From Demequina lutea (GTDB lineage: Bacteria > Actinomycetota > Actinomycetes > Actinomycetales > Demequinaceae), in assembly GCF_013409005.1 (NCBI RefSeq), contig NZ_JACBZO010000001.1, forward strand, positions 310,001 through 374,000: a stretch of DNA of 64,000 nt. Reading direction: 5' to 3'. Both the position numbers and the translations under genes were made by a program. Position 1 is the first letter of the stretch, and the number at the start of each line of letters is the position of its first letter. Shown here piece by piece: positions 1-64,000 of this stretch. The notes below the pieces were generated by a model that saw only the letters and a list, made by a program, of their open reading frames with translations, was not told the DNA's origin and searched no databases.

Positions 1-391
1 TCTCGCGCACGGCGGACTCCATGAGTCCGGCCGACGGCGCGACCGCGCCACGCATCCCCAGCATGCCCGGTCGGTTGTTCTCGGGCTTGAGCCACGGCGA
101 GTGGAGCTTGTGGTGGCGCACCGCAGAGCCGAAGTCCCACAACATGGGATCGCCGTCGCGCGTGAGCAACGCGTAACGCGTCATCTTGTCGCCGAGCGCG
201 CCGCCGATCCACGTCTGCGTCGTGTAGCGGATGTTGTAGAAGTCAAAGAGCAGAAAGGCGCCGCACTCGCTCGAGTTGAGGGACTGCTTGGCGCGCGTGA
301 TGCGGTAGTCGCGAAGGCGATCGAAGTCGACTCTCGACTCGTAGTCGACGCCCATGTGGCCGGGGGCGGAGAGTGGAATGAGTTCAGACAT
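1..391 (-). CDS. M24-family (creatinase/aminopeptidase P-fold) enzyme, N-terminal part, runs off window
   Basis: The gene enters from the left edge; the first 130 residues are present. They resemble the N-terminal half of the complete M24 protein at 47371-48762: both carry a D(F/Y)xNIRY stretch, then a threonine-rich segment, LLTR, WDFGSA and HH. The catalytic M24 domain lies outside the window, so activity cannot be judged. Its ATG (389-391) overlaps the TGA of the upstream dehydrogenase by 8 bp, indicating translational coupling in one minus-strand operon. M24 relatives include Xaa-Pro peptidases, creatinase, ectoine hydrolase and the DMSP lyase DddP, so a peptidase role should not be assumed. 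Confidence 0.8.
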   Translation of the reverse strand, partial: MSELIPLSAPGHMGVDYESRVDFDRLRDYRITRAKQSLNSSECGAFLLFDFYNIRYTTQTWIGGALGDKMTRYALLTRDGDPMLWDFGSAVRHHKLHSPWLKPENNRPGMLGMRGAVAPSAGLMESAVRE

Positions 392-1331
392 TGGGCGACA
401 CCTCGAGTCCGCTGAGGACGTGCTTGTCTTCGGAGACGAGGGTGATGCCTGCCCGCCTCGCCTCGTCCAGCAGGAGCACGGCGAAGTCCTCCAGGAGATG
501 ACCGGAGTCAACGGCCGCGGAGACGAGTTCGGCGGTGGCCTCCGAGATCGGCATCGGGACGCCGAGTTCGCGAGCCGCGTCGAGCCCGAGGTCGAAGTCC
601 TTCTTGAGCAGCGGCATCGTGAAGGTTGGCGTGAAGTCGAGGTTGACGAAGGCGGGTGTTTTGTACCGCGTGAAGGTCGATCCCATCACGGAATCGTTGA
701 GAAACGCGAGGAAGGCTTCGCGACTCACGCCGCCCTTCTCGACGAGGACGGTGATCTCGGCCATCGCTTGAGTGACGATGCCAAGGAAGACGTTGTGCGC
801 GATCTTGACGAGCCGCGCGGCCTCACCGTCGCCGACCCACGTCACGCCCTGGCCGAGCGTGTTGAGCAGGGCCTCCACCGATTCGAAGGTTTCGCGCGGG
901 CCGGACACGGCAAGGGTGAGCTTGCCAGCCGCGATCACTCCGGGGTTGCCGCTCACGGGGGAGGCGAGGAAGTGGCTGCCGTGCGCGGTCGCGAGTGCGC
1001 GGATCTTCGCGGAGGCCTCGGTCGACACGGTCGAGGAGTCGATGATGACGCCCGGCGAGACGTTCTCGACGGTGAGCAGGCCGCCGTCGCCCTCGACGAC
1101 CTGTTGGAGGTCCTTCGGCGCGGACACCATGATGAAGACCACGTCGCGGTCCGCGAGATCCGCAGGCCGATCGACGACGGTGGCACCGAGTGCCGCGAGC
1201 GGCTCGGCCTTGGACCTGGTGCGGTTGTACACCGCGACGTCGTAGCCGGCCTCAAGGAGGCGAACCGACAGGGCAAAGCCCATGCGGCCGGTGCCAATCC
1301 AGCCGATCTTTGCGAGCCCAGTATTCGTCAT
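384..1331 (-). CDS. NAD(P)-dependent beta-hydroxyacid dehydrogenase (3-hydroxyisobutyrate dehydrogenase family)
   Basis: 315 aa, the usual length for this family. A Rossmann motif GTGRMG lies at about residues 13-18. The substrate-binding segment SPVSG and the catalytic KxxxN lysine motif (KIAHN) follow in order, then the all-alpha C-terminal domain. Members oxidise or reduce 3-hydroxy acids such as 3-hydroxyisobutyrate, tartronate semialdehyde or threonate; which one is not readable here. It is first in a minus-strand operon with an M24 enzyme, divergent from a LacI regulator and near a liv-type importer. This makes it a likely step in degrading the imported substrate. A second, diverged family member at 48778-49653 also neighbours an M24 gene. 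Confidence 0.85.
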   Translation of the reverse strand: MTNTGLAKIGWIGTGRMGFALSVRLLEAGYDVAVYNRTRSKAEPLAALGATVVDRPADLADRDVVFIMVSAPKDLQQVVEGDGGLLTVENVSPGVIIDSSTVSTEASAKIRALATAHGSHFLASPVSGNPGVIAAGKLTLAVSGPRETFESVEALLNTLGQGVTWVGDGEAARLVKIAHNVFLGIVTQAMAEITVLVEKGGVSREAFLAFLNDSVMGSTFTRYKTPAFVNLDFTPTFTMPLLKKDFDLGLDAARELGVPMPISEATAELVSAAVDSGHLLEDFAVLLLDEARRAGITLVSEDKHVLSGLEVSPNV

Positions 1332-1358
1332 TGGTCTGCCTCCTCACGGCAAGATTGC

Positions 1359-1411
1359 CGCAATCGATTGCGATCGAAGTTGATTATTCATTGCTTGGCG
1401 ATCCGCGTCAA
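1359..1411 (-). promoter_or_regulatory. Promoter and LacI-type operator of the dehydrogenase-M24 operon
   Basis: On the minus strand a -35 TTGACG (1406-1411) and a -10 AATAAT (1383-1388) are 17 bp apart. The palindrome CGCAATCGATTGCG (1359-1372) sits just past the expected transcription start, a classical repressor position. The same 12-bp core recurs upstream of the importer operon, so the LacI protein encoded at 1462 is the obvious candidate ligand. This is inferred from motif sharing and gene order. Confidence 0.65.
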
Positions 1412-1461
1412 GCCCGGGGCTCATCCCTGGCCCAGGAACGCTGGCTGATATCGTCGCAGTC

Positions 1462-2490
1462 ATGAGCAATCGCATCACGCTCGCCGATGTCGCGAAACTG
1501 GCGGGGGTTCATCCCGGAACGGTGTCACGCGCGCTGAGCGGCAAGACCGAGAATCAGGTCAACGCCGCGACCGTCCGGCGCGTGCGCCGCGCCGCGAAGC
1601 AGCTCGGCTACATGCCAAACGCCATGGCGCGTGGTTTGCGGACGCGCTCGTCGATGACGATCGGCGTGATTGTGCCCGATCTCATGAACCCGATCTTTCC
1701 GCCCATGGTGCGCGGCATCGACAGCTATCTCGCCCCACGCGGATTCTCGGCGTTTGTCGTCAACACGGATGGCAAGGACGCCGCCGAGCGGACGCTGTTC
1801 GAGTCGCTCATGGAGCGTCAGGTCGACGGCTTCATCGTCGCGACCGGCCACACCGATCACGTGCTCATGGCCGACGCGCTCGCGCGCGGCGTGCTCGCCG
1901 TCATGGTCAATCGCGAGGCGCACGGGGTGTCTTTCCCGTCTGTAACCGGAGATGATGCGCGTGGAATCCACGAGGTAGTCGCGCATTTGAGTGAACTCGG
2001 ACATCGGCGCATCCTCCATTTGGCGGGGCCGCGCGGATTCTCGACGAGCGAGATCCGCGAGAGCGCGTTCCAGGCGGCGTGCTCCCAAACCGGCGCGGCT
2101 GGCCGCGTCGTTCCGACCTCGTCCTACAGCATCGATGCGGGACAATCCGCGCTCGATGTGGTGCTTGACCAGGGGGTCGACGGCTTCACCGCCGTCGTGG
2201 CGGCCAACGATTTGCTCGCCCTCGGCGCCTACCACTCGCTGCGCATGCATGGGCTCGATTGCCCGGGTGACATCTCGGTGGTCGGGTTCAATGACATGCC
2301 CTTTGCGGGGGACTTTCTGCCCCCGATGACGACCGTGCGCTCGCCCCACTTCGAGATGGGAGTCGAGGCCGCACGCCTCTTGCTCGAACAGATCGCCTCG
2401 GGTCAATCAAGCGCGGTCTCGGTCAAGCTCCCGGTCGCGCTCGTCGTGCGTGGATCATCGGGGCCGGCACGGCGTCGCGCGATTTCCTGA
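1462..2490 (+). CDS. LacI-family transcriptional regulator
   Basis: 342 aa. The N-terminal helix-turn-helix reads ITLADVAKLAGVHPGTVSRA (residues 4-23), followed by the hinge helix region (NAMARGLR) and a periplasmic-binding-protein-like effector domain (from TIGVIVPD to the end). This is full family length. It lies between the divergent dehydrogenase-M24 operon and the downstream importer operon. A GCAATCGATTGC palindrome occurs in both flanking promoter regions, so it probably represses both until a substrate-derived ligand binds. No clear Shine-Dalgarno is visible before the ATG. Confidence 0.9.
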   Translation: MSNRITLADVAKLAGVHPGTVSRALSGKTENQVNAATVRRVRRAAKQLGYMPNAMARGLRTRSSMTIGVIVPDLMNPIFPPMVRGIDSYLAPRGFSAFVVNTDGKDAAERTLFESLMERQVDGFIVATGHTDHVLMADALARGVLAVMVNREAHGVSFPSVTGDDARGIHEVVAHLSELGHRRILHLAGPRGFSTSEIRESAFQAACSQTGAAGRVVPTSSYSIDAGQSALDVVLDQGVDGFTAVVAANDLLALGAYHSLRMHGLDCPGDISVVGFNDMPFAGDFLPPMTTVRSPHFEMGVEAARLLLEQIASGQSSAVSVKLPVALVVRGSSGPARRRAIS

Positions 2491-2499
2491 ACACGTCTC

Positions 2500-2587
2500 T
2501 TGACACGGGAGGCGCACGTGGTGCACAGTGGGCGCAATCGATTGCAACCTCAAAGGGTGTATCCACGAAGCGGTAGCGATCGATTGC
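2500..2587 (+). promoter_or_regulatory. Importer operon promoter with paired LacI-type operators
   Basis: TTGACA (2500-2505) is a good -35; the -10 is weak (CACAGT, 2524-2529). A perfect GCAATCGATTGC lies at 2534-2545 and a one-mismatch copy, GCGATCGATTGC, at 2576-2587. Their starts are 42 bp apart, about four helical turns, so two dimers could sit on the same DNA face. The first site overlaps the expected transcription start. Confidence 0.6.
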
Positions 2588-2666
2588 AGCCTCACAAGGG
2601 CGACAGTCACGAAGAGGTGGCACTCCGTTGCGACCTTCGGTGGATTTCTCGACCAATACAGGAGCA

Positions 2667-3980
2667 ATGATGCAACTACCAACTCGGAAATCTCTGTCCG
2701 GCAAGCGACGCTGGTTAAGGGCCTTCGGACTCACGACCGCAATGGTCATGGTCTTGGCGGCCTGCTCGACCTCGACCAGCACACCCACCAGCAGCGCACC
2801 GACCGGTGGAGCCTCGACATCCGGCACACCGACCGCTGGGCCCCCGGCGGACACCTCGCCGCTGACCATCGGAATCTCGCTGTCACTCACGGGCGACTTC
2901 GCCGACCCGGGCAAGGCCGCACAGCGGGGCTACGAACTCTGGGCCTCCGACGTCAACAAGAAGGGTGGCATCCTCGGGCGCCAGGTCACGCTCAAGATCG
3001 TCAATGACGCATCGAGCCCCGACCAGGTCGTCACCAACTACACGAACCTGATCACGCAAGACAAGGTTGACATCGTCCTCGGCCCGTTCTCGAGCCTCCT
3101 GACGATCCCGGCCTCACGCGTGGCCAAGCGCTACGGCTACTCGTTCATCGAGCCCGCGGGTGGTGGACCCAGCGTCTTCGCGCAGAAGCTCGACAATCTG
3201 TTCTTCGTGCAGCCGGCCCAAACAACGAACGGTGGTGACGTCTTCGCGGACTACATCCTGTCGTTGCCCGCAGACCAGCAGCCCAAGACGGCGGCGTACC
3301 TCAAGCTCGACGACCCGTTTGCCGCTCCTATCGCGGCGAACATCCAGGCACGGTTCGAGGCGGCAGGCATTCAGACCGTCTACGACCAGACCTACCCCTC
3401 GGAGACGGCCGACCTGACTCCCGTGGTTTCGGGCATGGCGGCGACTCACCCGGACGTCGTGATCGGTGGTACGCAATCGCTCGACGCCTTCGGGATCGTC
3501 AAGGCAATGATCCAGTTGAAGTCCAACCCCAAGTGGATGTTCCTGTCCAACGGCGCAAACTCGCCTGTGGAATTCCCCGACAAGGTTGGCGCGGCCAACA
3601 CCGAGGGTGTCTTCTCGAGCGGTGACTGGTACCCGGGATCGACCCAACCGTCGAGCGCGCCATTCATCGCGTCCTACACGGCGATGTACGGCGGAGATGC
3701 CAACAGCATCGACCCGACCTCGGCCGAGGCGTACTCGGCGGGCATGTTGCTCGAGCAGGTCGCAGCCAAGACCGGCAAGATCGACAACGCGACCATCATC
3801 TCGACGCTGCACTCCGGCAAGTGGCCCACGCTCGTCGGGGACCTCAGCTGGGACAAGTACGGCGTCCCACAGGGCGAGTATCTGTTGGAGCAGTGGATCG
3901 GTGGCAAGCTCGTCACCGTCTACCCCGCTGCTTCGGCACAGCACGCTCCCGTCGCACCAAAGCCCCCGTGGGCCGGCTAG
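2667..3980 (+). CDS. ABC transporter substrate-binding lipoprotein, branched-chain amino acid (LivK) type
   Basis: The start is the ATGATG at 2667, because AGGAG at 2660-2664 precedes it; an in-frame upstream start at 2628 lacks a ribosome site. The 437-aa protein has a basic N-terminus, a hydrophobic segment and the lipobox LAAC, then a low-complexity Ser/Thr/Pro linker. The mature part is a type I periplasmic-binding fold (TIGISLSLTGDFADPG onward), as in Leu/Ile/Val-, amide- or urea-binding proteins. Family membership does not settle the ligand. It heads the liv-like operon under LacI-type operators, which is unusual for housekeeping amino acid uptake and favours a specific catabolic substrate. 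Confidence 0.88.
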   Translation: MMQLPTRKSLSGKRRWLRAFGLTTAMVMVLAACSTSTSTPTSSAPTGGASTSGTPTAGPPADTSPLTIGISLSLTGDFADPGKAAQRGYELWASDVNKKGGILGRQVTLKIVNDASSPDQVVTNYTNLITQDKVDIVLGPFSSLLTIPASRVAKRYGYSFIEPAGGGPSVFAQKLDNLFFVQPAQTTNGGDVFADYILSLPADQQPKTAAYLKLDDPFAAPIAANIQARFEAAGIQTVYDQTYPSETADLTPVVSGMAATHPDVVIGGTQSLDAFGIVKAMIQLKSNPKWMFLSNGANSPVEFPDKVGAANTEGVFSSGDWYPGSTQPSSAPFIASYTAMYGGDANSIDPTSAEAYSAGMLLEQVAAKTGKIDNATIISTLHSGKWPTLVGDLSWDKYGVPQGEYLLEQWIGGKLVTVYPAASAQHAPVAPKPPWAG

Positions 3981-3999
3981 GCAAAAGGGAACTATCACC

Positions 4000-4878
4000 G
4001 TGCATTCACTGATCCAGGCACTCATTCTGGGAATTCTGACCAGCGGCGTGTACGCGCTCATGGCCAGCGGACAGACTCTCATCTTCGGAATCATGAAGGT
4101 CATCAACCTTGCCCAGGGCGCGCTCGTCGTGCTCTCCGCGTACCTGAGCTACAGCCTTCTGACCAACTGGGGAATCGATCCGTTCCTATCCATCGTCATC
4201 ACGACTCCCGTGCTCTTCGGGCTCGGAGTCGCGATCCAATGGACGCTCTTGCGTCCACTGCACCGGGATGACGCTGCAGAGCTCTCTCTGCTGGTCACGT
4301 TCGCCGTCGCGCTCGGTCTGGAAGGCTTGCTTTCCGCGACCTACAGCACGACGTACCGATCGATCCAGCCGGGTTATGAGAACTTCAGTTGGACAGTGCT
4401 CGGCTATCAAGTGAACGCGGTACGGCTGTTTGCATTCGTTCTGTCCCTCGTAATGCTTGCGGCCCTGTATTTCTTGCTCCAACGCACCAAGTTCGGACGT
4501 GCAGTCCGCGCAACGGTGCAAAACCCGATGGCAGCGCAGCTGCTCGGGGTCAATTCACGGGTCGTCGCGGCGTTGGGTTTTGGACTCGGCGCCGCGACGG
4601 CGGCCGCGGCGGGCGCCGTGTTCGGGATCATCACGCCATTCAATTCGGGAAGCCACTATGACCTCATCAGCAGATTGCTCACGATCGTCGTCCTTGGCGG
4701 TCTCGGGAGCATCGGCGGCTCGATCATCGCGGCTCTCGTGATGGGTACCGGTACCGCGCTCGTCTCGGCCCTGGCCTCGCCGATCTGGTCGGACTTCACG
4801 TTCTTTGTGGTCCTCCTACTCGTGCTGTTGCTCCGTCCGCGCGGCCTGTTTGGCGCAAAGACTCGGGGCGCACTGTGA
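4000..4878 (+). CDS. ABC transporter permease, LivH type
   Basis: 292 aa from GTG 4000, preceded by AAAGGGA; the reading frame is open further upstream but that part overlaps the binding-protein gene. Multiple hydrophobic helices and the LivH-type opening (GILTSGVYALMASGQTLIFG) identify one of the two membrane subunits of a branched-chain-amino-acid-type importer. The start is 19 bp after the binding-protein stop, and the stop overlaps the GTG of the next permease (GTGA). Substrate is inferred only from the neighbouring genes. Confidence 0.88.
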   Translation: MHSLIQALILGILTSGVYALMASGQTLIFGIMKVINLAQGALVVLSAYLSYSLLTNWGIDPFLSIVITTPVLFGLGVAIQWTLLRPLHRDDAAELSLLVTFAVALGLEGLLSATYSTTYRSIQPGYENFSWTVLGYQVNAVRLFAFVLSLVMLAALYFLLQRTKFGRAVRATVQNPMAAQLLGVNSRVVAALGFGLGAATAAAAGAVFGIITPFNSGSHYDLISRLLTIVVLGGLGSIGGSIIAALVMGTGTALVSALASPIWSDFTFFVVLLLVLLLRPRGLFGAKTRGAL

Positions 4879-5921
4879 CCCGGGCCGGCCTCATCAGGGC
4901 CGTGGTCTTCTTCGGGTTGCTACTCGCCGTTCCCTACGGGATCGGGCCGCAGTGGATCATGAACCTGTTGATCTTCTCGGTCATGTACGCGGGATTGGCG
5001 AGTTCATGGAACCTCGTCGGCGGTTACGCAGGCTATCCATCGCTCGGGCACGCGGCGTTCTTCGGAGTCGGCGCCTACTCGGTCGCCCTGATCTTCCACG
5101 ACAGCGTCGGAAACGGGTACACGCCGTTCTTCGTGCTCCCGCTGATCGGAATCGGCGCGGCACTGCTGAGTGTGCCGGTCGGCTGGATCGCGATGCGCAC
5201 TCGAGCCGACGTCTTCGCGATCGTCACGATCACGCTCCTGTTTGTCGCGCAGGCCCTCGCCTACAACTTGCGGACGCTCACCGGCGGCGCGCAGGGCATC
5301 GGAGTGGCCGTTCCTCCGTTCCCAATCGAGACCTACACATGGCCGTTCTACTACGCGATGCTGGCGTTGCTCGCGGTCGCCATGGGGATCTCCTTCTACT
5401 TCCGGCGCTCCAAGATCGGACTCTCGCTTTCCGCGGTGCGCGCCGACGAGGACAAGGCGCACGGTGTCGGCGTGCAGGTGGTGCCGGTGAAGGTGCTCGC
5501 GTTTGCGGTCAGCGTCGGCATCACGGCGATGATTGGTGGAGTGTGGGCCTTCTACATCGGGTTCATCTACCCGGGCTTCGCCGTGGACCCGCTGATCACG
5601 ATCGGAATGGTCCTGATGACCTTCCTCGGTGGCCGCGCCACCCTGTGGGGCCCCGTCATCGGTGCCTTTATCCTCGTGCCGGCGCAACAGATCTTCGCCT
5701 ATAAGTTGGGGGCGAGCCAGTTCTACCTGCTCGCGTATGCCGCAATCTTCCTGACGATCATGCTCCTGCTGCCGCGCGGCATCCTGCCGACGATCAGCGA
5801 GAGGCTAAGACTCTGGCGCTTGCGAAAACTTGGGGATCAGTTAGCACCCGGGGTTGCTCAGGCGAAGGACGAGCCCGCCGATACAGAATCGAGAACGGCG
5901 AAAGTGGGGGAGGCCCGATGA
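4875..5921 (+). CDS. ABC transporter permease, LivM type
   Basis: 348 aa, GTG start overlapping the previous stop by 4 bp. About nine hydrophobic segments and the LivM hallmark SSWNLVGGYAGYPSLGHAAFFG (split as SSWNLVGG and YPSLGHAAF) near residue 45 identify the second membrane subunit. A hydrophilic C-terminal tail of about 45 residues follows the last helix. The 3' end overlaps the next gene by ATGA, so the two permeases and first ATPase are translationally coupled. Confidence 0.88.
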   Translation: MTRAGLIRAVVFFGLLLAVPYGIGPQWIMNLLIFSVMYAGLASSWNLVGGYAGYPSLGHAAFFGVGAYSVALIFHDSVGNGYTPFFVLPLIGIGAALLSVPVGWIAMRTRADVFAIVTITLLFVAQALAYNLRTLTGGAQGIGVAVPPFPIETYTWPFYYAMLALLAVAMGISFYFRRSKIGLSLSAVRADEDKAHGVGVQVVPVKVLAFAVSVGITAMIGGVWAFYIGFIYPGFAVDPLITIGMVLMTFLGGRATLWGPVIGAFILVPAQQIFAYKLGASQFYLLAYAAIFLTIMLLLPRGILPTISERLRLWRLRKLGDQLAPGVAQAKDEPADTESRTAKVGEAR

Positions 5922-6649
5922 GCGCGTTGCTTGAGGTTGCCGGATTGACCAAGCGATTCGGCGGAGTCACCGCGGTCGACAACTGCTCCTTCTCGGTCGA
6001 GAAGGGCACCATCACCGCACTGATCGGTCCGAACGGATCGGGCAAGACAACCGCCTTCAACATGATTACGGGATATCTCAAGGCGGACGCAGGCACGATG
6101 CGGTTCAACGGCCACGACGTGGCGAAGCCGAACCCTGCCAAGCTGTACCGCTCGGGACTCTCCCGCACCTTCCAGCAGGCCAGGATCTTCCCTGAGCTGT
6201 CGGTGCGCGAGAACCTCGTGGTGGCCTCCGGCTTCAGTTGGGGCGACCTATTCGGAATGCGGGTGTCGAAGAGCGATCGGGCGGCGGCGAACGAGATGCT
6301 CGAGGAGTTTCGGCTCGATGCGCTCGCCGACCTGCGGGCCGCCGACCTCTCCTACGGTCAGCGCAAGCTGCTTGAGTTCGCGGCCGTGCTCATGAGCAGT
6401 CCGAAGTTGGTCCTGCTTGACGAGCCCACTGCCGGCGTGAACCCCGTCATGATCGACACGATGGAGCGACATGTTCGGGCGCGCCATGCGGAGGGTGTCA
6501 CCTTCCTCATCGTCGAGCACGACATGCAACTCGTGATGCGGCTGTGCGACCCGGTGATCGTGCTCGACAACGGAGCACCGATCGCGACAGGGAAGCCCGC
6601 GGACGTTCAGTCCAATCCCCTAGTTCTCGACGCGTACCTCGGTGCCTGA
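5918..6649 (+). CDS. ABC transporter ATP-binding protein, LivG type
   Basis: 243 aa. Walker A GPNGSGKTT, the short signature LSYGQRK and Walker B LVLLDEPTAGVN followed by the H-loop (IVEHDM) are all present. LSYGQ instead of LSGGQ is typical of LivG proteins. It powers the importer with the LivF-type ATPase encoded next. The ATG overlaps the stop of the LivM-type gene. Confidence 0.9.
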   Translation: MSALLEVAGLTKRFGGVTAVDNCSFSVEKGTITALIGPNGSGKTTAFNMITGYLKADAGTMRFNGHDVAKPNPAKLYRSGLSRTFQQARIFPELSVRENLVVASGFSWGDLFGMRVSKSDRAAANEMLEEFRLDALADLRAADLSYGQRKLLEFAAVLMSSPKLVLLDEPTAGVNPVMIDTMERHVRARHAEGVTFLIVEHDMQLVMRLCDPVIVLDNGAPIATGKPADVQSNPLVLDAYLGA

Positions 6650-6668
6650 GATGGATGGAGCAATCACC

Positions 6669-7481
6669 ATGGCAGAGATCGTTGCGGACTCCGCCGCGGC
6701 TTCAGGGGGCGATGAGTCGACGATTCTCCGACTCAAGGGCGTCACGGCTGGCTATGGCGCCGGTCTGATCCTCAAGGGCGTCGACCTCACCGTGCCGACC
6801 GGCACGATCGTGTGCCTCATCGGCCCAAACGGCGCGGGGAAGTCCACGGTGCTCAAGACCATCAGCGGTTTGCTCCGTCCCGAGGATGGTCAAGTGCTGT
6901 TTCGCGGCGAAGACATCAGTCGGCTCTCCTCGCGGGAGCGGCTTGATCGTGGCGTCGTCCATGTGCCGCAAGACCGCAGCCTGTTTCCAGGGATGTCCGT
7001 GTGGGAGAACGTGGTGATGGGTGCCTTCATCCTCAAGGACCAGGCGCTCATTCGCAGCCGAATGGAGCAGGTCTCGACGCTGTTCCCGATCGTTGCGGAG
7101 CGGAAGAATGCGGCTGCGGGATCGCTCTCTGGCGGCGAGCAGAAGCAGGTCGAGCTTGCTCGCTCGCTCATGCTTGACCCCGCCTTGATCCTGCTGGATG
7201 AGCCGTCGATCGGCCTCGACCCGAAGGCACGCAAGTCGGTCTTCGAGAGCATCACGCAACTCGCGGCCGACGGCAGGAGCGTGCTGCTCGTCGAGCAGAA
7301 TGCGCGCTCGGGGCTCGCGGTCGCGCATCATGCGGCTGTGCTCGAAGCGGGCAGGGTCGCCCTCACGGGAACGGGAGAGCAGTTGCTCACCGACCCAGAG
7401 GTCGCTCGCCTGTATCTCGGTGCCAATGCCGTAGCGGCTGTCTCCACGGACTCCCCGTCCGAGAGTGCGCCCCAGGGTTAG
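6669..7481 (+). CDS. ABC transporter ATP-binding protein, LivF type
   Basis: 270 aa from ATG 6669, chosen because GGAG (6657-6660) is 8 nt upstream; in-frame starts at 6642 and 6651 are poorer. Walker A GPNGAGKST, signature LSGGEQKQ and Walker B LILLDEPSIGL are intact. The N-terminal 20 residues are an extension beyond the usual LivF start, and the C-terminus carries a short polar tail. This is the last gene of the liv-type operon. Confidence 0.88.
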   Translation: MAEIVADSAAASGGDESTILRLKGVTAGYGAGLILKGVDLTVPTGTIVCLIGPNGAGKSTVLKTISGLLRPEDGQVLFRGEDISRLSSRERLDRGVVHVPQDRSLFPGMSVWENVVMGAFILKDQALIRSRMEQVSTLFPIVAERKNAAAGSLSGGEQKQVELARSLMLDPALILLDEPSIGLDPKARKSVFESITQLAADGRSVLLVEQNARSGLAVAHHAAVLEAGRVALTGTGEQLLTDPEVARLYLGANAVAAVSTDSPSESAPQG

Positions 7482-7917
7482 CCCCTCCGTCGAGGATCGG
7501 TGGCGGGCCGGCCCTGGCCGGGTTCGATGAGCGCGCCCATGGCGCGCGGAGTGGTCGCGCCCGCGGACCGGAGTCACCGTGTGGCACAACCAGGGACGGA
7601 ATCCGGTGCCGACGAGTCGGGGTGGCTCGAGAGTCGAGATCGCGTCTTTCGCCGATGAACTCCGTCGGACCTCCCGCGGGCTCGGTCCCTCACGAACCGG
7701 GCCCAGATACTTGCTGCCGCATCACGGCTCGACGCCGCCGCCGTCGTGACGCGCGCCCCCTATTCGTCGGTATTGCCGCACGCGGCGGCGCCGACCGTCG
7801 TGGGGCAGTCCGACGTTGTCTGGGCGAAGCCATCCCCGCCGCGCACGAAGGCACTCTCCAAAGTCGTTGGAGGCCACGCGGAAATGGCAAATGACGGGAC
7901 TTTGCACCGGGGTAGAA
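7482..7917. other. Intergenic stretch without a recognisable gene
   Basis: About 430 bp of GC-rich sequence between the importer operon and the tRNA cluster. Short open frames occur on both strands but none has a convincing ribosome site or recognisable product, and those reaching the tRNA genes overlap them. A GC-rich inverted repeat (GCGCGCCCATGGCGCGC, near 7531) may end the importer transcript. Confidence 0.5.
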
Positions 7918-7932
7918 CGGATCTTCGATCCG
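7918..7932 (-). terminator. Possible terminator hairpin after tRNA-Phe
   Basis: CGGATC-TTC-GATCCG forms a perfect 6-bp stem starting 12 nt beyond the 3' end of tRNA-Phe. There is only a weak T-rich tail on the minus strand. Confidence 0.4.
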
Positions 7933-7943
7933 CGTAGACGAGG

Positions 7944-8016
7944 TGGCTCCGACGGGCGTCGATCCCGTGACCTCACGAGTTTCAGTCGTGCGCTCTACCA
8001 ACTGAGCTACAGAGCC
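7944..8016 (-). tRNA. tRNA-Phe (GAA)
   Basis: 73 nt. The acceptor stem GGCTCTG pairs with CGGAGCC, with A as discriminator. D-loop AGCTCAGTTGGTAGAGC and T-loop GGATCGACGCC are present. The anticodon stem CACGA/TCGTG encloses CTGAAAC, giving anticodon GAA. CCA is not fully encoded. Confidence 0.95.
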
Positions 8017-8060
8017 GTGCGAGGAACGGCATCGGCGAGAGACCGAACCTCACTGAGACG

Positions 8061-8086
8061 AATGCCCCTCTCGAAAGAGGGGCATT
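8061..8086 (-). terminator. Hairpin between tRNA-Asp and tRNA-Phe
   Basis: AATGCCCCTCT-CGAA-AGAGGGGCATT is a perfect 11-bp stem with a 4-nt loop, placed just 3' of tRNA-Asp in the minus direction. No T-run follows, so it is either a U-tract-free actinobacterial terminator or a processing signal between the two tRNAs. Confidence 0.6.
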
Positions 8087-8094
8087 CATACCCG

Positions 8095-8168
8095 CGACCC
8101 TGACGGGACTTGAACCCGCGACCTCCGCCGTGACAGGGCGGCGCGCTAACCAACTGCGCTACAGGGCC
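8095..8168 (-). tRNA. tRNA-Asp (GTC)
   Basis: 74 nt. Acceptor GGCCCTG/CAGGGTC has discriminator G. The anticodon stem CCGCC/GGCGG holds CTGTCAC, giving anticodon GTC. The T-arm GGGTTCAAGTCCC is canonical. Confidence 0.95.
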
Positions 8169-8223
8169 TTATGGTCTCCGGGGAGACCAGGAAAAAGTGT
8201 AAACCATGTCCGGTGAACCGGAG

Positions 8224-8296
8224 TACCCCCAACGGGATTCGAACCCGTGCTACCGCCGTGAAAGGGCGGCGTCCTAGGCCGCTAGACGATGGGGGC
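8224..8296 (-). tRNA. tRNA-Glu (TTC)
   Basis: 73 nt. Acceptor GCCCCCA/TGGGGGT has discriminator A. The anticodon stem CCGCC/GGCGG holds CTTTCAC, giving anticodon TTC. The T-arm GGGTTCGAATCCC is canonical. It is the first of three tRNA genes in tandem on the minus strand. Confidence 0.95.
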
Positions 8297-8395
8297 GTGG
8301 CCAATGAAAATTGCCTGGGTGACCATGATAGGGGCCCGCGGCGGTGCCGGTCCACTTGCGTCGCCGCGACCGCGACGGACCGCCACAATGGACTC

Positions 8396-8749
8396 ATGGT
8401 GCAGATGTCGCGCGAGGACTTCGAGCAAGCCGTAGACGACGCCATCGATCGCGTGCCAGCGGAGCTGCTCGACCTGGTCGACAACGTGGTGATACTCATC
8501 GAGGACGACTCTCCCGGCGGTGATCCGGAGCTTCTTGGCCTGTATGACGGGGTCTCGCTCACGGACAGGGGGAGCGACTGGGGGTTCGGTGAACTTCCCG
8601 ACCGCATCTTCATCTATCGCAACCCCACGCTCGCGATATGCGACACGGTCGACGAGGTGAGGGACGAGGTCGCGGTCACGGTGGTGCATGAGATCGCGCA
8701 CCACTTTGGAATCGACGACGAACGGCTCCACGCGCTCGGCTGGGACTGA
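8396..8749 (+). CDS. Small zincin-like metallopeptidase domain protein
   Basis: 117 aa. Near the C-terminus is the zinc motif HEIAHHFGIDDERL, that is HExxH with a downstream acidic/His segment, as in the compact actinobacterial zincin-like family. No signal peptide is present, so it is cytosolic. The start at 8396 follows a -10-like CACAAT (8384-8389) by 6 nt, consistent with a leaderless mRNA; ATG 8405 is an alternative. An upstream extension of the frame runs into tRNA-Glu and is not coding. Physiological substrate unknown. Confidence 0.8.
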   Translation: MVQMSREDFEQAVDDAIDRVPAELLDLVDNVVILIEDDSPGGDPELLGLYDGVSLTDRGSDWGFGELPDRIFIYRNPTLAICDTVDEVRDEVAVTVVHEIAHHFGIDDERLHALGWD

Positions 8750-8770
8750 CGAACGCCCCATCCCGCTCGT

Positions 8771-8873
8771 AGTGGGTCACCACGTACCCGCTGGCTCCTC
8801 GCGGGTGCCCCAGTGGGTCACCACGTACCCGCTGGCTCCTCGCGGGTGCCCCAGTGGGTCACCACGTACCCGC
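8771..8873. repeat. 41-bp tandem repeat, about 2.5 copies
   Basis: Units begin at 8771, 8812 and 8853 with AGTGGGTCACCACGTACCCG; the first two are full length and identical, the third stops after 21 bp. Each full unit holds ACCCGC...GCGGGT, able to form a small hairpin. The array lies between the convergent metallopeptidase and permease genes, so it could give repeated terminator hairpins. Confidence 0.85.
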
Positions 8874-8928
8874 CGACGCCAGAACGCCGCGCCCCCTGCG
8901 GTAGGGAACGCGGCGTCCGATGGAGGTC

Positions 8929-10338
8929 TTACCTCTTCTTGATGGGAGGCTTGACCGTCGGCTTACCAGCGGCGGCCCTTACCGCTACGACGTCGGCCTC
9001 AACGAGCGCCGGTGAGGTGGGCAGCTGGTCCTGAGTGCCGCGCACCTTGGCAACCCACGAGAGTCCGTGGTAGATCACGAGAGCCGCGATCGTGCCGAGC
9101 GCGATGCCCTCGAACACCATCGAGCCCCAGTGGGCCGTGTAGTTGGCCGTTCCCACGATCAGCGCCACTGCGGCCGTCACGAGGTTCACGGGGTGAGAGA
9201 AGTTCACGCCATTTTGGACCCAGATGCGGGCGCCCAGGACGGCGATCAGGCCGAACAGGAGTGTGGCGAGTCCCCCAAGCACACCTACGGGAATCACCGA
9301 CACGACCGCGCCGAACTTCGGCACGAGGCTCAGAACGAGGGCGAAGGCTGCGGCCACCCAGTAGGCGAGCGTGGAGTACACCCGGGTCGCAGCCATCACG
9401 CCGATGTTCTCGGCGTACGTGGTGGTGCCCGAGCCGCCGCCGAGGCCCGCGATGGTCGTCGCGACACCGTCCGCAAAGAGCGCGCGGCCAGTGACAGCGT
9501 CCAGGTTCCTGTCCGTCATTGCCGCGACGGACTTCACGTGGCCGATGTTCTCGGCGATGAGCACGATCACCACGGGGACGAAGGCGACCAACACCGAGCC
9601 GTCGAAGCTCGGGTGGTGGTAGGCCGGCAGGCCGAACCAGTGGGCGGCGCCGACGACGTCGCCAGCGCCCTTCCACTCGCCCCGGATGGCGGCAAACAGA
9701 GAACCGATCACCGCGCCAGCAAGAATGGCAATGCGGCCCAGGAAGCCCTTGGAGATCACCATGAGCAGCAGCACCGCCGCAAGCGTCACCAAGGCCGTCC
9801 ATGGGCTGGCATCCCACATCCCCTTGGCGGTGGTAGCGAGGTTGAGACCGATGAGCGCCACGATGGTACCTGTGACGGCGGGGGGCATAATCTTCTGAAT
9901 CCAGCCGCCGCCAAGGGCGTTCACAAGTGCGCCAACCACAGCGAGCAGCAGGCCAGCCAGCAGGATGCCGCCAAGACCCTTACCGATGGTCGCGGCGTCG
10001 AGGGGGGCGTTGGCGGCAGTCACGCCCGCAGCGGCGAGCGGCGCGATGAACGCGAAGCTCGAGCCGAGGTACGACGGCACCTTGTTGCCCGTGATCGTGA
10101 GGAAGAGTGCCGTGCCGATTGCGCTGAAGAAGAGGGTGGTAGCTGCGGGCATCCCCGTGATCGCCGGGACGAGCAGGGTCGAGCCCATCATGGCGAGCAC
10201 GTGCTGCGCGCCGATCCCGATGGTGCGGGGGTAGGAGAGGCGCTCGTCGGGCGCTACGGCCTTCCCAACGCCGACGCGCTTGCCGTTGCCGTGGACCTGC
10301 CAACTAAAAAAGCTACTGAGCTTGTCAAGAGTTGCCAT
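8929..10338 (-). CDS. NCS2-family uracil/xanthine permease
   Basis: 469 aa with about 12-14 hydrophobic segments. NCS2 features are visible: GAQHVLAMMGSTLLVP near the N-terminus, PSYLGSSFAFIAP, and GGSGTTTYAENIGVMAATRV, which carries the conserved ENIG substrate/proton-site region. Such proteins import uracil, xanthine or uric acid with protons; I favour uracil type from the overall pattern but the base is not certain. The 5' leader (10339-10448) contains CCGGG/CCCGG arms and no ribosome-bound element that I recognise. Transcribed alone, convergent with the metallopeptidase. Confidence 0.88.
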   Translation of the reverse strand: MATLDKLSSFFSWQVHGNGKRVGVGKAVAPDERLSYPRTIGIGAQHVLAMMGSTLLVPAITGMPAATTLFFSAIGTALFLTITGNKVPSYLGSSFAFIAPLAAAGVTAANAPLDAATIGKGLGGILLAGLLLAVVGALVNALGGGWIQKIMPPAVTGTIVALIGLNLATTAKGMWDASPWTALVTLAAVLLLMVISKGFLGRIAILAGAVIGSLFAAIRGEWKGAGDVVGAAHWFGLPAYHHPSFDGSVLVAFVPVVIVLIAENIGHVKSVAAMTDRNLDAVTGRALFADGVATTIAGLGGGSGTTTYAENIGVMAATRVYSTLAYWVAAAFALVLSLVPKFGAVVSVIPVGVLGGLATLLFGLIAVLGARIWVQNGVNFSHPVNLVTAAVALIVGTANYTAHWGSMVFEGIALGTIAALVIYHGLSWVAKVRGTQDQLPTSPALVEADVVAVRAAAGKPTVKPPIKKR

Positions 10339-10472
10339 TGAGGGGGTTCCTTCGCCTTTGAGTAATCCCTAGCCGGGCTTGCCAGTGCACCCGGTCGTTT
10401 CGAACTCTAGGGGCAGAAGGTCCCTGGTGGAATAGGTAGCTGGTCCCCGTGTCGCGGGAAGCACTCAAGACG

Positions 10473-11447
10473 TCAGGGACGCGCGCTCCATGCGCTCATT
10501 GCCATGTCCCTCAAGGAGTGGCGTGTTGCCCAGTCGAGGTCGCGAGCGGCGAGGGTGCCATCGGCGACGATGCGGGCGGGGTCGCCCTCGCGACGCGGGC
10601 CGATCACGGGCTCCGCAGTGGATCCCGCCGCGCGTTGAAGGGCGTCGACGAGCTCGCGAACGGACGACCCCTCTCCGGATCCCAGGTTGTACACCGGCGC
10701 CAAGGCTTCGCCTGCGGCAAGCTTGCGGGCCGCCACGACGTGCGCGGCGGCGATGTCGCTCACGTGCACGTAGTCCCTCACGCACGTGCCGTCGGGAGTC
10801 GCGTAGTCGATGCCGTTGATCCGTGGCGCCTGGCCGGCCGCGAGAGCGGCAATGACCTTGGGGAACAGGTTGTGGGGCGAGGCGTCGTAGATGCCGTCAT
10901 CGCCGGAGCCCACCACGTTGAAGTAACGCAAGCTGGTCGCTACCAGGGGAGCCTCGGTGCTGGCGGTGGCACGAACCTGATCCCGGATGAGCCATTCTCC
11001 GATGAGCTTGGACTCTCCGTAGGGAGACTCGGGGGAGGTGGCGGTGTCCTCGGTGACCCGCTCGACGGGCGGCGTACCGTAGACCCCAGCCGAGGACGAG
11101 AACACCAGGCGGGAAACGGCCGCACGCGCCATCGCGTCGAGCAGGCTCTCCGTTCCGGTGACGTTCTGCCTATAGGTGTGAAGCGGACGCGCCACCGACT
11201 CTCCGGCGTACTTGAATCCCGCGCAGTGGATGACGCCGTCGATCGCATGCTCGCGCAGGGCGTCGGCGACCGCCTCGGTATCGAGTACCGAGGCGCGCAC
11301 GAAGGGCACGCCGTCGGGGACGAACTTCGCAATCCCCGAGGAGAGGTCGTCGAGCACCACGGGAGTCATCCCCGCAGCGGCCAGGGCCCGAACAATGTGC
11401 GCACCGATGTACCCGGCGCCGCCGGTCACCATCCACCGTGAGGTCAT
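10473..11447 (-). CDS. galE: UDP-glucose 4-epimerase
   Basis: 324 aa extended SDR. The NAD motif GGAGYIG is at residues 9-15, the catalytic YxxxK is YGESK with upstream SSSAGVYG, and the epimerase segment SLRYFNVVGS follows. It interconverts UDP-galactose and UDP-glucose in the Leloir pathway. It begins 4 bp after galK on the same strand, so the two form an operon. galT is not in the window. Confidence 0.93.
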   Translation of the reverse strand: MTSRWMVTGGAGYIGAHIVRALAAAGMTPVVLDDLSSGIAKFVPDGVPFVRASVLDTEAVADALREHAIDGVIHCAGFKYAGESVARPLHTYRQNVTGTESLLDAMARAAVSRLVFSSSAGVYGTPPVERVTEDTATSPESPYGESKLIGEWLIRDQVRATASTEAPLVATSLRYFNVVGSGDDGIYDASPHNLFPKVIAALAAGQAPRINGIDYATPDGTCVRDYVHVSDIAAAHVVAARKLAAGEALAPVYNLGSGEGSSVRELVDALQRAAGSTAEPVIGPRREGDPARIVADGTLAARDLDWATRHSLRDMAMSAWSARP

Positions 11448-11451
11448 CCGC

Positions 11452-12615
11452 TCATCCTTGCTCGTCGTGTCGCGCTCCGTCAGATGGTCTCACGCCGAAG
11501 ATGTGCGGGGCCTGCATCGACCTTGAGTCGAGCGCCTCGGTCACGGCCGCCGCGATGTCGTCCCATTTTGCAGTGGGGACCAACGCGATCGACGCGCCGC
11601 CGAACCCGCCCCCTGTGAGGCGGGCACCGAGCGCCCCGGCCTCGACGGCCACGTCGACGGCCACGTCGATCTCGGGCACGGAGATCTCGAAGTCGTCGCG
11701 CATCGAAGCGTGAGAACCGAGCATGAGGTCGCCGATGGCGGTGGGCCCCAGGGTGCCGAGCGCGCGTACCGTGTCGAGCACCCTCTCGTTCTCGGTCACG
11801 ACGTGGCGGACGCGCCGGAAGACACGGTCGGATAGGACGGCCTTTGCCCGCGGCAGGTCGGCAGGGCTGAGCGCGCGCAGCGTGGCGACTCCGAGTTCGG
11901 TGGCGCCCCTTTCACAGTCGGCCCGGCGCTCCTTGTAGCCGCCCGTCGCATGTGCGTGCTCGACCTTGGAGTCCATCACCATGATGGACAGTCCCGCCGC
12001 GGCAAGTCCGAGTTCCACTGTCTGAACCTCGCGGGATTGACAGTCGAGCAGTACCGCGTGGTCCTCGACCCCGAAGAGCGAGGCGGTCTGGTCCATGATT
12101 CCGGTGGGTGCGCCGACGGCGACGTTTTCCGCCCGCTGGCACGCGAGCACAAGTTCCATCGGCTCGAGGCCAAGGCCCCACAGCTCGTTGAGAGCGACGG
12201 CAACCGCGCACTCGATCGCCGCCGATGACGACAAGCCCGCGCCGATGGGAACGTCGGAAGCGATCGCGAGGTCGCAGCCCAGGAGGCGATCCGCGAGTCC
12301 CTTGCTGACGGCGACTTCGCGCAGAGCCCACGCGACTCCCAGGGGGTACGCCGACCATCCATCGAGGCCATCCGGAGTAAGCGAGGCGACTTTGACACAC
12401 ACGACTTCCGGTGAATGGGTGGACGCGACGCGGATGGAACCATCGTCTGTGACCTTGACCGCGCACTCAGTGCGGCGATCGATCGCAAAGGGCAGCACCA
12501 AGCCGTCGTTGTAGTCAGTGTGCTCGCCGACAAGGTTAACGCGCCCTGGAGCCGACCACGTTCCGTCGGGATATGAGCCAAACGCCGCGGCGTGGGCTTC
12601 AACTGACGTGGTCAT
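11452..12615 (-). CDS. galK: Galactokinase
   Basis: 387 aa GHMP kinase. The galactokinase signature GEHTDYNDGLVLP is at about residues 30-42, the phosphate-binding loop GAGLSSSAAIE at about 128-138, and the C-terminal GGGFGGASIAL motif near 357. It phosphorylates galactose to galactose 1-phosphate. It leads the galKE operon and is divergent from a LacI regulator whose putative operator lies in the shared 320-bp intergenic region. Confidence 0.94.
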   Translation of the reverse strand: MTTSVEAHAAAFGSYPDGTWSAPGRVNLVGEHTDYNDGLVLPFAIDRRTECAVKVTDDGSIRVASTHSPEVVCVKVASLTPDGLDGWSAYPLGVAWALREVAVSKGLADRLLGCDLAIASDVPIGAGLSSSAAIECAVAVALNELWGLGLEPMELVLACQRAENVAVGAPTGIMDQTASLFGVEDHAVLLDCQSREVQTVELGLAAAGLSIMVMDSKVEHAHATGGYKERRADCERGATELGVATLRALSPADLPRAKAVLSDRVFRRVRHVVTENERVLDTVRALGTLGPTAIGDLMLGSHASMRDDFEISVPEIDVAVDVAVEAGALGARLTGGGFGGASIALVPTAKWDDIAAAVTEALDSRSMQAPHIFGVRPSDGARHDEQG

Positions 12616-12817
12616 GAATGTCCTCGTTGCAGATCGCGCTTCCCGAACATCGTGCCTGGTTGATGCCGAGAATGGAAGTCTCGACAGGGGCAGGACAGAC
12701 GGCGTACCGTGTCGCGGTTCTCATGCGCCGCATCGTTGCTGTGCGCCATTGCCCAGGCCCCATTCTCAGATAGTCCGCGCCAGCGCACCATCATTCATCG
12801 AAGTGTTTCTTCGACTG

Positions 12818-12833
12818 ATGTTATCGTGAACAT
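12818..12833. promoter_or_regulatory. LacI-type operator between galK and lacI-like gene
   Basis: ATGTTATCGTGAACAT is an imperfect palindrome matching the site in the sugar-importer promoter (14057-14072) at 14 of 16 positions. It lies about 100 bp before the regulator start and 200 bp before galK, within a 319-bp divergent intergenic region (12616-12934). I see no other clear element there. Confidence 0.55.
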
Positions 12834-12934
12834 TGGTCAGGTGTGGCCCGTTCTTTCGCGGCAAAGGTGGCGGGTTCTCGCATCGGCGCGAAGAGGCCGG
12901 CCGCATTCGCATCAATGGTGAGCGGAGGTTTCGG

Positions 12935-13972
12935 ATGGCGGTACCGCGTTCGGCGCGCGTGCCCAAGGCGGAGCGCGCACCAAGCATGCACGACGTTGCC
13001 ACTCGCGCCGGGGTGTCGCACCAGACCGTTTCGCGGGTCCTCAACGGCTTTGCCGGAGTCAGGCCCGGAACCAAGGCCGACGTCTTGGCGGCCATCGGGG
13101 AGCTCGGCTACCGCCGCAACAACGCCGCGCGCAGTCTTGTGCTTGGCCGTTCCCACGCCATCGGCGTTTTGGTCCCCAACGGGCCCAACTTCGGGCCGAC
13201 TTCGAGCCTGTACGCGGTGGAGCGAGCGATCAGGGAGGCGGGCTTTCAGCCGCTCGTGACCGTCACGCCAGAGGACACGCAGTCCGTTCTGGGCGCGCTC
13301 GACTTTCTCTTCGACCACGCGGTCGAGGCGCTCGTGGTCATGGCGTCCGTGCGCAACTTTTTGGCCGCGATCGACGCGTACGACGCTGGGGTGCCCGTCG
13401 CGTACCTGCTGACTGGAGACGAACGCGCACCGTGGTCGGTGTCCGTCAACCAGGGGGAGGGCGTCGCGTTGGCGATTGCGCACCTGGTAAGCCACGGTCA
13501 CGAGAGGATCCAGCACTTGGCCGGTCCTTTGACGTCCACCGAGGCGCTGCTGCGCGTGGAGGCGATCGGCGTCGAGTATGAACGCCACGGACTGGCGCCT
13601 CTTCCGACGCTGTATGGGGACTGGACGCCGTTGTCTGGCTATGAGCTCGCCGACCAGCTGGATCCGTCGACCACCGCGGTCTTTTGCGGAAACGACCAGA
13701 TGGCCATGGGTTTGATTCACGCACTGGTCGATGCTGGACTTCGCATCCCGGCCGACATGTCGGTCGTTGGCTTCGACGACATCCCGGAGTCTGCGTTCAT
13801 CCTGCCGCCCCTCACCACCATCAAACAGGACTTTCCTGCGGTGGGTGAGCTGGCCGTCGAACTGCTCGTTGCCGCCATCAGCGGCCACGAACTGCCGGAC
13901 ACGACGCCACTTTCCGCCGAGTTGATTGTGCGAGCGTCCGTCGCCGCCCCGAGGGCGTCCGCACGCCGTTAG
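12935..13972 (+). CDS. LacI-family regulator of the sugar importer (inferred)
   Basis: 345 aa from ATG 12935, chosen because GGAGG (12924-12928) precedes it by 6 nt; the frame stays open upstream without a ribosome site. The HTH reads MHDVATRAGVSHQTVSRVLN, followed by the hinge (NNAARSL) and a sugar-binding-type effector domain ending with VVGFDDIPES...LTTIKQD. It lies just upstream of the ChvE-GguAB-type operon, and a shared 16-bp operator occurs in its own promoter region and overlapping the importer -10. It is probably an autoregulated repressor that responds to a sugar. Confidence 0.9.
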   Translation: MAVPRSARVPKAERAPSMHDVATRAGVSHQTVSRVLNGFAGVRPGTKADVLAAIGELGYRRNNAARSLVLGRSHAIGVLVPNGPNFGPTSSLYAVERAIREAGFQPLVTVTPEDTQSVLGALDFLFDHAVEALVVMASVRNFLAAIDAYDAGVPVAYLLTGDERAPWSVSVNQGEGVALAIAHLVSHGHERIQHLAGPLTSTEALLRVEAIGVEYERHGLAPLPTLYGDWTPLSGYELADQLDPSTTAVFCGNDQMAMGLIHALVDAGLRIPADMSVVGFDDIPESAFILPPLTTIKQDFPAVGELAVELLVAAISGHELPDTTPLSAELIVRASVAAPRASARR

Positions 13973-14045
13973 CGGTTCGCGCTGGACCTTTCCAGCGTTT
14001 GTTGTGGCCAAGATGCGCCTTAACCGAATCGTGACCCCGGCGCGA

Positions 14046-14075
14046 TTGACACCGTGATGTGAACGTGAACATAAT
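14046..14075 (+). promoter_or_regulatory. Promoter and operator of the multiple-sugar importer operon
   Basis: TTGACA (14046-14051) and CATAAT (14070-14075) are 18 bp apart. ATGTGAACGTGAACAT (14057-14072) fills the spacer and enters the -10, so a bound repressor would exclude RNA polymerase. It resembles the site at 12818-12833 (14 of 16 positions). Confidence 0.7.
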
Positions 14076-14127
14076 TCGAGAACCACCATTCTCACGGCTC
14101 ACGTGGGGTGGATCTCAAGGAGGAGAT

Positions 14128-15294
14128 ATGAAAGCGAAGCAGCTCTACGCTGTGGCTGCCGCAGGCGTGATTGCGCTGGCGCTCGCCGCTTGTAGCGGTT
14201 CGGGAGCCGGTACCACGACCACGTCGGCCGCCCCCGCAACGAATAGCGCGGCTCCCGCCGCCGGCGGCCTCATCGGCGTCGCAATGCCTACCGAAACCTC
14301 GTCGCGCTGGATTGCCGACGGCAAGGCCGTCAAGTCCGGCCTCGAAGGCCTGGGATACAAGGTTGACCTTGAGTACGCGGGCGACGACATTCCCACGCAG
14401 TCCCAGCAGATCGACAAGATGATTCTCAACGGCGCCAAGGTGCTGATCATCGCCGCCATCGATGGCACCGCGCTGTCGACTCAGCTTGACGCCGCCGCCA
14501 AGGCCGGCATCAAGGTCATCGCGTACGACCGACTCATTCGTGACTCGGCCAACGTTGACTTCTACGTGTCGTTTGACAACTACAAGGTGGGCGTCCAGCA
14601 GGCGACCTCGCTGCTCGTCGGCCTCGGGCTGCTCAAGGAAGACGGCTCGAAGGGCACTGCCACCGGTCCGTTCAACATCGAACTGTTCGCTGGTTCGCTC
14701 GATGACAACAACGCGGCCTTCTTCTTCAACGGCGCGGTCGACACCCTCAAGCCCTACATCGATGCGAAGACGCTCGTCGTGAAGTCGGGTCAGACCGCCA
14801 TCGAACAGGTCGCTACTCTGCGCTGGGACCAGGCGACCGCTCAGGCCCGCATGGACAACCTGCTGACGTCGACCTACGCCGACGGAACCAAGGTTGACGG
14901 CGTGCTGTCGCCCTACGACGGCATCTCGCGCGGCATCATCACGTCGCTCCAGAACGGTGGCTACAAGGGCACTGTCGGCAACGGCTTCCCAGTCGTCACC
15001 GGTCAGGACTCCGAGATTGACTCGGTCAAGCTCATTGCCGACGGCGTGCAGTTCTCGTCGATCTTCAAGGACACCCGCAAGCTCGCCGAACAGGCCGTGA
15101 CGGCCACGCAGGCTTACCTCACGGGCAAGGAGCCGGTCGCGAACGACACCAAGTCGTACAACAATGGCGTCAAGGTTGTCCCGTCCTTCCTGCTTCAGTC
15201 GGACATCGTGTACAAGGACACGATCACGCCGCTGCTGGTGGACTCGGGCTACTGGACCGCCGCTGAGGTCGCTTCTGGAGTTGCTGCAGGCTAA
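14128..15294 (+). CDS. chvE: Multiple-sugar ABC transporter substrate-binding lipoprotein, ChvE type
   Basis: 388 aa from ATG 14128 after AAGGAGGAG; the frame is open upstream but overlaps the promoter. Signal peptide with lipobox LAAC, a Thr/Ser/Ala linker, then a type I sugar-binding fold ([18 protein letters not shown], later [22 protein letters not shown]), which is the ChvE/XylF pattern. It captures monosaccharides such as glucose, galactose, arabinose or xylose at the cell surface; specificity cannot be told from the sequence alone. First gene of the operon with the ATPase and permease below, near galKE. Confidence 0.9.
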
Positions 15295-15310
15295 GACCGC
15301 TCGTCTGTTC

Positions 15311-15348
15311 GTTCCGGTACCGGGTGCGCTTTGGCCCGGTACCGGAAC
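15311..15348 (+). other. Strong intercistronic hairpin between binding protein and ATPase genes
   Basis: GTTCCGGTACCGGG (15311-15324) pairs perfectly with CCCGGTACCGGAAC (15335-15348) around a 10-nt loop. It starts 16 nt past the binding-protein stop and has no T-run. In comparable sugar importers such hairpins protect the binding-protein mRNA or partly terminate, giving excess binding protein over membrane subunits. Confidence 0.75.
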
Positions 15349-15415
15349 GGCGCCACCCCCACGGCCCAAGCAATACGGCCCCGACCCACACGAACCGACC
15401 AACGGAGGTAGGCAC

Positions 15416-16975
15416 GTGTCCACCATCCTCGAGATGCGTGACATCACCAAGACTTTCCCCGGCGTGCTTGCCCTGTCTCACGTCAGCATGAAGGTCGAAG
15501 AAGGCGAAATCCACGCGATCTGCGGCGAAAACGGCGCAGGCAAGTCGACCCTGATGAAGGTGCTCTCAGGCGTCTACCCACACGGCAGTTACGACGGTGA
15601 GATCGAGTTCGAGGGCAACATCGTCAAGTTCAATTCGCTCAACGACTCCGAGCGCGCTGGCGTCGTCATCATTCACCAGGAACTCGCGCTCATCCCGCGC
15701 CTCACGATCGCCGAAAACATCTTTCTTGGCAACGAGCGACGCAACGCCGTGGGCCTCATCGACTGGAACCGCGCCAATCACGAGGCGACCGAACTGATGA
15801 AGCAGGTCGGGTTGTACGAGAACCCGATGACGCCCATCAACCAGCTCGGAGTCGGCAAGCAGCAGCTCATCGAGATCGCCAAGGCGCTCTCGAAGGAGGT
15901 GAAGCTCCTCATCCTCGACGAGCCCACCGCGGCACTCAACGACACGGACTCCGCGCACTTGCTCGACCTGTTGCGTTCCCTTAAGGCGCGCGGCATCACG
16001 AGCATCATGATTTCGCACAAGCTCAACGAGATCGAGGCCATCGCCGACACCACCACGGTGATCCGTGATGGTAAAACGATCGAGCACCTCGACATGTCGG
16101 ACCCGGACGCTGACCAGGACCGCATCATTCGCGGGATGGTGGGTCGCGACCTCAAGCACCGCTACCCGGAGCGCACGCCGCACATCGGCGAAGAGCTCTT
16201 CCGGGTCGAGGACTGGAGCGTGTATCACCCCACCCAGCAGGACCGCATCGTCGTCGACAACGCCTCCTTCTTTGTGAGGGCAGGCGAGGTGGTGGGACTC
16301 GCAGGTCTCATGGGAGCCGGTCGCACGGAACTCGCCATGAGCGTGTTCGGCCGTGCATATGGTCGCGCGCACTCGGGACGCATCTTCAAGAACGGCAAGG
16401 AGTTGCGGCTGCGTTCCGTGTCAGACGCGATCGCCAACGGGATCGCGTACGTCACGGAGGACCGCAAGCGCTTCGGACTCAACCTGATCGAGGACGTGCG
16501 ACGCAACATCTCCGGGGCCGCGCTGGGCAAGATGTCCAAGCGAGGCTTCGTCAACGGCAACGAGGAGATCAAGGTCGCCGAGGATTACCGCACGTCGATG
16601 AACATCAAGACCCCGTCGGTCATGAAGGTCGTGGGTCAGCTCTCGGGCGGCAACCAGCAGAAGGTCGTGTTGTCCAAGTGGATCTACACGGACGCCGACG
16701 TGGTGATTCTCGACGAACCCACGCGCGGCATCGACGTGGGTGCCAAGTATGAGATCTACACGATCGTCAATCGCCTGGCTGCCGAGGGCAAGGCGGTCAT
16801 CGTGATCTCCTCTGAGTTGCCGGAACTGCTCGGCACGTGCGATCGCATCTACACCATCGCCTTCGGGCGAGTCACCGGGGTTCTCGACGTCGCCGACGCG
16901 ACTCAGGAGTCCCTCATGAAGCTCATGACCCAAGAACGAACATCCGCGCGCTCGGGCGCCGGAGAAAAGGAGTAG
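15416..16975 (+). CDS. gguA: Multiple-sugar ABC transporter ATP-binding protein, GguA/MmsA type
   Basis: 519 aa from GTG 15416 preceded by GGAGG. Two fused ATPase domains: the first has Walker [10 protein letters not shown], a degenerate signature LGVGKQQ and Walker [12 protein letters not shown]; the second has the modified P-loop GLMGAGRTE and the signature LSGGNQQK with [12 protein letters not shown]. This asymmetric double ATPase is typical of ribose/ChvE-type importers. Ends 7 bp before the permease gene. Confidence 0.93.
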
Positions 16976-16982
16976 GCGACCC

Positions 16983-18227
16983 ATGTCGGACAACGCCAAC
17001 CCGAACGACACGGCGACGATGAGCGTCACCGCATCGCCCCTGGCAGACCCTGGCTCTCACGAAAGCATGGGCAATCGCCTCGTGGGCAACCTGCGCGAAA
17101 GCGGAATCGTCCTGGCCTTCGTGGCCATCGTCGCGCTGTTCACCTTCCTGACTCACGGCAAGCTGCTGGTCGCGGACAACATCACGAACGTCGTGCTGCA
17201 GTACTCCTACATCCTGGTGCTCGCCATCGGCATGGTGATCGTCATCATCGGCGGCCACATCGACCTGTCGGTGGGTGCCGTGGTGGCGCTCACGGGCGGC
17301 CTCTCCGCGGTGCTCGTCATCAAGGACGGGCATCCATGGTGGGTCGGCGTGCTCGCGGCCATAGGCGTGGGCCTCCTCGTGGGCGTGTGGCAAGGGTTCT
17401 GGGTCGCGTTCGTTGGGATACCGGCGTTCATCACGACTCTTGCAGGCATGCTCCTCTTCCGCGGCTTGGCGTGGGGGGTGCTTCACAACGTGTCGCTGTC
17501 GGGCTTCCCGAAGCCCTACCAGGACATCGGAAATGGCTTCTTCAATGGCGTCATGGGCGGCAACGGCTACGACCTCTTCACGCTTGTCGTCTTCGCCATT
17601 GCGCTTGTTGGCTACGCCTTTGGTTCCTACCGTGCTCGTCGCGCCCGCATGGCCTACAACCAGCCGGTGGCCTCGATACCGGTATTCGCTCTCAAGGTCC
17701 TGGCCGTGTCGGCCGTAGTCATGTGGTTCGCGTGGCAACTCGCCCACGCCCGCGGGCTTCCGTACGTCCTGATCATCCTCGGCAGCTTGGTGATAATCTA
17801 CACGGTGGTCACGACTCGCACGGTGTTCGGCCGCCACGTGTACGCGATCGGTGGCAACCTCGCTGCCGCGACACTTTCGGGCGTCAAGGTCAAGTGGGTC
17901 AACTTCGGCATCATGCTCAACATGGGCTTCCTCTCCGGTGTGGCTGGCGTGTTGTTCTCGGCCCGCCTCAATAGCGCCCAGCCGAACGCAGGAACCGGGT
18001 TCGAGCTCGACGCGATCGCTGCATGCTTCATCGGCGGTGCGGCCGTGACGGGCGGCGTCGGTCGTGTGACCGGCGCGATCGTCGGTGGTCTCGTCATGGC
18101 GGTGCTGTCAAACGGCATGCTGCTGATGGGCGAGCCTCTGGGCACCCAGCAGATCGTCAAGGGCCTCGTCCTTGTCGCGGCAGTGGCGTTCGACGTGATC
18201 AACAAGCGCCGCGCAGGTACGAGGTAG
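16983..18227 (+). CDS. gguB: Multiple-sugar ABC transporter permease, GguB/MmsB type
   Basis: 414 aa, longer than RbsC-type permeases (about 330), as expected for the GguB group. About ten hydrophobic segments; conserved IDLSVGAVVALTGG and, near the C-terminus, IGGAAVTGGVGRVTGAIVGG. Forms the channel for the importer with the preceding ATPase and lipoprotein. A bidirectional terminator follows. Confidence 0.92.
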   Translation: MSDNANPNDTATMSVTASPLADPGSHESMGNRLVGNLRESGIVLAFVAIVALFTFLTHGKLLVADNITNVVLQYSYILVLAIGMVIVIIGGHIDLSVGAVVALTGGLSAVLVIKDGHPWWVGVLAAIGVGLLVGVWQGFWVAFVGIPAFITTLAGMLLFRGLAWGVLHNVSLSGFPKPYQDIGNGFFNGVMGGNGYDLFTLVVFAIALVGYAFGSYRARRARMAYNQPVASIPVFALKVLAVSAVVMWFAWQLAHARGLPYVLIILGSLVIIYTVVTTRTVFGRHVYAIGGNLAAATLSGVKVKWVNFGIMLNMGFLSGVAGVLFSARLNSAQPNAGTGFELDAIAACFIGGAAVTGGVGRVTGAIVGGLVMAVLSNGMLLMGEPLGTQQIVKGLVLVAAVAFDVINKRRAGTR

Positions 18228-18247
18228 CGAATAGCCGCCCCGCTTAG

Positions 18248-18290
18248 CAACGGGCCCGTATCGCGCTTTTGCGCCGATGCGGGCCCGTTG
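18248..18290. terminator. Bidirectional terminator
   Basis: CAACGGGCCCG (18248-18258) pairs with CGGGCCCGTTG (18280-18290), and the inner arms around a TTTT loop extend the stem. It lies between the importer operon and a convergent SDR gene. No long T-run. Confidence 0.75.
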
Positions 18291-18324
18291 CCTTGTCGCC
18301 ACCGTCACTGGACGGGCGCTTGCG

Positions 18325-19095
18325 TTAGGGCAGAGGGATGCCCGTGAGCCTCTCGAGTTCGGCCACGAGCGCCGCGCGCGCGGCGGCGTCCCGGCCGCTG
18401 GGGTTGGGCTCGTGGACCTCGCGGCGCTTCACGTAGCGGCCCGATGCGGTGGCGGCAGGGTCGTCGGAAGTGGCTAGCCACACTTGGGTCTCGGCGCCGA
18501 GCTCGACGGGGTCGGGGGCCTGGGGGCCACCCATGTTGGTCTTGATCCAGCCGGGGTCGACGGCGTTCACGATGGCCTCTGGGTGCCGGGCCGCCACCTC
18601 GAAAGCGAGCATGAGGTCGTGGAGTTTGGAGTCCGAGTAGGCCTTCATCCCGTTCCAGTCGCGGGAGGACCACTGGAGGTCATCCGGCTCCCACGTGCCG
18701 TCGGCCTCAAGGCCGGAGGTGAGGTAGATGAGGCGCGAGGGAACCGGCATGAGCGCCGTGAGAATGTAGGGCGCCACCACGTTGATGTGGAAGATGCGCT
18801 CGAGTCCGTCGGCGGTGAGGGCTCGTCCCGCGACCCCGCCGCCAACTCCCGCATTGTGGATGATGACGTCGTACGGGCCCAGGTCGTTCGCGGCGGCTGC
18901 GAGCGCCGTCGTGGACTCGAGGCTGTCGAACTCGCCCACTGCCACGCCCGCGGCCTCGGGAAAGTCGTGCCTTGCGGCGTCGTCGCGGGAGGCGTCGCGC
19001 GCGTGAAGGACGACGTCGTGGCGGAGGCCGATCAGCTGCCTCGCGGTCTCGGCGCCGATGCCCCTGGTAGAGCCGGTGATGAAGATGCGTGCCAT
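18325..19095 (-). CDS. SDR-family oxidoreductase
   Basis: 256 aa from ATG 19095 (AAGGAGA upstream); a longer in-frame start exists but lacks a ribosome site. Classical SDR: NAD(P) motif GSTRGIG near the N-terminus, NNAG-like HNAGVG, and an intact YxxxK (YSDSK). C-terminal VDPGWIKTNMGG is the usual loop after the active site. Substrate unknown. A perfect palindrome TCGAAACGTTTCGA lies 36 bp upstream. Confidence 0.85.
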   Translation of the reverse strand: MARIFITGSTRGIGAETARQLIGLRHDVVLHARDASRDDAARHDFPEAAGVAVGEFDSLESTTALAAAANDLGPYDVIIHNAGVGGGVAGRALTADGLERIFHINVVAPYILTALMPVPSRLIYLTSGLEADGTWEPDDLQWSSRDWNGMKAYSDSKLHDLMLAFEVAARHPEAIVNAVDPGWIKTNMGGPQAPDPVELGAETQVWLATSDDPAATASGRYVKRREVHEPNPSGRDAAARAALVAELERLTGIPLP

Positions 19096-19130
19096 GAGGG
19101 TCTCCTTGGGTGGATGGCGAAACGAGCACA

Positions 19131-19144
19131 TCGAAACGTTTCGA
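19131..19144. promoter_or_regulatory. Palindromic operator-like site between SDR and carbonic anhydrase genes
   Basis: TCGAAACGTTTCGA is a perfect 14-bp palindrome with the CG-centred symmetry common to LacI-family operators. It sits in the 89-bp divergent intergenic region. I found no second copy in the window, so its regulator is probably encoded elsewhere. Confidence 0.45.
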
Positions 19145-19184
19145 GAAGGTCAGGATAACCGTATCGCCAGGTACCGTAGGCCGC

Positions 19185-19673
19185 ATGGGTATCACCGACG
19201 AACTCCTGGTCCACAACGCGGCATACGCGGCCCAGTACATTCCTGACCGCCCGCTGGCGCCCGCGCGTCAGCTCGCCGTCGTGGCGTGCATGGACTCGCG
19301 ACTCGACACCTTCGCGATGCTAGGGCTCGACATCGGCGACGCACACATCATCAGGAACGCGGGCGGAGTGGTGACGGATGACGTGATCCGTTCCCTCACG
19401 ATCTCCCAGCGCAAGCTCGGAACTCGCGAGATCATCCTGATCCACCACACCGATTGCGGCGCGCTGACCTTCACCGACGACGAGTTGCGCAACGAGCTTC
19501 TCGAGGAGACCGGACTCAAGCCCACGTGGAGCCCCGAAAGCTTTACGAACCTTGACGCCGATCTCAAGCAGTCGATGACGCGAGTTCAGCGGTGCCCGTT
19601 CTTGGCGGATGCGACGCAGCTCAGGGGCTTCATCTTCGATGTGCACACGGGGCAGCTCCGCGAGGTTCAGTAG
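19185..19673 (+). CDS. Beta-class carbonic anhydrase
   Basis: 162 aa. Zinc ligands appear as CMDSR (Cys35, Asp37, Arg39) and HTDC (His88, Cys91), the beta-class arrangement; DAHIIRNAGG is also conserved. It hydrates CO2 to bicarbonate in the cytosol. At 162 aa it belongs to the short beta-CA-like group. The start at 19185 is favoured over the upstream open frame because a -10-like TACCGT ends 7 nt before it (leaderless). Confidence 0.88.
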   Translation: MGITDELLVHNAAYAAQYIPDRPLAPARQLAVVACMDSRLDTFAMLGLDIGDAHIIRNAGGVVTDDVIRSLTISQRKLGTREIILIHHTDCGALTFTDDELRNELLEETGLKPTWSPESFTNLDADLKQSMTRVQRCPFLADATQLRGFIFDVHTGQLREVQ

Positions 19674-19735
19674 TTCAGAGTCGCGTGATCCCGCGAACGG
19701 TGTACCTACCCTGGTGCGAACGGAAGGCCGGGCGA

Positions 19736-19933
19736 ATGGGCACGAGCGGCACGAACGACATCGGCGACGTGCCCCCAGCTCACCTCATGCGCGCGATCGC
19801 GGCGGCGGCCGCTGGCTACGAGGCGATCAGTAACTGGCACGTCGCCTACCCGGGCAGCAATGGCTTTGTCGACGCCGATGTGGATGTCATCGTCGGCTTC
19901 GTGTCTGACGTTCTCGAGGCCGGGCGGGCCTAG
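19736..19933 (+). CDS. Small hypothetical protein (65 aa)
   Basis: From ATG 19736 the frame encodes a 65-aa acidic, mostly helical peptide (GYEAISNWHVAYPGSNG in the middle). It fills the gap between the carbonic anhydrase and the convergent GH3 gene. Weak ribosome site (GGAAGG 9-14 nt upstream). No family recognised. Confidence 0.4.
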   Translation: MGTSGTNDIGDVPPAHLMRAIAAAAAGYEAISNWHVAYPGSNGFVDADVDVIVGFVSDVLEAGRA

Positions 19934-19943
19934 CGGGTCGCCT

Positions 19944-22370
19944 TCAGGGCAGACGTCGCCAGGCGCGCGGCCCCGCGAGCACGTTGAGGGTGCCGATGAT
20001 CGCGCCAAGCCCGCGTAGCGTGACGCGACCCTCCGAGCCGGCCGCGATGCCGCGCAAGGAAATGCCATCCGCGTAGGCGTCCGCGGTGGTCTGGTTGACG
20101 TCGTCCGTGTCGACGCCCATCGCCTTCGATATCGCGCGCAGCAACTGTTGCCTCAGGAGGCGACCCGCCCACGTCAGGAGCAGGTCGGCGACGGTGGACT
20201 CGCGGTTGAAGGGAAGCAGTGGGCGCGGCGTCGGCGCTGGGCGTCCCAGCAGTGCCTCCCACTCCGCATCACTCGCAACCGGCCCCGCAAGGAAGGGCAT
20301 CGGCGTCAGCCGATCGCCGCTCTTGATGCTCACCACCGTCGTGCCGCGCACGTCGACCGAGGAGGCGCTCACCCTGATCTCGTAGTCACCCGCCTCGACC
20401 GCCCACCGTGCGGATGACGCGTCGTAGACGGCGAACGCCCGCTCATCCAGTTCGACGGTGGTCGTGGCTGTCTCGCCCGGCTCGAGGGTGAGCGACGCGA
20501 AACCCTTGAGTTCCTGGGCGGGGCGCTGAATCGCAGATGCGAGCGCGTGAACATAGACCTGGACCACCGCGGTTCCGGCTCTCTTGCCGGTGTTCGTCAC
20601 GGGGACGGTCACGGTGGCTGCCCGGCCGGTCAGTGCCGCCCTTGGCGCCCCGAACTCGAACGTCGCATATCCCAGCCCGTGACCAAAGGCGAAGCGCGCG
20701 GGCACCCCCCACGTGTCGTGGAAGCGGTAGCCCACGTTGAGGGCCTCGCGGTGTTCCACCTGGGTGGGATGCGTCGCGAAGTTGGCGTGCGAGGGGAGGT
20801 CCTCGACGCGCGTCGGGATGGACTCGGCCAGGCGTCCGCTGGGTTCCGCGGCGCCGAGAATGATGTCGATCAGCGCCTCTCCCGATGCCTGTCCTCCCAG
20901 GTAGGACAGCAATACCGCGGCCGGAAGTTCCGCCCAATCCATGTGGACGGGGGCGCCAGCGGACACGGCGACGATGGTGCGCGGGTTTGCGGCGGCGACC
21001 GCCTCGATGAGGCGGACCTGGCCCTGGGGGAGGTCGAGGTGGGTGCGATCCAGGCCCTCGGTCTCGGAGGTCGCTGGCAGGCCCACCATGAGGAGCACGG
21101 CCGATGCTCCGGTGGCGGCGGCTACGGCATCGGCCACCAGGGCGTCGTTTGTTTCGCCCGTGGACGCGTCGTAGCCGAGGGCGAAAGTGACCTCGGCGCC
21201 TCGCTCGGCACAAGCGTCGAGCGCGGTCGTGACGCGGGTCGCGTTGACAAGCGAGCTACCCGCTCCCTGAAAGCGCGGCGTCCGGGCGAACGCGCCGATG
21301 ACGGCCAGCCCGTCGGCGCTGTCGAGGGGGAGGGTGCCGTTGTTGGTGAGCAGGACGGTGCTCGCGGCGGCCACCCGGCGCGCGAGGTCGTGATGAGTAG
21401 CGGCCTGGTGAGGGTCGGCGTGGTGAGAATCGAGGTCGAGCGGGTGGGCCTCGTCGGCGTCGGCCGCGCGGGCCTCACGCGCCTCGCCTGCGCGCAGTGC
21501 GAAACCGATGACCCGGGCGCACGCCTCGTCAACGAGAGACTCGTCGAGAGCGTCGGAACGTACGGCGTCGATCACCTGGGTGTCCCAGGTCCCGTGGCTG
21601 CTTGGCATCTCGAGGTCGAGGCCGGCCCTCACGCCCGCGACCCTGTCGGAGACGGCGAGCCAATCGGAAATGAGGAGACCGTCAAAGCCGAACTCGGTGC
21701 GCAATTTCTCGCGAGCGAGCCGGACGGATTCGCCCACGTGCTCGCCGTTGACCCTGTTATAGCTCGACATCACGGCCCACGGCCGCGACTCGCGCGCGGC
21801 GATCTCGAAGCCCGTGAGGTACAACTCGCGCAGCGTCCGCTCGTCCACGATCGTGTCGACGCGGAACCGGTCGGACTCCTGGCTGTTGACCGCGTAATGC
21901 TTGAGGCAGGCCCCTACTCCTTGGCCCTGGATGCCGCGCACCATCGCGCCTGCCATGCGCCCGCTGATCAGCGGGTCCTCGGAGAAGTACTCGAAGTTGC
22001 GCCCGCCCGCGGGGTGCCTCTTGATGTTGAGGCCGGGGCCAAGCAGCAGCGCGACGTCGGCCGTCACGCACTCACGGCCAAGGGCGACGCCCACCTCCTC
22101 GGCGAGCGCGGGACTCCACGTCGAGGCGAGGGCCGACGCGGTGGGGAAGCACGTGGCGGGCACGGACGCGAACATGCCGATGTTGTCGCTCGAGGCGTCT
22201 TGCTTGCGCAGCCCATGGGGGCCATCGGTCATCATCACCGACGGCACGTCGTGTTCTGGCAGCGGCTCGGTGGTCCAGAAGTCGCGGCCCGACAAGAGGC
22301 GCACCTTGGTGGCGAGGTCCAGTTCGGCGACGATGCCGACGGCCCTTCGCTCGCGCTCGGTAACGGTCAC
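19944..22370 (-). CDS. Glycoside hydrolase family 3 beta-glycosidase
   Basis: 808 aa from GTG 22370, set by GGAGGAACCC upstream. The frame stays open for another 249 codons but that part runs antisense-like through the MFS gene in a different frame. GH3 N-terminal domain with KHYAVNSQE, nucleophile Asp236 in LLISDW, then the C-terminal alpha/beta domain (VLLMVGLPATSETEGLDR) and a fibronectin type III-like end (GTAVVQVYV). No signal peptide, so it probably hydrolyses imported glycosides. Exact specificity (beta-glucoside, beta-xyloside) is not clear. Confidence 0.88.
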   Translation of the reverse strand: MTVTERERRAVGIVAELDLATKVRLLSGRDFWTTEPLPEHDVPSVMMTDGPHGLRKQDASSDNIGMFASVPATCFPTASALASTWSPALAEEVGVALGRECVTADVALLLGPGLNIKRHPAGGRNFEYFSEDPLISGRMAGAMVRGIQGQGVGACLKHYAVNSQESDRFRVDTIVDERTLRELYLTGFEIAARESRPWAVMSSYNRVNGEHVGESVRLAREKLRTEFGFDGLLISDWLAVSDRVAGVRAGLDLEMPSSHGTWDTQVIDAVRSDALDESLVDEACARVIGFALRAGEAREARAADADEAHPLDLDSHHADPHQAATHHDLARRVAAASTVLLTNNGTLPLDSADGLAVIGAFARTPRFQGAGSSLVNATRVTTALDACAERGAEVTFALGYDASTGETNDALVADAVAAATGASAVLLMVGLPATSETEGLDRTHLDLPQGQVRLIEAVAAANPRTIVAVSAGAPVHMDWAELPAAVLLSYLGGQASGEALIDIILGAAEPSGRLAESIPTRVEDLPSHANFATHPTQVEHREALNVGYRFHDTWGVPARFAFGHGLGYATFEFGAPRAALTGRAATVTVPVTNTGKRAGTAVVQVYVHALASAIQRPAQELKGFASLTLEPGETATTTVELDERAFAVYDASSARWAVEAGDYEIRVSASSVDVRGTTVVSIKSGDRLTPMPFLAGPVASDAEWEALLGRPAPTPRPLLPFNRESTVADLLLTWAGRLLRQQLLRAISKAMGVDTDDVNQTTADAYADGISLRGIAAGSEGRVTLRGLGAIIGTLNVLAGPRAWRRLP

Positions 22371-22436
22371 GGGTTCCTCCTGGGGCGCGGCGGCACGACG
22401 AATTCTCTGAGCCTCACTGTAGTGATCGGGGTTGCC

Positions 22437-22500
22437 GTCCCGTAAGCGAGCAGTCCCGTAAGCGAGCAGTCCCGTAAGCGAACCGTCCCGTAAGCGAGCC
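22437..22500. repeat. 16-bp tandem repeat, four copies
   Basis: Units starting at 22437, 22453, 22469 and 22485 follow GTCCCGTAAGCGAGCA; copies 1 and 2 are identical, 3 and 4 differ at the last bases. Located in the 149-bp gap between the MFS gene and the GH3 gene, both on the minus strand, thus in the GH3 upstream region. Confidence 0.85.
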
Positions 22501-22519
22501 AGTGCTCGAATAGGTGCGA

Positions 22520-23821
22520 CTATCGGGTGCGACGTGCCTTGCGTTGCGCCAAGGCGTCCCTCACGGGAGGAATGATCACGCCATCGGCCGCCCAGTCGGC
22601 GCGCGCCTGCTTGCGATTTCTCAGGATGCCCATCACGCCCACCGCCCACGGCAGCGCGAGCGACGCGAAAGCCAGTCGGTACGCGTGCAGGTCGTAGTTG
22701 CCATCGGGTGCAGCCAACTGCAGCACGAGCCCGATGAGGCCCACCGCCGCGATGGTCGACACGAAGCCGCCGGTATTGACCCTGCCGTTCGCCGCGCCCA
22801 GGTGATCGTGGTCGGCGAACGTGCGCGCGTAGTCGAGGCCAACGAGCGACACGGGGCCCCCGGCGGCGATGACGGCGACGAAGACCACGAGTTGCCACAT
22901 CGGCCGCGGGGTCGACTGCAAGAGCAGGGCCGTCCACGCCACGGCGGTGATCCCGGCAAAGGTCAGTACCAGCCAGGAGCGTCTCAAGGGGTGCCTGGCG
23001 GTCGCGGTGCCCACCAAGGGGCTCACCGCAAACTTGCTGAGCGTGAGCACGGTGAGCAAGACGCTCGCCTCCGCGGGGCTGCGACCTTGGGCCGTGATGA
23101 AGAACGGCACGCCCCATAACAGGGCGATGGTGTTCGCCGAAAACAGCGCGGTGAAGTGCGTCCAGAAGCCGAGCCTCACCCCGGCCTTGGAGACGGTTCC
23201 GCGCGCTCGCACCTCGGACAACGCGGCCGAGCCGGCCCTATCCGCATCGGTCGGCGCGCGCACGCCAGACACGAGCGCGGCCGCCACGACGCCAAGACCG
23301 GCCAGCGTCAGGAACGTGGGTGACCAGCCCTGCGCGTGCAACAGCCACGCGACGGGAATGGCGGTGGTGAGCTGTCCCAGTTGGCCGATCTGTGCCGTGA
23401 GTTGCACCATCATCGGCGCCCTTCGGGGAGGGAACCAGTGCGCCACTAGGCGCGAAGCGGTGATGAAGATGGGGGCGTCCCCCGCGCCGATCAGGACGCG
23501 CGCGATGAGCGCGACCTTGTAATCGTGGTTGACGGCCAGGAGCGCCTGGCCCCCGGCCATGAGAAGTGAGCCCGCGACCATCATCGTGCGCGGGCCCCAC
23601 TTGTCGAGCAGCCGTCCCGCGGGAGGTTGTAGTGCCGCGTACGTCGCAATTTGTGCGATGGACAGCGCGGCCAACCCCGTGGCACCAATGTGGAAGCGGG
23701 CGAGGGCCTCGACTCCCGCCACGCCCAGCGCGGTGCGGTGCACGATCGCGATCAGGTACGCGGCCCCCGCGGCGGCGAAGACCAGCCACGCACGGCGGGT
23801 GGTGCGGGTGGGTGCGGTCAC
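22520..23821 (-). CDS. Major facilitator superfamily transporter
   Basis: 433 aa from GTG 23821 with GAGGAAGACC upstream. Twelve predicted membrane segments. The stretch RVLIGAGDAPIFITASRLV followed by FPPRRAPMMVQLTAQIGQ is nearly repeated in the MFS protein at 27431-28762, so the two are paralogues. Substrate unknown; overall pattern is of the anion/sugar-acid or drug-exporter-like MFS groups. Confidence 0.85.
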   Translation of the reverse strand: MTAPTRTTRRAWLVFAAAGAAYLIAIVHRTALGVAGVEALARFHIGATGLAALSIAQIATYAALQPPAGRLLDKWGPRTMMVAGSLLMAGGQALLAVNHDYKVALIARVLIGAGDAPIFITASRLVAHWFPPRRAPMMVQLTAQIGQLGQLTTAIPVAWLLHAQGWSPTFLTLAGLGVVAAALVSGVRAPTDADRAGSAALSEVRARGTVSKAGVRLGFWTHFTALFSANTIALLWGVPFFITAQGRSPAEASVLLTVLTLSKFAVSPLVGTATARHPLRRSWLVLTFAGITAVAWTALLLQSTPRPMWQLVVFVAVIAAGGPVSLVGLDYARTFADHDHLGAANGRVNTGGFVSTIAAVGLIGLVLQLAAPDGNYDLHAYRLAFASLALPWAVGVMGILRNRKQARADWAADGVIIPPVRDALAQRKARRTR

Positions 23822-23950
23822 GGTCTTCCTCGGGTCGCTACGCGGCACGGCTCGGTCGAGCGCGCGTCGTGGAACGGCGCCGCCACGATGCGTGCCTCGG
23901 GGCAAAGCCTAGGCCCGCCGGTCATCGCCACGGATGGGCCTATGGCCCGC

Positions 23951-25309
23951 CTACGTCTTGAGGAGTGAGAACGCGGGTGGTAGCACCACGATCACGACGA
24001 GCACCCACACCCCGTAGACCGGCAAAAGCGCCGTTTGCCAGCGTTCGAGCCGCAGCACGGCCCCACCTTCGTCCCGCGTTACGCGGATGAGAAGCCACGC
24101 GCTCACCGCGAGGTTGGCCAGCAGGATCAGGTTGGCCCCGAGCACCACGGTGCGGTTAAAGGTCCAGCCGCCGTCGCCGATGCGCGTCACGATGTTGACG
24201 AGCGCGAGAAGGTCTAGCGCGAGCGCCCCCGTCACGAGTGCCACCTGCAGCCAGTCGAACCAGCCGGTACGGGCATCGTCCGACCTGGCAGTGAGGCTGT
24301 AGAGGACAAGTCCGGCCGCGAGCACCAGGATCGCGTTGCAGACCGCGAGCAGATTCCTGTCGAGATTGAGAATGTTCCCCGACGCGAGCACGACCACCAG
24401 GAGCACGCCGAAGGTGAGGGTGAAGAGGGGAGTGAAGACGCGTGCGAGCACGGGCGCCATGTTCTCGATCACCGAGCGCTTCGCCTCGACCAGCCACGTG
24501 GCGATCACGGCGGCGCCGCCGACGCCGCACGGAAGGATCCACTCGGTGAGGACCGTGGCGGGATCCACCCCCGCCGCCGATGCGACGAGGGCGCTGATCC
24601 CCATGAGCACTCCGCCGCCCAGCGCCAGCAGCGTCATGTAGATGACCCACTCGCCCGTGAACCTCACGAAGTCCATGCGGCCTTCCGTGGTGCGCCAGCG
24701 GTCGCCCGCGTACGCGAGGCCGACGAGCAGCCACGCGGCCACCGGAACGTGAAGCATCGTCGAGATGAAGGCGTCCCCTCCGGCGCGGAGCGGATACATG
24801 AGCGCAAGCGCCGCGAGAGCGGCCATGCCACCCGCGACCGCGGCGGTCAGCGTGCGTCCAGGAGCGTTGCGCCATAAGAGGTAGGCGACGACGGCTGCCA
24901 GGCCGATGACACCCGCGGCCCGCGCGTACGACTCGCCCGCCCAGCCGTTGATGTCGCCGAAGAGGGGCAGCCGCACGAGCGCTGCGCCGGCGACGGCGAA
25001 GAGCACGGCGGGGAGCCATCCGCTTGCGCGTGCGCCTCGAGCCTCGTCCTCCGAGGCGCCGAGCACGAGTTGCTTCCACAGCCGTTTGGAGTTTTCGCGA
25101 GCGAATTCGTGCGCGATGTCGTCCTGGCTGCCCAGGCGCTTCATGGCGACAAGGAAGGCCTCGTCGTCGCTGAGTCCCGCGGCCGTGAGCGACTCGATGT
25201 GGCCGCGGAGGTGGTCCTCAAGCTCGTCGACGTCGGTCGTGGTGACGGTGGCGCGGCGCTCCATGTGCGCGCGCCACAGGTCGATCTGGGTGTCGAGTGC
25301 GTCGGTCAT
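23951..25309 (-). CDS. Permease-prefix-domain membrane protein
   Basis: 452 aa from ATG 25309, overlapping the PadR stop (ATGA). Residues 1-80 form a helical cytoplasmic domain (DELEDHLRGHIESL...DDEAFLVAMKRLGS), the permease prefix domain 1 pattern. The rest has about ten hydrophobic segments. Such proteins occur next to PadR regulators in Actinobacteria; function unproven. The longer upstream frame overlaps padR and is not used. Confidence 0.75.
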   Translation of the reverse strand: MTDALDTQIDLWRAHMERRATVTTTDVDELEDHLRGHIESLTAAGLSDDEAFLVAMKRLGSQDDIAHEFARENSKRLWKQLVLGASEDEARGARASGWLPAVLFAVAGAALVRLPLFGDINGWAGESYARAAGVIGLAAVVAYLLWRNAPGRTLTAAVAGGMAALAALALMYPLRAGGDAFISTMLHVPVAAWLLVGLAYAGDRWRTTEGRMDFVRFTGEWVIYMTLLALGGGVLMGISALVASAAGVDPATVLTEWILPCGVGGAAVIATWLVEAKRSVIENMAPVLARVFTPLFTLTFGVLLVVVLASGNILNLDRNLLAVCNAILVLAAGLVLYSLTARSDDARTGWFDWLQVALVTGALALDLLALVNIVTRIGDGGWTFNRTVVLGANLILLANLAVSAWLLIRVTRDEGGAVLRLERWQTALLPVYGVWVLVVIVVLPPAFSLLKT

Positions 25310-25668
25310 GCGAAGGCCCCCGAGGGTCCGAAGTCGAGCTTGATGGCGGTCCAGGCTCCCTCGAGCGCGGTCGACACCGTGCGCCACTGCGCTTGGTGAC
25401 CCGCGAGGGCGGCGCGCCCGTCGGCCGTGAGCCGGTAGTACTTGCGCTTACGCCCGGATTCGGAGGCTCCCCATGTTCCCTCGATGTGGCCTTGGCGTTC
25501 GAGGCGGTGCAGGAGTGGGTAGAGGAGTCCCTCTGTCCATTCGAGCTGGCCCGCCGAGAGCTCGGCGACGCGCTTGATGATCGCGTAGCCGTAACTGTCG
25601 GCCTCGGCGAGGATCGTGAGCACGAGCGGGGTTGCGCTCGCGGCCACGAGGTCCTTGGGGATGTCCAT
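25306..25668 (-). CDS. PadR-family transcriptional regulator
   Basis: 120 aa from ATG 25668 (GGAGGAGG upstream). Winged helix pattern typical of PadR: TPLVLTILAEADSYGYAIIKRV, then LEWTEGLLYPLLHRLERQG, then KRKYYRLTADGR. Co-transcribed and translationally coupled with the membrane protein below, which it probably regulates together with itself. Confidence 0.9.
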   Translation of the reverse strand: MDIPKDLVAASATPLVLTILAEADSYGYAIIKRVAELSAGQLEWTEGLLYPLLHRLERQGHIEGTWGASESGRKRKYYRLTADGRAALAGHQAQWRTVSTALEGAWTAIKLDFGPSGAFA

Positions 25669-25814
25669 GCCGCCTCCTCCCGCGACCCGAGCGGTCACCT
25701 AGAGCAAGTATGCATAGCAGTTTTAGGTATGTCAATGCGGCGAGGCGCACGTGTCAACGCGCGCGAACAGTGCCCTGCGCTGAGAGTTTGGGGTTGGGTA
25801 GCCGCGCCGTGCGC

Positions 25815-26663
25815 CTACATCTCCTCGTGGGTGGCGGGGTCGGCGCCAAAGAGCCTGCCGTCGGGCTGGTCGAGCGCCGTAATCGCCGCCATCTCGGCAT
25901 CGCCGAGCTGGAAGCCGAACACGTCAAGATTGTCCACCTGGCGCTGCGGTGTGGAGGACTTGGGGATGGGCAGGTTGCCCAATTGGACCTGCCAACGAAG
26001 CACCACCTGGGCGGGGCTGACGCCGTGGGCCGCCGCGGCATCGGCGACCGCGGCCGTGGCATAGGGGGCGTTGCGCTTGCCGAGGGGACTCCACGATTCG
26101 GTAAGAATTCCAAGGCGAGCATGCTCGGCGCGCATCTGTTTCTGAACGAAGAGTGGGTGCAACTCGATCTGGTTGAGAACGGGGGTGACACCCGTGTCCG
26201 CGATGATCTCGGCGAGGAGCGGCGCCGTAAAGTTGGAGACGCCGATGCTGCGCGCGATGCCCTGCTTCTGCAGTTCGACCAGACCGCGCCACGCGCCGAG
26301 GTACTTTCCCGTGGTCGGGTTGGGCCAGTGGATCAGCAGCACGTCGATCTGGTCGAGGCCCAGCCGCGCCGCAGACTCGAAGCCCGATTTGATCGCGCGA
26401 GCGGTCTCGTGGTGGCGTCCGGGGAGTTTGGTCTGGACCGTGAGTGCCTCGCGAGGAGTACCCGACTCACGCAAGAAGTCGCGCACCGCCTTCCCCACCG
26501 TGCCCTCGTTCTCGTAGTTCACGGCCGAGTCGATGAGCCGGTAGCCGGCATCGAGAGCGGAACGGATGGCGCGGTAGCCGTCCGCGCCCACGAGGGGATA
26601 CGTCCCAAAGCCAATCGCGGGAATCGTGTGGCCATCGTTCAGGTTGTGGGTAGGGATGCTCAT
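25815..26663 (-). CDS. Aldo/keto reductase
   Basis: 282 aa, standard AKR length. Catalytic tetrad elements in order: Asp in LIDSA, Tyr in VNYENE, Lys in QTKLPG and His in LIHWP; the NADPH segment SIGVSNF and SWSPLG are present. Similar to 2,5-diketo-gluconate reductase-type AKR5 proteins, but the carbonyl substrate is unknown. A -10-like TAGCCT ends 6 nt before the ATG, suggesting a leaderless mRNA. Confidence 0.9.
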   Translation of the reverse strand: MSIPTHNLNDGHTIPAIGFGTYPLVGADGYRAIRSALDAGYRLIDSAVNYENEGTVGKAVRDFLRESGTPREALTVQTKLPGRHHETARAIKSGFESAARLGLDQIDVLLIHWPNPTTGKYLGAWRGLVELQKQGIARSIGVSNFTAPLLAEIIADTGVTPVLNQIELHPLFVQKQMRAEHARLGILTESWSPLGKRNAPYATAAVADAAAAHGVSPAQVVLRWQVQLGNLPIPKSSTPQRQVDNLDVFGFQLGDAEMAAITALDQPDGRLFGADPATHEEM

Positions 26664-26780
26664 GAACCCAGGCTACGACGCCGTGGCCCTTCGGGTGTTG
26701 GGGTTCCGAGTTTCGGGGTTAAGTTGGGCGTGCTGGACCTCGCGATCTTGTCCCAGCACCCCCGCTTCGAGGAGGAACGA

Positions 26781-27422
26781 ATGTCACGCATCACCGTCAT
26801 CGGGGGCACCGGCTACGCAGGCGCCGCCATCGTGGCCGAGGCGGTCAGGCGTGGGCATCAGGTCACCGCGATCTCCCGCACGGCGCCTACGGAGCCGATC
26901 GCTGGCGTGACCTATATCCAGGGGTCGATTATGAACGTGGACGTGCGGGCGCGCGCCTTCGACGGCGCCTATGCCGTGGTCACCGCCACCGCGCCTCGCG
27001 GCGCGATGGCCGACCAGCAACTCGAGCTGAGCGAGGCGCTTGCTTCGCGGGCGGGGGCATCTGGAGTGCGGTTGATTGTGGTCGGCGGTTACTCCTCCTT
27101 GCGCCCCGCGCCTGGGAAGCCGCGCTTCATCGAGGGCTTTGTGCCGAGCCAATACCTCCAGGAGGCCAAGGTCGGCCATGCCGTACTCGAGATACTCATG
27201 GCCGAGCCGTTCGCACTCGACTGGACGTTCGTTAGCCCCGCGCAGACCTTCGGAGCCTTCGCGCCGGGCCCCGCCACGGGCAAGTACCGCTTGGGTGGCG
27301 AGGTGGCGATCCTGGACAAGAACGGCAAGTCGTACGTCTCGGCACCCGACTTCGCCATGGCCGTTGTCGACATCGTCGACGCCGCGGGGCACCGCAGGGA
27401 GCACGTCTCCGTCGTCGGCTAG
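26781..27422 (+). CDS. NAD(P)-binding atypical SDR (YwnB/BVR-B-like)
   Basis: 213 aa from ATG 26781 after GGAGGAACG. Rossmann motif GGTGYAG (residues 8-14), then TAISRT, VVGGYSSLRP and a C-terminal SPAQTFGAF and YVSAPDFAMAVVD. It lacks the SDR YxxxK and matches the short atypical SDR group of flavin/biliverdin-reductase-like or NmrA-like proteins. Role unknown. Confidence 0.8.
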   Translation: MSRITVIGGTGYAGAAIVAEAVRRGHQVTAISRTAPTEPIAGVTYIQGSIMNVDVRARAFDGAYAVVTATAPRGAMADQQLELSEALASRAGASGVRLIVVGGYSSLRPAPGKPRFIEGFVPSQYLQEAKVGHAVLEILMAEPFALDWTFVSPAQTFGAFAPGPATGKYRLGGEVAILDKNGKSYVSAPDFAMAVVDIVDAAGHRREHVSVVG

Positions 27423-27430
27423 TCGGGACG

Positions 27431-28762
27431 CTAACGCCGCAGGCGCTTGCGCCACGCCTCGCGCATGGTGGGCACCAAGATCCCGTCCTCCGCCATGACG
27501 GCACGTGTGTCGCGCCTGCTGGCATAGACGCCGACGACGCCGATGATCCACGGGACCGCGAGTGACGCGAAGGCGATCCGGTACTCGCCCAGCGTGTAAA
27601 TCGATGCTCCGTGGGGTGCGACAAACTGAAGCACGACGCCCACCAACAGGACGCTGATGATGGTGGCGATGAACCCGCCCATGTTGACGAACCCGCTCGC
27701 ACTACCCGCCTTGTGGGCGACGGCATAGGAGCGCGCGAAGTCCATGCCGACAAGCGACATCGGGCCTCCCGCGCCAATCACCAGGACGAAGGCGATCAAC
27801 TCCCACAGCGGTCGCGGCGTGGTGGGCAGCAGGAGTGCCGTCCATGCGATTGCCACCACCGCGGCGCCGCCGAGCACGAGCCATGAACGGCGCATCGGGT
27901 ACTTGGCGGTCAGTAAGCCGATGAAGGGTGCCACCGCGATATTTGCCAGGACCATGCACGTGAGTAGCAGGCTCGCCCCTGCCTTCGAGAGGCCCTGGGC
28001 CGTGGTGAAGTACGGCAACCCCCACAGCAACGCAATCGTGTTTGCGGAGAAGGGGCCCACAAAGTGGCTCCAGAAGCCGAGCCGCACGCCGTGAGTGTGC
28101 CAATGGGTCTTGAGGGCGTCCCTGACCGAGGCGGCTGGCAGGCGCTCGGAGAGTGATGCGTCGTCGCTGGGGCGCACGAGCACCCACCAGACCGTGGCCG
28201 CTGTCACTGCGCCGAGGGCGGCGAGGCTGGCAAATGCGGGGGTCCACCCGGACCGGTGGAGCAGGTAGGCGAGCGGGATTGCGGAGATGAGTTGACCGGT
28301 TTGACCGATGAGACCCGTGAGCTGGACCATCACCGGCACACGGCGCGGCGGGAAGTGAATGGTGACCAAGCGGGCGACCGCGATGAAGATCGGTGCATCT
28401 CCCGCGCCGATGAGCGCGCGCGCCACGATTGCCCACCCAAAGCCCGGAGCGAACGCCATGAGCGCCTGGCCCACTGCCATCACCAAGGAGCCGGCGATGA
28501 TGACTCGAGCGGGTCCCCAGCGATCGAGCATCGTGCCCGCGGGAACCTGCATCCCCGCGTAGAGGACGATCTGTACGACCACAAGCATCGACAGCGCCGT
28601 AGCGCCGATGCCGAAGCGATCGAGCGCATCGGCGCTGGCCACGCCGAACGCGGTGCGGTGAATGACGGCCACCACATAGGCGGCGACGGCCACGCCAAAG
28701 ACGACCCACGCGGTGTGGCTGGCGCGTGGGAGGACGGGCTGCGGAGTGGCGGCGGGGGTCAC
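27431..28762 (-). CDS. Major facilitator superfamily transporter, paralogue of 22520-23821
   Basis: 443 aa, 12 membrane segments. Shares with the first MFS gene IHRTAFGVASADAL, ALIGAGDAPIFI and FPPRRVPVMVQLTGLIGQ, in the same order. Ends 8 bp after a convergent oxidoreductase. The presence of two close relatives 5 kb apart suggests duplication of a carrier gene with the intervening genes unrelated. Substrate unknown. Confidence 0.85.
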   Translation of the reverse strand: MTPAATPQPVLPRASHTAWVVFGVAVAAYVVAVIHRTAFGVASADALDRFGIGATALSMLVVVQIVLYAGMQVPAGTMLDRWGPARVIIAGSLVMAVGQALMAFAPGFGWAIVARALIGAGDAPIFIAVARLVTIHFPPRRVPVMVQLTGLIGQTGQLISAIPLAYLLHRSGWTPAFASLAALGAVTAATVWWVLVRPSDDASLSERLPAASVRDALKTHWHTHGVRLGFWSHFVGPFSANTIALLWGLPYFTTAQGLSKAGASLLLTCMVLANIAVAPFIGLLTAKYPMRRSWLVLGGAAVVAIAWTALLLPTTPRPLWELIAFVLVIGAGGPMSLVGMDFARSYAVAHKAGSASGFVNMGGFIATIISVLLVGVVLQFVAPHGASIYTLGEYRIAFASLAVPWIIGVVGVYASRRDTRAVMAEDGILVPTMREAWRKRLRR

Positions 28763-28928
28763 GGGAGTCCTTGGGGGAGGCAGTACACCCAGAGTAGGCG
28801 CCGAAGCGTGGAGCCGGTTCCGCCATAGTGCTCAGGGACGTTCGGGCTGGGTGGCACTCCCTGATTTGGGCGAGCACGCCGTCTCTGACACGACCAGGGG
28901 CGGCACGCGCACCTCCGCGAGGTGACCT

Positions 28929-29846
28929 TCAGGGCGCCCACTTGGCCGCCCCCAGGGCCACGAGCCCGCGCCAACCCATCGCGCTCGTCACCTCCCGTGG
29001 GCTGAGGGCGACGCCAACGCATTTGCTGAGCGCGATGCCGCGTGCGCGGGCAAGAAAGCCGGCGTCTACCCGCCCGGTGAGGCGTCCGTACTCGGCGAAT
29101 GCGGCGTCCACTCCCTCGCGTGGCATGAGGGTGTGCGTGAAACCCAGATCCACGGCGGGGTCGCACATGGCCATCGAGCCCCAATCGACGATGCCGCCGA
29201 AGACGCCTTCGTGGCTCAGCACGTTGGCTCCGTGCAGGTCGGCGTGGGACCACACCCACTCGGTGTGCTCAATTGCGGCGAGGGCCTCCGCCCAGATCTC
29301 GAGCGCCGCTTCGCTGTCCAGTTGCTCCCCGCTCGGGCCGGGCGCCGCGGCCAACGTGGCGACGCGCCCGCGAACCTTGGCGTCGCGGGCGGCCATGGGG
29401 ATCGACTGTTCCACGTTGAAGGGCGCGTCGTCCGGCGCCGGACTGTGCACCTGCGCGAGGGCGCGCCCTACGGCCGTCCCTGCGTCGGCGCTCAGGGGGA
29501 GGGCATCGGCCATGTCGCCTGGAACCCAGGTGACCACCGCCCAGGGCCACGGGAAGCCGTGACCGGGCACGCCGTGCGCCACGAAGCGCGGCGCGGGAAA
29601 GTCCCAGCCGCTCGAGAGTTGCGGCACCCAGTGCATCTCGGCCTGGAGGAACCGGACGGCCTCCTGGGTGCGCGGCAGGCGCGCGGCGAACTCGTCCCCC
29701 AGTCGGAACATGGCGCAGTCCCAACCGTCGAAGCGCTCGCCGATGCCCAGATGCGCGAAGTGGGGAGTTTGCTCGGCCACAAGCGAGACGACCGTCTCGT
29801 GGGTGATCGACGGATGCGCGTCCGGCGGGGTGATGTCGCTGCTCAT
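28929..29846 (-). CDS. Aminoglycoside phosphotransferase-fold kinase
   Basis: 305 aa. The catalytic loop HADLHGANVL and the metal site IVDWGSMAMCDPAVDLG are intact, with the P-loop-like N-lobe before. This APH/choline-kinase family phosphorylates aminoglycosides, macrolides or small metabolites. In a chromosomal setting without mobile DNA, resistance should not be assumed. Confidence 0.82.
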   Translation of the reverse strand: MSSDITPPDAHPSITHETVVSLVAEQTPHFAHLGIGERFDGWDCAMFRLGDEFAARLPRTQEAVRFLQAEMHWVPQLSSGWDFPAPRFVAHGVPGHGFPWPWAVVTWVPGDMADALPLSADAGTAVGRALAQVHSPAPDDAPFNVEQSIPMAARDAKVRGRVATLAAAPGPSGEQLDSEAALEIWAEALAAIEHTEWVWSHADLHGANVLSHEGVFGGIVDWGSMAMCDPAVDLGFTHTLMPREGVDAAFAEYGRLTGRVDAGFLARARGIALSKCVGVALSPREVTSAMGWRGLVALGAAKWAP

Positions 29847-29990
29847 GCGGCCACGTTCGCGTTCACGCGAGCGACGCTAGCATCTTGAGCGTCGTGGCCT
29901 GCAGGGGAACGTGCAAGGCTTCACGTCCCACGGCGACGCGCGCCCTCGTACCTAGGATGGTCTTAGCACAGACGTGCATGGAAGGCAGTG

Positions 29991-31037
29991 ATGAAGGACT
30001 TCGACAGGGGCGTCAATCTTGGTGGATGGCTATCTCAATATGCGGCCTACGATCACGAGCACTTCCGGACCTTCATCACCAGGCGTGACATTCAGCGGAT
30101 CGCCGCATGGGGTCTCGACCACGTGCGGTTGCCCGTCGACTACCCGGTGATCGAGTCGGACGACGCCATCGGGGCGCCGCGCGAGGACGGGTACGACTAC
30201 ATCGACAGGTGCATTGAGTGGTGCGCCGACGCGGGGCTGGCAGTAATTCTCGATGTTCACGAGGCGCCCGGATTCACGTTCCGCAATGACCTCGAGGAGG
30301 GCGACGCCGCAGCCAACAACCTGTTCACGGATCCCGCCGTCCAGGATCGCTTCGTCGCGCTGTGGGAAACCATCGTGCGCCGATATGCGGACGCCGCAGT
30401 CCCCATGGTCTTTGAGCTCCTCAACGAGGTGACCCTGCCCGACAATGGCCCATGGAACGCGCTCGTGTCGCGTACGGTCGCGGCCATCAGGGCGATAGCG
30501 CCCGAGGCGGTCATCATGATCGGCGGGACCCACAACAACGCGGTGAGCGGCCTCGACGGACTGGTCGAGATCGACGACCCCCACCTCGTCTACACGTTCC
30601 ACACGTACGAGCCGCTGTACTTCACGCACCAGAATGCGCCGTGGGTCGAGGGACCGCGCGAGTGGGGTGGCGCGCCGTTGTACCCCGGCTACCTCCATGG
30701 TCTTGGCGAGTGGCTCGCGGCCAATCCGCAGCACAACCAGTTCGGCGACCAGCACGTGGACCAGCGCATGGACCGCGAGTTCTTGGCCGATGTCGTGGCG
30801 CCCGCAGTGGCCTTCGCCCAGCGCACCGGCCACGAGGTCTATTGCGGCGAGTTCGGCGTCGCCGACTGGGTGGACCCCGCGAGCCGCCGCGCCTGGCTCG
30901 GCGACTTTCTTGGCCTCTTGCGCGAGCACGACATCGGCTTTGGTCTGTGGTCCTACAAGGCCATGGACTTTGGGCTCGTGGACCTGCACGGCGAGGTGGT
31001 CGACCCCGAGTACCTCGCGATCGTGCGCGGCGAGTAG
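29991..31037 (+). CDS. Glycoside hydrolase family 5 (cellulase superfamily), cytosolic
   Basis: 348 aa from ATG 29991, with GGAAGG upstream. GH5 features: RGVNLGGWL at the N-terminus, HVRLPVDY, acid/base Glu146 in ELLNEV, HTYEPL and the nucleophile Glu287 in YCGEFGV. There is no signal peptide or carbohydrate-binding module, so it likely cleaves imported beta-gluco- or manno-oligosaccharides rather than polymers. Stands alone; no regulator adjacent. Confidence 0.87.
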   Translation: MKDFDRGVNLGGWLSQYAAYDHEHFRTFITRRDIQRIAAWGLDHVRLPVDYPVIESDDAIGAPREDGYDYIDRCIEWCADAGLAVILDVHEAPGFTFRNDLEEGDAAANNLFTDPAVQDRFVALWETIVRRYADAAVPMVFELLNEVTLPDNGPWNALVSRTVAAIRAIAPEAVIMIGGTHNNAVSGLDGLVEIDDPHLVYTFHTYEPLYFTHQNAPWVEGPREWGGAPLYPGYLHGLGEWLAANPQHNQFGDQHVDQRMDREFLADVVAPAVAFAQRTGHEVYCGEFGVADWVDPASRRAWLGDFLGLLREHDIGFGLWSYKAMDFGLVDLHGEVVDPEYLAIVRGE

Positions 31038-31114
31038 GCCTCGGCCCGGTCACGCCCGATCACTCTCACGGAACCCCTGGCGAGGGCGATCGAACCCCGG
31101 CTACGCTGGCGCCC

Positions 31115-32317
31115 ATGCGGCGTCAGTTTTGGAAGCTATTTTGGATGCCGCCGCGTGCCCACGGCGAGGTGCTGCAGGAGCGGCGGGTCAGTTACGTCGA
31201 GCTCTTCTATGACCTGGTATTCGTCGTGGTGGTCGCGCGAGCGGCAAACGCCCTCGCTCACCACGTCTCGTGGGGTGGAGTTGGAGCCTTCGCTGTCATC
31301 TTTGCGATGGTGTGGATCCTGTGGCTCAACGGCACGATGTACTACGAGCTCCATGGCCGCGAGGACGGCCGCACCCGCACCTTCGTCTTTCTCGAGATGA
31401 CCCTGCTGGCGATCCTTGCGGTATTCACAGGGGGTGCCAACGGCGGGTACGGGCGCGAGTTCGCCGCCGTCTACGCGTTGCTGCTCGCGGTCGTGACGCT
31501 GTTCTGGTGGCGCGTGCAGCGCTACGACGACCCCAAGTACCTCCCGCAGGCCAGGCGCTACGTCGGGTTCATGATGGGCGGCGTCGCCCTGATGGGCAGC
31601 AGTGCGTGGGCGCCCGAGGCGTGGCGCGTGCCGGTGTGGGCGGTGTTCGCCGTCATCGGGCTGACCCTCGCGCTCCTCACCTTCATGCGCCACCGCCCGG
31701 CGGACCAGGTCGCGACGGTGCCCACCGAGTCCCTCGTCGAGCGATTCGACCTCTTCACGATCCTCGTCCTCGGCGAGGTGGTGTCCGGGGTGGTCATCGG
31801 GCTGTCCGGCTCCGAGTTGGCCACCACCGGCGTCGTCGCCGCAGTTCTCGGAATGGTGCTCGCGTTCGCGTTCTGGTGGCTCTACTTCGACTTTGTGGGC
31901 CGCCACGTGCCGGTGAACGAGCCGCGCATTATCGGTGCATGGATCGGCTGGCACCTGCCGATCGCGGCGGCGATCGTGGGAGCGGGCGCGGCCGTCGTGA
32001 GCCTCGTCGAGCACTCTGGCGAAGCACACACGCCCGCGGCCACCGCGTGGCTGCTCGCGAGCGCGACGTCGCTCTTCCTCGTTTCGCTCGTCGGAGTGTC
32101 AGAGACGCTTCCCCACGCTCGAGCCGAGAACCGGGGCTTCCCGGTCGTGTCCGCGACACTGCTGGTGGCGGCCCTCGCCGTGCTCGTGGTGGGGGCGCTG
32201 CAACCCGTGGCATGGCTCTTTGCGCTGCTGCTTGTCCTCATCGCGTCGATCGGCTGGGTGGTCGCTGCGGCGCGGTCCGTCGCGCACGGCACCGCGCCTT
32301 TGCCCGACGGTCTCTGA
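31115..32317 (+). CDS. Low temperature requirement A (LtrA) family membrane protein
   Basis: 400 aa from ATG 31115. The motif VSYVELFYDLVFVVVVARAA at the N-terminus and about eleven hydrophobic helices with FDLFTILVLGE in the middle define the LtrA family. Named from Listeria cold growth, but its biochemical role is not established. A -10-like TACGCT ends 7 nt before ATG, so the mRNA is probably leaderless; the long frame upstream overlaps the GH5 gene and is not coding. Confidence 0.88.
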   Translation: MRRQFWKLFWMPPRAHGEVLQERRVSYVELFYDLVFVVVVARAANALAHHVSWGGVGAFAVIFAMVWILWLNGTMYYELHGREDGRTRTFVFLEMTLLAILAVFTGGANGGYGREFAAVYALLLAVVTLFWWRVQRYDDPKYLPQARRYVGFMMGGVALMGSSAWAPEAWRVPVWAVFAVIGLTLALLTFMRHRPADQVATVPTESLVERFDLFTILVLGEVVSGVVIGLSGSELATTGVVAAVLGMVLAFAFWWLYFDFVGRHVPVNEPRIIGAWIGWHLPIAAAIVGAGAAVVSLVEHSGEAHTPAATAWLLASATSLFLVSLVGVSETLPHARAENRGFPVVSATLLVAALAVLVVGALQPVAWLFALLLVLIASIGWVVAAARSVAHGTAPLPDGL

Positions 32318-32370
32318 GTCGCCCGACGGGCCGTGGCTCGCGATACGTGCCCGCGCATAGGCTAGGGGCG

Positions 32371-33144
32371 ATGACAACACCCGCCCGCCCACCCCGTCCA
32401 GTGCACACCGCGACCGTGGTGCGCACCGAGACCGTCGCGCGCGACATGGTCCGCGTGATCCTGACCGGCGAGGACCTGCGCGCCCTACCCGAGCTCACGT
32501 TTACGGACGCCTACGTCAAGCTCCGGTTCGGCGAGGTGACGCGCACCTACACGGTCCGCCGCTTCGACCGCGGGACCAACGAGATGGCGATCGACTTTGT
32601 GATCCATGGCGACGTGGGGCTCGCGGGCCCGTGGGCCGCGCGTGCCAAGCCCGGCGACGAGATCTCGTTCATGGGTCCAAGCGGCGCCTGGGCACCATCG
32701 GCCGATGCCGACGTGCACCTCCTCGTCGGCGACGAGGCCGCGATCCCCGCGATCGCCGCGGCACTCGAGGCGCTACCCGACGATGCGAGGGCGCTGGTCT
32801 TCATTGAGGTCACCTCGGCGGAACATCACCAGCCGCTACCCGCGACGTCCAGGACCGAGATCACGTGGGTGCACCGCGACGAGCACGGGCTCGGGTACGG
32901 CGAGGCCCTGACGCGCGCGGTGGTAGCAGCGGGTGTGCCCGACGGCGTGGTTGAAGCTTTTGTGCACGGCAACGCCGACATGGTGAAGCCGCTGCGGCGC
33001 TTTCTGTTCTTTGATGCGGGGCTCGACCGTGCGCGGGTGTCGATCTCGGGCTACTGGCGCACGGGCCTCAACGAGGACGGCTGGCAGTCGAGCAAGCGCG
33101 AGTTCAACGCCGCCATGGAGGCCGAGGACCCGCGTCGGCCGTGA
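32371..33144 (+). CDS. Siderophore-interacting protein (FAD-binding ferric reductase)
   Basis: 257 aa from ATG 32371. FAD domain with RTYTVRRFD and the FVIHG segment followed by GPWAARAKPGDEI, then the NAD(P) domain HLLVGDEAAIPAIAAALE and the C-terminal GYWRTGLNEDGW. This is the ViuB/SIP pattern: reduction of ferric-siderophores in the cytosol to release iron. No siderophore transporter adjacent. TAGGCT ends 7 nt before the ATG (leaderless). Confidence 0.92.
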   Translation: MTTPARPPRPVHTATVVRTETVARDMVRVILTGEDLRALPELTFTDAYVKLRFGEVTRTYTVRRFDRGTNEMAIDFVIHGDVGLAGPWAARAKPGDEISFMGPSGAWAPSADADVHLLVGDEAAIPAIAAALEALPDDARALVFIEVTSAEHHQPLPATSRTEITWVHRDEHGLGYGEALTRAVVAAGVPDGVVEAFVHGNADMVKPLRRFLFFDAGLDRARVSISGYWRTGLNEDGWQSSKREFNAAMEAEDPRRP

Positions 33145-33148
33145 GCGG

Positions 33149-33631
33149 CTAGTCGGTTTCCGGCGTGAGGAGCTTGCGCATCTGCAGAGCGGTCGTCTCG
33201 TAGCCGAGCTTCTCATACAGCCCGCGCGCGACGGAGTTGGATCCAAACACGTTCAGGCCCAGGGTTCGCGCGCCCTCACGCCGCGCATGGTCCTCGCCAA
33301 GAAGCATCGCCGCGCGCCCGTGGCCATGCCCGCGCTTGTCAGCGTCGATCTGGATGTTCCACACCCACCAAGCATCTGGGTCGGCGCTCGTATCTGGGCC
33401 AATCCATAGGAAGCCCACGCGCTCGCCCTCGTCGTCGAGCACGTCGAAGACGGATTGTCCGGGTGCGGGCGAACCGTCAGGGAACGCGGGGGCCACGCTC
33501 GTCGCCGCGTGCTGAGTGGCGTCCTCGCGGGTGCGTCCGGCGGCCACGAGCTCTTCGATGTACTCGCGAGTAGAATCTTCGAGCCAGGCTGGCAGCCGCT
33601 CGGCGCTCATCGGGCGCAGGGTTGTCGACAT
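33149..33631 (-). CDS. GNAT-family N-acetyltransferase
   Basis: 160 aa. The acetyl-CoA loop is DKRGHGHGRAAM (residues near 99-110) and the C-terminal GLYEKLGYETTALQMRK completes the GNAT fold. Acetylates an unknown amine. Ends 4 bp from the convergent siderophore-interacting gene. Confidence 0.87.
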   Translation of the reverse strand: MSTTLRPMSAERLPAWLEDSTREYIEELVAAGRTREDATQHAATSVAPAFPDGSPAPGQSVFDVLDDEGERVGFLWIGPDTSADPDAWWVWNIQIDADKRGHGHGRAAMLLGEDHARREGARTLGLNVFGSNSVARGLYEKLGYETTALQMRKLLTPETD

Positions 33632-33774
33632 GGGACGAGTCTTTCACGCGCGGCCGACCTCGCGGCCGACCGCACTCGAGTGGTCTACGTAGTGGGCCCC
33701 GTGGGGCTCGTGCCTCCGCCCGGCGTGCCAGGGAGCCGCTTGCCCTTGTCGTCGTGTGCGTGTTGAATCAGGCC

Positions 33775-34821
33775 ATGGGGCCTGATGGGGGGACCGCGCG
33801 TCACGACGCCGCGGAATCGCAAGCTGAGGAATCGCAAGACGCGCGGGGCGAACACGCTGGTGCCGCGAGATCACTTCTCGCCATGGCCGCCGCCGTCGGA
33901 GTGCTGTGGGTTGGGCTCTACGTCGGCATGTCGGCGTTCATGGCCGTGCTCTTCGGCGCCTTTGTGGGGCTGGTCGGGATCGTGATCGTGATGGTGTTGG
34001 TGGTCGTCGTGTTGGCCACGATCATCAAGGCAGCGACCGGGCGTCGGCGCGTGGGCGCGGCGATTGCGGTGACCCTATTCGCCGGAGTGGCGCAGGCGGT
34101 GGCACTCGCGCACTTCGGCCAGATCCCGATGATGTGGGTACAGCCCGGTCTTGACCTCGTGTACCCCGTGATTGCTGTGTTCGGCGCCTTGGCGCTCGGG
34201 CTTTTCCTCGGACCGTGGCGGGTTCGCGTGGCGGGCGCGGTTGCTGCGCTGTCCATCGTGGTGGTGGCGGTCTCGGTGTTCAAGTCCGAACCCGTGGGGT
34301 TCGACCCCAGTAACGGCTCATCCCCCAAGGAGGAGTTGGCACGGTTCACCATGCTGAATTCAGGGACGCTCGTCGCGGACGCCCCGGGGTTCGAAGTGGT
34401 GCGCGTGCGCCGCAGCGGCGCTTACACAGCGTGGGAGAAGACGCCGGGTGGCGGAGTGGTCCAGATCTCATACGACGTCCGCCCTCCCGACGAGGACGTC
34501 GCGTCCGTCTACCCATGCTGGACGTTGCGCTATGGACAAATGGGCCTGAAATCGACGGATGCGATCGAGGACTTTGCGGACTGGTGCGTTCCCGACGACG
34601 AGGGATGGGCTCGCACCGACGGGACGGGCTTTACGCGTCTGCGAGACGGCGAATACGTGACAGTGAAAAGCGCAGACGACGTGAACGTCAGGTTCGCGGG
34701 GGCACCGCGCACCGCGAATCCCGCAGATGTCGCTCTAGCGCTCGCGACCCTGCGTCCCATTACCGAAGACGAGATGCGGATCGGCTTCGAGGCTTCGAAT
34801 CCGGTAGTGCCGGAAAACTGA
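33775..34821 (+). CDS. Hypothetical membrane protein with C-terminal extracytoplasmic domain
   Basis: 348 aa from ATG 33775. A charged N-terminus is followed by about five hydrophobic helices (residues 35-165), then a soluble region of about 180 residues with two cysteines (YPCWTL, DWCVPD) that could form a disulfide outside the membrane. No family recognised. TTGAAT lies 6 nt before the ATG, suggesting a leaderless start. Confidence 0.65.
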   Translation: MGPDGGTARHDAAESQAEESQDARGEHAGAARSLLAMAAAVGVLWVGLYVGMSAFMAVLFGAFVGLVGIVIVMVLVVVVLATIIKAATGRRRVGAAIAVTLFAGVAQAVALAHFGQIPMMWVQPGLDLVYPVIAVFGALALGLFLGPWRVRVAGAVAALSIVVVAVSVFKSEPVGFDPSNGSSPKEELARFTMLNSGTLVADAPGFEVVRVRRSGAYTAWEKTPGGGVVQISYDVRPPDEDVASVYPCWTLRYGQMGLKSTDAIEDFADWCVPDDEGWARTDGTGFTRLRDGEYVTVKSADDVNVRFAGAPRTANPADVALALATLRPITEDEMRIGFEASNPVVPEN

Positions 34822-34880
34822 CCGGTGGCGGGGAGCAACTGAAGCGCTCGACGGTTGCCGCGGCCAGACGCCGGCGGAAC

Positions 34881-35219
34881 TCAGGCGCCAGCGAAGCCGT
34901 CAACGGCCTCGAGGCCCTTGTCCATGAACGCGCCCTCGCCGAACGTGTTGATCTTGAAGAACACGCCCTGGCTGCCGCCGGAGGTTGTGAGCGCGACCTC
35001 CATCCGGTCCCCGACGGCGAGGATGCTCACCGACAGCGTGAGGCGGTTCCCTCCGGTCATGCTGTACCGCTCGTACGTCCGTAGGATCATGCGCGCGTCC
35101 CCGATCGAGAGCACATCTTGGTGCTCGATCGATGCCGAGACGCTGCCCCTAGTGATGGCGTTGTCGAGGTGGGTGGCGAGAGCGTCGGCCGAGCCGACGA
35201 GTGATCGGGTCTGGTACAT
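34881..35219 (-). CDS. Hypothetical protein (112 aa)
   Basis: From ATG 35219 with AGGAGG 9 nt upstream; this excludes the longer frame to 35303. A small soluble alpha/beta protein: helix (SADALATHLDNAIT), several strands (SASIEHQDVLSIGDARMIL, LTLSVSILAVGDRMEVALTT) and a Gly-rich end. I do not recognise the family with certainty. Confidence 0.65.
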   Translation of the reverse strand: MYQTRSLVGSADALATHLDNAITRGSVSASIEHQDVLSIGDARMILRTYERYSMTGGNRLTLSVSILAVGDRMEVALTTSGGSQGVFFKINTFGEGAFMDKGLEAVDGFAGA

Positions 35220-35418
35220 GAGTGATCCCTCCTGGCGCCGCGCGTGTTCGCGTGCCTCTGGCGGGGTCGAATCCGCGACTTCCACCCCGACATCGCGCTC
35301 CACTACGAATCCTATTTCGCCGGGTTTGCCGATGAGGGGAAGCGCGCGAGAACTTCCGCTGCGCGACCGTCGCCGGTGCGAGCGATTCCGGGATACATGA
35401 CGGTGCTACCGTGACGCC

Positions 35419-36327
35419 GTGACCCGCCGCTCGGCATTCGTGATCTTCGCGCCGCTGGTGTTCGTTCTCTCGGGGACGTTCCAGTATGTGGGCGCTGGCG
35501 TGGCCGTCGGGTTGTTCGACCGCATGCCGGTGGTGTCTGTCGCATGGTCCAGAATCGCGATCGCGGCGGTCGTGCTGATGATTCTGTTGCGGCCATGGCG
35601 ACGCCACTGGACCCGTCGCACCTGGTGGCGCGCTGTGGCCTTCGGCACCGTGCTCGCGGGCATGAACATCGCCTTCTACCTAGCACTGGAGCATCTTCCC
35701 CTGGGCACCGCGGTTGCGGTGGAGTTCATCGGCCCTGTCGCGGTCGGCGCCCTGACGGGCCGAGGCTGGCGAGAGCGCGCGGCCATCGCGCTCGCCGCGG
35801 TCGGCGTCGTTCTGATCGTCGGGGTCGCGCTTGATGCAGGCGGCCGTGATGCCGCCATCGGCCTGTTCTGGATACTGCTTGCGGCCGCGGGGTGGGCGGG
35901 TTACATCATGCTCGGCCGTAAGGTGGCGACTCCGGCGCCCGGGGAGCCGTCGGGCCTGGAATCGCTATCGGTGTCGATGGCTGCAGGGGCCGTCGTGTTC
36001 GCGCCGATCGGAGTCCTTGGCATGGTGAGCGGGGACGTAGCGCCCATCGCCGATCTACACCTGATCCTGCTGCTGGTCGTGGTGGCAGTGTTCTCGTCGG
36101 TGCTGCCCTACGGCATCGATCAGATCGTGCTGCGCCATGCCCCGACGGCGCGCTTCTCCGTGCTGCTGTCCGTGTTCCCCGCTACCGCGCTTCTTGTGGG
36201 GGCCGTGATGCTCGCAGAGATTCCCACCCTCATCGAAGGCATCGGGCTGGTTGCCGTCTCGGCGGCGATCGCGCTCGCCTCGCGGCGAGAGCGTGTATCG
36301 GTCGAGACCGTGGTTCCTCCCGAATAG
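35419..36327 (+). CDS. EamA/DMT-family transporter (RhtA-like exporter)
   Basis: 302 aa from GTG 35419, ten membrane helices in two EamA repeats (FLRM-like start SGTFQYVGAGVAVGLF; FYLALEHLPLGTAVAVEFIGPV; second repeat SSVLPYGIDQIVLRHAP). The pattern fits amino-acid/metabolite exporters such as RhtA. TACCGT ends 6 nt before the start (leaderless). Confidence 0.87.
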   Translation: MTRRSAFVIFAPLVFVLSGTFQYVGAGVAVGLFDRMPVVSVAWSRIAIAAVVLMILLRPWRRHWTRRTWWRAVAFGTVLAGMNIAFYLALEHLPLGTAVAVEFIGPVAVGALTGRGWRERAAIALAAVGVVLIVGVALDAGGRDAAIGLFWILLAAAGWAGYIMLGRKVATPAPGEPSGLESLSVSMAAGAVVFAPIGVLGMVSGDVAPIADLHLILLLVVVAVFSSVLPYGIDQIVLRHAPTARFSVLLSVFPATALLVGAVMLAEIPTLIEGIGLVAVSAAIALASRRERVSVETVVPPE

Positions 36328-36354
36328 GCAAGGGTGCGAGCAACACACTTCAGG

Positions 36355-36427
36355 TGGGCCCCGTGGGGCTCGAACCCACGACCCGCGGATTAAAAGTCCG
36401 CTGCTCTACCAACTGAGCTAGAGGCCC
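36355..36427 (-). tRNA. tRNA-Lys (TTT)
   Basis: 73 nt. Acceptor GGGCCTC/GGGGCCC with discriminator A. The anticodon stem GCGGA/TCCGC encloses CTTTTAA, giving TTT. T-arm GTGGGTTCGAGCCCCAC. The large catabolic locus begins 60 bp beyond its 5' end. Confidence 0.95.
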
Positions 36428-36486
36428 GCCCCGCAATCCTAATGGGGTCGAGGGGCGCGCCCCGCTCCGCCAGCAGGGACGAACGT

Positions 36487-37194
36487 TCAGGTGACGCGAA
36501 CGCCCCGGTCGATGTAGATGCTCGTGCCGGAGATGCCGCGGTTGCGCAACAGGAACTGCACGGCATCCACGATGTCTGCCATCGTCGCGAGCTCGCCACC
36601 CGGCGTGCGGGCACGGTGGCCATCGAGCACGGACTGCGGCTTCCCAGCCCAGAACGGACTGTCGCCGACGATTCCGGGGTGCAGAGCGTTGACCCGAATG
36701 GGAGCGAGCTCAAGTGCAAGCGTGACGGTCATGCCTTCCACGCCGCCATTGATGGAGGACACGGTCGTCGAGCCAGGGTAGGGAATGTCCTTGGCGCGAC
36801 CACCGAAGAGCACGATGCCCGTGCCGCCGTCGGGATCGAGGCGGTCGATGAGCGTGTGGATGGTCTCGGTGTACCCCACGAGCTTGAGTGTCACGAGTCG
36901 CTTCGCCCGCTCGAAGTCGTAGTCGCGCACGCTGTTCGCGTCGCGCTCGATCGCGGCGATCACGAGGCCGTTGACCTTGCCGACGCTGGCCAGGCCGGGG
37001 CCGACCGTGTCGGGCTCAGACAGGTCGACGGCAACGGCCGTCGCCTGCGGCCCGATCGAGGCCGCCACTTCCTGGGCGCGGGCCAGATCGCGACCGGAGA
37101 TCACGACGTTGTCACCCCGGGCGACGACATCCTTGGCGATCTCGAGGCCGATGCCCGAGGTGCCGCCGATGACGACGATCGTCTGGGCGCTCAC
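36487..37194 (-). CDS. SDR-fold protein lacking the catalytic Tyr and Lys
   Basis: 235 aa. The cofactor motif GGTSGIG (residues 10-16) and the fold are those of a classical SDR, and GMTVTLALELAPIRVNALHPG matches the post-active-site helix and loop. Aligning that segment puts Val145 where the catalytic Tyr should be and Asn149 in place of Lys (VSSIN instead of YxxxK). It may therefore bind NAD(P) without classical SDR catalysis, or use other residues. Its ATG overlaps the stop of the ketopantoate-reductase homologue upstream (ATGA), so they are co-expressed. Confidence 0.8.
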   Translation of the reverse strand: MSAQTIVVIGGTSGIGLEIAKDVVARGDNVVISGRDLARAQEVAASIGPQATAVAVDLSEPDTVGPGLASVGKVNGLVIAAIERDANSVRDYDFERAKRLVTLKLVGYTETIHTLIDRLDPDGGTGIVLFGGRAKDIPYPGSTTVSSINGGVEGMTVTLALELAPIRVNALHPGIVGDSPFWAGKPQSVLDGHRARTPGGELATMADIVDAVQFLLRNRGISGTSIYIDRGVRVT

Positions 37195-38222
37195 AGTGCA
37201 CTCGTTCCGAGGAGCAGGTCCACGTTGGACGGGTCGGCCACGAGTGTTCCCGCTTCGATGCGGCGGGCCAGCTCGACGGTGCGCTCGTTCGCGGGCGCGG
37301 AACTTCCCCTCTTCTTCGCCAGTTCGACGACTAATCCATTGATTTCATTCACTTCGGCACGCCTTCCTTTCAGCCAGTCTTGGAGCACGGTGGTCTTGGT
37401 ATCGGGATACAGGAAATGGCTTCTCACTACGCCCAGCAGGTCTTCGGCGTACTGGTCCGGACCAGCGATGTCGGCGGATGTCATTCCGAAAATCGGCACG
37501 AGCGTCGCCCCTTCGGCGACGGCGACGCGTGCAGCTTCGCGCCCGCACTCGATCATGTAGTCGAGCACTCCCGGCAGGTTCATGGCGTCCTCAAGCGGCA
37601 GGTTGAGGATGGCTGAGGGAACGAGCTCACCCGCATTCGCGATGAGCTTCATCCACTTGGCCGAGCGGATGTCATCCACAATCTCCACGGTGCCCGCGTG
37701 CCGCAAAACCTCTTGCACCTCGGCCGCACGACCGGCGTGTGCGGGTTCGAAGGCGCCCACGGCGAACCACGCCTGGTCCGGAGTGTTCTGGCGATTGACG
37801 ATGCCGGGCTCCCACATGTTGGAAGCCATCTCGATGACCGCGCCGATGGTGCGCTCCGGCCCCATGATCGACGCCATGTCGTCGATGCTCATGCCGTTCT
37901 GCAGCCCCACCACGAGCCCGTCCGGTGCGACGAGTGGCTTGATGAGTTCGCACGCCCAGCGGGTGTCGTAGGCCTTGACCAGCACGAACACGATGTCGAA
38001 CTGCTCACGCAGCGTTGCGACGTCGCACAGGTGGTAGGCAGTGACGGGCGTGATCACGGTCTCGCCCGGCATCCGCACCTCAATGCCCTTCGCCTTCATC
38101 GCCTCGACGTGAGCGGGCCATTGTTCGATGAAGGTCACGTCGAGGCCCGCGCGAGTGAGATCCGCCCCGATGCCAGCGCCATTTGCACCGGTACCGACGA
38201 ACGCGACCTTCGGTGACGACAT
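37191..38222 (-). CDS. Ketopantoate reductase (ApbA/PanE) family protein 1
   Basis: 343 aa from ATG 38222. NAD(P) motif GTGANGAGIG at residues 9-18, the catalytic Lys/Asn region KWMKLIANAGE, and the C-terminal TTVLQDWLKGRRAEVNEING with the conserved Glu pair. These are the features of 2-dehydropantoate 2-reductase homologues. True PanE usually has SSM where this has TTV, so the substrate is probably another 2-oxo/hydroxy acid. Coupled to the SDR below; a paralogue lies immediately upstream. In this catabolic setting it more likely oxidises a 2-hydroxy acid than makes pantoate. Confidence 0.85.
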   Translation of the reverse strand: MSSPKVAFVGTGANGAGIGADLTRAGLDVTFIEQWPAHVEAMKAKGIEVRMPGETVITPVTAYHLCDVATLREQFDIVFVLVKAYDTRWACELIKPLVAPDGLVVGLQNGMSIDDMASIMGPERTIGAVIEMASNMWEPGIVNRQNTPDQAWFAVGAFEPAHAGRAAEVQEVLRHAGTVEIVDDIRSAKWMKLIANAGELVPSAILNLPLEDAMNLPGVLDYMIECGREAARVAVAEGATLVPIFGMTSADIAGPDQYAEDLLGVVRSHFLYPDTKTTVLQDWLKGRRAEVNEINGLVVELAKKRGSSAPANERTVELARRIEAGTLVADPSNVDLLLGTSAL

Positions 38223-38238
38223 TGAGGCCTCCTTGCCC

Positions 38239-38267
38239 ACTTGTGCAGCCATACTATACAACTTGTG
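38239..38267 (-). promoter_or_regulatory. Promoter of KPR1-SDR operon with flanking ACTTGTG repeats
   Basis: A minus-strand -10 TATAGT (38253-38258) is bracketed by ACTTGTG at 38239-38245 and 38261-38267, 22 bp apart. The nonamer CACTTGTGC (38238-38246) recurs in the M24 promoter at 47308-47316. This suggests a regulator shared across the locus; the -35 is weak. Confidence 0.45.
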
Positions 38268-38284
38268 AAGTCCTGCCACGCAAG

Positions 38285-39319
38285 CTATTTCTGAAACGCC
38301 AGGCTCTGAAGCAGCGCCACGTTCTCGACGGCTGGTGCCAGTTCCCCGCGCTCTATGCGGCGGGCAACCTCGACTACCGCCGAATTGACGGGCGTGGGCA
38401 CGCCCGCCCTGGCCCCCTCGGCGACCACGCGTCCGTTGAGGTCGTCGACCTCGCTGTGGCGGCCCTTTGTCCAGTCCTGTAGAACGGTAGTCGTGGCGTG
38501 AGGCAGCACGAAACCTGCGTAGAGCTTGTCGAGCAGAGTGTCGACGACCTCGTCGCGTCGGCTGACCTCGTCGGGCGTGAGGCCAAAGATCGGCAGCACG
38601 GGATGACCGAGCGCGGCGCCCGTGGCGAGAGCCTCGCGACCGGCGCCCACCATGAGAGAGCGCATGCCGTCCACCGCGAGGGCATCGAGCATGGGGAGCC
38701 CCAGGATGGCCGTGGTGACCAGCACCGACGAGTTGCTTACGAGCTTCATCCACTTGGTCGACTGGATGTCGTCGACGTACGCGACAGTGCCGGAGTGGGC
38801 CAGTAGCTCCCCGACGCGCTGCTCGTGGCGGCGCGCCTCGGGGCCGAGTGCGCCCACCGCAAACCAGGATCGGGCCGGCCCCGAATGCCGCTGCACGATG
38901 CCCGGCTCGTACATCGTCGACGAGATCTCGATGACGGTGCCCATGGTGCGCTCAGTGCCCACGACGTCGGCGATCGCCTGCGTTGCCATGCCGTTCTGGA
39001 CGCCCGCGATGACGCCGTCTTCGGCGAGGTACGGCGCGATCAACTGGCTCGCCCAGCGGCTGTCGTAGGCCTTCATGACCAGGAGCACGACGTCGAACTT
39101 GTCCTTGAGCGTCGCAACCTCGCAGAGGTGCATCGTGCGCGGCTCCACGTGCAGCGACGTCTCGGGCATCTCAATCGTGAGGCCGTTGGCACGCATCGCT
39201 TCGACGTGCGCCGGCCACTGTTCGATGAGCGTGACATCGAGCCCGTCACGGATGAGGTCCGCCCCGATCGAGGCGCCGTTGGCCCCCGATCCCAGTACGG
39301 CGATCTTCTGTGCACGCAT
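38285..39319 (-). CDS. Ketopantoate reductase (ApbA/PanE) family protein 2
   Basis: 344 aa, paralogue of the preceding entry over its full length: GSGANGASIGADL, EQWPAHVEAM, KWMKLVSNSSV and TTVLQDWTKGRHSEVDDLNG align directly. Conserved Lys/Asn and Glu positions are kept; both have TTV in place of SSM. Divergent from the amidohydrolase operon. 62 bp with its own promoter separate it from KPR1, so the two may be expressed differently or act on different enantiomers or chain lengths (inference). Confidence 0.85.
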   Translation of the reverse strand: MRAQKIAVLGSGANGASIGADLIRDGLDVTLIEQWPAHVEAMRANGLTIEMPETSLHVEPRTMHLCEVATLKDKFDVVLLVMKAYDSRWASQLIAPYLAEDGVIAGVQNGMATQAIADVVGTERTMGTVIEISSTMYEPGIVQRHSGPARSWFAVGALGPEARRHEQRVGELLAHSGTVAYVDDIQSTKWMKLVSNSSVLVTTAILGLPMLDALAVDGMRSLMVGAGREALATGAALGHPVLPIFGLTPDEVSRRDEVVDTLLDKLYAGFVLPHATTTVLQDWTKGRHSEVDDLNGRVVAEGARAGVPTPVNSAVVEVARRIERGELAPAVENVALLQSLAFQK

Positions 39320-39424
39320 GACTCGACCTCACCTCGTCATCGGGATGTGTGTGTCCACACTAGAACCTCACGGCGGAGAAATGAAGCTTGGATGAACAAA
39401 TCTTGCCTTCTTGCCTTCTTTCGC

Positions 39425-39452
39425 TGGACAAATTCGGCAAGCAAAGTAAAGT
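39425..39452 (+). promoter_or_regulatory. Probable promoter of the amidohydrolase operon
   Basis: TGGACA (39425-39430) and TAAAGT (39447-39452) are 16 bp apart in the divergent KPR2/amidohydrolase region. GAGGAGGATCC precedes the ATG at 39482. Confidence 0.4.
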
Positions 39453-39481
39453 GAGACTGAAATTCTCAACGAGGAGGATCC

Positions 39482-40921
39482 ATGGCTACCAGCATCCCAG
39501 CCGCCCACCCGGAAGACTTCACCCCGGGTCGCCCTGTCGTGTTCCGCAACGCGACGGTGATCACGGTTGACACCCCCGGAATCATCCAAGGCGGTGACGT
39601 GCTCATCGCTGACGACAAGATCGTGTCAGTCGGAGTGGGCCTCGCCGTACCGGAAGGAACTGTCGAGATCGACGCGACGGGCGGCATCCTCATGCCCGGA
39701 ATGGTCGACACCCACCGCCACATGTGGCAGACCGCCCTGCGGGGCTACGGCGGCGACTGGGCACTCAGCCAGTACTTCGTCTTCTACTACCTGCAGCACG
39801 GCCAGGTCTTCCGTCCGGAAGACATCTACGCAGGCAACCTGCTGAGCGCCCTCGAGTCGGTCGATACCGGCGTGACGACGACGCTCGACTGGTCTCACGC
39901 TCTTCGCACGCCGGATTACGCCGATGCCGCGGTCCAGGCCTTCAAGGAGATCCCCGGCCGGTTCGTGCTCGGCTACGGCAACTACCTCGGCGCGCCCTGG
40001 GAGTGGACCGCGGACCCGACCTTCCGCACGTGGGTCAAGAATCACCCCCAGACCGACATGCTCGGCCTGCAGATCGCGTTCGACGTCCCCGACTCCGAGG
40101 ACTTCCCCGAGAAGGCGGCCTTCGACTTCGCGCGTGACAACGGCCTGCGCGCCACGACCCACGCTGGCGTCTGGGGTGCGACGACCGACGTGGGTCTCGG
40201 CCACATGTACAAGGCCGGCGTGATGACCGACCAGATCACCTACGTGCACTCCGCCACCCTGTCTCCGGACAGCTACCACAAGATCGCGGCCACCGGCGGG
40301 ACCGTCTCGGTCTCGACCGAGAGCGAGCAGAGCGCGGGCCAGGGTTATCCCTCCACGTGGGAGCTGCGCAAGTACGGCATCCCGGCATCCCTGTCGATGG
40401 ACACGAGCGTGTGGTGGAGTGCCGACTTCTTCTCCGCCATGCGTGCAACCCTGAGTTCCGACCGTTCGCGTGAGCACCTTGAGGCCCAAGCCAAGGGCGA
40501 CACGGTCAACGTCAACCAGTTGCGTGCTGAAGACGTGATCTGGATGGCAACCATGGGTGGCGCGAAGTCGCTCGGCATGGAAGGCAAGATCGGTTCGATC
40601 ACGCCCGGCAAGAAGGCGGACCTGCTGCTCATCAAGAACGACCAGTCACCCGCTATGACGCCGATCCTCAACCCGACTGCGCACGTCGTGTACCAGGCGG
40701 GCACGGCCGACATCCACACGGTGGTCGTCGACGGCCGCGTGCTCAAGTTCGATGGCAAGCGCATCGGCCTCGACATCGCCCCCGCGCGCGACGCGGTCGC
40801 GAAGTCGGTGGAGTACGTGCGCTCGCAGTTGGGCGAGGAGGCGTGGGAGGAGGGCATGCACCCTGAGCTCACCCCCACGGAGCGCATCCCCAACCCCTAC
40901 GGATACCAGGACGAGGAGTGA
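39482..40921 (+). CDS. Amidohydrolase-superfamily protein, TrzA/ATZ-like (deaminase or hydrolase)
   Basis: 479 aa. A beta-sandwich N-terminus (VVFRNATVITVDTPG) leads to the metal site MVDTHRHMWQ (His78, His80). Further ligands are His in ATTHAGVWG, His in VHSATLS and Asp in SMDTSVW. The C-terminus returns to the sandwich: GSITPGKKADLLLI. This is the mononuclear-metal subgroup that deaminates or dechlorinates aminoheterocycles (guanine, S-adenosylhomocysteine, triazines). Substrate unknown. First of a three-gene operon with the Dabb protein and alcohol dehydrogenase. Confidence 0.88.
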   Translation: MATSIPAAHPEDFTPGRPVVFRNATVITVDTPGIIQGGDVLIADDKIVSVGVGLAVPEGTVEIDATGGILMPGMVDTHRHMWQTALRGYGGDWALSQYFVFYYLQHGQVFRPEDIYAGNLLSALESVDTGVTTTLDWSHALRTPDYADAAVQAFKEIPGRFVLGYGNYLGAPWEWTADPTFRTWVKNHPQTDMLGLQIAFDVPDSEDFPEKAAFDFARDNGLRATTHAGVWGATTDVGLGHMYKAGVMTDQITYVHSATLSPDSYHKIAATGGTVSVSTESEQSAGQGYPSTWELRKYGIPASLSMDTSVWWSADFFSAMRATLSSDRSREHLEAQAKGDTVNVNQLRAEDVIWMATMGGAKSLGMEGKIGSITPGKKADLLLIKNDQSPAMTPILNPTAHVVYQAGTADIHTVVVDGRVLKFDGKRIGLDIAPARDAVAKSVEYVRSQLGEEAWEEGMHPELTPTERIPNPYGYQDEE

Positions 40922-41241
40922 TCGCGCACGTGGCCGTGTTCACCTTCGGCCCCGAGATGACCGAGGAGCGCACGGAGGCACTCGCCGTGGAACTGCGCGC
41001 TATGGCGTTGCGCATCCCGTCGATCAAGCGCTACACCGCTGGCCCCAACCTGCGAATGCGACCCGGCGGAGCCGACTTCGGTGTCGTCGCGGTGCTCGAA
41101 GACCAAGCGGGAATTGACGCATACCTCGACTCGCCCGACCACGTCGACCTCGTCACGACGAGCATCGCGCCATTCCTTGTCCAACGTCAGGCCGTTCAGG
41201 TCGAACTGCCGGACGATTGGGCGCCACTTTGGGAGGGATAA
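40918..41241 (+). CDS. Dabb-domain (stress-responsive A/B barrel) protein
   Basis: 107 aa, GTG start overlapping the amidohydrolase stop (GTGA). Single ferredoxin-like domain beginning IAHVAVFTFGPEMTEE, with FGVVAVLEDQAGIDAYLDSPDH, the usual Dabb pattern. Members include small lyases and cyclases acting on dearomatised or beta-keto substrates as well as proteins of unknown role. Tight coupling suggests work on the same substrate as the amidohydrolase. Confidence 0.82.
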   Translation: MIAHVAVFTFGPEMTEERTEALAVELRAMALRIPSIKRYTAGPNLRMRPGGADFGVVAVLEDQAGIDAYLDSPDHVDLVTTSIAPFLVQRQAVQVELPDDWAPLWEG

Positions 41242-41243
41242 CC

Positions 41244-42317
41244 ATGAAGGCAGCGGTCTACCGCGGCATGCGCGACGTGCAGGTGCAGGAGTGGCCGGCG
41301 CCGGTTCCCAGCGCCGGTGAGGTGCTCATCCGCATTGCGGCAGCCGGCATTTGCGGTTCTGACGCCGCCGAGTTCAGCCTGGGGCCGCAGCTAGTGACGC
41401 AGGGTGCCGACGGACACGTCGACCCCGTGATCCTCGGCCACGAGTTCGCGGGAACCATTGAGGCCGTCGGCGACGGAGTGAACGGCTTTGAGGTGGGCGC
41501 CCGCGTCGTCTGCGGCGCGGGCATCTCTTGCGGGGAGTGCGTCATGTGCCGTCGCGGCCGGACCAACCTTTGCCGCAGCTACCACACCGTGGGGTTTCAC
41601 AAGGATGGCGGTCTTGCGGGCTACGTCGTCGTTCCGGCGAGCATTGTGTTCGACGCGTCCGCCTCGGGACTGCCGCTCGACACCCTTGCGCTCGCCCAGC
41701 CGATGGCGATCGCCGTGCACGCCGTGCGCCGAAGTGGTCTCACCGCTGGGCGCGACGCCGTGATCGTGGGTGTGGGAGGCATCGGCGCCTTCCTCACCTT
41801 TGCTGCGGTCGCGACCGGAGCGCGCGTGTTGGTGGTCGACCTTGACCCGGCGCGGCTCGAGCTCGCGAAGACCCTCGGGGCGTTCGCGACGATGCGGGCG
41901 GGCGACGGCACGATCGCCGAGCGGCTCGCCGAGCTGGGCATGGAAGCCGAGGTGTTCTTCGAGGTGAGTGGCTCGGCCCCCGGGCTCGAATCGGTGCTTG
42001 CGGCGGCACAGCCGGGCGCCGTGATCGTGCCCGTCGGCATTCAGAAGCGACCGCAGCCTGAACCGCTCGGCGGCTGGACCCTGCGCGAGTACACGATCGT
42101 CGGCACAGTCGCGCTCGTGTTCGCTACCGATCTGCCCGAGGCCGTGCGGCTGCTCGGTCTTCGTCCCGACTGGACGGACTTCACGCGAGAGGTCATCCCG
42201 CTCGAATCTCTCGTCGTTGACGGGCTCGAACCTCTCGTCGCGGGCCATTCACGACAGATCAAGACCCTCATCGATCCCTGGATCAACGCGCCCCGCGCGC
42301 CCGTGCACACCCCGTAG
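41244..42317 (+). CDS. Zinc-dependent alcohol dehydrogenase (2,3-butanediol/threonine/sorbitol dehydrogenase type)
   Basis: 357 aa from ATG 41244 (GGGAGGG upstream). MDR family: catalytic Cys37 in GICGSD and His66-Glu67 in GHEFAG; structural zinc Cys96, 99, 102 and 110 (CGECVMCRRGRTNLC); NAD motif GVGGIG. Pattern fits polyol or 2,3-butanediol dehydrogenases. In the locus it could convert a hydroxyl to a ketone, feeding the acetoin-type E1-E2. A terminator hairpin follows. Confidence 0.87.
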   Translation: MKAAVYRGMRDVQVQEWPAPVPSAGEVLIRIAAAGICGSDAAEFSLGPQLVTQGADGHVDPVILGHEFAGTIEAVGDGVNGFEVGARVVCGAGISCGECVMCRRGRTNLCRSYHTVGFHKDGGLAGYVVVPASIVFDASASGLPLDTLALAQPMAIAVHAVRRSGLTAGRDAVIVGVGGIGAFLTFAAVATGARVLVVDLDPARLELAKTLGAFATMRAGDGTIAERLAELGMEAEVFFEVSGSAPGLESVLAAAQPGAVIVPVGIQKRPQPEPLGGWTLREYTIVGTVALVFATDLPEAVRLLGLRPDWTDFTREVIPLESLVVDGLEPLVAGHSRQIKTLIDPWINAPRAPVHTP

Positions 42318-42351
42318 GCACCAGCGGACTGGGCCCACCCCGAGGAGCCTC

Positions 42352-42379
42352 ACGGCCATCCGTGCGAGCGGATGGCCGT
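42352..42379 (+). terminator. Terminator of the amidohydrolase operon
   Basis: ACGGCCATCCG-TGCGAG-CGGATGGCCGT is a perfect 11-bp stem, followed by TTAATG. It starts 34 bp after the alcohol dehydrogenase stop. Confidence 0.75.
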
Positions 42380-42440
42380 TAATGAGGGCTTCATCGCGCA
42401 GCCCGCGATCGGCGTCCCACGGCACCAAGAGCGCGAGAAG

Positions 42441-42502
42441 TTCACTAGTACTAAACAAAAATGTAATCTGTGGTTGACACTGTGAAGTGCCACTCCTACC
42501 AT
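42441..42502 (+). promoter_or_regulatory. Importer promoter with shared 17-bp motif
   Basis: TTGACA (42474-42479) and TACCAT (42497-42502) are 17 bp apart. Just upstream, TTCACTAGTACTAAACA (42441-42457) matches the M24 promoter motif (47306-47322) at 15 of 17 positions. The motif could itself be an alternative -35 (TTCACT) with TGTAAT at 42462-42467, 15 bp on. It probably binds a regulator encoded in the locus. Confidence 0.6.
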
Positions 42503-42585
42503 GGCAAGAGCACTCCGAAGCGCCGCAACGACGCGGCAGCATGGCTGTTGATTCAGTCGATGAAGAGAAAAGGAAAGCGAACGCC

Positions 42586-43644
42586 ATGGTCAAACACAGC
42601 TCCTTAGTCCGATCGGCGGTCCTGCTCGCGGCGACGTCTCTCGCGCTCGCCGGATGCAGCAGCGGAGCGGCGAGCACCTCGTCGCCAGCCGCCTCGTCGC
42701 CAGGCACCACCTCGCCGAGCACCTCGCCGGCGAGCACCACGCCGTTGGAAATCGCCTACATGTCGTTCGCGGTGGCCAATAGCTACGACGCACCGATGCT
42801 GGCGGCGGCTCAGGCAGAAGCGGCCAGCTCGAACGCGACGCTCACGGTCTTTGACGCGAACAACGATCCGCAGGTCCAGTTCACGCAGCTCCAGAATGCG
42901 ATCGCGTCGGGCAAGTACCAGGGCATCATCACCCAGCCGATCCTTGGCCCAGGGTTGGTGAGCCTCGTTGAGCAGGCCATCGCCAAGGGGATCAAGGTTG
43001 TGAACATCGACCAGATCCTCGGGGCGGACCTCACGACCGACAAGCCCCAGGTAACGGGACTCTCGGCCAACGTGACCTTCGTGCCGACGACGATCGGCCA
43101 GCAGCTCGGCGAGCAGGTCGTCGCCGCGTGCGCCGCGGACAAACTGGACCCGTGCAACGTGGGCTACCTCTACGACATCAAGGCCTCGTCGCTCGATATT
43201 GCTATCCATAAGGCATTCGTCGCGGCGATCAGCGCCACGCCCTCGATCAAGGTCGTCGCGGAGGGTGAGGACTTCTTCACCCCGGCGGTCGGACTCACCG
43301 CGGTGCAGAACATGCTCCAGTCGAACCCGGACATGAATCTCATCGCGGGAAGCGATCAAGGTTTGGAAGGAGCGATCCAGGCGCTCGCCGCGGCCAAGAA
43401 GACGGTCGCGATGGTCGGATTCGGTGCGAGTGAGGCCGGCATTGCCGGCGTCAAGTCCGGTGCGATCTTCTCCGAGGTCGCCCAGATGCCTGCATCCGAA
43501 GGGAAGCTCGGTGTCCGGGCCCTCATCGCCGCCATCCGCACGGGAACGGACGGGGGTGCGATCAACCCGGTTGCGAGCCTGCCGAACAACGGGATCGTGA
43601 CCAAGGCCACGGCCACCACCTTCGCGCCGGAGTGGGCCGGTTAA
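42586..43644 (+). CDS. Ribose-type ABC transporter substrate-binding lipoprotein
   Basis: 352 aa from ATG 42586 (GGAAAG upstream); ATG 42541 is an in-frame alternative. Signal peptide with lipobox LAGC, a Ser/Thr/Pro linker, then a type I sugar-binding fold: LEIAYMSFAVANSYDAPMLAAA, IITQPILGP, VVNIDQILGAD, and DQGLEGAIQAL. Similar proteins bind ribose, xylose, polyols or autoinducer-2. Its ligand is presumably the entry substrate of the locus. Confidence 0.88.
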   Translation: MVKHSSLVRSAVLLAATSLALAGCSSGAASTSSPAASSPGTTSPSTSPASTTPLEIAYMSFAVANSYDAPMLAAAQAEAASSNATLTVFDANNDPQVQFTQLQNAIASGKYQGIITQPILGPGLVSLVEQAIAKGIKVVNIDQILGADLTTDKPQVTGLSANVTFVPTTIGQQLGEQVVAACAADKLDPCNVGYLYDIKASSLDIAIHKAFVAAISATPSIKVVAEGEDFFTPAVGLTAVQNMLQSNPDMNLIAGSDQGLEGAIQALAAAKKTVAMVGFGASEAGIAGVKSGAIFSEVAQMPASEGKLGVRALIAAIRTGTDGGAINPVASLPNNGIVTKATATTFAPEWAG

Positions 43645-43694
43645 TGGAGGGTTCCCTCTTCGGCCATCCCAGCACGAGAAGAAAGTAACGGGAC

Positions 43695-45212
43695 ATGACT
43701 GCGTCGTTCTCCCCCGACCCGCACATCGAACTGACCGATATCGTCAAGACATTCGGCGGTGTGACCGTGCTGTCCGACATCACGCTCACCATCGAGCGCG
43801 GAACGGTTCACGGGTTGGTCGGGGAGAACGGCGCGGGCAAGTCCTCACTCAGCAAGATCATCGCAGGACTGCTGGTAGCGGATGGCGGCCAACTCCGTGT
43901 CAACGGGGAGCAGGTGAGCTTCCGCTCACCGCGGGAAGCCCTCGGCCACGGCATCGCCACCATCGCCCAGGAACTGGCGCTCGTCCCCGGCCTTACGGTC
44001 GCCGAGAACGTCTTCCTCGGATCCGAACCGAGGAAGGCGAGCTTCGTGCGCCGCCGGGAGCTCAAGACACGGTTCCGCGCGCTTGCGGAGGAGGCGGGCT
44101 TCGATCTGCCGGCGGATGCCATGACCGGCTCCCTGCGCACGGCGGACCAGCAGAAGGTCGAGATCCTTCGCGCGCTGTCCCGTGGCGCGGACCTCATCAT
44201 CATGGACGAGCCGACGGCGGCCCTGTCGCGAGAGGATGCCGAAAAGCTTCACGGAGTCGTGCGTTCCCTGGCCGCCACGGGTCACACCGTCCTGCTGATC
44301 TCTCACTTCCTGTCCGAGGTGCTCGCGCTCTCGGACACGGTGACTATCCTCCGCGACGGGCAACTGGTGCGGACGGGGGCGAGCGCGGACGAGACCGAGG
44401 CGACCCTCATCGAGGGCATGCTCGGTCGCACCCTCACCTCCGTCTTCCCACCGAAGACCCCGCCGGCGGCGGATGCCCCGCCGGCGCTCGCCGTTCGTCA
44501 TCTGACGGCGCCCGGCGTCTCGGACGTCTCCTTCGATGTCAAGGTGGGGGAGATCGTCGGGCTCGCAGGTCTCGTTGGCGCCGGACGCAGCGAACTCGCC
44601 CACGCGATCTTCGGCGCGAGCAGGCGATCGGCCGGCGAGATCGCGGTGCTGGACAAGCCGCTCACCGGGAGGTCGCCCTCACGCTCCCTGCGTCAGGGCG
44701 TCTTCCTGATTCCGGAGTCGCGGAAGGAGCAGGGACTCCTGCTGCTGCGCCCCATTCGGGAGAACGTCACCCTTGCTGGCCTTCGTCTCTTCAGCAAGGG
44801 AACCTGGATTCGCCGCACACTCGAGGACACAGCCACCCGGCGTGCGCTCGACGAGGTGACGGTGAGGGGCGAAAGTTCCTCGCGCCCGGTCGCGGCCCTC
44901 TCCGGAGGCAACCAGCAGAAGGTCATGTTCGCGCGCGGGCTGCTCCATCGACCCCGTGTGCTCATCGCGGACGAACCGACCCGCGGTGTCGACGTCGGGT
45001 CCCGCCGTGCCATCTACGACCTGTTGGCTGAGAACGCCCGGCGTGGAGTGGGAGTACTGGTCATCTCCTCCGACATCGAGGAGGTCCAGGGGCTCGCCCA
45101 CCGCATCTACGTGATGCGACAGGGTCGCATCACAGCCGAACTAACCGGCGAAGACATGACCGAATCGAACATCCTCGTCGCCGCCTTCGCGGATGAAAAG
45201 GTGAACATATGA
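43695..45212 (+). CDS. Ribose-type ABC transporter ATP-binding protein (double ATPase)
   Basis: 505 aa. First domain: Walker [10 protein letters not shown], Walker B LIIMDEPTAAL, with signature region GSLRTADQQ degenerate. Second domain: P-loop GLVGAGRSE, signature LSGGNQQK, Walker B VLIADEPTRGVD. RbsA/MglA-like arrangement. Overlaps the permease start by ATGA. Confidence 0.92.
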   Translation: MTASFSPDPHIELTDIVKTFGGVTVLSDITLTIERGTVHGLVGENGAGKSSLSKIIAGLLVADGGQLRVNGEQVSFRSPREALGHGIATIAQELALVPGLTVAENVFLGSEPRKASFVRRRELKTRFRALAEEAGFDLPADAMTGSLRTADQQKVEILRALSRGADLIIMDEPTAALSREDAEKLHGVVRSLAATGHTVLLISHFLSEVLALSDTVTILRDGQLVRTGASADETEATLIEGMLGRTLTSVFPPKTPPAADAPPALAVRHLTAPGVSDVSFDVKVGEIVGLAGLVGAGRSELAHAIFGASRRSAGEIAVLDKPLTGRSPSRSLRQGVFLIPESRKEQGLLLLRPIRENVTLAGLRLFSKGTWIRRTLEDTATRRALDEVTVRGESSSRPVAALSGGNQQKVMFARGLLHRPRVLIADEPTRGVDVGSRRAIYDLLAENARRGVGVLVISSDIEEVQGLAHRIYVMRQGRITAELTGEDMTESNILVAAFADEKVNI

Positions 45213-46201
45213 GTCCCCAAGCCATAAGCGTCTCCGGGCTGAAGGCCAGCATGTCCGAGCGAAGGTGGTTCCGCCCGGGATCGTGGCGCTCCGTCGCCAT
45301 CTTGATCCCGTTCTTGGTCCTGTTCGTCGTGCTGTCCGTCGGCAGCCCATGGTTCTTCAACACGACGAACCTGCTCAACATCCTGAGCCAGCAGTCGGCG
45401 ACCCTGATCATCGCCGCGGCCGGAACGCTCGTGCTCATCAGCGGGGGAATCGATCTGTCCGTCGGGGCGACCTACGCGCTCGCCGGCGTGGTCTCCGCAC
45501 AGGTTGCGCTCGCGCACGGCGTCGTCGTCGCCGTGATCGTGTCTCTCGTGGTCGGGCTGTTCGTCGGACTCACCAACGGCGTCATCAGCACGCTGTTCCG
45601 CATCAACCCGCTCATCGCCACCCTCGCGATGTCGTTCATCGTCAGCGGCATCGGCAGCAGCATCTCTGGCGGCAACCTGATCGTTCTCACCAACGAGCCC
45701 AGCTTCGCGGCCATCGCCCAGACGGAGATCCTTGGCGTGCGCACCTCCATCTGGATCGCGCTCGTGGTCGTCTTTGTGCTCGGCCTGCTGCTCGCGAGGA
45801 CGACGAACGGACGGTATCTCTACGCCGCAGGCGGCAACGCCGAGGCCTCTCGCCTGGCCGGCATCCGCGTCAACTGGGTGCGCATGCTCGCCTTCACGCT
45901 CAGCGGGGGCGCTGCCGCGCTCGGAGGAATCATCGACACGTCGCGTGTGCTGAGCGCGCAGTCGTCCTCGGGCACGTCCCTCACCTTCACGGTTCTCGCC
46001 GGGATCGTTGTCGGCGGGACGTCCATCCTCGGTGGCGAGGGCGCGATCTGGCGCACCGTCACCGGCGTGCTGTTCATTGCGCTGGTCGGCAACGGATTCG
46101 ATCTGCTCGGCATCAACGTCCTCTATCAGCAGATCGCGCTCGGCGTCATCCTGCTGGTGGCTGTCGGCATCGACGCGTGGTCGCGGGTGCTTCGGCGGTA
46201 G
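45209..46201 (+). CDS. Ribose-type ABC transporter permease
   Basis: 330 aa, RbsC length, with about ten hydrophobic segments. Conserved GGIDLSVGATYALAGV and the C-terminal VVGGTSILGGEGAIWRTVTG are present. It completes a three-part importer with the two genes upstream; only one permease gene is found, as usual for homodimeric RbsC-type channels. Confidence 0.92.
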   Translation: MSPQAISVSGLKASMSERRWFRPGSWRSVAILIPFLVLFVVLSVGSPWFFNTTNLLNILSQQSATLIIAAAGTLVLISGGIDLSVGATYALAGVVSAQVALAHGVVVAVIVSLVVGLFVGLTNGVISTLFRINPLIATLAMSFIVSGIGSSISGGNLIVLTNEPSFAAIAQTEILGVRTSIWIALVVVFVLGLLLARTTNGRYLYAAGGNAEASRLAGIRVNWVRMLAFTLSGGAAALGGIIDTSRVLSAQSSSGTSLTFTVLAGIVVGGTSILGGEGAIWRTVTGVLFIALVGNGFDLLGINVLYQQIALGVILLVAVGIDAWSRVLRR

Positions 46202-46376
46202 TCGCGCACCGGTCGTGGGCTTCGCGCCGCAGGCCCAAACGCGTGATGACCAATTGCCTGGAAGTTCGTGCGGAGCCGAGGCGACTCTCTTCGCCGCGAT
46301 AGCGCCCATCGTGGCACGCTTGAGGCGTTCTCGAGTCGACGGGAAGTGACCTGAGACGTCATCCGTCCCTGCGGGC

Positions 46377-47093
46377 TCAGGCGCGGAGGTCGTCCATTGC
46401 CTGCAGCACATCGACTGCGGAGGTCAGTGGGGCGTCGGAGCCGCGCGAGAGCGACGAATCAACCCCGGTAGCACTCGGCATTGCCTGGTTCTGCTGGCGG
46501 CGACCCACCACAAACCAGATGCCTCGCGCGACGACATCGCCCTTGTTGGAGTACATGTGCGGTCGCACCGAATCGAACTGCAACGAGTCGCCCGGCTGTA
46601 GCACGTGGGTCGTGAACTCGAGTTGGAGGGTGATCTCGCCCTCGAGAATGTAGGCGTATTCGAGACCCGAGTGGCGCATGAGCCGGCCTTCGACGGAGCT
46701 CGTAGCCCCCGGATCGTAGCTCACGAGGAGGGCATCGGCCGGTCCGCCTTCGCCGACGGCCAGATGTTCCCAGCGCACGCCGTTCTCCATCTCGAGTACG
46801 GGGTTCTCGGGGCCGCGCTGTACGGCAGGCTCGGCCGATCCTGTTTTGCCGGAAGCGGCAGAATCTGGGGAACCTAAATCGACCACCGGAGCGGTGACTC
46901 CCATGAGCCCGTCCATCGAGATGCCCAAATGGTTGGCGAGTGCGTAGAGGGTAGACACCGAGGGCTGAGTCTTGCCGGTCTCTACCTGCGAAATCAGGCT
47001 TGCCGAGACTCCCACCGCCTGCGCAACACTGCGAAGGCTCATTCCGCGCAGCGTGCGCGCCTCTCGCAACCGCACTCCGAATTCCGCAGCCAT
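46377..47093 (-). CDS. XRE-family regulator with C-terminal cupin domain
   Basis: 238 aa from ATG 47093, 6 nt after GAGGGG; ATG 47099 is an alternative. HTH at residues 5-60 (LREARTLRGMSLRSVAQAVG...SQVETGKTQPSVSTLYALA). A Gly/Ser/Pro linker leads to a cupin (HSGLEYAYILEGEITLQLE, LQPGDSLQFDSVRPHMYSN). Such proteins sense a small molecule, often an amine or amino-acid-like compound, in the cupin. It lies between the importer and M24 genes and faces two direct repeats in its own promoter. Confidence 0.9.
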   Translation of the reverse strand: MAAEFGVRLREARTLRGMSLRSVAQAVGVSASLISQVETGKTQPSVSTLYALANHLGISMDGLMGVTAPVVDLGSPDSAASGKTGSAEPAVQRGPENPVLEMENGVRWEHLAVGEGGPADALLVSYDPGATSSVEGRLMRHSGLEYAYILEGEITLQLEFTTHVLQPGDSLQFDSVRPHMYSNKGDVVARGIWFVVGRRQQNQAMPSATGVDSSLSRGSDAPLTSAVDVLQAMDDLRA

Positions 47094-47127
47094 GTGCATC
47101 CCCTCTACATCGGGTTGAAATGCCCTC

Positions 47128-47159
47128 TGCACACTGTATCAAGCGAGGGTGCACACTGT
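47128..47159. promoter_or_regulatory. Direct repeats upstream of the XRE-cupin gene
   Basis: TGCACACTGT occurs at 47128-47137 and 47150-47159, start-to-start distance 22 bp (two helical turns). Possible autoregulatory sites for the XRE-cupin protein. Confidence 0.5.
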
Positions 47160-47305
47160 GCGCCATTCGCGCCTAGGAGTGGTCGGGTGTCGCAGCGCTC
47201 GCTACCGGGCCGCCCTTCACCGAAAATCTCGGCGCATAGTGCGAAACTCAGCACAAAGAGTCGGGTACAGCCAGCTGAAAGGTGTCGATTCACTAGACGC
47301 GAGTG

Positions 47306-47335
47306 TTCACTTGTGCTAAACAGTACTTCTATAGG
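47306..47335 (+). promoter_or_regulatory. M24 promoter with shared 17-bp motif
   Basis: TTCACTTGTGCTAAACA (47306-47322) overlaps the probable -35, and TATAGG (47330-47335) is the likely -10. It matches the motif upstream of the importer at 15 of 17 positions. A further TTCACTAG lies at 47289-47296. Confidence 0.6.
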
Positions 47336-47370
47336 ACTGCACGCCGACGAAGCCGTTTTGGGAGGATTCC

Positions 47371-48762
47371 ATGCGTAACACTGACACCACTGGTACCACA
47401 GCGGTCGACTGGGAGCAGAGGATCAATTTCGATCGCCTCCGCTCGGAGCGTCTTGCACGAATTAAGGCAGAACTCAACCGTTCCGACATGGGCGCCGTGC
47501 TCGCCTTCGACTTCTCCAACATCCGGTACATGACCTCGACCCACATCGGCACGTGGGCGATGGACAAGCTCATCCGCTTCAGCCTCCTCACGCGCGAGAC
47601 CGACCCAATCTCGTGGGACTTTGGTTCGGCCGCCAAGCACCACGCTCTTTACAACCCGTGGCTGGATGTCACGACCGCAGAGGCAGACGCCGACCCCCAC
47701 GCCCCCCACCACGGAGCCACGCGCCCGCGTCTCGAATCGGGCGCGCGCGCCGGCATCTCAACCCTGCGCGGTGCGTTCAACCCCGACGCCGAGATCGCCC
47801 AGAAGCTCGCCGCCAAGATCAAGCGCGAACTCGACAAGTTCGGTGTCGCCGACCAGCCGCTAGGCGTCGACGTGATCGAGCTGCCCGTCCTCTTCGCGCT
47901 GCAGCAGCTCGGCATCGAGGTGGTCGACGGCCAGCAGCTGTTCATGGAGGCCCGCCGCATCAAGACCGCCGACGAGATCGGGCTGCTCACGCAGGCCGCG
48001 TCGATGGTGGACACCGCCTACGACGAGCTCTACACCTTCCTGCGCCCCGGTGTGCGCGAGAACGAGGCCGTCGGCCTCGTGGCGAAGACTCTCTACGACC
48101 TCGGCTCCGAGTACGTGGAAGGCGTCAACGCCATCTCCGGTGAGCGCTGCTCGCCGCACCCCCACGTCTTCTCTGACCGCCTCATCCGCCCGGGTGACCC
48201 GGCCTTCTTCGACATCCTGCACAGTTTCAACGGCTACCGCACCTGCTACTACCGCACGTTCGCAGTCGGGTCGGCGAGCTCGGCACAGCGCGACGCCTAC
48301 ACGCGAGCACGCGAGTACATCGACTGGGCGATCGCCCTCGTCAAGCCCGGCGCGACCACGGCAGACATCGTGAGCGTGTGGCCCACAGCGCAGGAGTTTG
48401 GGTTCGAGGACGAGGAAGCCGCCTTCGGGTTGCAGTATGGTCACGGCGTCGGGCTCTCCATCTGGGAGAAGCCCATCTTCTCCAGGCTCGTCTCTCTCGA
48501 CCACCCCGAGGTGCTTGAAGAGGGCATGGTCTTCGCGCTCGAGACCTATTGGCCGTCGGCCGATGGCTGGGGTGCCGCGCGCATCGAAGAAGAGGTTGTG
48601 GTGACCGCAGACGGCTGCGAGGTGATCACGAAGTTCCCGGCCGAGGAGCTCCTGGTCGCGGGTCAGCGCTACTACACCGTCGGGGGAACGCTCAACTCGA
48701 TCCGTGACTCGCAGTCGCACCTCAACACGTCCGCGGGCCGCGGCGAGACCCCGGCCCCCTGA
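47371..48762 (+). CDS. M24-family enzyme (creatinase/DddP/ectoine-hydrolase fold) with altered metal site
   Basis: 463 aa from ATG 47371 after GGGAGGATTCC. N-terminal creatinase domain (residues 20-195), then the pita-bread M24 domain. Expected metal ligands are Asp281 (FFDILH), His358 (QYGHGVG), Glu391 (ALETYW) and Glu406-408. The second Asp (the D of GYxxDxTR) is Cys292 in GYRTCYYRTF. A normal dinuclear peptidase site is therefore doubtful; non-peptidase M24 enzymes such as creatinase or DddP are better analogues. It has a paralogue at the left edge and a convergent dehydrogenase at its 3' end. Confidence 0.85.
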   Translation: MRNTDTTGTTAVDWEQRINFDRLRSERLARIKAELNRSDMGAVLAFDFSNIRYMTSTHIGTWAMDKLIRFSLLTRETDPISWDFGSAAKHHALYNPWLDVTTAEADADPHAPHHGATRPRLESGARAGISTLRGAFNPDAEIAQKLAAKIKRELDKFGVADQPLGVDVIELPVLFALQQLGIEVVDGQQLFMEARRIKTADEIGLLTQAASMVDTAYDELYTFLRPGVRENEAVGLVAKTLYDLGSEYVEGVNAISGERCSPHPHVFSDRLIRPGDPAFFDILHSFNGYRTCYYRTFAVGSASSAQRDAYTRAREYIDWAIALVKPGATTADIVSVWPTAQEFGFEDEEAAFGLQYGHGVGLSIWEKPIFSRLVSLDHPEVLEEGMVFALETYWPSADGWGAARIEEEVVVTADGCEVITKFPAEELLVAGQRYYTVGGTLNSIRDSQSHLNTSAGRGETPAP

Positions 48763-48777
48763 GAGCCGAGGGGAGGC

Positions 48778-49653
48778 CTAGGCCGTGTGGCCGCCGCCCC
48801 TGGAAATCTCCGCGATCGCCGACCAGTCGGCACCGGCGAGCTCCGGGTTCGCGACCGCTCGCTCGAACACGTCGCGCAGTGCGGGAGATGTCGGCAGGGC
48901 AAGTCTCACTTCGGCCGCGGCTACCTCGGCGAGCGCGAGGTCTTTCAGCCCCAGTTCGACGGTGAATCCCGCCGGCCGGTAGCTGCGCTCGGCGATGATC
49001 TTTCCGTAGCCGGGGTACACGACACCGCCGAACAGGGTGCTGCCGAGCAGTTCGACGAACTCGCCGGCATCCACGCCGTAGCGTTCGACGAGGGCCACGG
49101 ATTCGCCCATTGCCTCGAGGGCGCCAATGATGTTGTAATTCACGGCGATCTTCACGACGTTGGCCGACGCCGGGTCGACACCTAAGTTCCAGGTGCGCAC
49201 GCCGAGCACGGCGAGGTAGGGCTCGAGGCTCGCGACAACGTCCGCTGGCCCTGCCACGAGAATGTTGAGTTTGCCCGCGGCCGCCACCTGCGGTCGCCCC
49301 AGCACGGGCGCGGCAATGTAGGTCACTCCCGCGGCACGCGCCCGCTCGGCGAGGCGCGAGGCGAGGCCGCCGCTGATCGTGCCCATATTCACATGGACGC
49401 GACCGGCCTCACCCTCGAGGGCCTGTGCCGACAAGGTTGCGTCGGCCGCTTCATCATTCGCAAGCATCGAGAAGCTGAGAGGCCGCGCCAGGGCCTCGCG
49501 CGCGGTATCCACGCGCACTGCCCCCGCCTCGACGAGGGGTGTCGCGGCCTCGGGGGAGCGGTTCCAGACCGCGACATCGTGGCCGGCCCCCACGAGTCGC
49601 CCGGCGATGCCGGAGCCCATCGTGCCCAGTCCGAGGAATCCGATCTCAGCCAT
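48778..49653 (-). CDS. Beta-hydroxyacid dehydrogenase (3-hydroxyisobutyrate dehydrogenase family)
   Basis: 291 aa from ATG 49653. Rossmann motif GLGTMG (residues 8-13), then AAPVLGRPQVAAAGKL in place of the usual SPVSGG, and the catalytic KIAVNYN (KxxxN). Last gene of the minus-strand group VOC, GntR, ALDH, dehydrogenase; starts 2 bp after the ALDH stop. Diverged from the left-edge family member but with the same M24 neighbour relation. Confidence 0.87.
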   Translation of the reverse strand: MAEIGFLGLGTMGSGIAGRLVGAGHDVAVWNRSPEAATPLVEAGAVRVDTAREALARPLSFSMLANDEAADATLSAQALEGEAGRVHVNMGTISGGLASRLAERARAAGVTYIAAPVLGRPQVAAAGKLNILVAGPADVVASLEPYLAVLGVRTWNLGVDPASANVVKIAVNYNIIGALEAMGESVALVERYGVDAGEFVELLGSTLFGGVVYPGYGKIIAERSYRPAGFTVELGLKDLALAEVAAAEVRLALPTSPALRDVFERAVANPELAGADWSAIAEISRGGGHTA

Positions 49654-49655
49654 GC

Positions 49656-51032
49656 CTAGCCCTTCCACACGGTCTTCAGATTGCAGAACTCCCGGATGCC
49701 CGCGGCCGCGAGTTCGCGGCCGTAGCCCGAATCCTTGATGCCGCCAAAAGGCAGTTCGGGGTAAGAGACGGTCATCCCGTTGACGAACACGGCGCCGGCG
49801 TCGATCGAGCGGATGAACCACGCCTCCTCGTCGGCGTTGGTCGTCCACACGGCACTCGACAGCCCGAACGTCGTCTGGTTTGCGACGCGCACGGCCTCCT
49901 CGCGGTCGGCCACTCTGTAGAGCGTCGCGACGGGGCCGAAGGCCTCCTCCATCACCAGCCGCGCGTCGTCGGCGAGGCCGACGATAAGCGTGGGGCTGTA
50001 GAACCAGCCCGGGCGGTCGGGAGCCGATCCCCCTGCGAGCACCATCGCGCCCCTGGCAACGGCGTCGTCGACGAGTCCGGCCAGCTCGTCGCGGCCAGCC
50101 TCCGTGGCGAGGGGCCCGACGTCGGTGGTCGGGTCGAGCGGGTCGCCCACCACGAGTGCGGCCATCTTGGAGGCGAACAGGCCCACGAACTCGTCGTAGA
50201 CCTCGGCGTGCACGATGAACCGCTTGGCGGCGATGCACGACTGTCCGTTGTTGCCCACGCGCGCCTTCACCGCGATCGTGGAGGCGGCATCGAGGTCGGC
50301 CGAGGGCATGACGATAAAGGGGTCGGAGCCGCCGAGTTCGAGCACGGCCTTCTTGATGTGGCTACCGGCGGTGGAGGCGACGGAGCGGCCCGCGGGCTCA
50401 GACCCGGTGAGGGTGACCGCCTTCACGCGCGGATCCTCAAGCACGTGCGCGACCTCGCGCGCACCAATGAGCAGGGTGCGGAACGACCCCTTGGGGAACC
50501 CGCCGCGCTCAAAGAGGGCGTCGAGGTACAGTGCCGCCTGCGGAACATTCGAGGCGTGCTTGAGCAGCCCCGTATTGCCGGCCATGAGGGCGGGGGCCGC
50601 GAAACGGACCACCTGCCACAGCGGGTAGTTCCACGGCATGACCGCGAGTACCACTCCCAGCGGCTCGTACCGGGTGTGCGCGTGCGAGGCGCCGACGCTG
50701 GCGGGGTCGTCCAGAACCTCGTCGGCGAGAAAGCCCTCGGCATGCTCGGCGTAGAAGCGCATGTTCTTGGCGCACTTGAGCACCTCGGCCCTGGCCTGAG
50801 CGAGCGGCTTGCCCATTTCGAGGGTCAGCATGCGGGCGGTGGCCTCGACCTCCGCTTCGAGCACGGCGGCGGCTGCCACCATCCACTCCGCTCGCTGCGC
50901 GTAGGTCGTGGCCTTGAGCACGAGATGGGCGGCCTGCGCCTCGCCGATGCGGCGCTCGACCTCGGCCGCATCGTGCGGCTCGAAGGTGGCGAGGGTCTCG
51001 CCCGTCGTCGGGTTGATGGTCGCGATTGCCAT
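49656..51032 (-). CDS. NAD(P)-dependent aldehyde dehydrogenase (succinate-semialdehyde type)
   Basis: 458 aa. Catalytic Glu232 in LELGGSDP and Cys266 in GNNGQSCIAAKR, and the cofactor region VMPWNYPLWQ. Length and GQSC/AAKR context fit GabD-like NAD(P)-dependent semialdehyde dehydrogenases. It would oxidise an aldehyde intermediate, for example one released by a dehydrogenase or an acetoin-type cleavage (inference). Confidence 0.9.
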   Translation of the reverse strand: MAIATINPTTGETLATFEPHDAAEVERRIGEAQAAHLVLKATTYAQRAEWMVAAAAVLEAEVEATARMLTLEMGKPLAQARAEVLKCAKNMRFYAEHAEGFLADEVLDDPASVGASHAHTRYEPLGVVLAVMPWNYPLWQVVRFAAPALMAGNTGLLKHASNVPQAALYLDALFERGGFPKGSFRTLLIGAREVAHVLEDPRVKAVTLTGSEPAGRSVASTAGSHIKKAVLELGGSDPFIVMPSADLDAASTIAVKARVGNNGQSCIAAKRFIVHAEVYDEFVGLFASKMAALVVGDPLDPTTDVGPLATEAGRDELAGLVDDAVARGAMVLAGGSAPDRPGWFYSPTLIVGLADDARLVMEEAFGPVATLYRVADREEAVRVANQTTFGLSSAVWTTNADEEAWFIRSIDAGAVFVNGMTVSYPELPFGGIKDSGYGRELAAAGIREFCNLKTVWKG

Positions 51033-51046
51033 GGTGCTCCTGGGGG

Positions 51047-51733
51047 CTAGTGGGTTTCGGAGAAGACTTCGGGATGCCGCGCAAGTTCGAGCCGCGTGCG
51101 GCGAATGTGGCCCGCGAGCACGCGCTCCGCCTCGTCGAGGTCACGTCGCCGAATGGCGGACACCAACAGGTGGTGCTCGTAGTGCACGCTTTGGTCGTTT
51201 CCCCTGCTAAACACATGCATGAACGCGCGGCGGTAGTGATGCGTACGGTTCCACAGCCGCAGCACCGTGTCGCCTAGCACGTTGGTCTGCGCGACGCCGT
51301 ACATCGAGAGGTGAAACTGGCGGTCGAGCGTGATGAAGCCCTCGATGTCGGCCGAGAGTTCCATCTGCATCGCGAGCGCCTCGAGTTTGTCGATGGACTC
51401 GTCGCTCAGCAGCGGCACGTTGAAGCGCAGCAGCAGGGGCTCGATGCGCTCGCGAATCTGGTACATCTCCTCGCACTCGGCGAGGCTCAGGCGCGATACC
51501 CATGCACCCGTATTGGCGACCACCGTGACGAGCCCCTCGCCCTCGAGCGCGCGCAGTGCCTCGCGTACGGGCAGGCGGCTCGCGCCATGCCGGTCGGCGA
51601 GTTCTTCCTGTCGGATGCGCGCACCGGGCTCGTACTCTCCGGCGAGAATCGACTTACGCAGGACGTCCGCGATACGTGATCCCGCGGCCCCGTGCGGCGC
51701 CGGCTCCAGGGTAGGTACTTGCTCTGAACTCAT
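51047..51733 (-). CDS. GntR-family regulator, FCD (FadR) subfamily
   Basis: 228 aa from ATG 51733, overlapping the VOC stop (ATGA). Winged helix with EYEPGARIRQEELADRHGASRLPVREALRALEGEG (residues about 35-70), then an all-helical FCD domain with conserved Asp/His metal residues (LDRQFHLSMYG, YEHHLLVSAI). FCD regulators bind organic acids. It probably controls its own operon and the divergent E1-E2 operon. Confidence 0.9.
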   Translation of the reverse strand: MSSEQVPTLEPAPHGAAGSRIADVLRKSILAGEYEPGARIRQEELADRHGASRLPVREALRALEGEGLVTVVANTGAWVSRLSLAECEEMYQIRERIEPLLLRFNVPLLSDESIDKLEALAMQMELSADIEGFITLDRQFHLSMYGVAQTNVLGDTVLRLWNRTHHYRRAFMHVFSRGNDQSVHYEHHLLVSAIRRRDLDEAERVLAGHIRRTRLELARHPEVFSETH

Positions 51734-52245
51734 GGATGCCACAGTTTCACATCCGCGCCCGCCTCGTAGGCCTTGCCGCCGGGAAAACTCACGAGCTCGA
51801 ACTGCATGCCCCACGGGCTACGGAAGTACTGCCAGCGCTGGCCCTCGGCGGGTCCCGCGCTCGCGATGGGCGAGCCCATGAGCTCGATGTCGTGGGCGCG
51901 CAGGTGGGCGATCGCGGCATCCATGTCGTCGACGTAGATCGCGAGGTGGTGGCCGCCGATGTCGCTGTTGCGCGGCTGAGACGCCTGGCCATCGGCCGCG
52001 TCGTAGAGAAAGGTCTCGATGTTGCTGCCGTTGCCGAGCCGGTAGAACCGGATCTCCTTGATGACGGTGCGCGGGTGCACGCCCAGGGTCACCGCCATCC
52101 AGTCGTCCTCGGCACTCTTGGCGCCAAGAGTGTAGATGTGCTGGGCGCCGAGGATGTCGACGAGGAAGCGTTCGGCCTGGTCGAGGTCGGGCACGGTGAT
52201 GCCAATGTGGTCGATGCCCCGCATGCCGGGTAGCCCGAGTGCCAC
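51730..52245 (-). CDS. VOC-family protein (glyoxalase/dioxygenase fold)
   Basis: 171 aa from GTG 52245 after AAGGAG. Two beta-alpha-beta-beta-beta modules: GIDHIGITVPDLDQAERF with a metal His, and GGHHLAIYVDDMDAAIAHL, then WQYFRSPWGMQFELVSF with the Glu ligand. Members isomerise, cleave or dioxygenate small molecules. First of the minus-strand operon; coupled to the regulator gene. Confidence 0.85.
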   Translation of the reverse strand: MALGLPGMRGIDHIGITVPDLDQAERFLVDILGAQHIYTLGAKSAEDDWMAVTLGVHPRTVIKEIRFYRLGNGSNIETFLYDAADGQASQPRNSDIGGHHLAIYVDDMDAAIAHLRAHDIELMGSPIASAGPAEGQRWQYFRSPWGMQFELVSFPGGKAYEAGADVKLWHP

Positions 52246-52318
52246 GGCGACTCCTTTGTCTATTGGATACAGTGTGACTCAAAGTGGCCGCAAATTCCAG
52301 CCTTTCGCTAGAAAAGGG

Positions 52319-52348
52319 ATTGTATTGGCGACAATCTAGGCGTATCGT
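52319..52348 (+). promoter_or_regulatory. Leaderless promoter of E1-E2 with FCD-type operator
   Basis: TTGTAT (52320-52325) and TATCGT (52343-52348) are 17 bp apart; the -10 ends 7 nt before ATG 52356. ATTGT (52319-52323) and ACAAT (52331-52335) form an inverted repeat with a 7-bp centre over the -35, the TTGT-n-ACAA layout of FadR-type operators. A related TGTCTATTGGATACA lies near 52257 by the VOC start. Confidence 0.6.
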
Positions 52349-52355
52349 GCTCGAC

Positions 52356-54545
52356 ATGCCACGACAAAGACGTCTGACCACTGGTGTTGACTGGATCGAG
52401 ATCTCGACGACTGCCGCGGATTGGAAGGCTGCCGACCCCGCGCTGCTCGGCACCATGCTCACGCAGCTGCACCTCATCCGCGCGTTCGAGGAGACGGTGC
52501 TGGAACTCGCGGGCGAAGGCCTCGTGCACGGGCCTGCGCACTCGAGCATCGGCCAGGAGGGCGGGGCGGTCGGTTCGATCGTCGGGCTTCGGTCGACCGA
52601 TGCCGTGAATGGCTCCCACCGCGGGCATCACCAGTTTCTCGCCAAGGCCCTCACGCACGTCTCGGGCGGCACCATGGATCCCAACGCCGACGTCGATGCG
52701 CGCGTGCAGGAGGTGTTGCAGCGCACCCTCGCCGAGATCCTCGGCCTGTCGCAGGGCTACTGCCGCGGCCGCGGCGGCTCGATGCACCTCCAGTGGTTCG
52801 AGGCCGGCGCGCTCGGCACCAATGCGATCGTCGGCGGTGGCGCGCCCTCGGCCGCCGGCAACGCCTGGGCCCAGAAGCACGCGGGCACGACCGACCTCAC
52901 CATCAACTACTTCGGCGACGGCGCCAGCCAGATCGGCTCCGTGCTCGAGTCGATGAACCTCGCCGCGGCCTGGAAGCTGCCGGTCTGCTTCTTCATCGAG
53001 AACAATCTCTACGCCGTCTCCACCTCCGCCGCCGAGATCAGCGCCGACCCGCGCTTCTCGGTTCGCGGCCAGGGCTTTGGCATCCCGTCCTGGCGCGTCG
53101 ACGGCATGGACCCTCTCGCCGTGCATCTCGCGATGGAGGCCGCCGCAGAGCGACTGCGTTCCGGCGAAGGCCCCACGATCATCGAGGCCGAGGTCTACCG
53201 CTTCTTCCACCAGAACGGCGCCTACCCCGGTAGTGCCTTTGGCTACCGCACCAAGGAAGAGGAAGCCGCGTGGCGTGCCCGCGACCCGCTCGACCGCGTA
53301 GCGGCCGAGATGACCAAGCTCGGCCTCATCGATGCGGCGGGGGTGGCAGCGCTGCGCGAGCGGGCGCAATCCGCCATCGCGACCGCCGCCGCCGAACTGC
53401 TGGAGGCCGACCCCGACGCCGAAGGCAAGCGCCGCATCAGGCCCTCCCTCTGGCCCGATGTGAGCTTTGTCAACGTGGGGGTGCGCGGCGACGGCAGCGA
53501 GCTCAAGTCGCTCACGGTTGCCGATCCGGTCGACTACACGGGCGCGTCCCGCGATCTCAAGTTTGTGGACGCCGTGGCAACGGTCATGGACCGCCGCATG
53601 GAGCGGGACCCGCGCATCGTCGTGCTCGGCGAGGACGTGCATCGCCTCAACGGCGGAACGAACGGCGCCACCAAGGGCCTCGCCAAGAAGTACGGGCCGG
53701 AGCGCGTCATGGGCACCCCGATCAGCGAGAACGCCTTCACTGGTCTCGCCGAGGGACTCGCGCTCGACGGCCGCTTCCGCCCCGTGGTCGAGTTCATGTA
53801 TCCCGACTTCATGTGGGTCGCGGCCGACCAGGTCTTCAACCAGATCGGCAAGGCACGGCACATGTTTGGTGGCGACAACCCCGTTCCGCTCGTGTTGCGC
53901 ACGAAGATCGCCATGGGATCGGGATACGGCTCGCAGCACCTCATGGACCCGGCAGGCATCTTCGCCACGAGCCCGGGCTGGCGCATCGTTGCCCCGTCCA
54001 CGGCCGCCGACTACGTGGGACTCATGAACGCCGCCCTCGCCCTGCAAGACCCTGTGCTCGTGATCGAGCACGTGGACCTCTACGGCACCATGGACACGGT
54101 TCCCGAGGGTGACCTCGACTACATCCTGCCGCCGGGCAAGGCCGCGCTTCGGCGCACCGGCTCCGACGTCACGGTGATCAGTTATCTCTCGATGGTGAAG
54201 CACTGCATCGAGGCCCTCGACCAGACGGGGGTGGACGCAGACCTCATCGACCTGCGCTGGCTCGACCGCGCCTCCCTCGACTGGGACACGATCGGCGAAT
54301 CCATCAAGAAGACCAACGCCGTGCTGATTGTGGAGCAGGGCTCGCAGGGCACGTCCTACGGTGCCTGGCTGTCCGACGAGATCCAGCGCCGCTTCTTCGA
54401 CTGGCTCGACCAGCCCATCGAACGCGTCACGGGAGCCGAGGCAAGCCCGAGCATCTCGAAGGTGCTCGAGCGCGCCGCCATTGCCCGCACGGAAGAGGTC
54501 GTCGCCGGCCTCGAGCGCGTACGTCTTGGAATGGGCGACCGCTGA
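52356..54545 (+). CDS. Thiamine-dependent 2-oxoacid/acetoin dehydrogenase E1, fused alpha and beta subunits
   Basis: 729 aa from ATG 52356; no Shine-Dalgarno, but the promoter places the transcript start at this ATG. Residues 1-330 form the alpha part (HGPAHSSIGQEG; RGRGGSMHLQ; the thiamine motif GDGASQIGS ending ENNLYAVST). From about 415 the beta part follows (KFVDAVATVMDRRMERDP, LGEDVHRLNGG, PISENAFTGLAEGLA, transketolase C-domain at the end). It decarboxylates a 2-oxoacid or cleaves an acyloin and passes the acyl group to the E2 encoded next. Fusion of the subunits is less usual. Confidence 0.9.
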   Translation: MPRQRRLTTGVDWIEISTTAADWKAADPALLGTMLTQLHLIRAFEETVLELAGEGLVHGPAHSSIGQEGGAVGSIVGLRSTDAVNGSHRGHHQFLAKALTHVSGGTMDPNADVDARVQEVLQRTLAEILGLSQGYCRGRGGSMHLQWFEAGALGTNAIVGGGAPSAAGNAWAQKHAGTTDLTINYFGDGASQIGSVLESMNLAAAWKLPVCFFIENNLYAVSTSAAEISADPRFSVRGQGFGIPSWRVDGMDPLAVHLAMEAAAERLRSGEGPTIIEAEVYRFFHQNGAYPGSAFGYRTKEEEAAWRARDPLDRVAAEMTKLGLIDAAGVAALRERAQSAIATAAAELLEADPDAEGKRRIRPSLWPDVSFVNVGVRGDGSELKSLTVADPVDYTGASRDLKFVDAVATVMDRRMERDPRIVVLGEDVHRLNGGTNGATKGLAKKYGPERVMGTPISENAFTGLAEGLALDGRFRPVVEFMYPDFMWVAADQVFNQIGKARHMFGGDNPVPLVLRTKIAMGSGYGSQHLMDPAGIFATSPGWRIVAPSTAADYVGLMNAALALQDPVLVIEHVDLYGTMDTVPEGDLDYILPPGKAALRRTGSDVTVISYLSMVKHCIEALDQTGVDADLIDLRWLDRASLDWDTIGESIKKTNAVLIVEQGSQGTSYGAWLSDEIQRRFFDWLDQPIERVTGAEASPSISKVLERAAIARTEEVVAGLERVRLGMGDR

Positions 54546-55828
54546 TGGCCACCATCATCCGCATGCCGGCAGTGAGCGCGGGCAGTGACGAGGCCGCCAT
54601 CCAGACGTGGCTCGTCGCGCCCGGCCAGACCCTCACAGTCGGCCAGCCGCTCGCCGAAATCGAAACCGAGAAGGCCGTCGTCGAGTATGCCGCCGAGATC
54701 GAGGGCACGGTGCTCAAGCTGCTCGCGGCCGAGGGCGTGGCGGTGAATGTTGGCGACCCCATCGCGGTGGTGGGGGCCCAGGGCGAGAGCGCCGACGACG
54801 CGGAACTCGGCCCGGCGGCATCGGCTGTCGCGGAAACCCAGGCGGTCGACGGTCCCCCAGTGGTCGTGGAGACCCAGGCGGTCGACGTCGCCCCGGTAGT
54901 TGCCGACGCCCCGGTATCCGAGCGCGTCGCGACCCCCTCCCGGCAGTTCGCCAGCCCTATCGTGCGCCGTCTCGCGAAGGAGCGCGGACTCGACCTCACC
55001 ACCGTCGTGGGATCGGGTCCGGGCGGGCGGGTGGTGCGCCGCGATCTCGACTCGCTGCCGACTACTGCGGCCGCAGCACCCATACCAGCAGCACCCGTAC
55101 CAGCATCGGCCGCAGCATCGGCCGCCGCGCCCGTCGTCGCCGCCAGAGCCGGAACTGTCGAGGTGCCCCACACCGGGATGCGTCGCGCGATTGCCCGTCG
55201 CCTTACCGAGAGCAAGTCGACGGTGCCGCACTTCTACCTCGTGGCCGACTGTCAAGTGGACCGCCTGGTCGCGCTGCGCAAGGAGGTCAACGAGTCTTCG
55301 CCCGTCAAGGTGTCGCTCAACGACTTCGTCCTCAAGGCCGCAGCCGCCGCATTTGTCGATGTTCCCGAGGCGAATGCCACGTGGGGCGAGACGGCCGTGA
55401 CGCGGTACTCCACTGTCGACATGTCGGTCGCCGTCGCGATCGACGGTGGACTCGTGACGCCCGTGCTGCGTTCGGTCGAATCCCAGACGCTCACCGAGAT
55501 CGCGCTCAACGTCGCCGACATCGCCCAGCGCGCCCGGGCCGGTCAACTGAAGCAGCACGAGCTCGAGGGCGGCAGTTTCGCCGTCTCCAACCTCGGCATG
55601 TACGGCGTCACCGAGTTCTCGGCGATCATCAACCCGCCGCAGTCCGCGATCCTTGCGGTCGGTCGCGCTCGCCCGGAGGCGGTCGTCGTCGATGGCGCTC
55701 TCGAGGTGGGCACGATCATGACCGTCACGCTCTCGGCCGACCACAGGGTGCTCGATGGCGCGCTCGCGGCACAGTGGCTCGCGGCGTTCGTGAGGCGCAT
55801 CGAGAGCCCTCTCGGGATGCTCGTCTAG
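54545..55828 (+). CDS. Dihydrolipoamide acyltransferase E2 component
   Basis: 427 aa, starting one base inside the E1 stop (TGATG). Lipoyl domain with Lys43 in ETEKAVVEY; an Ala/Pro/Val linker; peripheral-subunit-binding domain ASPIVRRLAKERGLDLTTVVGSG (residues about 138-165, split motif); catalytic domain ending in DHRVLDGALAAQWL with the active His. It transfers the acyl group to CoA. No dihydrolipoyl dehydrogenase (E3) gene is near, so a housekeeping E3 is presumably used. Confidence 0.92.
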   Translation: MATIIRMPAVSAGSDEAAIQTWLVAPGQTLTVGQPLAEIETEKAVVEYAAEIEGTVLKLLAAEGVAVNVGDPIAVVGAQGESADDAELGPAASAVAETQAVDGPPVVVETQAVDVAPVVADAPVSERVATPSRQFASPIVRRLAKERGLDLTTVVGSGPGGRVVRRDLDSLPTTAAAAPIPAAPVPASAAASAAAPVVAARAGTVEVPHTGMRRAIARRLTESKSTVPHFYLVADCQVDRLVALRKEVNESSPVKVSLNDFVLKAAAAAFVDVPEANATWGETAVTRYSTVDMSVAVAIDGGLVTPVLRSVESQTLTEIALNVADIAQRARAGQLKQHELEGGSFAVSNLGMYGVTEFSAIINPPQSAILAVGRARPEAVVVDGALEVGTIMTVTLSADHRVLDGALAAQWLAAFVRRIESPLGMLV

Positions 55829-55888
55829 ACCCTCGCATTGGCGCTTGCCTGCCGCGAGCACCGGTGCGGTCCGGCGTACGCTCCGAGG

Positions 55889-56626
55889 ATGGACCACTCG
55901 CGGCTGCGCACGTCAAGGCTGGCAGTGTTGACCGGCGCGGGTATCTCGACGGGCTCGGGCATTCCAGATTTTCGCGGCCCCGCCGGCGTGTGGACCCTTC
56001 ACCCCGATCGCGCCCGGTTGCTCGACATCGACGCCTTCCTGAGTGATCCCGAGGTGCGGGTCGCCGGTTGGCTCGATTGGAGCAAGAGTCCTGCCCTTGG
56101 CGCCACGCCGACGGCGGCGCACCTCGCGCTCACCCGGCTGGTCGCATCGGGGTCGCTCGGCGAGGTGCTCACCCAGAACTTCGACGGGCTCCAGCAGGCC
56201 GCCGGCACCCCGGACGACGCGGTGGTCGAACTCCACGGCACCCTCCACGCGACGTCGTGCCAGCGGTGCGGTCGCGGCGTGCCGACGGCCGACGTCCTCG
56301 CCGACTTGGGCGCCCACCCGGACCCGGCGTGCGCCAGTTGCGGGGGCATCCTCAAGCCGGACATCGTCTACTTTGGCGAGGTGCTGCCTGCCGAGGCGAT
56401 GAACCGTGCGGTTGAGGCGGCCCAGGCTTGCGAGGTGTTCATCGCGATTGGCACCACGCTCTCGGTCTTTCCCGTGGCGAGCCTCGCGGGCATTGCCGTC
56501 GAGGCGGGGGCCGACCTCATCATCGTCAATGCGGAGCCAACGGGATACGACCGCTACGCGGCCGAGATCATCCGTGAGCCGATCGACGAGGCGGTCCCTG
56601 CGCTTGTGGAGCGCTACCTGGGGTAG
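55889..56626 (+). CDS. Sir2-family NAD-dependent protein deacylase
   Basis: 245 aa. GAGISTGSGIPDFRG for NAD, TQNFDGLQ, the catalytic His in VVELHGTLH, and two CxxC zinc pairs (CQRCG, CASCGG), later GTTLSVFPVASL. Removes acyl groups from lysines. TACGCT ends 6 nt before ATG 55889 (leaderless), which favours this start over the upstream one. Confidence 0.92.
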   Translation: MDHSRLRTSRLAVLTGAGISTGSGIPDFRGPAGVWTLHPDRARLLDIDAFLSDPEVRVAGWLDWSKSPALGATPTAAHLALTRLVASGSLGEVLTQNFDGLQQAAGTPDDAVVELHGTLHATSCQRCGRGVPTADVLADLGAHPDPACASCGGILKPDIVYFGEVLPAEAMNRAVEAAQACEVFIAIGTTLSVFPVASLAGIAVEAGADLIIVNAEPTGYDRYAAEIIREPIDEAVPALVERYLG

Positions 56627-56645
56627 TTACGGCAATCCGTCCGTG

Positions 56646-56726
56646 AAGAACTCACTACTGGCGTCACGACGGCCGTCAGGCGTAGGCGGGTCCGCGAGGT
56701 CGGTGTCGATCCAGTAGTGACTTCTT
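56646..56726. repeat. 16-bp inverted repeat flanking 49 bp
   Basis: AAGAACTCACTACTGG (56646-56661) and CCAGTAGTGACTTCTT (56711-56726) are complementary at 15 of 16 positions, around 49 bp of unremarkable sequence. Lies between the convergent sirtuin and VanZ-like genes. Could be a large terminator stem or a tiny element remnant. Confidence 0.6.
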
Positions 56727-56766
56727 GACAGTGACTTCGAGGCGGAGACCCGCGGAAGCCTGGCCC

Positions 56767-57348
56767 CTAGGCCGGTGTCGCGCCGCGCCCGCGCCACCAC
56801 CGCCGGACCCACTTCACGACGCGAAGGAGCACGACCACCACGGCGGCGGCCACCGCGCCAAGCAGCGCCCCAGAACCGTTGAGGATGACGTCGTCGATGT
56901 CGGCCACGCGGCTCAGGGTGAGTTGGGTTAATTCGATGATGAGCGACAGGCCGGCTCCAGCGATGGTCGCCATGATGACTCGCGCGATGAGCGGCGAGGT
57001 CCACAGCCACACGAGTAGCACGCCGATGGGCACGAACATCGCAATATTGCCGTAAAGGTTCGCCATGGTCGCGTCCGAGGCGGAGGACCTGAGCCCGCGC
57101 CTAATCTCGACGAGAGGGTGAATGTTCACCCGGGAGCCGGCCTCCGCGTCGCCCACGCTGAAGCCAATCGTCGCCACCAGGATCACGCCAGCCGTCGCCG
57201 CGAGCATCGTCCACATGGTCGCCTTGAGCGCCAGCCGCGCGCCGCCCCTTGCCACCGAGACCCGAGCCACGAGCAGGATGACCACCACGGCGGCGAGCAT
57301 CGCGACGATGACTGGGGTGTACCCGGCAACGTTCCACGCGCGGGTCAT
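56767..57348 (-). CDS. VanZ-like membrane protein
   Basis: 193 aa from ATG 57348 (TGAGGAATCG upstream). About five hydrophobic helices with NLYGNIAMFVPIGVLL and SLIIELTQLTLSRVADIDDVILNGSGALLG, the VanZ-family core (NxxxFxPxG and ExxQ...R..DxxDxxxNxxG). VanZ is linked to teicoplanin resistance in enterococci, but most homologues have unknown roles. Confidence 0.85.
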   Translation of the reverse strand: MTRAWNVAGYTPVIVAMLAAVVVILLVARVSVARGGARLALKATMWTMLAATAGVILVATIGFSVGDAEAGSRVNIHPLVEIRRGLRSSASDATMANLYGNIAMFVPIGVLLVWLWTSPLIARVIMATIAGAGLSLIIELTQLTLSRVADIDDVILNGSGALLGAVAAAVVVVLLRVVKWVRRWWRGRGATPA

Positions 57349-57520
57349 CGATTCCTCACCATGCGTCGACGGTAGCGTGTCACATGGTGCCGTGTCGGCG
57401 ATCGACGCCGCGTGCGGTGCGCCGGCGACCGCGCGGAGCCCCGATAGCGCCCTGGGGGGATCATGCCGCCCCCCCAATCGTTGAACTAGTGGCCGACCGT
57501 TCCCAAGAAAGGAGTTCACG

Positions 57521-57751
57521 ATGACCGAAAACGAGCATCACGAGCATCACGACCAGGACAAGCCGGTTGACGTCGACAACGCGGCAGATCACCGACCGGA
57601 AAGTGCGGGTGCGCCCACTTGGCAGAACGAGTCGCGTGGCGAGAAGGGCACCGATCAGAACCCGGACGCCAAGTTGCCACCCGCCGCTCAGGTCCAGAAG
57701 CAGCAGCGCAGCCAGGGCATGAATCACTCGGGCTGGGAGGGCAAGAACTAG
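57521..57751 (+). CDS. Small hydrophilic protein (76 aa)
   Basis: From ATG 57521 with AAAGGAG 6 nt upstream. His-rich start (ENEHHEHHDQDKP), many Asp, Asn and Gln, almost no hydrophobic residues, and C-terminal GWEGKN; likely disordered. The N-terminal His/Glu/Asp cluster could bind metal, but this is only a composition argument. No family recognised. Confidence 0.7.
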   Translation: MTENEHHEHHDQDKPVDVDNAADHRPESAGAPTWQNESRGEKGTDQNPDAKLPPAAQVQKQQRSQGMNHSGWEGKN

Positions 57752-57781
57752 GCCCGGCGCTGGCCAGCGCCGTCCGCTCCG

Positions 57782-58096
57782 CTACATCCCCAGCAAACGG
57801 AAGACGGCAAAGGCCACCGCTCCGGCGAGCAGAATCCAGTTGGTGTCGCGCTTCCAGATGGCGACGGTTGCCGCGCCAAGTGCCATCAGGTGCCATGCAC
57901 CAAACGCCCTGAATTCGCCCCCGCTCAGCAGCAGCGTGTTGGCGGCGATCGCGGCCATGGCGGCGGGACCCGCGAGTTCCAGGGTGCGGGCCCAGCCGGG
58001 GGACAGCTCGCGTTCCCCCGCAAACAGCGCGATCCCCGCGTATTTGATCGCGAACGTGAGCGCGGAGGCCAGGAAGAACAGGATGAGCGCGCTCAT
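57782..58096 (-). CDS. azlD: AzlD-family branched-chain amino acid exporter subunit (pair 1)
   Basis: 104 aa from ATG 58096, overlapping the azlC stop. Three to four hydrophobic helices with LASALTFAIKYAGIALF and LAGPAAMAAIAANTLLL. Small partner of AzlC in two-part exporters of branched-chain amino acids or analogues. Confidence 0.85.
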   Translation of the reverse strand: MSALILFFLASALTFAIKYAGIALFAGERELSPGWARTLELAGPAAMAAIAANTLLLSGGEFRAFGAWHLMALGAATVAIWKRDTNWILLAGAVAFAVFRLLGM

Positions 58097-58866
58097 GGAG
58101 TGCCCTCCCTGGGTTCGTCTTCCTCGCCCGTTGGAGCGCCGCGGTACCACGACGCAGGGGCGACCAAGCGAGTGACGCCGATGCCCGCAACAGTCGCGAC
58201 GATGACGTTCGAACCGTAGGGCAGCGAGTGCGCCGCCACGGCAACCCCAACCGCGATGAGCGCCGCCATGATGCTGGGCCTGTCGCTCACTGTGCGCAGG
58301 ATGATCGCGAGAAACATGAGCGGGACGATGAAGCCGATTTGCCAAGACGAGGGGATGACAGGGCCAATGACGATGCCGAGCATCGCCCCGCCCGCCGCCA
58401 GGCCGGTGAAGAGCGCCGCGCCTCCCAGAAAGAACCAGCGCCGGCGTACCGGGTCGGGGAGCAGGGGGGTGAAGTGCTTCTCGAGTGCCGCGGCCTGGTC
58501 GGTGAGCAGATACGCCAGCACGATGCGCCATCGGCGCGGGAAGTCCTTGTAAATGTGGGCGAGCGACGCCGAGTACAACGCGAACCTGGCCTGCACCACC
58601 GCGACGGTGCCCAGGATGATGAGCCACGGCGCGCCGCGCTCGAGCAGGTCCATGAGGGCCAACTGTGCCGCACCGGCGTTGAGGGTCCAGGTGCCGATGG
58701 CGCCAGCCCAAGGCCGGATCGTGGTCGATGAGGTGATGAGCGCGCCCATGGCCAGGCCAAATACGGCGCCGCCCACCGACAGCGGAAGCATCTCTTTGGC
58801 GCCGCGCGCCGCCTCGTGGCGAAGGTGCCGGGGCACGCGCAGGGAGAAGGCGTCACGCTCGGTCAC
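58093..58866 (-). CDS. azlC: AzlC-family branched-chain amino acid exporter subunit (pair 1)
   Basis: 257 aa from GTG 58866. About eight helices; conserved LPLSVGGAVFGLAMGALI, NAGAAQLALMDLL, VVQARFALYSASLAHIYKDFPRRW and LLTDQAAAL. Large subunit of the exporter with AzlD below. Paralogous to 60070-60906. Confidence 0.88.
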   Translation of the reverse strand: MTERDAFSLRVPRHLRHEAARGAKEMLPLSVGGAVFGLAMGALITSSTTIRPWAGAIGTWTLNAGAAQLALMDLLERGAPWLIILGTVAVVQARFALYSASLAHIYKDFPRRWRIVLAYLLTDQAAALEKHFTPLLPDPVRRRWFFLGGAALFTGLAAGGAMLGIVIGPVIPSSWQIGFIVPLMFLAIILRTVSDRPSIMAALIAVGVAVAAHSLPYGSNVIVATVAGIGVTRLVAPASWYRGAPTGEEDEPREGTP

Positions 58867-58931
58867 CGGCCTAGTGTGTCACGGGACCGATTTCGCCCAC
58901 ATGTCTCAACGTCCCAACCGTCCGCGCTGCG

Positions 58932-59615
58932 TTAGAAGTCCATCGGGCAGGCGCCGGCGAAATCCTCGGTGCCGTACACGGGCACGTTCGCATCCTGGTC
59001 GGTGGCGTAGATCCGGATGTTGGCCACGGTCCAAGGTTCGGCGCCCCAGCCGTCGGCGAGCTCTATCGTGACAAATCCCTCCGCACCCGTGAGCACCACG
59101 AGCTTGGTGCCGGAGAACGAGGTGACGGCCGGGTGGGCCGGGTATGCGGTGGCGACGTCCGCAGCTGTCGAGCCGACGTGGATGCCCTCGGCGGTGGTGA
59201 GCGACGGGTCGTACACGTCGATGCGGCCGACCTTGCCTCCGCCCTCCCCTCCGAGTCCCACCAGGGTAGGTGCGGCGGTGAAGACGAAGCGCCCGTCGCC
59301 CGCCGAGCAGTGATCCGCCTCCCAGGAGACGGCGGACTCTCCGGGGTTGCCTGCCACGGGCAGGTTGGTGTCGAGGCAGCCGAGGCGGCCGGGGACGATT
59401 CCGTCCGTCGAGCAGTCACCCGTGGCAGCGGACGCAGAGGGCGCTGGGGCGGACGGCGACGGGGAGGCGCTCAGCGTCGCGACGGGTGTGGTCGATGGCG
59501 ACGCACTGCCAGCCGACGAGGCACCGCTCGACGAGGCGCCACCCCCCGAGGTACAGCCAGCGAGGGCGATCGTGGCCGTCGCAACGACGGCCAGAATGTG
59601 GGCGGAAACATCCAT
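58932..59615 (-). CDS. Hypothetical lipoprotein
   Basis: 227 aa. Signal peptide with lipobox ALAGC, a 40-residue Ser/Ala/Pro linker, then a globular domain with several cysteines (GDCSTDG, LGCLDTN, DHCSAG, GACPMDF) that may form disulfides. The part IDVYDPSLTTAEGIHVGSTAADVATAYP resembles the repeat used by many secreted actinobacterial proteins. Between two azlCD pairs; function unknown. Confidence 0.8.
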   Translation of the reverse strand: MDVSAHILAVVATATIALAGCTSGGGASSSGASSAGSASPSTTPVATLSASPSPSAPAPSASAATGDCSTDGIVPGRLGCLDTNLPVAGNPGESAVSWEADHCSAGDGRFVFTAAPTLVGLGGEGGGKVGRIDVYDPSLTTAEGIHVGSTAADVATAYPAHPAVTSFSGTKLVVLTGAEGFVTIELADGWGAEPWTVANIRIYATDQDANVPVYGTEDFAGACPMDF

Positions 59616-59758
59616 CGCGGCCTCCTGTGGCAGCGTGCCTCACCGACGAGTTGCCTGGCGCTCGCGGTTGGTCCTCGCGGCTCACTCTCACGGTAGCGCG
59701 ATGGACGGCGGAGCGCCGAGTGATAAGCATCGGGCGCCGCCGTCTCGATAACTTCCGG

Positions 59759-60073
59759 TCAGAGCCCCGCGACCAAGAGCAGCGCGAACGCGACGGCGCC
59801 CGCTGTCATGGCCCATCCGGCCGAACGCCTCCACAGCGCGACACCGATTGCCACCGCGGCCGCAAGGTGCCACGCGCCGAAGGCCCGCCACTGGCCCTCG
59901 TCGAGGAACAGCGAATTCACGATGATGGCGCCCAGCGCGGTGGGCGCCACGAGGGCGAGCGCGCGTCGCAGGCGCGGGGGCAACCTCTCGGGGTCGCTCA
60001 GCAGCGCGATGCCTGAAACTCGGATGAGGTAGGTGCCGACGGCGGCGGCAAGGAAGATGAGGAAGACGGTCAC
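59759..60073 (-). CDS. azlD: AzlD-family exporter subunit (pair 2)
   Basis: 104 aa, same length and layout as the first AzlD (TYLIRVSGIALL, APTALGAIIVNSLFL, FGAWHLAAA). Overlaps the preceding azlC stop by ATGA-type coupling. Confidence 0.85.
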   Translation of the reverse strand: MTVFLIFLAAAVGTYLIRVSGIALLSDPERLPPRLRRALALVAPTALGAIIVNSLFLDEGQWRAFGAWHLAAAVAIGVALWRRSAGWAMTAGAVAFALLLVAGL

Positions 60074-60906
60074 ATTGCCTCACCGGCCTCATGCTCGGCA
60101 GCCTCGACCACGGTGTCCTGGTGTTCCCCGCGCCGCGCGCGTCGGGCATCGGCAAACTCGGCGAAGAACGTACCCGCGATGAGGCCCGCAACGATTCCGG
60201 TCAGGACGTTGAGGCCGAAGGGCATCCCCCTGGACAGCAGCACCACGGCGGCGGTCACGCCGAGGCCGACGAGCTCCTCGGGCTTGCGAAGCACAGGCAC
60301 CATGACGGCAATGAACATGAGCGGCACGATGAAGCCGATGTTCCAGGAGGCGGGGATGATCGGGCCCGCGAGGATGCCGACGACGGAGCCCACCATCCAC
60401 ACGAGCACGAACGGCAGCGCGCCGCCAAGGATGAACCAGCGTCGGCGAACGGGGTCCGGATACCGTTGGGCGTTTTGGAGCGCCACCACGGCGGCCTGGT
60501 CGGTCATGAGATGCGCGAGGCCGAGTTTCCACCGGCGGGGAAATGAGGCGAACACCGGCCCGAGCGCGGCGGAATACAGGGCGAAGCGCGCGTTGATGAT
60601 GAGCGCCGTGAGCACGGCGATGAAGGCCGGCGCGTTCGCCTTCACCGACTCGATGATCGAGATCTGGCTCGCGCCCGCCATCACTGAGGCAGAGGCAAAG
60701 ACTCCCGTCCAGCCGTTGACTCCGGCCGCGGGAATGAGCGCGCCAAAGGCCAACCCGAATGCCGCGGAGCCGGGCATGAGGGGCGCGATCGCCTTGAGCC
60801 CCGACCACGAGTCGACCCATTGTTGGCGGCCGATGCCCAGCACGGGGCCGCCGTTGGCCGCGCCGCTCCCAGACGCCGGGATGGGCCCGGACTGAGGTGG
60901 CGTCAC
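60070..60906 (-). CDS. azlC: AzlC-family exporter subunit (pair 2)
   Basis: 278 aa from GTG 60906; an upstream in-frame ATG lacks hydrophobic or ribosome-site support. Conserved MPGSAAFGLAFGALI, INARFALYSAALGPVFASFPRRW and LMTDQAAVV align with pair 1. Second large subunit of a branched-chain amino-acid-type exporter; two pairs may differ in substrate. Confidence 0.86.
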   Translation of the reverse strand: MTPPQSGPIPASGSGAANGGPVLGIGRQQWVDSWSGLKAIAPLMPGSAAFGLAFGALIPAAGVNGWTGVFASASVMAGASQISIIESVKANAPAFIAVLTALIINARFALYSAALGPVFASFPRRWKLGLAHLMTDQAAVVALQNAQRYPDPVRRRWFILGGALPFVLVWMVGSVVGILAGPIIPASWNIGFIVPLMFIAVMVPVLRKPEELVGLGVTAAVVLLSRGMPFGLNVLTGIVAGLIAGTFFAEFADARRARRGEHQDTVVEAAEHEAGEAM

Positions 60907-61090
60907 CCCGCAAGTGTGGCACGCGCGTCGACCCCGCCATCTCGCAAAATGGCATGGCGAGTATCGGCAGTCCTCGCCAAAAGTCATGTGCCGAATCGCC
61001 GTCAGCCCGGGAACATTCCGGGAACCCGTCACGTTGGAGCATTTGTACCCGCCAAGGCGCGAGCCTCACGGGGAGACAATTGAACTGCGT

Positions 61091-61130
61091 GGCGCCCGGC
61101 TTCTACCCCCCCCCTCAGAAGCCGGGCGCC
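61091..61130 (+). other. Orphan strong hairpin upstream of msrB
   Basis: GGCGCCCGGCTTCT pairs perfectly with AGAAGCCGGGCGCC across a C-rich loop (61105-61116). Flanking genes diverge, so it terminates neither. It lies 105 bp before the msrB start in a 329-bp intergenic region (60907-61235) that shows no gene. Confidence 0.65.
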
Positions 61131-61235
61131 TGCGTTCGTTGCTTTCCGTGGGTCTCGCACTCTGGCGGGTCTGTTGTCTCCGCGCGGAAGTCGTCGCGCG
61201 CGCGGCCCGGTACCGTGGATGGTGAAGGAGCGAAG

Positions 61236-61664
61236 ATGTCCCCGAACAAAATCATCAAGACCGATGCCGAGTGGCGCGCCCAGTTGGGCGACTTCGAGTT
61301 CAAGGTGTTGCGCGAGGCCGAGACCGAGCGCCCCTGGACCGGAGAGTTGCTCGAAGAGAAGCGAGCGGGCATCTACCGCTGTCGCGCGTGCGGGACCGAA
61401 CTGTTCCGGTCCGACACCAAGTTCGACTCCCATTGCGGTTGGCCGTCCTTCTTCCAGGCCGAGAACGACGCGGTGACGCTGCTCGAGGACAACACCCACG
61501 GGATGGTTCGCGTCGAGGCGCGGTGCGCCGCCTGCGACTCGCATTTGGGCCACGTGTTCCCCGACGCGCCGCAAACGCCAACGGGTGACCGTTTCTGCAT
61601 TAACTCGGTGTCCCTCACGTTTGACGAAGGCGACGCCGACTCCGACGCGGGAGGGGCCGTCTAA
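61236..61664 (+). CDS. msrB: Peptide-methionine (R)-S-oxide reductase
   Basis: 142 aa from ATG 61236 with GAAGGAG upstream. Zinc site CRACG and CAACDSHLGHVF, CGWPSFF and the catalytic Cys in RFCINSVSL. Repairs methionine R-sulfoxides. Immediately followed by the next gene without a gap. Confidence 0.95.
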   Translation: MSPNKIIKTDAEWRAQLGDFEFKVLREAETERPWTGELLEEKRAGIYRCRACGTELFRSDTKFDSHCGWPSFFQAENDAVTLLEDNTHGMVRVEARCAACDSHLGHVFPDAPQTPTGDRFCINSVSLTFDEGDADSDAGGAV

Positions 61665-62297
61665 GTGGTCGAACAACGACGCTACCGCCGCCCCGCCATG
61701 CTCGACATGGAAGAGGCCGAACAAATCGAGGGCGACATCGACCCCTTGGACAAGGCACTCGTCGCGCATGAATCCGCAGCGGCGCTCGTGGCGGGAGCCC
61801 GTGAGTCAAGCGATCCCGAACTCACCGCGCGCCTCGTGCGTCTCGTCGACGAAGAGGGCATCGACACCGTCGCGATGATGTGGTCGAAGGCGGAGCCGCA
61901 CACGCTCCCTGGCGCGCTCTGGCGCATCTACATGCTGCGCGAGTGGGTCCAATTCTCAGCGGACGCGGTGGCACGTTCGTACCACCACGGCGTCAACGCG
62001 GCGCAAGTGCGTCACGCGATCGCGGGCGTCGAGGACCCTCCCGGTCCCGACGAGGTCAAGCGCCTCGCCGATCTGATCCTTACCGGAGTATTCCAGGGCG
62101 ACCTTGCGTTGGCCCTCGATCGCGCGGGAGCCTTCTGCCGCGTCGTCGCCACGGGTGCGGCTTTCGAGGCCCAGTCGGATGAGGGTCACGCCGACGCTCG
62201 CGCTCATCAGTCGACGCTGCGCGCGGCCCAGCTGCTGCGTACGGGAGAGGACCTCGAGCGCTGCGCCGCGCTCTGGCGCAAGGACCTGCTCGAGTAA
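61665..62297 (+). CDS. Hypothetical protein, probably co-expressed with msrB
   Basis: 210 aa, GTG start directly after the msrB stop. Mostly helical, rich in Ala, Arg, Asp and Glu, no membrane segment. Segments DEEGIDTVAMMWSKAEPHTLPGALWRIYMLREW are distinctive but I do not recognise the family. Contains Cys in RAGAFCRVV and ERCAALW. Confidence 0.7.
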   Translation: MVEQRRYRRPAMLDMEEAEQIEGDIDPLDKALVAHESAAALVAGARESSDPELTARLVRLVDEEGIDTVAMMWSKAEPHTLPGALWRIYMLREWVQFSADAVARSYHHGVNAAQVRHAIAGVEDPPGPDEVKRLADLILTGVFQGDLALALDRAGAFCRVVATGAAFEAQSDEGHADARAHQSTLRAAQLLRTGEDLERCAALWRKDLLE

Positions 62298-62476
62298 TTC
62301 TCCGCGGCGATAGCCACTAGGGCGTCACCCGACTCGACCTCGCGTATCCTAGGAGTGACGTCGGGCCGCGGCAGCCCCGGGCTCCAATACCAGCCGCCTC
62401 GAGCGGCCTTTGCGCCGACTGGCGCTCCCGGCTCGGCGTCCCTTATCTCTACGCAATCGGGGCGGGCCCCGCGTTG

Positions 62477-63451
62477 CTACAAGGTGGGTTTGAGCAGGTG
62501 CGTCTCTATGGCGACAATCCGTGGATGCCCGTCGTGGTCCATCACATGTGCCACCAGTACGCCACCCGCCGGCAGGAACGGCATCGTGCGTGGAAGAGCC
62601 CCCCTCGTCTTGCCAGTGATGCGAGACCGAAGGAGCGCCACCATCGTGGGCAGCGTGGGACGGTGCACGCACACGACGCGGCTGCGCCGCTTGCCAAGCA
62701 AGGCAGCGTACGTCGCGGCGGTGGAGTCAGGATGTGTGCGGTGAGCCTCTTCCGTGAGCGACTCGTAACCGCGCACGGGAAGCCCCGCGGCCTGTGCGTA
62801 GGGGTTGACCGTTTGCACGCAGCGCACCGCCGCCGACGACACGATCCGAACGGTGCCGAACGCGGCGAAGAGGTCCTTGAGCTGCATGGCGCGTGCGGCA
62901 CCGCCCGTGGTGAGGGGTCGACGTTCGTCGGCTCCTTGCCAGGCCTTGCGACGCTGGGCACGCGCGTGTCTCGCCACAATGAAGACCCTGGTCTTCAGCC
63001 GACCCGCAGCATGCTCCTCGATCAGGCGCTCGAGCGGCCTCAGGTCATCATGAAAGGTGATGCGCTCCCTGGCCTCTTCCACCGTGAGCCAAGCAATCTC
63101 GTCGATCTCGTGCTTGGTGGCGGCCTTGACGGGCTCCCGCGCCGATGCGGCGGGGGCGTCGGGCGACGTCTCTTGAGCGGCCCAGTACCGCACCACCTTG
63201 ATCTTCCCGCCGGCGATCGGGTACCGCAGCGTCGGCAGGGGCACGCCGAGGTCGATCGTCACGCGAGTCTCTTCGGCAACTTCCCTCACGGCACACGCGG
63301 GCATCGTTTCGCCGGGGTCGAGCTTGCCCTTGGGCCACGACCAGTCGTTGTAACGCGGGCGGTGAACCGCGAGCACCTCGAGTTGCCCCTCGCGTTCTCG
63401 CCACACGAGGGCGCCCGCCGCGAGCACGGCGTCGGTAGCGAATGTCTTCAC
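62477..63451 (-). CDS. NUDIX hydrolase fused to histidine phosphatase (MutT1-like)
   Basis: 324 aa from GTG 63451, overlapping the polyphosphate kinase stop (GTGA). N-terminal NUDIX domain with GKLDPGETMPACAVREVAEET; C-terminal histidine-phosphatase domain beginning IVARHARAQRR. The same fusion occurs in mycobacterial MutT1, which clears 8-oxo-dGTP and diadenosine polyphosphates. Linked to ppk, as in related Actinobacteria. Confidence 0.88.
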   Translation of the reverse strand: MKTFATDAVLAAGALVWREREGQLEVLAVHRPRYNDWSWPKGKLDPGETMPACAVREVAEETRVTIDLGVPLPTLRYPIAGGKIKVVRYWAAQETSPDAPAASAREPVKAATKHEIDEIAWLTVEEARERITFHDDLRPLERLIEEHAAGRLKTRVFIVARHARAQRRKAWQGADERRPLTTGGAARAMQLKDLFAAFGTVRIVSSAAVRCVQTVNPYAQAAGLPVRGYESLTEEAHRTHPDSTAATYAALLGKRRSRVVCVHRPTLPTMVALLRSRITGKTRGALPRTMPFLPAGGVLVAHVMDHDGHPRIVAIETHLLKPTL

Positions 63452-64000
63452 TTGCGTGAGGTCCTGCGCTTGGGTTGACGTTCGATGTATATCTCCTGAA
63501 GGTCGCGGAGAGGCTCGCCCCCGCTTCCCATCGTGGTGACGGTCCAGTCGCCGTTCGCCGCGAGCTCCCACGCCGCCACGTCTTCCGACATCGCGAGATC
63601 GATGTTCTCGATCAGGAGCTCACGCTGGTCCGGGTCGGAGATTGAGATGAGCGCCTCGATGCGGCGGTCCAGGTTGCGGTGCATGAGATCGGCGGAGCCG
63701 ATGAACACGATGGGATCGTCGTCGCCCCTGAACGCGAAGACGCGCGAGTGCTCCAGGAACCGACCGAGTACCGATCGCACCCTGATGTTCTCGCTCAGCC
63801 CTGGAACGCCGGGCCTAATGGCGCAAATCCCACGGATGACGAGGTCCACTTGGACGCCGGCCCGAGAGGCGCGATAGAGGGCGTCGATGACCTTCTCGTC
63901 GACCACCGAGTTGATCTTGATCTTGACCCAGGCCTCGCCGCCCTCTCGGGCTCGAGTCGCCTCGGCATCGATCAGATCGATGAGGCCGGCGCGTACGGAG
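63448..64000 (-). CDS. ppk1: Polyphosphate kinase 1, C-terminal part, runs off window
   Basis: The last 183 codons are present; the gene continues beyond the right edge. Recognised by WVKIKINSVVDEKVIDALYRAS, GVQVDLVIRGICAIRPGVPGLSENIRV (split) and FLEHSRVFAF, which carries the second active-site His of PPK1, then the C-terminal segment with ADLMHRNLDRRIE. Makes polyphosphate from ATP at the membrane. The stop overlaps the NUDIX-phosphatase start. Confidence 0.93.
   Translation of the reverse strand, partial: SVRAGLIDLIDAEATRAREGGEAWVKIKINSVVDEKVIDALYRASRAGVQVDLVIRGICAIRPGVPGLSENIRVRSVLGRFLEHSRVFAFRGDDDPIVFIGSADLMHRNLDRRIEALISISDPDQRELLIENIDLAMSEDVAAWELAANGDWTVTTMGSGGEPLRDLQEIYIERQPKRRTSRK

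Follow-up and report, generated by a model that had tools for sequence, protein, structure and literature searches.

The window analysed here, a stretch of 64,000 nucleotides from Demequina lutea, encodes a creatinase-type M24 protein in which Cys292 occupies the position of the second metal-binding Asp of the family. By sequence and phylogeny, the protein belongs to a distinct clade of M24B proteins that carry Cys in place of the bridging Asp, and the gene neighbourhood of these proteins is catabolic. The function that we propose, tentatively and with confidence a little short of even, is that of a non-peptidase M24B enzyme of small-molecule catabolism that would hold a single metal ion in the tight site through the Cys thiolate.

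The M24 protein and its Cys292

The open reading frame encodes 463 amino acids between an ATG start and a TGA stop, and the sole Pfam match of its product is Peptidase_M24 (PF00557), at 129.9 bits against a gathering score of 23. The AF2 model (mean pLDDT 81.1, pTM 0.82; 67.9 to 81.1 over the five models) is a metal-free monomer, with the loop 256-266 under pLDDT 50, and has the creatinase-type two-domain fold. Both the Pfam score and the pita-bread fold place the protein in peptidase family M24. In Foldseek and VIA-align comparisons DddP, prolidases, EutD and creatinase all score similarly, so that the fold alone names no function.

In Escherichia coli aminopeptidase P (AMPP), according to an excerpt of a paper on human aminopeptidase P (PMC5774706), the tight site is made up of Asp271, Glu383, His354 and Glu406 and the loose site of Asp260, Asp271 and Glu406. 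Cys292 stands at the column of Asp271, the residue common to both metals. In an alignment with the prolidase 5cdl, GYRTCYYRTF of the window protein lies opposite GYNSDMTRT; over the longer stretch, FFDILHSFNGYRTCYYRTFAVG opposite TIDMGARLGGYNSDMTRTVAVG, D281 corresponds to the first Asp and Cys292 to the second. The two residues are 11 positions apart, as are Asp260 and Asp271 of AMPP. D281 and C292 are modelled in successive strands (277-286 and 289-299), and H358, E391 and E406, which fall on the His/Glu/Glu ligand columns of the alignments, in strands 356-359, 387-395 and 402-412. Where M24 metallopeptidases have the five ligands Asp-Asp-His-Glu-Glu, the window protein reads Asp-Cys-His-Glu-Glu. 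The initial annotation had placed Cys292 at the second Asp in the motif GYRTCYYR, and the TGC codon and the 5cdl alignment bear this out. Its list of retained ligands stands for D281, H358, E391 and E406, but E407 and E408, which it had also included, are neighbouring residues outside the ligand columns. All positions are collected in Table 1.

Table 1. Features of the window. Coordinates are window positions; homologue counts are numbers of loci among the best 80 of 589 relatives.
Feature	Coordinates	Strand	Basis or remark
Second Cys-type M24 gene, 5' part	1..391	-	55-58% identical; G000:C1:309147-310391, runs off the left edge
ApbA/ketopantoate-reductase-like dehydrogenase	37191..38753	-	homologue 12/80
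Amidohydrolase, PRK08204-like	39482..40921	+	367 bits vs cut-off 391; homologue 45/80
Zinc-type alcohol dehydrogenase	41217..42317	+	homologue 26/80
Ribose-type ABC importer: binding protein, ATPase, permease	42487..46201	+	ATPase homologue 34/80
XRE-type HTH plus cupin regulator, PuuR-like (below cut-off), divergent from M24 gene	46377..47132	-	homologue 59/80
Creatinase-type M24 protein, Cys292 at second-Asp ligand position	47371..48762	+	Pfam, alignments, AF2, tree
D281 codon	48211..48213	+	AMPP Asp260 position, loose-site ligand (excerpt of PMC5774706)
Cys292 codon TGC	48244..48246	+	AMPP Asp271 position, ligand of both metals (alignment)
H358 codon, metal-ligand column	48442..48444	+	alignment
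E391 codon, metal-ligand column	48541..48543	+	alignment
E406 codon, metal-ligand column	48586..48588	+	alignment
HIBADH/2-hydroxy-3-oxopropionate-reductase-like dehydrogenase (below cut-offs)	48778..49656	-	homologue 24/80
Succinic-semialdehyde-dehydrogenase-type aldehyde dehydrogenase	49656..51032	-	NF006915, 756 bits > cut-off 730; homologue 12/80
GntR-family regulator, true start probably inside listed ORF	51047..51814	-	homologue 21/80
VOC-family protein	51730..52245	-	homologue 24/80
2-oxo-acid dehydrogenase E1, alpha and beta in one ORF	52284..54545	+	E1 homologue 49/80
E2 acyltransferase, 2-oxo-acid dehydrogenase complex	54545..55828	+	homologue 19/80

Codon 292 is TGC in the window gene and in all three near orthologues compared (L002, L078 and L079), against which dN/dS is 0.033/0.61, 0.025/0.81 and 0.078/1.08, respectively; the gene is under purifying selection. 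C292, D281, H358, E391 and E406 are all invariant columns in an alignment of 33 sequences that range from 94 to 34% identity to the window protein. A scan of genome contigs with two peptide patterns, of which the best 80 of 589 relatives were used, gave D-C-H-E-E in 80 of 80 loci, a figure biased by the presence of the Cys in one of the two patterns. Two motif-free genome searches with the protein as query yielded 38 new loci, best-scoring matches only, one of them being this genome's own paralogue, and D-C-H-E-E was found in every one. Plasmid records were matched as well (120 at 1e-20 and 250 at 1e-10), and among the 15 examined the best match has Cys in ten and Asp in five (L068-L072). A sequence error or private mutation is ruled out by the TGC of the orthologues together with the 80/80 (best of 589) and 38/38 loci. 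The conservation within a subfamily that the initial annotation proposed to look for is evident across the 33-sequence alignment and the motif-free loci, and its proviso that the Cys might be confined to this genome is disposed of by the latter.

The Cys clade and its Asp-type relatives

A maximum-likelihood tree of 69 rows was built from the best match per locus at 1e-8 or better and the four other M24 proteins of the genome; L001, L041 and L042, copies of rows already present, were left out. Set A3 comprised 60 sequences, the window protein and 59 of the 77 listed references, eight matches having been skipped for stops, X or length. A single branch of the tree, with support of 95/85, sets all 47 Cys rows apart from the rest. 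This branch between Cys and Asp recurs in 94% of the 200 bootstrap trees, and when the Cys/Asp labels are shuffled on the 69-row tree a mean of 18.9 changes is needed. The tree program warns of long branches joining, both inside the Cys clade and elsewhere, and the root is placed at the midpoint; a single replacement of Asp by Cys, kept ever since, is therefore the simplest reading of the sequences and falls short of proof. As a working definition of Cys-M24 proteins we propose the pattern G[YF]xxC.YR[TSC] within one clade, to which 47 of the 47 rows conform.

The clade spans actinobacteria, Rhodobacterales and haloarchaea. Haloarchaeal members (L046, L067) have the motif GYRSCYYRTF, and subclades of 28-37% identity from the window's own phylum have GFKSCYYRTY/GFKSCVYRTY, GYMSCVYRTF, GYKCCVYRTF, GYKTCIYRTF, GYTACLYRSF/GYTTCLYRSF and GYKSCVYRTF. 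The spread is patchy: at an E value of 1e-40 the order yields matches in 11 of its 396 genomes and the class in 48 of 394. Several record titles call for comment. One locus titled Planococcus sp. APC 4015 (L103) is a stretch of 69.1% G+C with a Microbacteriaceae-like cluster, Planococcus being a low-G+C genus, and is possibly misassigned or contaminated; the titles of L128 and L143, Bifidobacterium breve MAGs, look doubtful. An M24 relative of 28% identity also occurs on an IMG/VR contig classed as viral (L158, 3001-4140).

DddP-like proteins retain Asp, as do the branches L057/L061/L062 and L063. The three members of the former branch, which have GYFVDFVR, group in the tree with neither DddP nor the Cys clade. 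A tblastn table had suggested the same Cys in the DddP-like L068/L072; this proved to be a gap artefact, as GMCADISRTW has an Asp two residues later, a point settled by the full sequences and an alignment with 4rzy.

D. lutea itself has six M24 proteins, of which the window protein and its paralogue are of the Cys type and the other four are of the Asp type, the latter providing a built-in contrast within one genome. The second Cys-type copy lies about 47 kb from the window M24 gene. It is found near a LIV-type ABC transporter (window positions 1-391 on the reverse strand and 5918-7481 on the forward strand; L040). Among the pattern-scan loci (best 80 of 589 relatives), six of 80 have a second M24 match nearby, as if both copies served one pathway; four of these second copies cover residue 292, and all four have Cys.

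A catabolic neighbourhood

The pattern-scan loci (best 80 of 589 relatives), many of them less than 21 kb long, were searched for markers drawn from the window genes and from annotated plasmid records, a match requiring 60 bits and each place counting for a single marker. Of these 80 loci (best of 589), 77 carry one or more of eight catabolic markers, the exceptions being L101, L127 and L134. The SDR marker was found in 43, the bicupin in 38 and a transporter marker in 44 of the 80 (best of 589). Among the distant Cys loci listed the E1 marker occurs in two of 13, both haloarchaeal, and in none of 11 Asp-type loci, several of which are short. Catabolic markers other than E1 do occur at some Asp-type loci. 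Since many of the markers belong to common protein families and the counts have no matched background, repeated gene order outweighs single marker counts. Similar sets of NCBI-annotated genes are found in Phaeobacter, Pacificitalea, Marinovum and a Streptomyces plasmid, and in part in haloarchaea. In the distant GFKSC subclade, the M24 gene of two loci is accompanied by genes of the HMGL-like, PEP-utiliser and Amidohydro_2 types, again catabolic enzymes. Because the sets of neighbours differ, the Cys clade probably does not carry out one reaction on one substrate. For the window protein, we infer a role in small-molecule catabolism from its clustering with a 2-oxo-acid dehydrogenase, an amidohydrolase, SDR, HIBADH and aldehyde dehydrogenases and an importer.

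The E1 component shows some variation. Its alpha and beta parts form one 753-residue ORF here and separate genes in Phaeobacter, Marinovum and haloarchaea. In a PDB search with the E1, pyruvate-type E1 ranked first and 2-oxoisovalerate-type E1 lower. Two Paenarthrobacter plasmids (L043, L074) carry Cys-M24 genes, that of L043 some 2 kb away from sulR, whose annotation is a sulfonamide-related flavin reductase.

Two pathways were considered for the cluster. Pantothenate catabolism, in which a hydrolase would be followed by the HIBADH-like, SSADH-like and branched 2-oxo-acid dehydrogenases, is attractive and is given low weight. No decarboxylating dimethylmalate-type dehydrogenase is found among the recurrent neighbours annotated, which are a part of all neighbours, and the literature search found no paper that links Cys-M24 proteins to pantothenate catabolism. 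A Rut-like heterocycle pathway, with a luciferase-like oxidoreductase, flavin reductase and RidA, was rejected as the core, since the luciferase-like protein is present in two and RidA in three of 80 loci (best of 589).

Function and the metal site

Most members of the clade in plasmid records go under the name "Xaa-Pro peptidase family protein" or "M24 family metallopeptidase", and the former name, found in many of these records, is in keeping with an ordinary Xaa-Pro peptidase in which the ligand change is tolerated. So too are the M24 fold and the four canonical ligand columns: the window protein shares the pita-bread fold and the N-terminal creatinase-type domain with Xaa-Pro dipeptidases and aminopeptidase P (Z up to 32.8), and the residues of 5cdl opposite its H263, H358, E391 and E406 are the same. 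It differs from them, however, in having Cys for the second Asp and L354 and W365 opposite two His of 5cdl, whose columns, matched through the 5cdl alignment, are those of H350 and H361 of AMPP, described in an excerpt of PMC5774706 as His of the peptide-binding site. None of the 47 Cys rows has His at column 354; column 365 is occupied by H in 22 rows, by W in 14 and by Y in 11. As the DddP-like Asp rows also have no such His pair, its loss marks non-peptidases and not the Cys clade as such. Every NCBIfam peptidase model scores below its cut-off (PepQ 74/630, PRK10879, an Xaa-Pro aminopeptidase, 33/465 and PRK09795 56/393), and the catabolic surroundings and the patchy spread (11/396 genomes of the order, 48/394 of the class) also speak against a peptidase, which we regard as very improbable. 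The location of the gene among genes for small-molecule breakdown likewise suggests that the product is probably not a peptidase. The peptidase names, given to members of a clade whose window representative is without peptidase features, are thus likely to be a systematic misannotation.

The best relative of the window protein both in NCBIfam and in a PDB profile search (E 1.3e-38) is DddP. The structures 4s00, 4s01, 4rzy and 4b28 match over both domains and share the H, E, E and first Asp columns with the window protein, and 4s01 superposes with a TM score of 0.72 and Z of 32.2. This likeness would accord with a DMSP-lyase-like eliminase that is functionally close to DddP and cleaves an onium compound. 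In contrast to the window protein, however, DddP retains the second Asp (AFDTDLIGSYGICVDISRTW) and Asp377, favoured as its catalytic base in an excerpt of the structure paper (PMC4108388). The window protein has Cys292 and W365 at these two columns, the Asp377 column being W, H or Y throughout the 47 Cys rows, and it scores 113.1 bits in the DddP model NF043017 against a cut-off of 600. A DMSP-lyase-like activity is on this evidence scarcely probable. The ectoine hydrolase models TIGR02993 (56.3/613 bits) and NF038259 (56.2/575 bits) also score far below their cut-offs. Ectoine hydrolase (DoeA/EutD, 6twj) and creatinase (1chm) resemble the window protein in fold (Z 30-32) and as M24 proteins that act on small molecules in catabolism. 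The EutD-like L005, by contrast, has lost its ligand columns (E/P/Y/I/S), whereas the window protein is changed at one only.

All 47 Cys rows retain the full tight-site set, C-H-E-E. The loose-site Asp, at the column of AMPP Asp260, is kept in 44 of the 47 and absent in three, which have W, W and N (L059, L060 and L064); these are distant (28-30% identity) and form one long-branched clade, and so represent one event. With their first Asp lost and C-H-E-E kept, the three are good candidates for a one-metal site. Ligand-less M24 members present a different picture. The columns read EPYIS in the ectoine-hydrolase relative L005 and EAYLS in its sister L004, and in EutD 6twj the two Asp positions are occupied by E and P; with H, E and E kept, the Cys clade is unlike these proteins. 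Judged from its residues, the Cys clade looks like a site in which the second metal has been given up or weakened and an oxygen ligand has been exchanged for sulfur.

According to the mechanism that we propose, a single metal ion, iron or zinc, would be held in the tight M24 site by Cys292, His358, Glu391 and Glu406. Asp281, released from its role in the loose site, could provide a base or shuttle protons, and a C-N or C-X bond in a small substrate would be polarised by the metal for hydrolysis or elimination. The fold put to use would be that of creatinase, ectoine hydrolase and DddP. The broader proposal, that a widespread M24 clade of bacteria and haloarchaea has a native thiolate ligand in a single Cys-His-Glu-Glu site and catalyses an undescribed step of an undescribed catabolic pathway ending in a 2-oxo-acid dehydrogenase, is possible, and we hold it with less assurance than the assignment made at the outset.

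Two other accounts of the site have to be weighed against a single thiolate-bound metal. Creatinase and ectoine hydrolase are M24 members that work without a metal, and Cys292 could similarly be the nucleophile or an acid-base residue of a metal-free catalyst. Its strict invariance in the active site resembles that of a nucleophile, and ectoine-hydrolase-like members with lost ligand columns have the same fold. Those ligand-less members read EAYLS and EPYIS, however, whereas H, E and E are kept in all 47 Cys rows, and a metal-free enzyme seems unlikely to us. One thiolate-bound metal is favoured over it because C-H-E-E is complete in 47/47 rows while the loose-site Asp is lost in 3/47. The same comparison counts against a two-metal enzyme, in which the Cys292 thiolate would bridge, D281 would hold the second metal and an ordinary dinuclear mechanism would run with a softer metal. 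A single sulfur, as a matter of general chemistry, moreover cannot replace both of the oxygen contacts available from an Asp. In favour of such a bridged pair, five metal-capable positions are present in 44 of 47 tree rows, in 80/80 pattern-scan loci (best of 589) and in 38/38 motif-free loci, and the closest solved relative by profile, DddP, is reported in an excerpt of PMC4108388 to be binuclear, mainly with iron; we consider this doubtful, with marginally more to be said for it than for the metal-free alternative.

The contention of the initial annotation that this is not an ordinary dinuclear aminopeptidase is supported by the clade-wide Cys, L354 and W365, the peptidase cut-offs missed and the catabolic surroundings. 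It had offered a mononuclear, thiolate-containing or metal-free catalyst instead; a thiolate-bound metal in the tight site now has a tentative preference over the metal-free option (47/47 against 3/47).

The Cys-M24 branch is widespread but little-studied. No description of it was found in a full-text literature search, which reached few subscription papers, and the word "metal" is absent from the text of PMC13188858. In textbooks M24 is a two-metal family, and proteins of this kind receive the name Xaa-Pro peptidase from genome pipelines on account of their fold. A swap of the bridging ligand that has been kept from actinobacteria to haloarchaea constitutes a natural experiment on a two-metal site turning into something else. 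The Cys-M24 clade also flags a recurrent catabolic cluster and what is likely to be a systematic misannotation.
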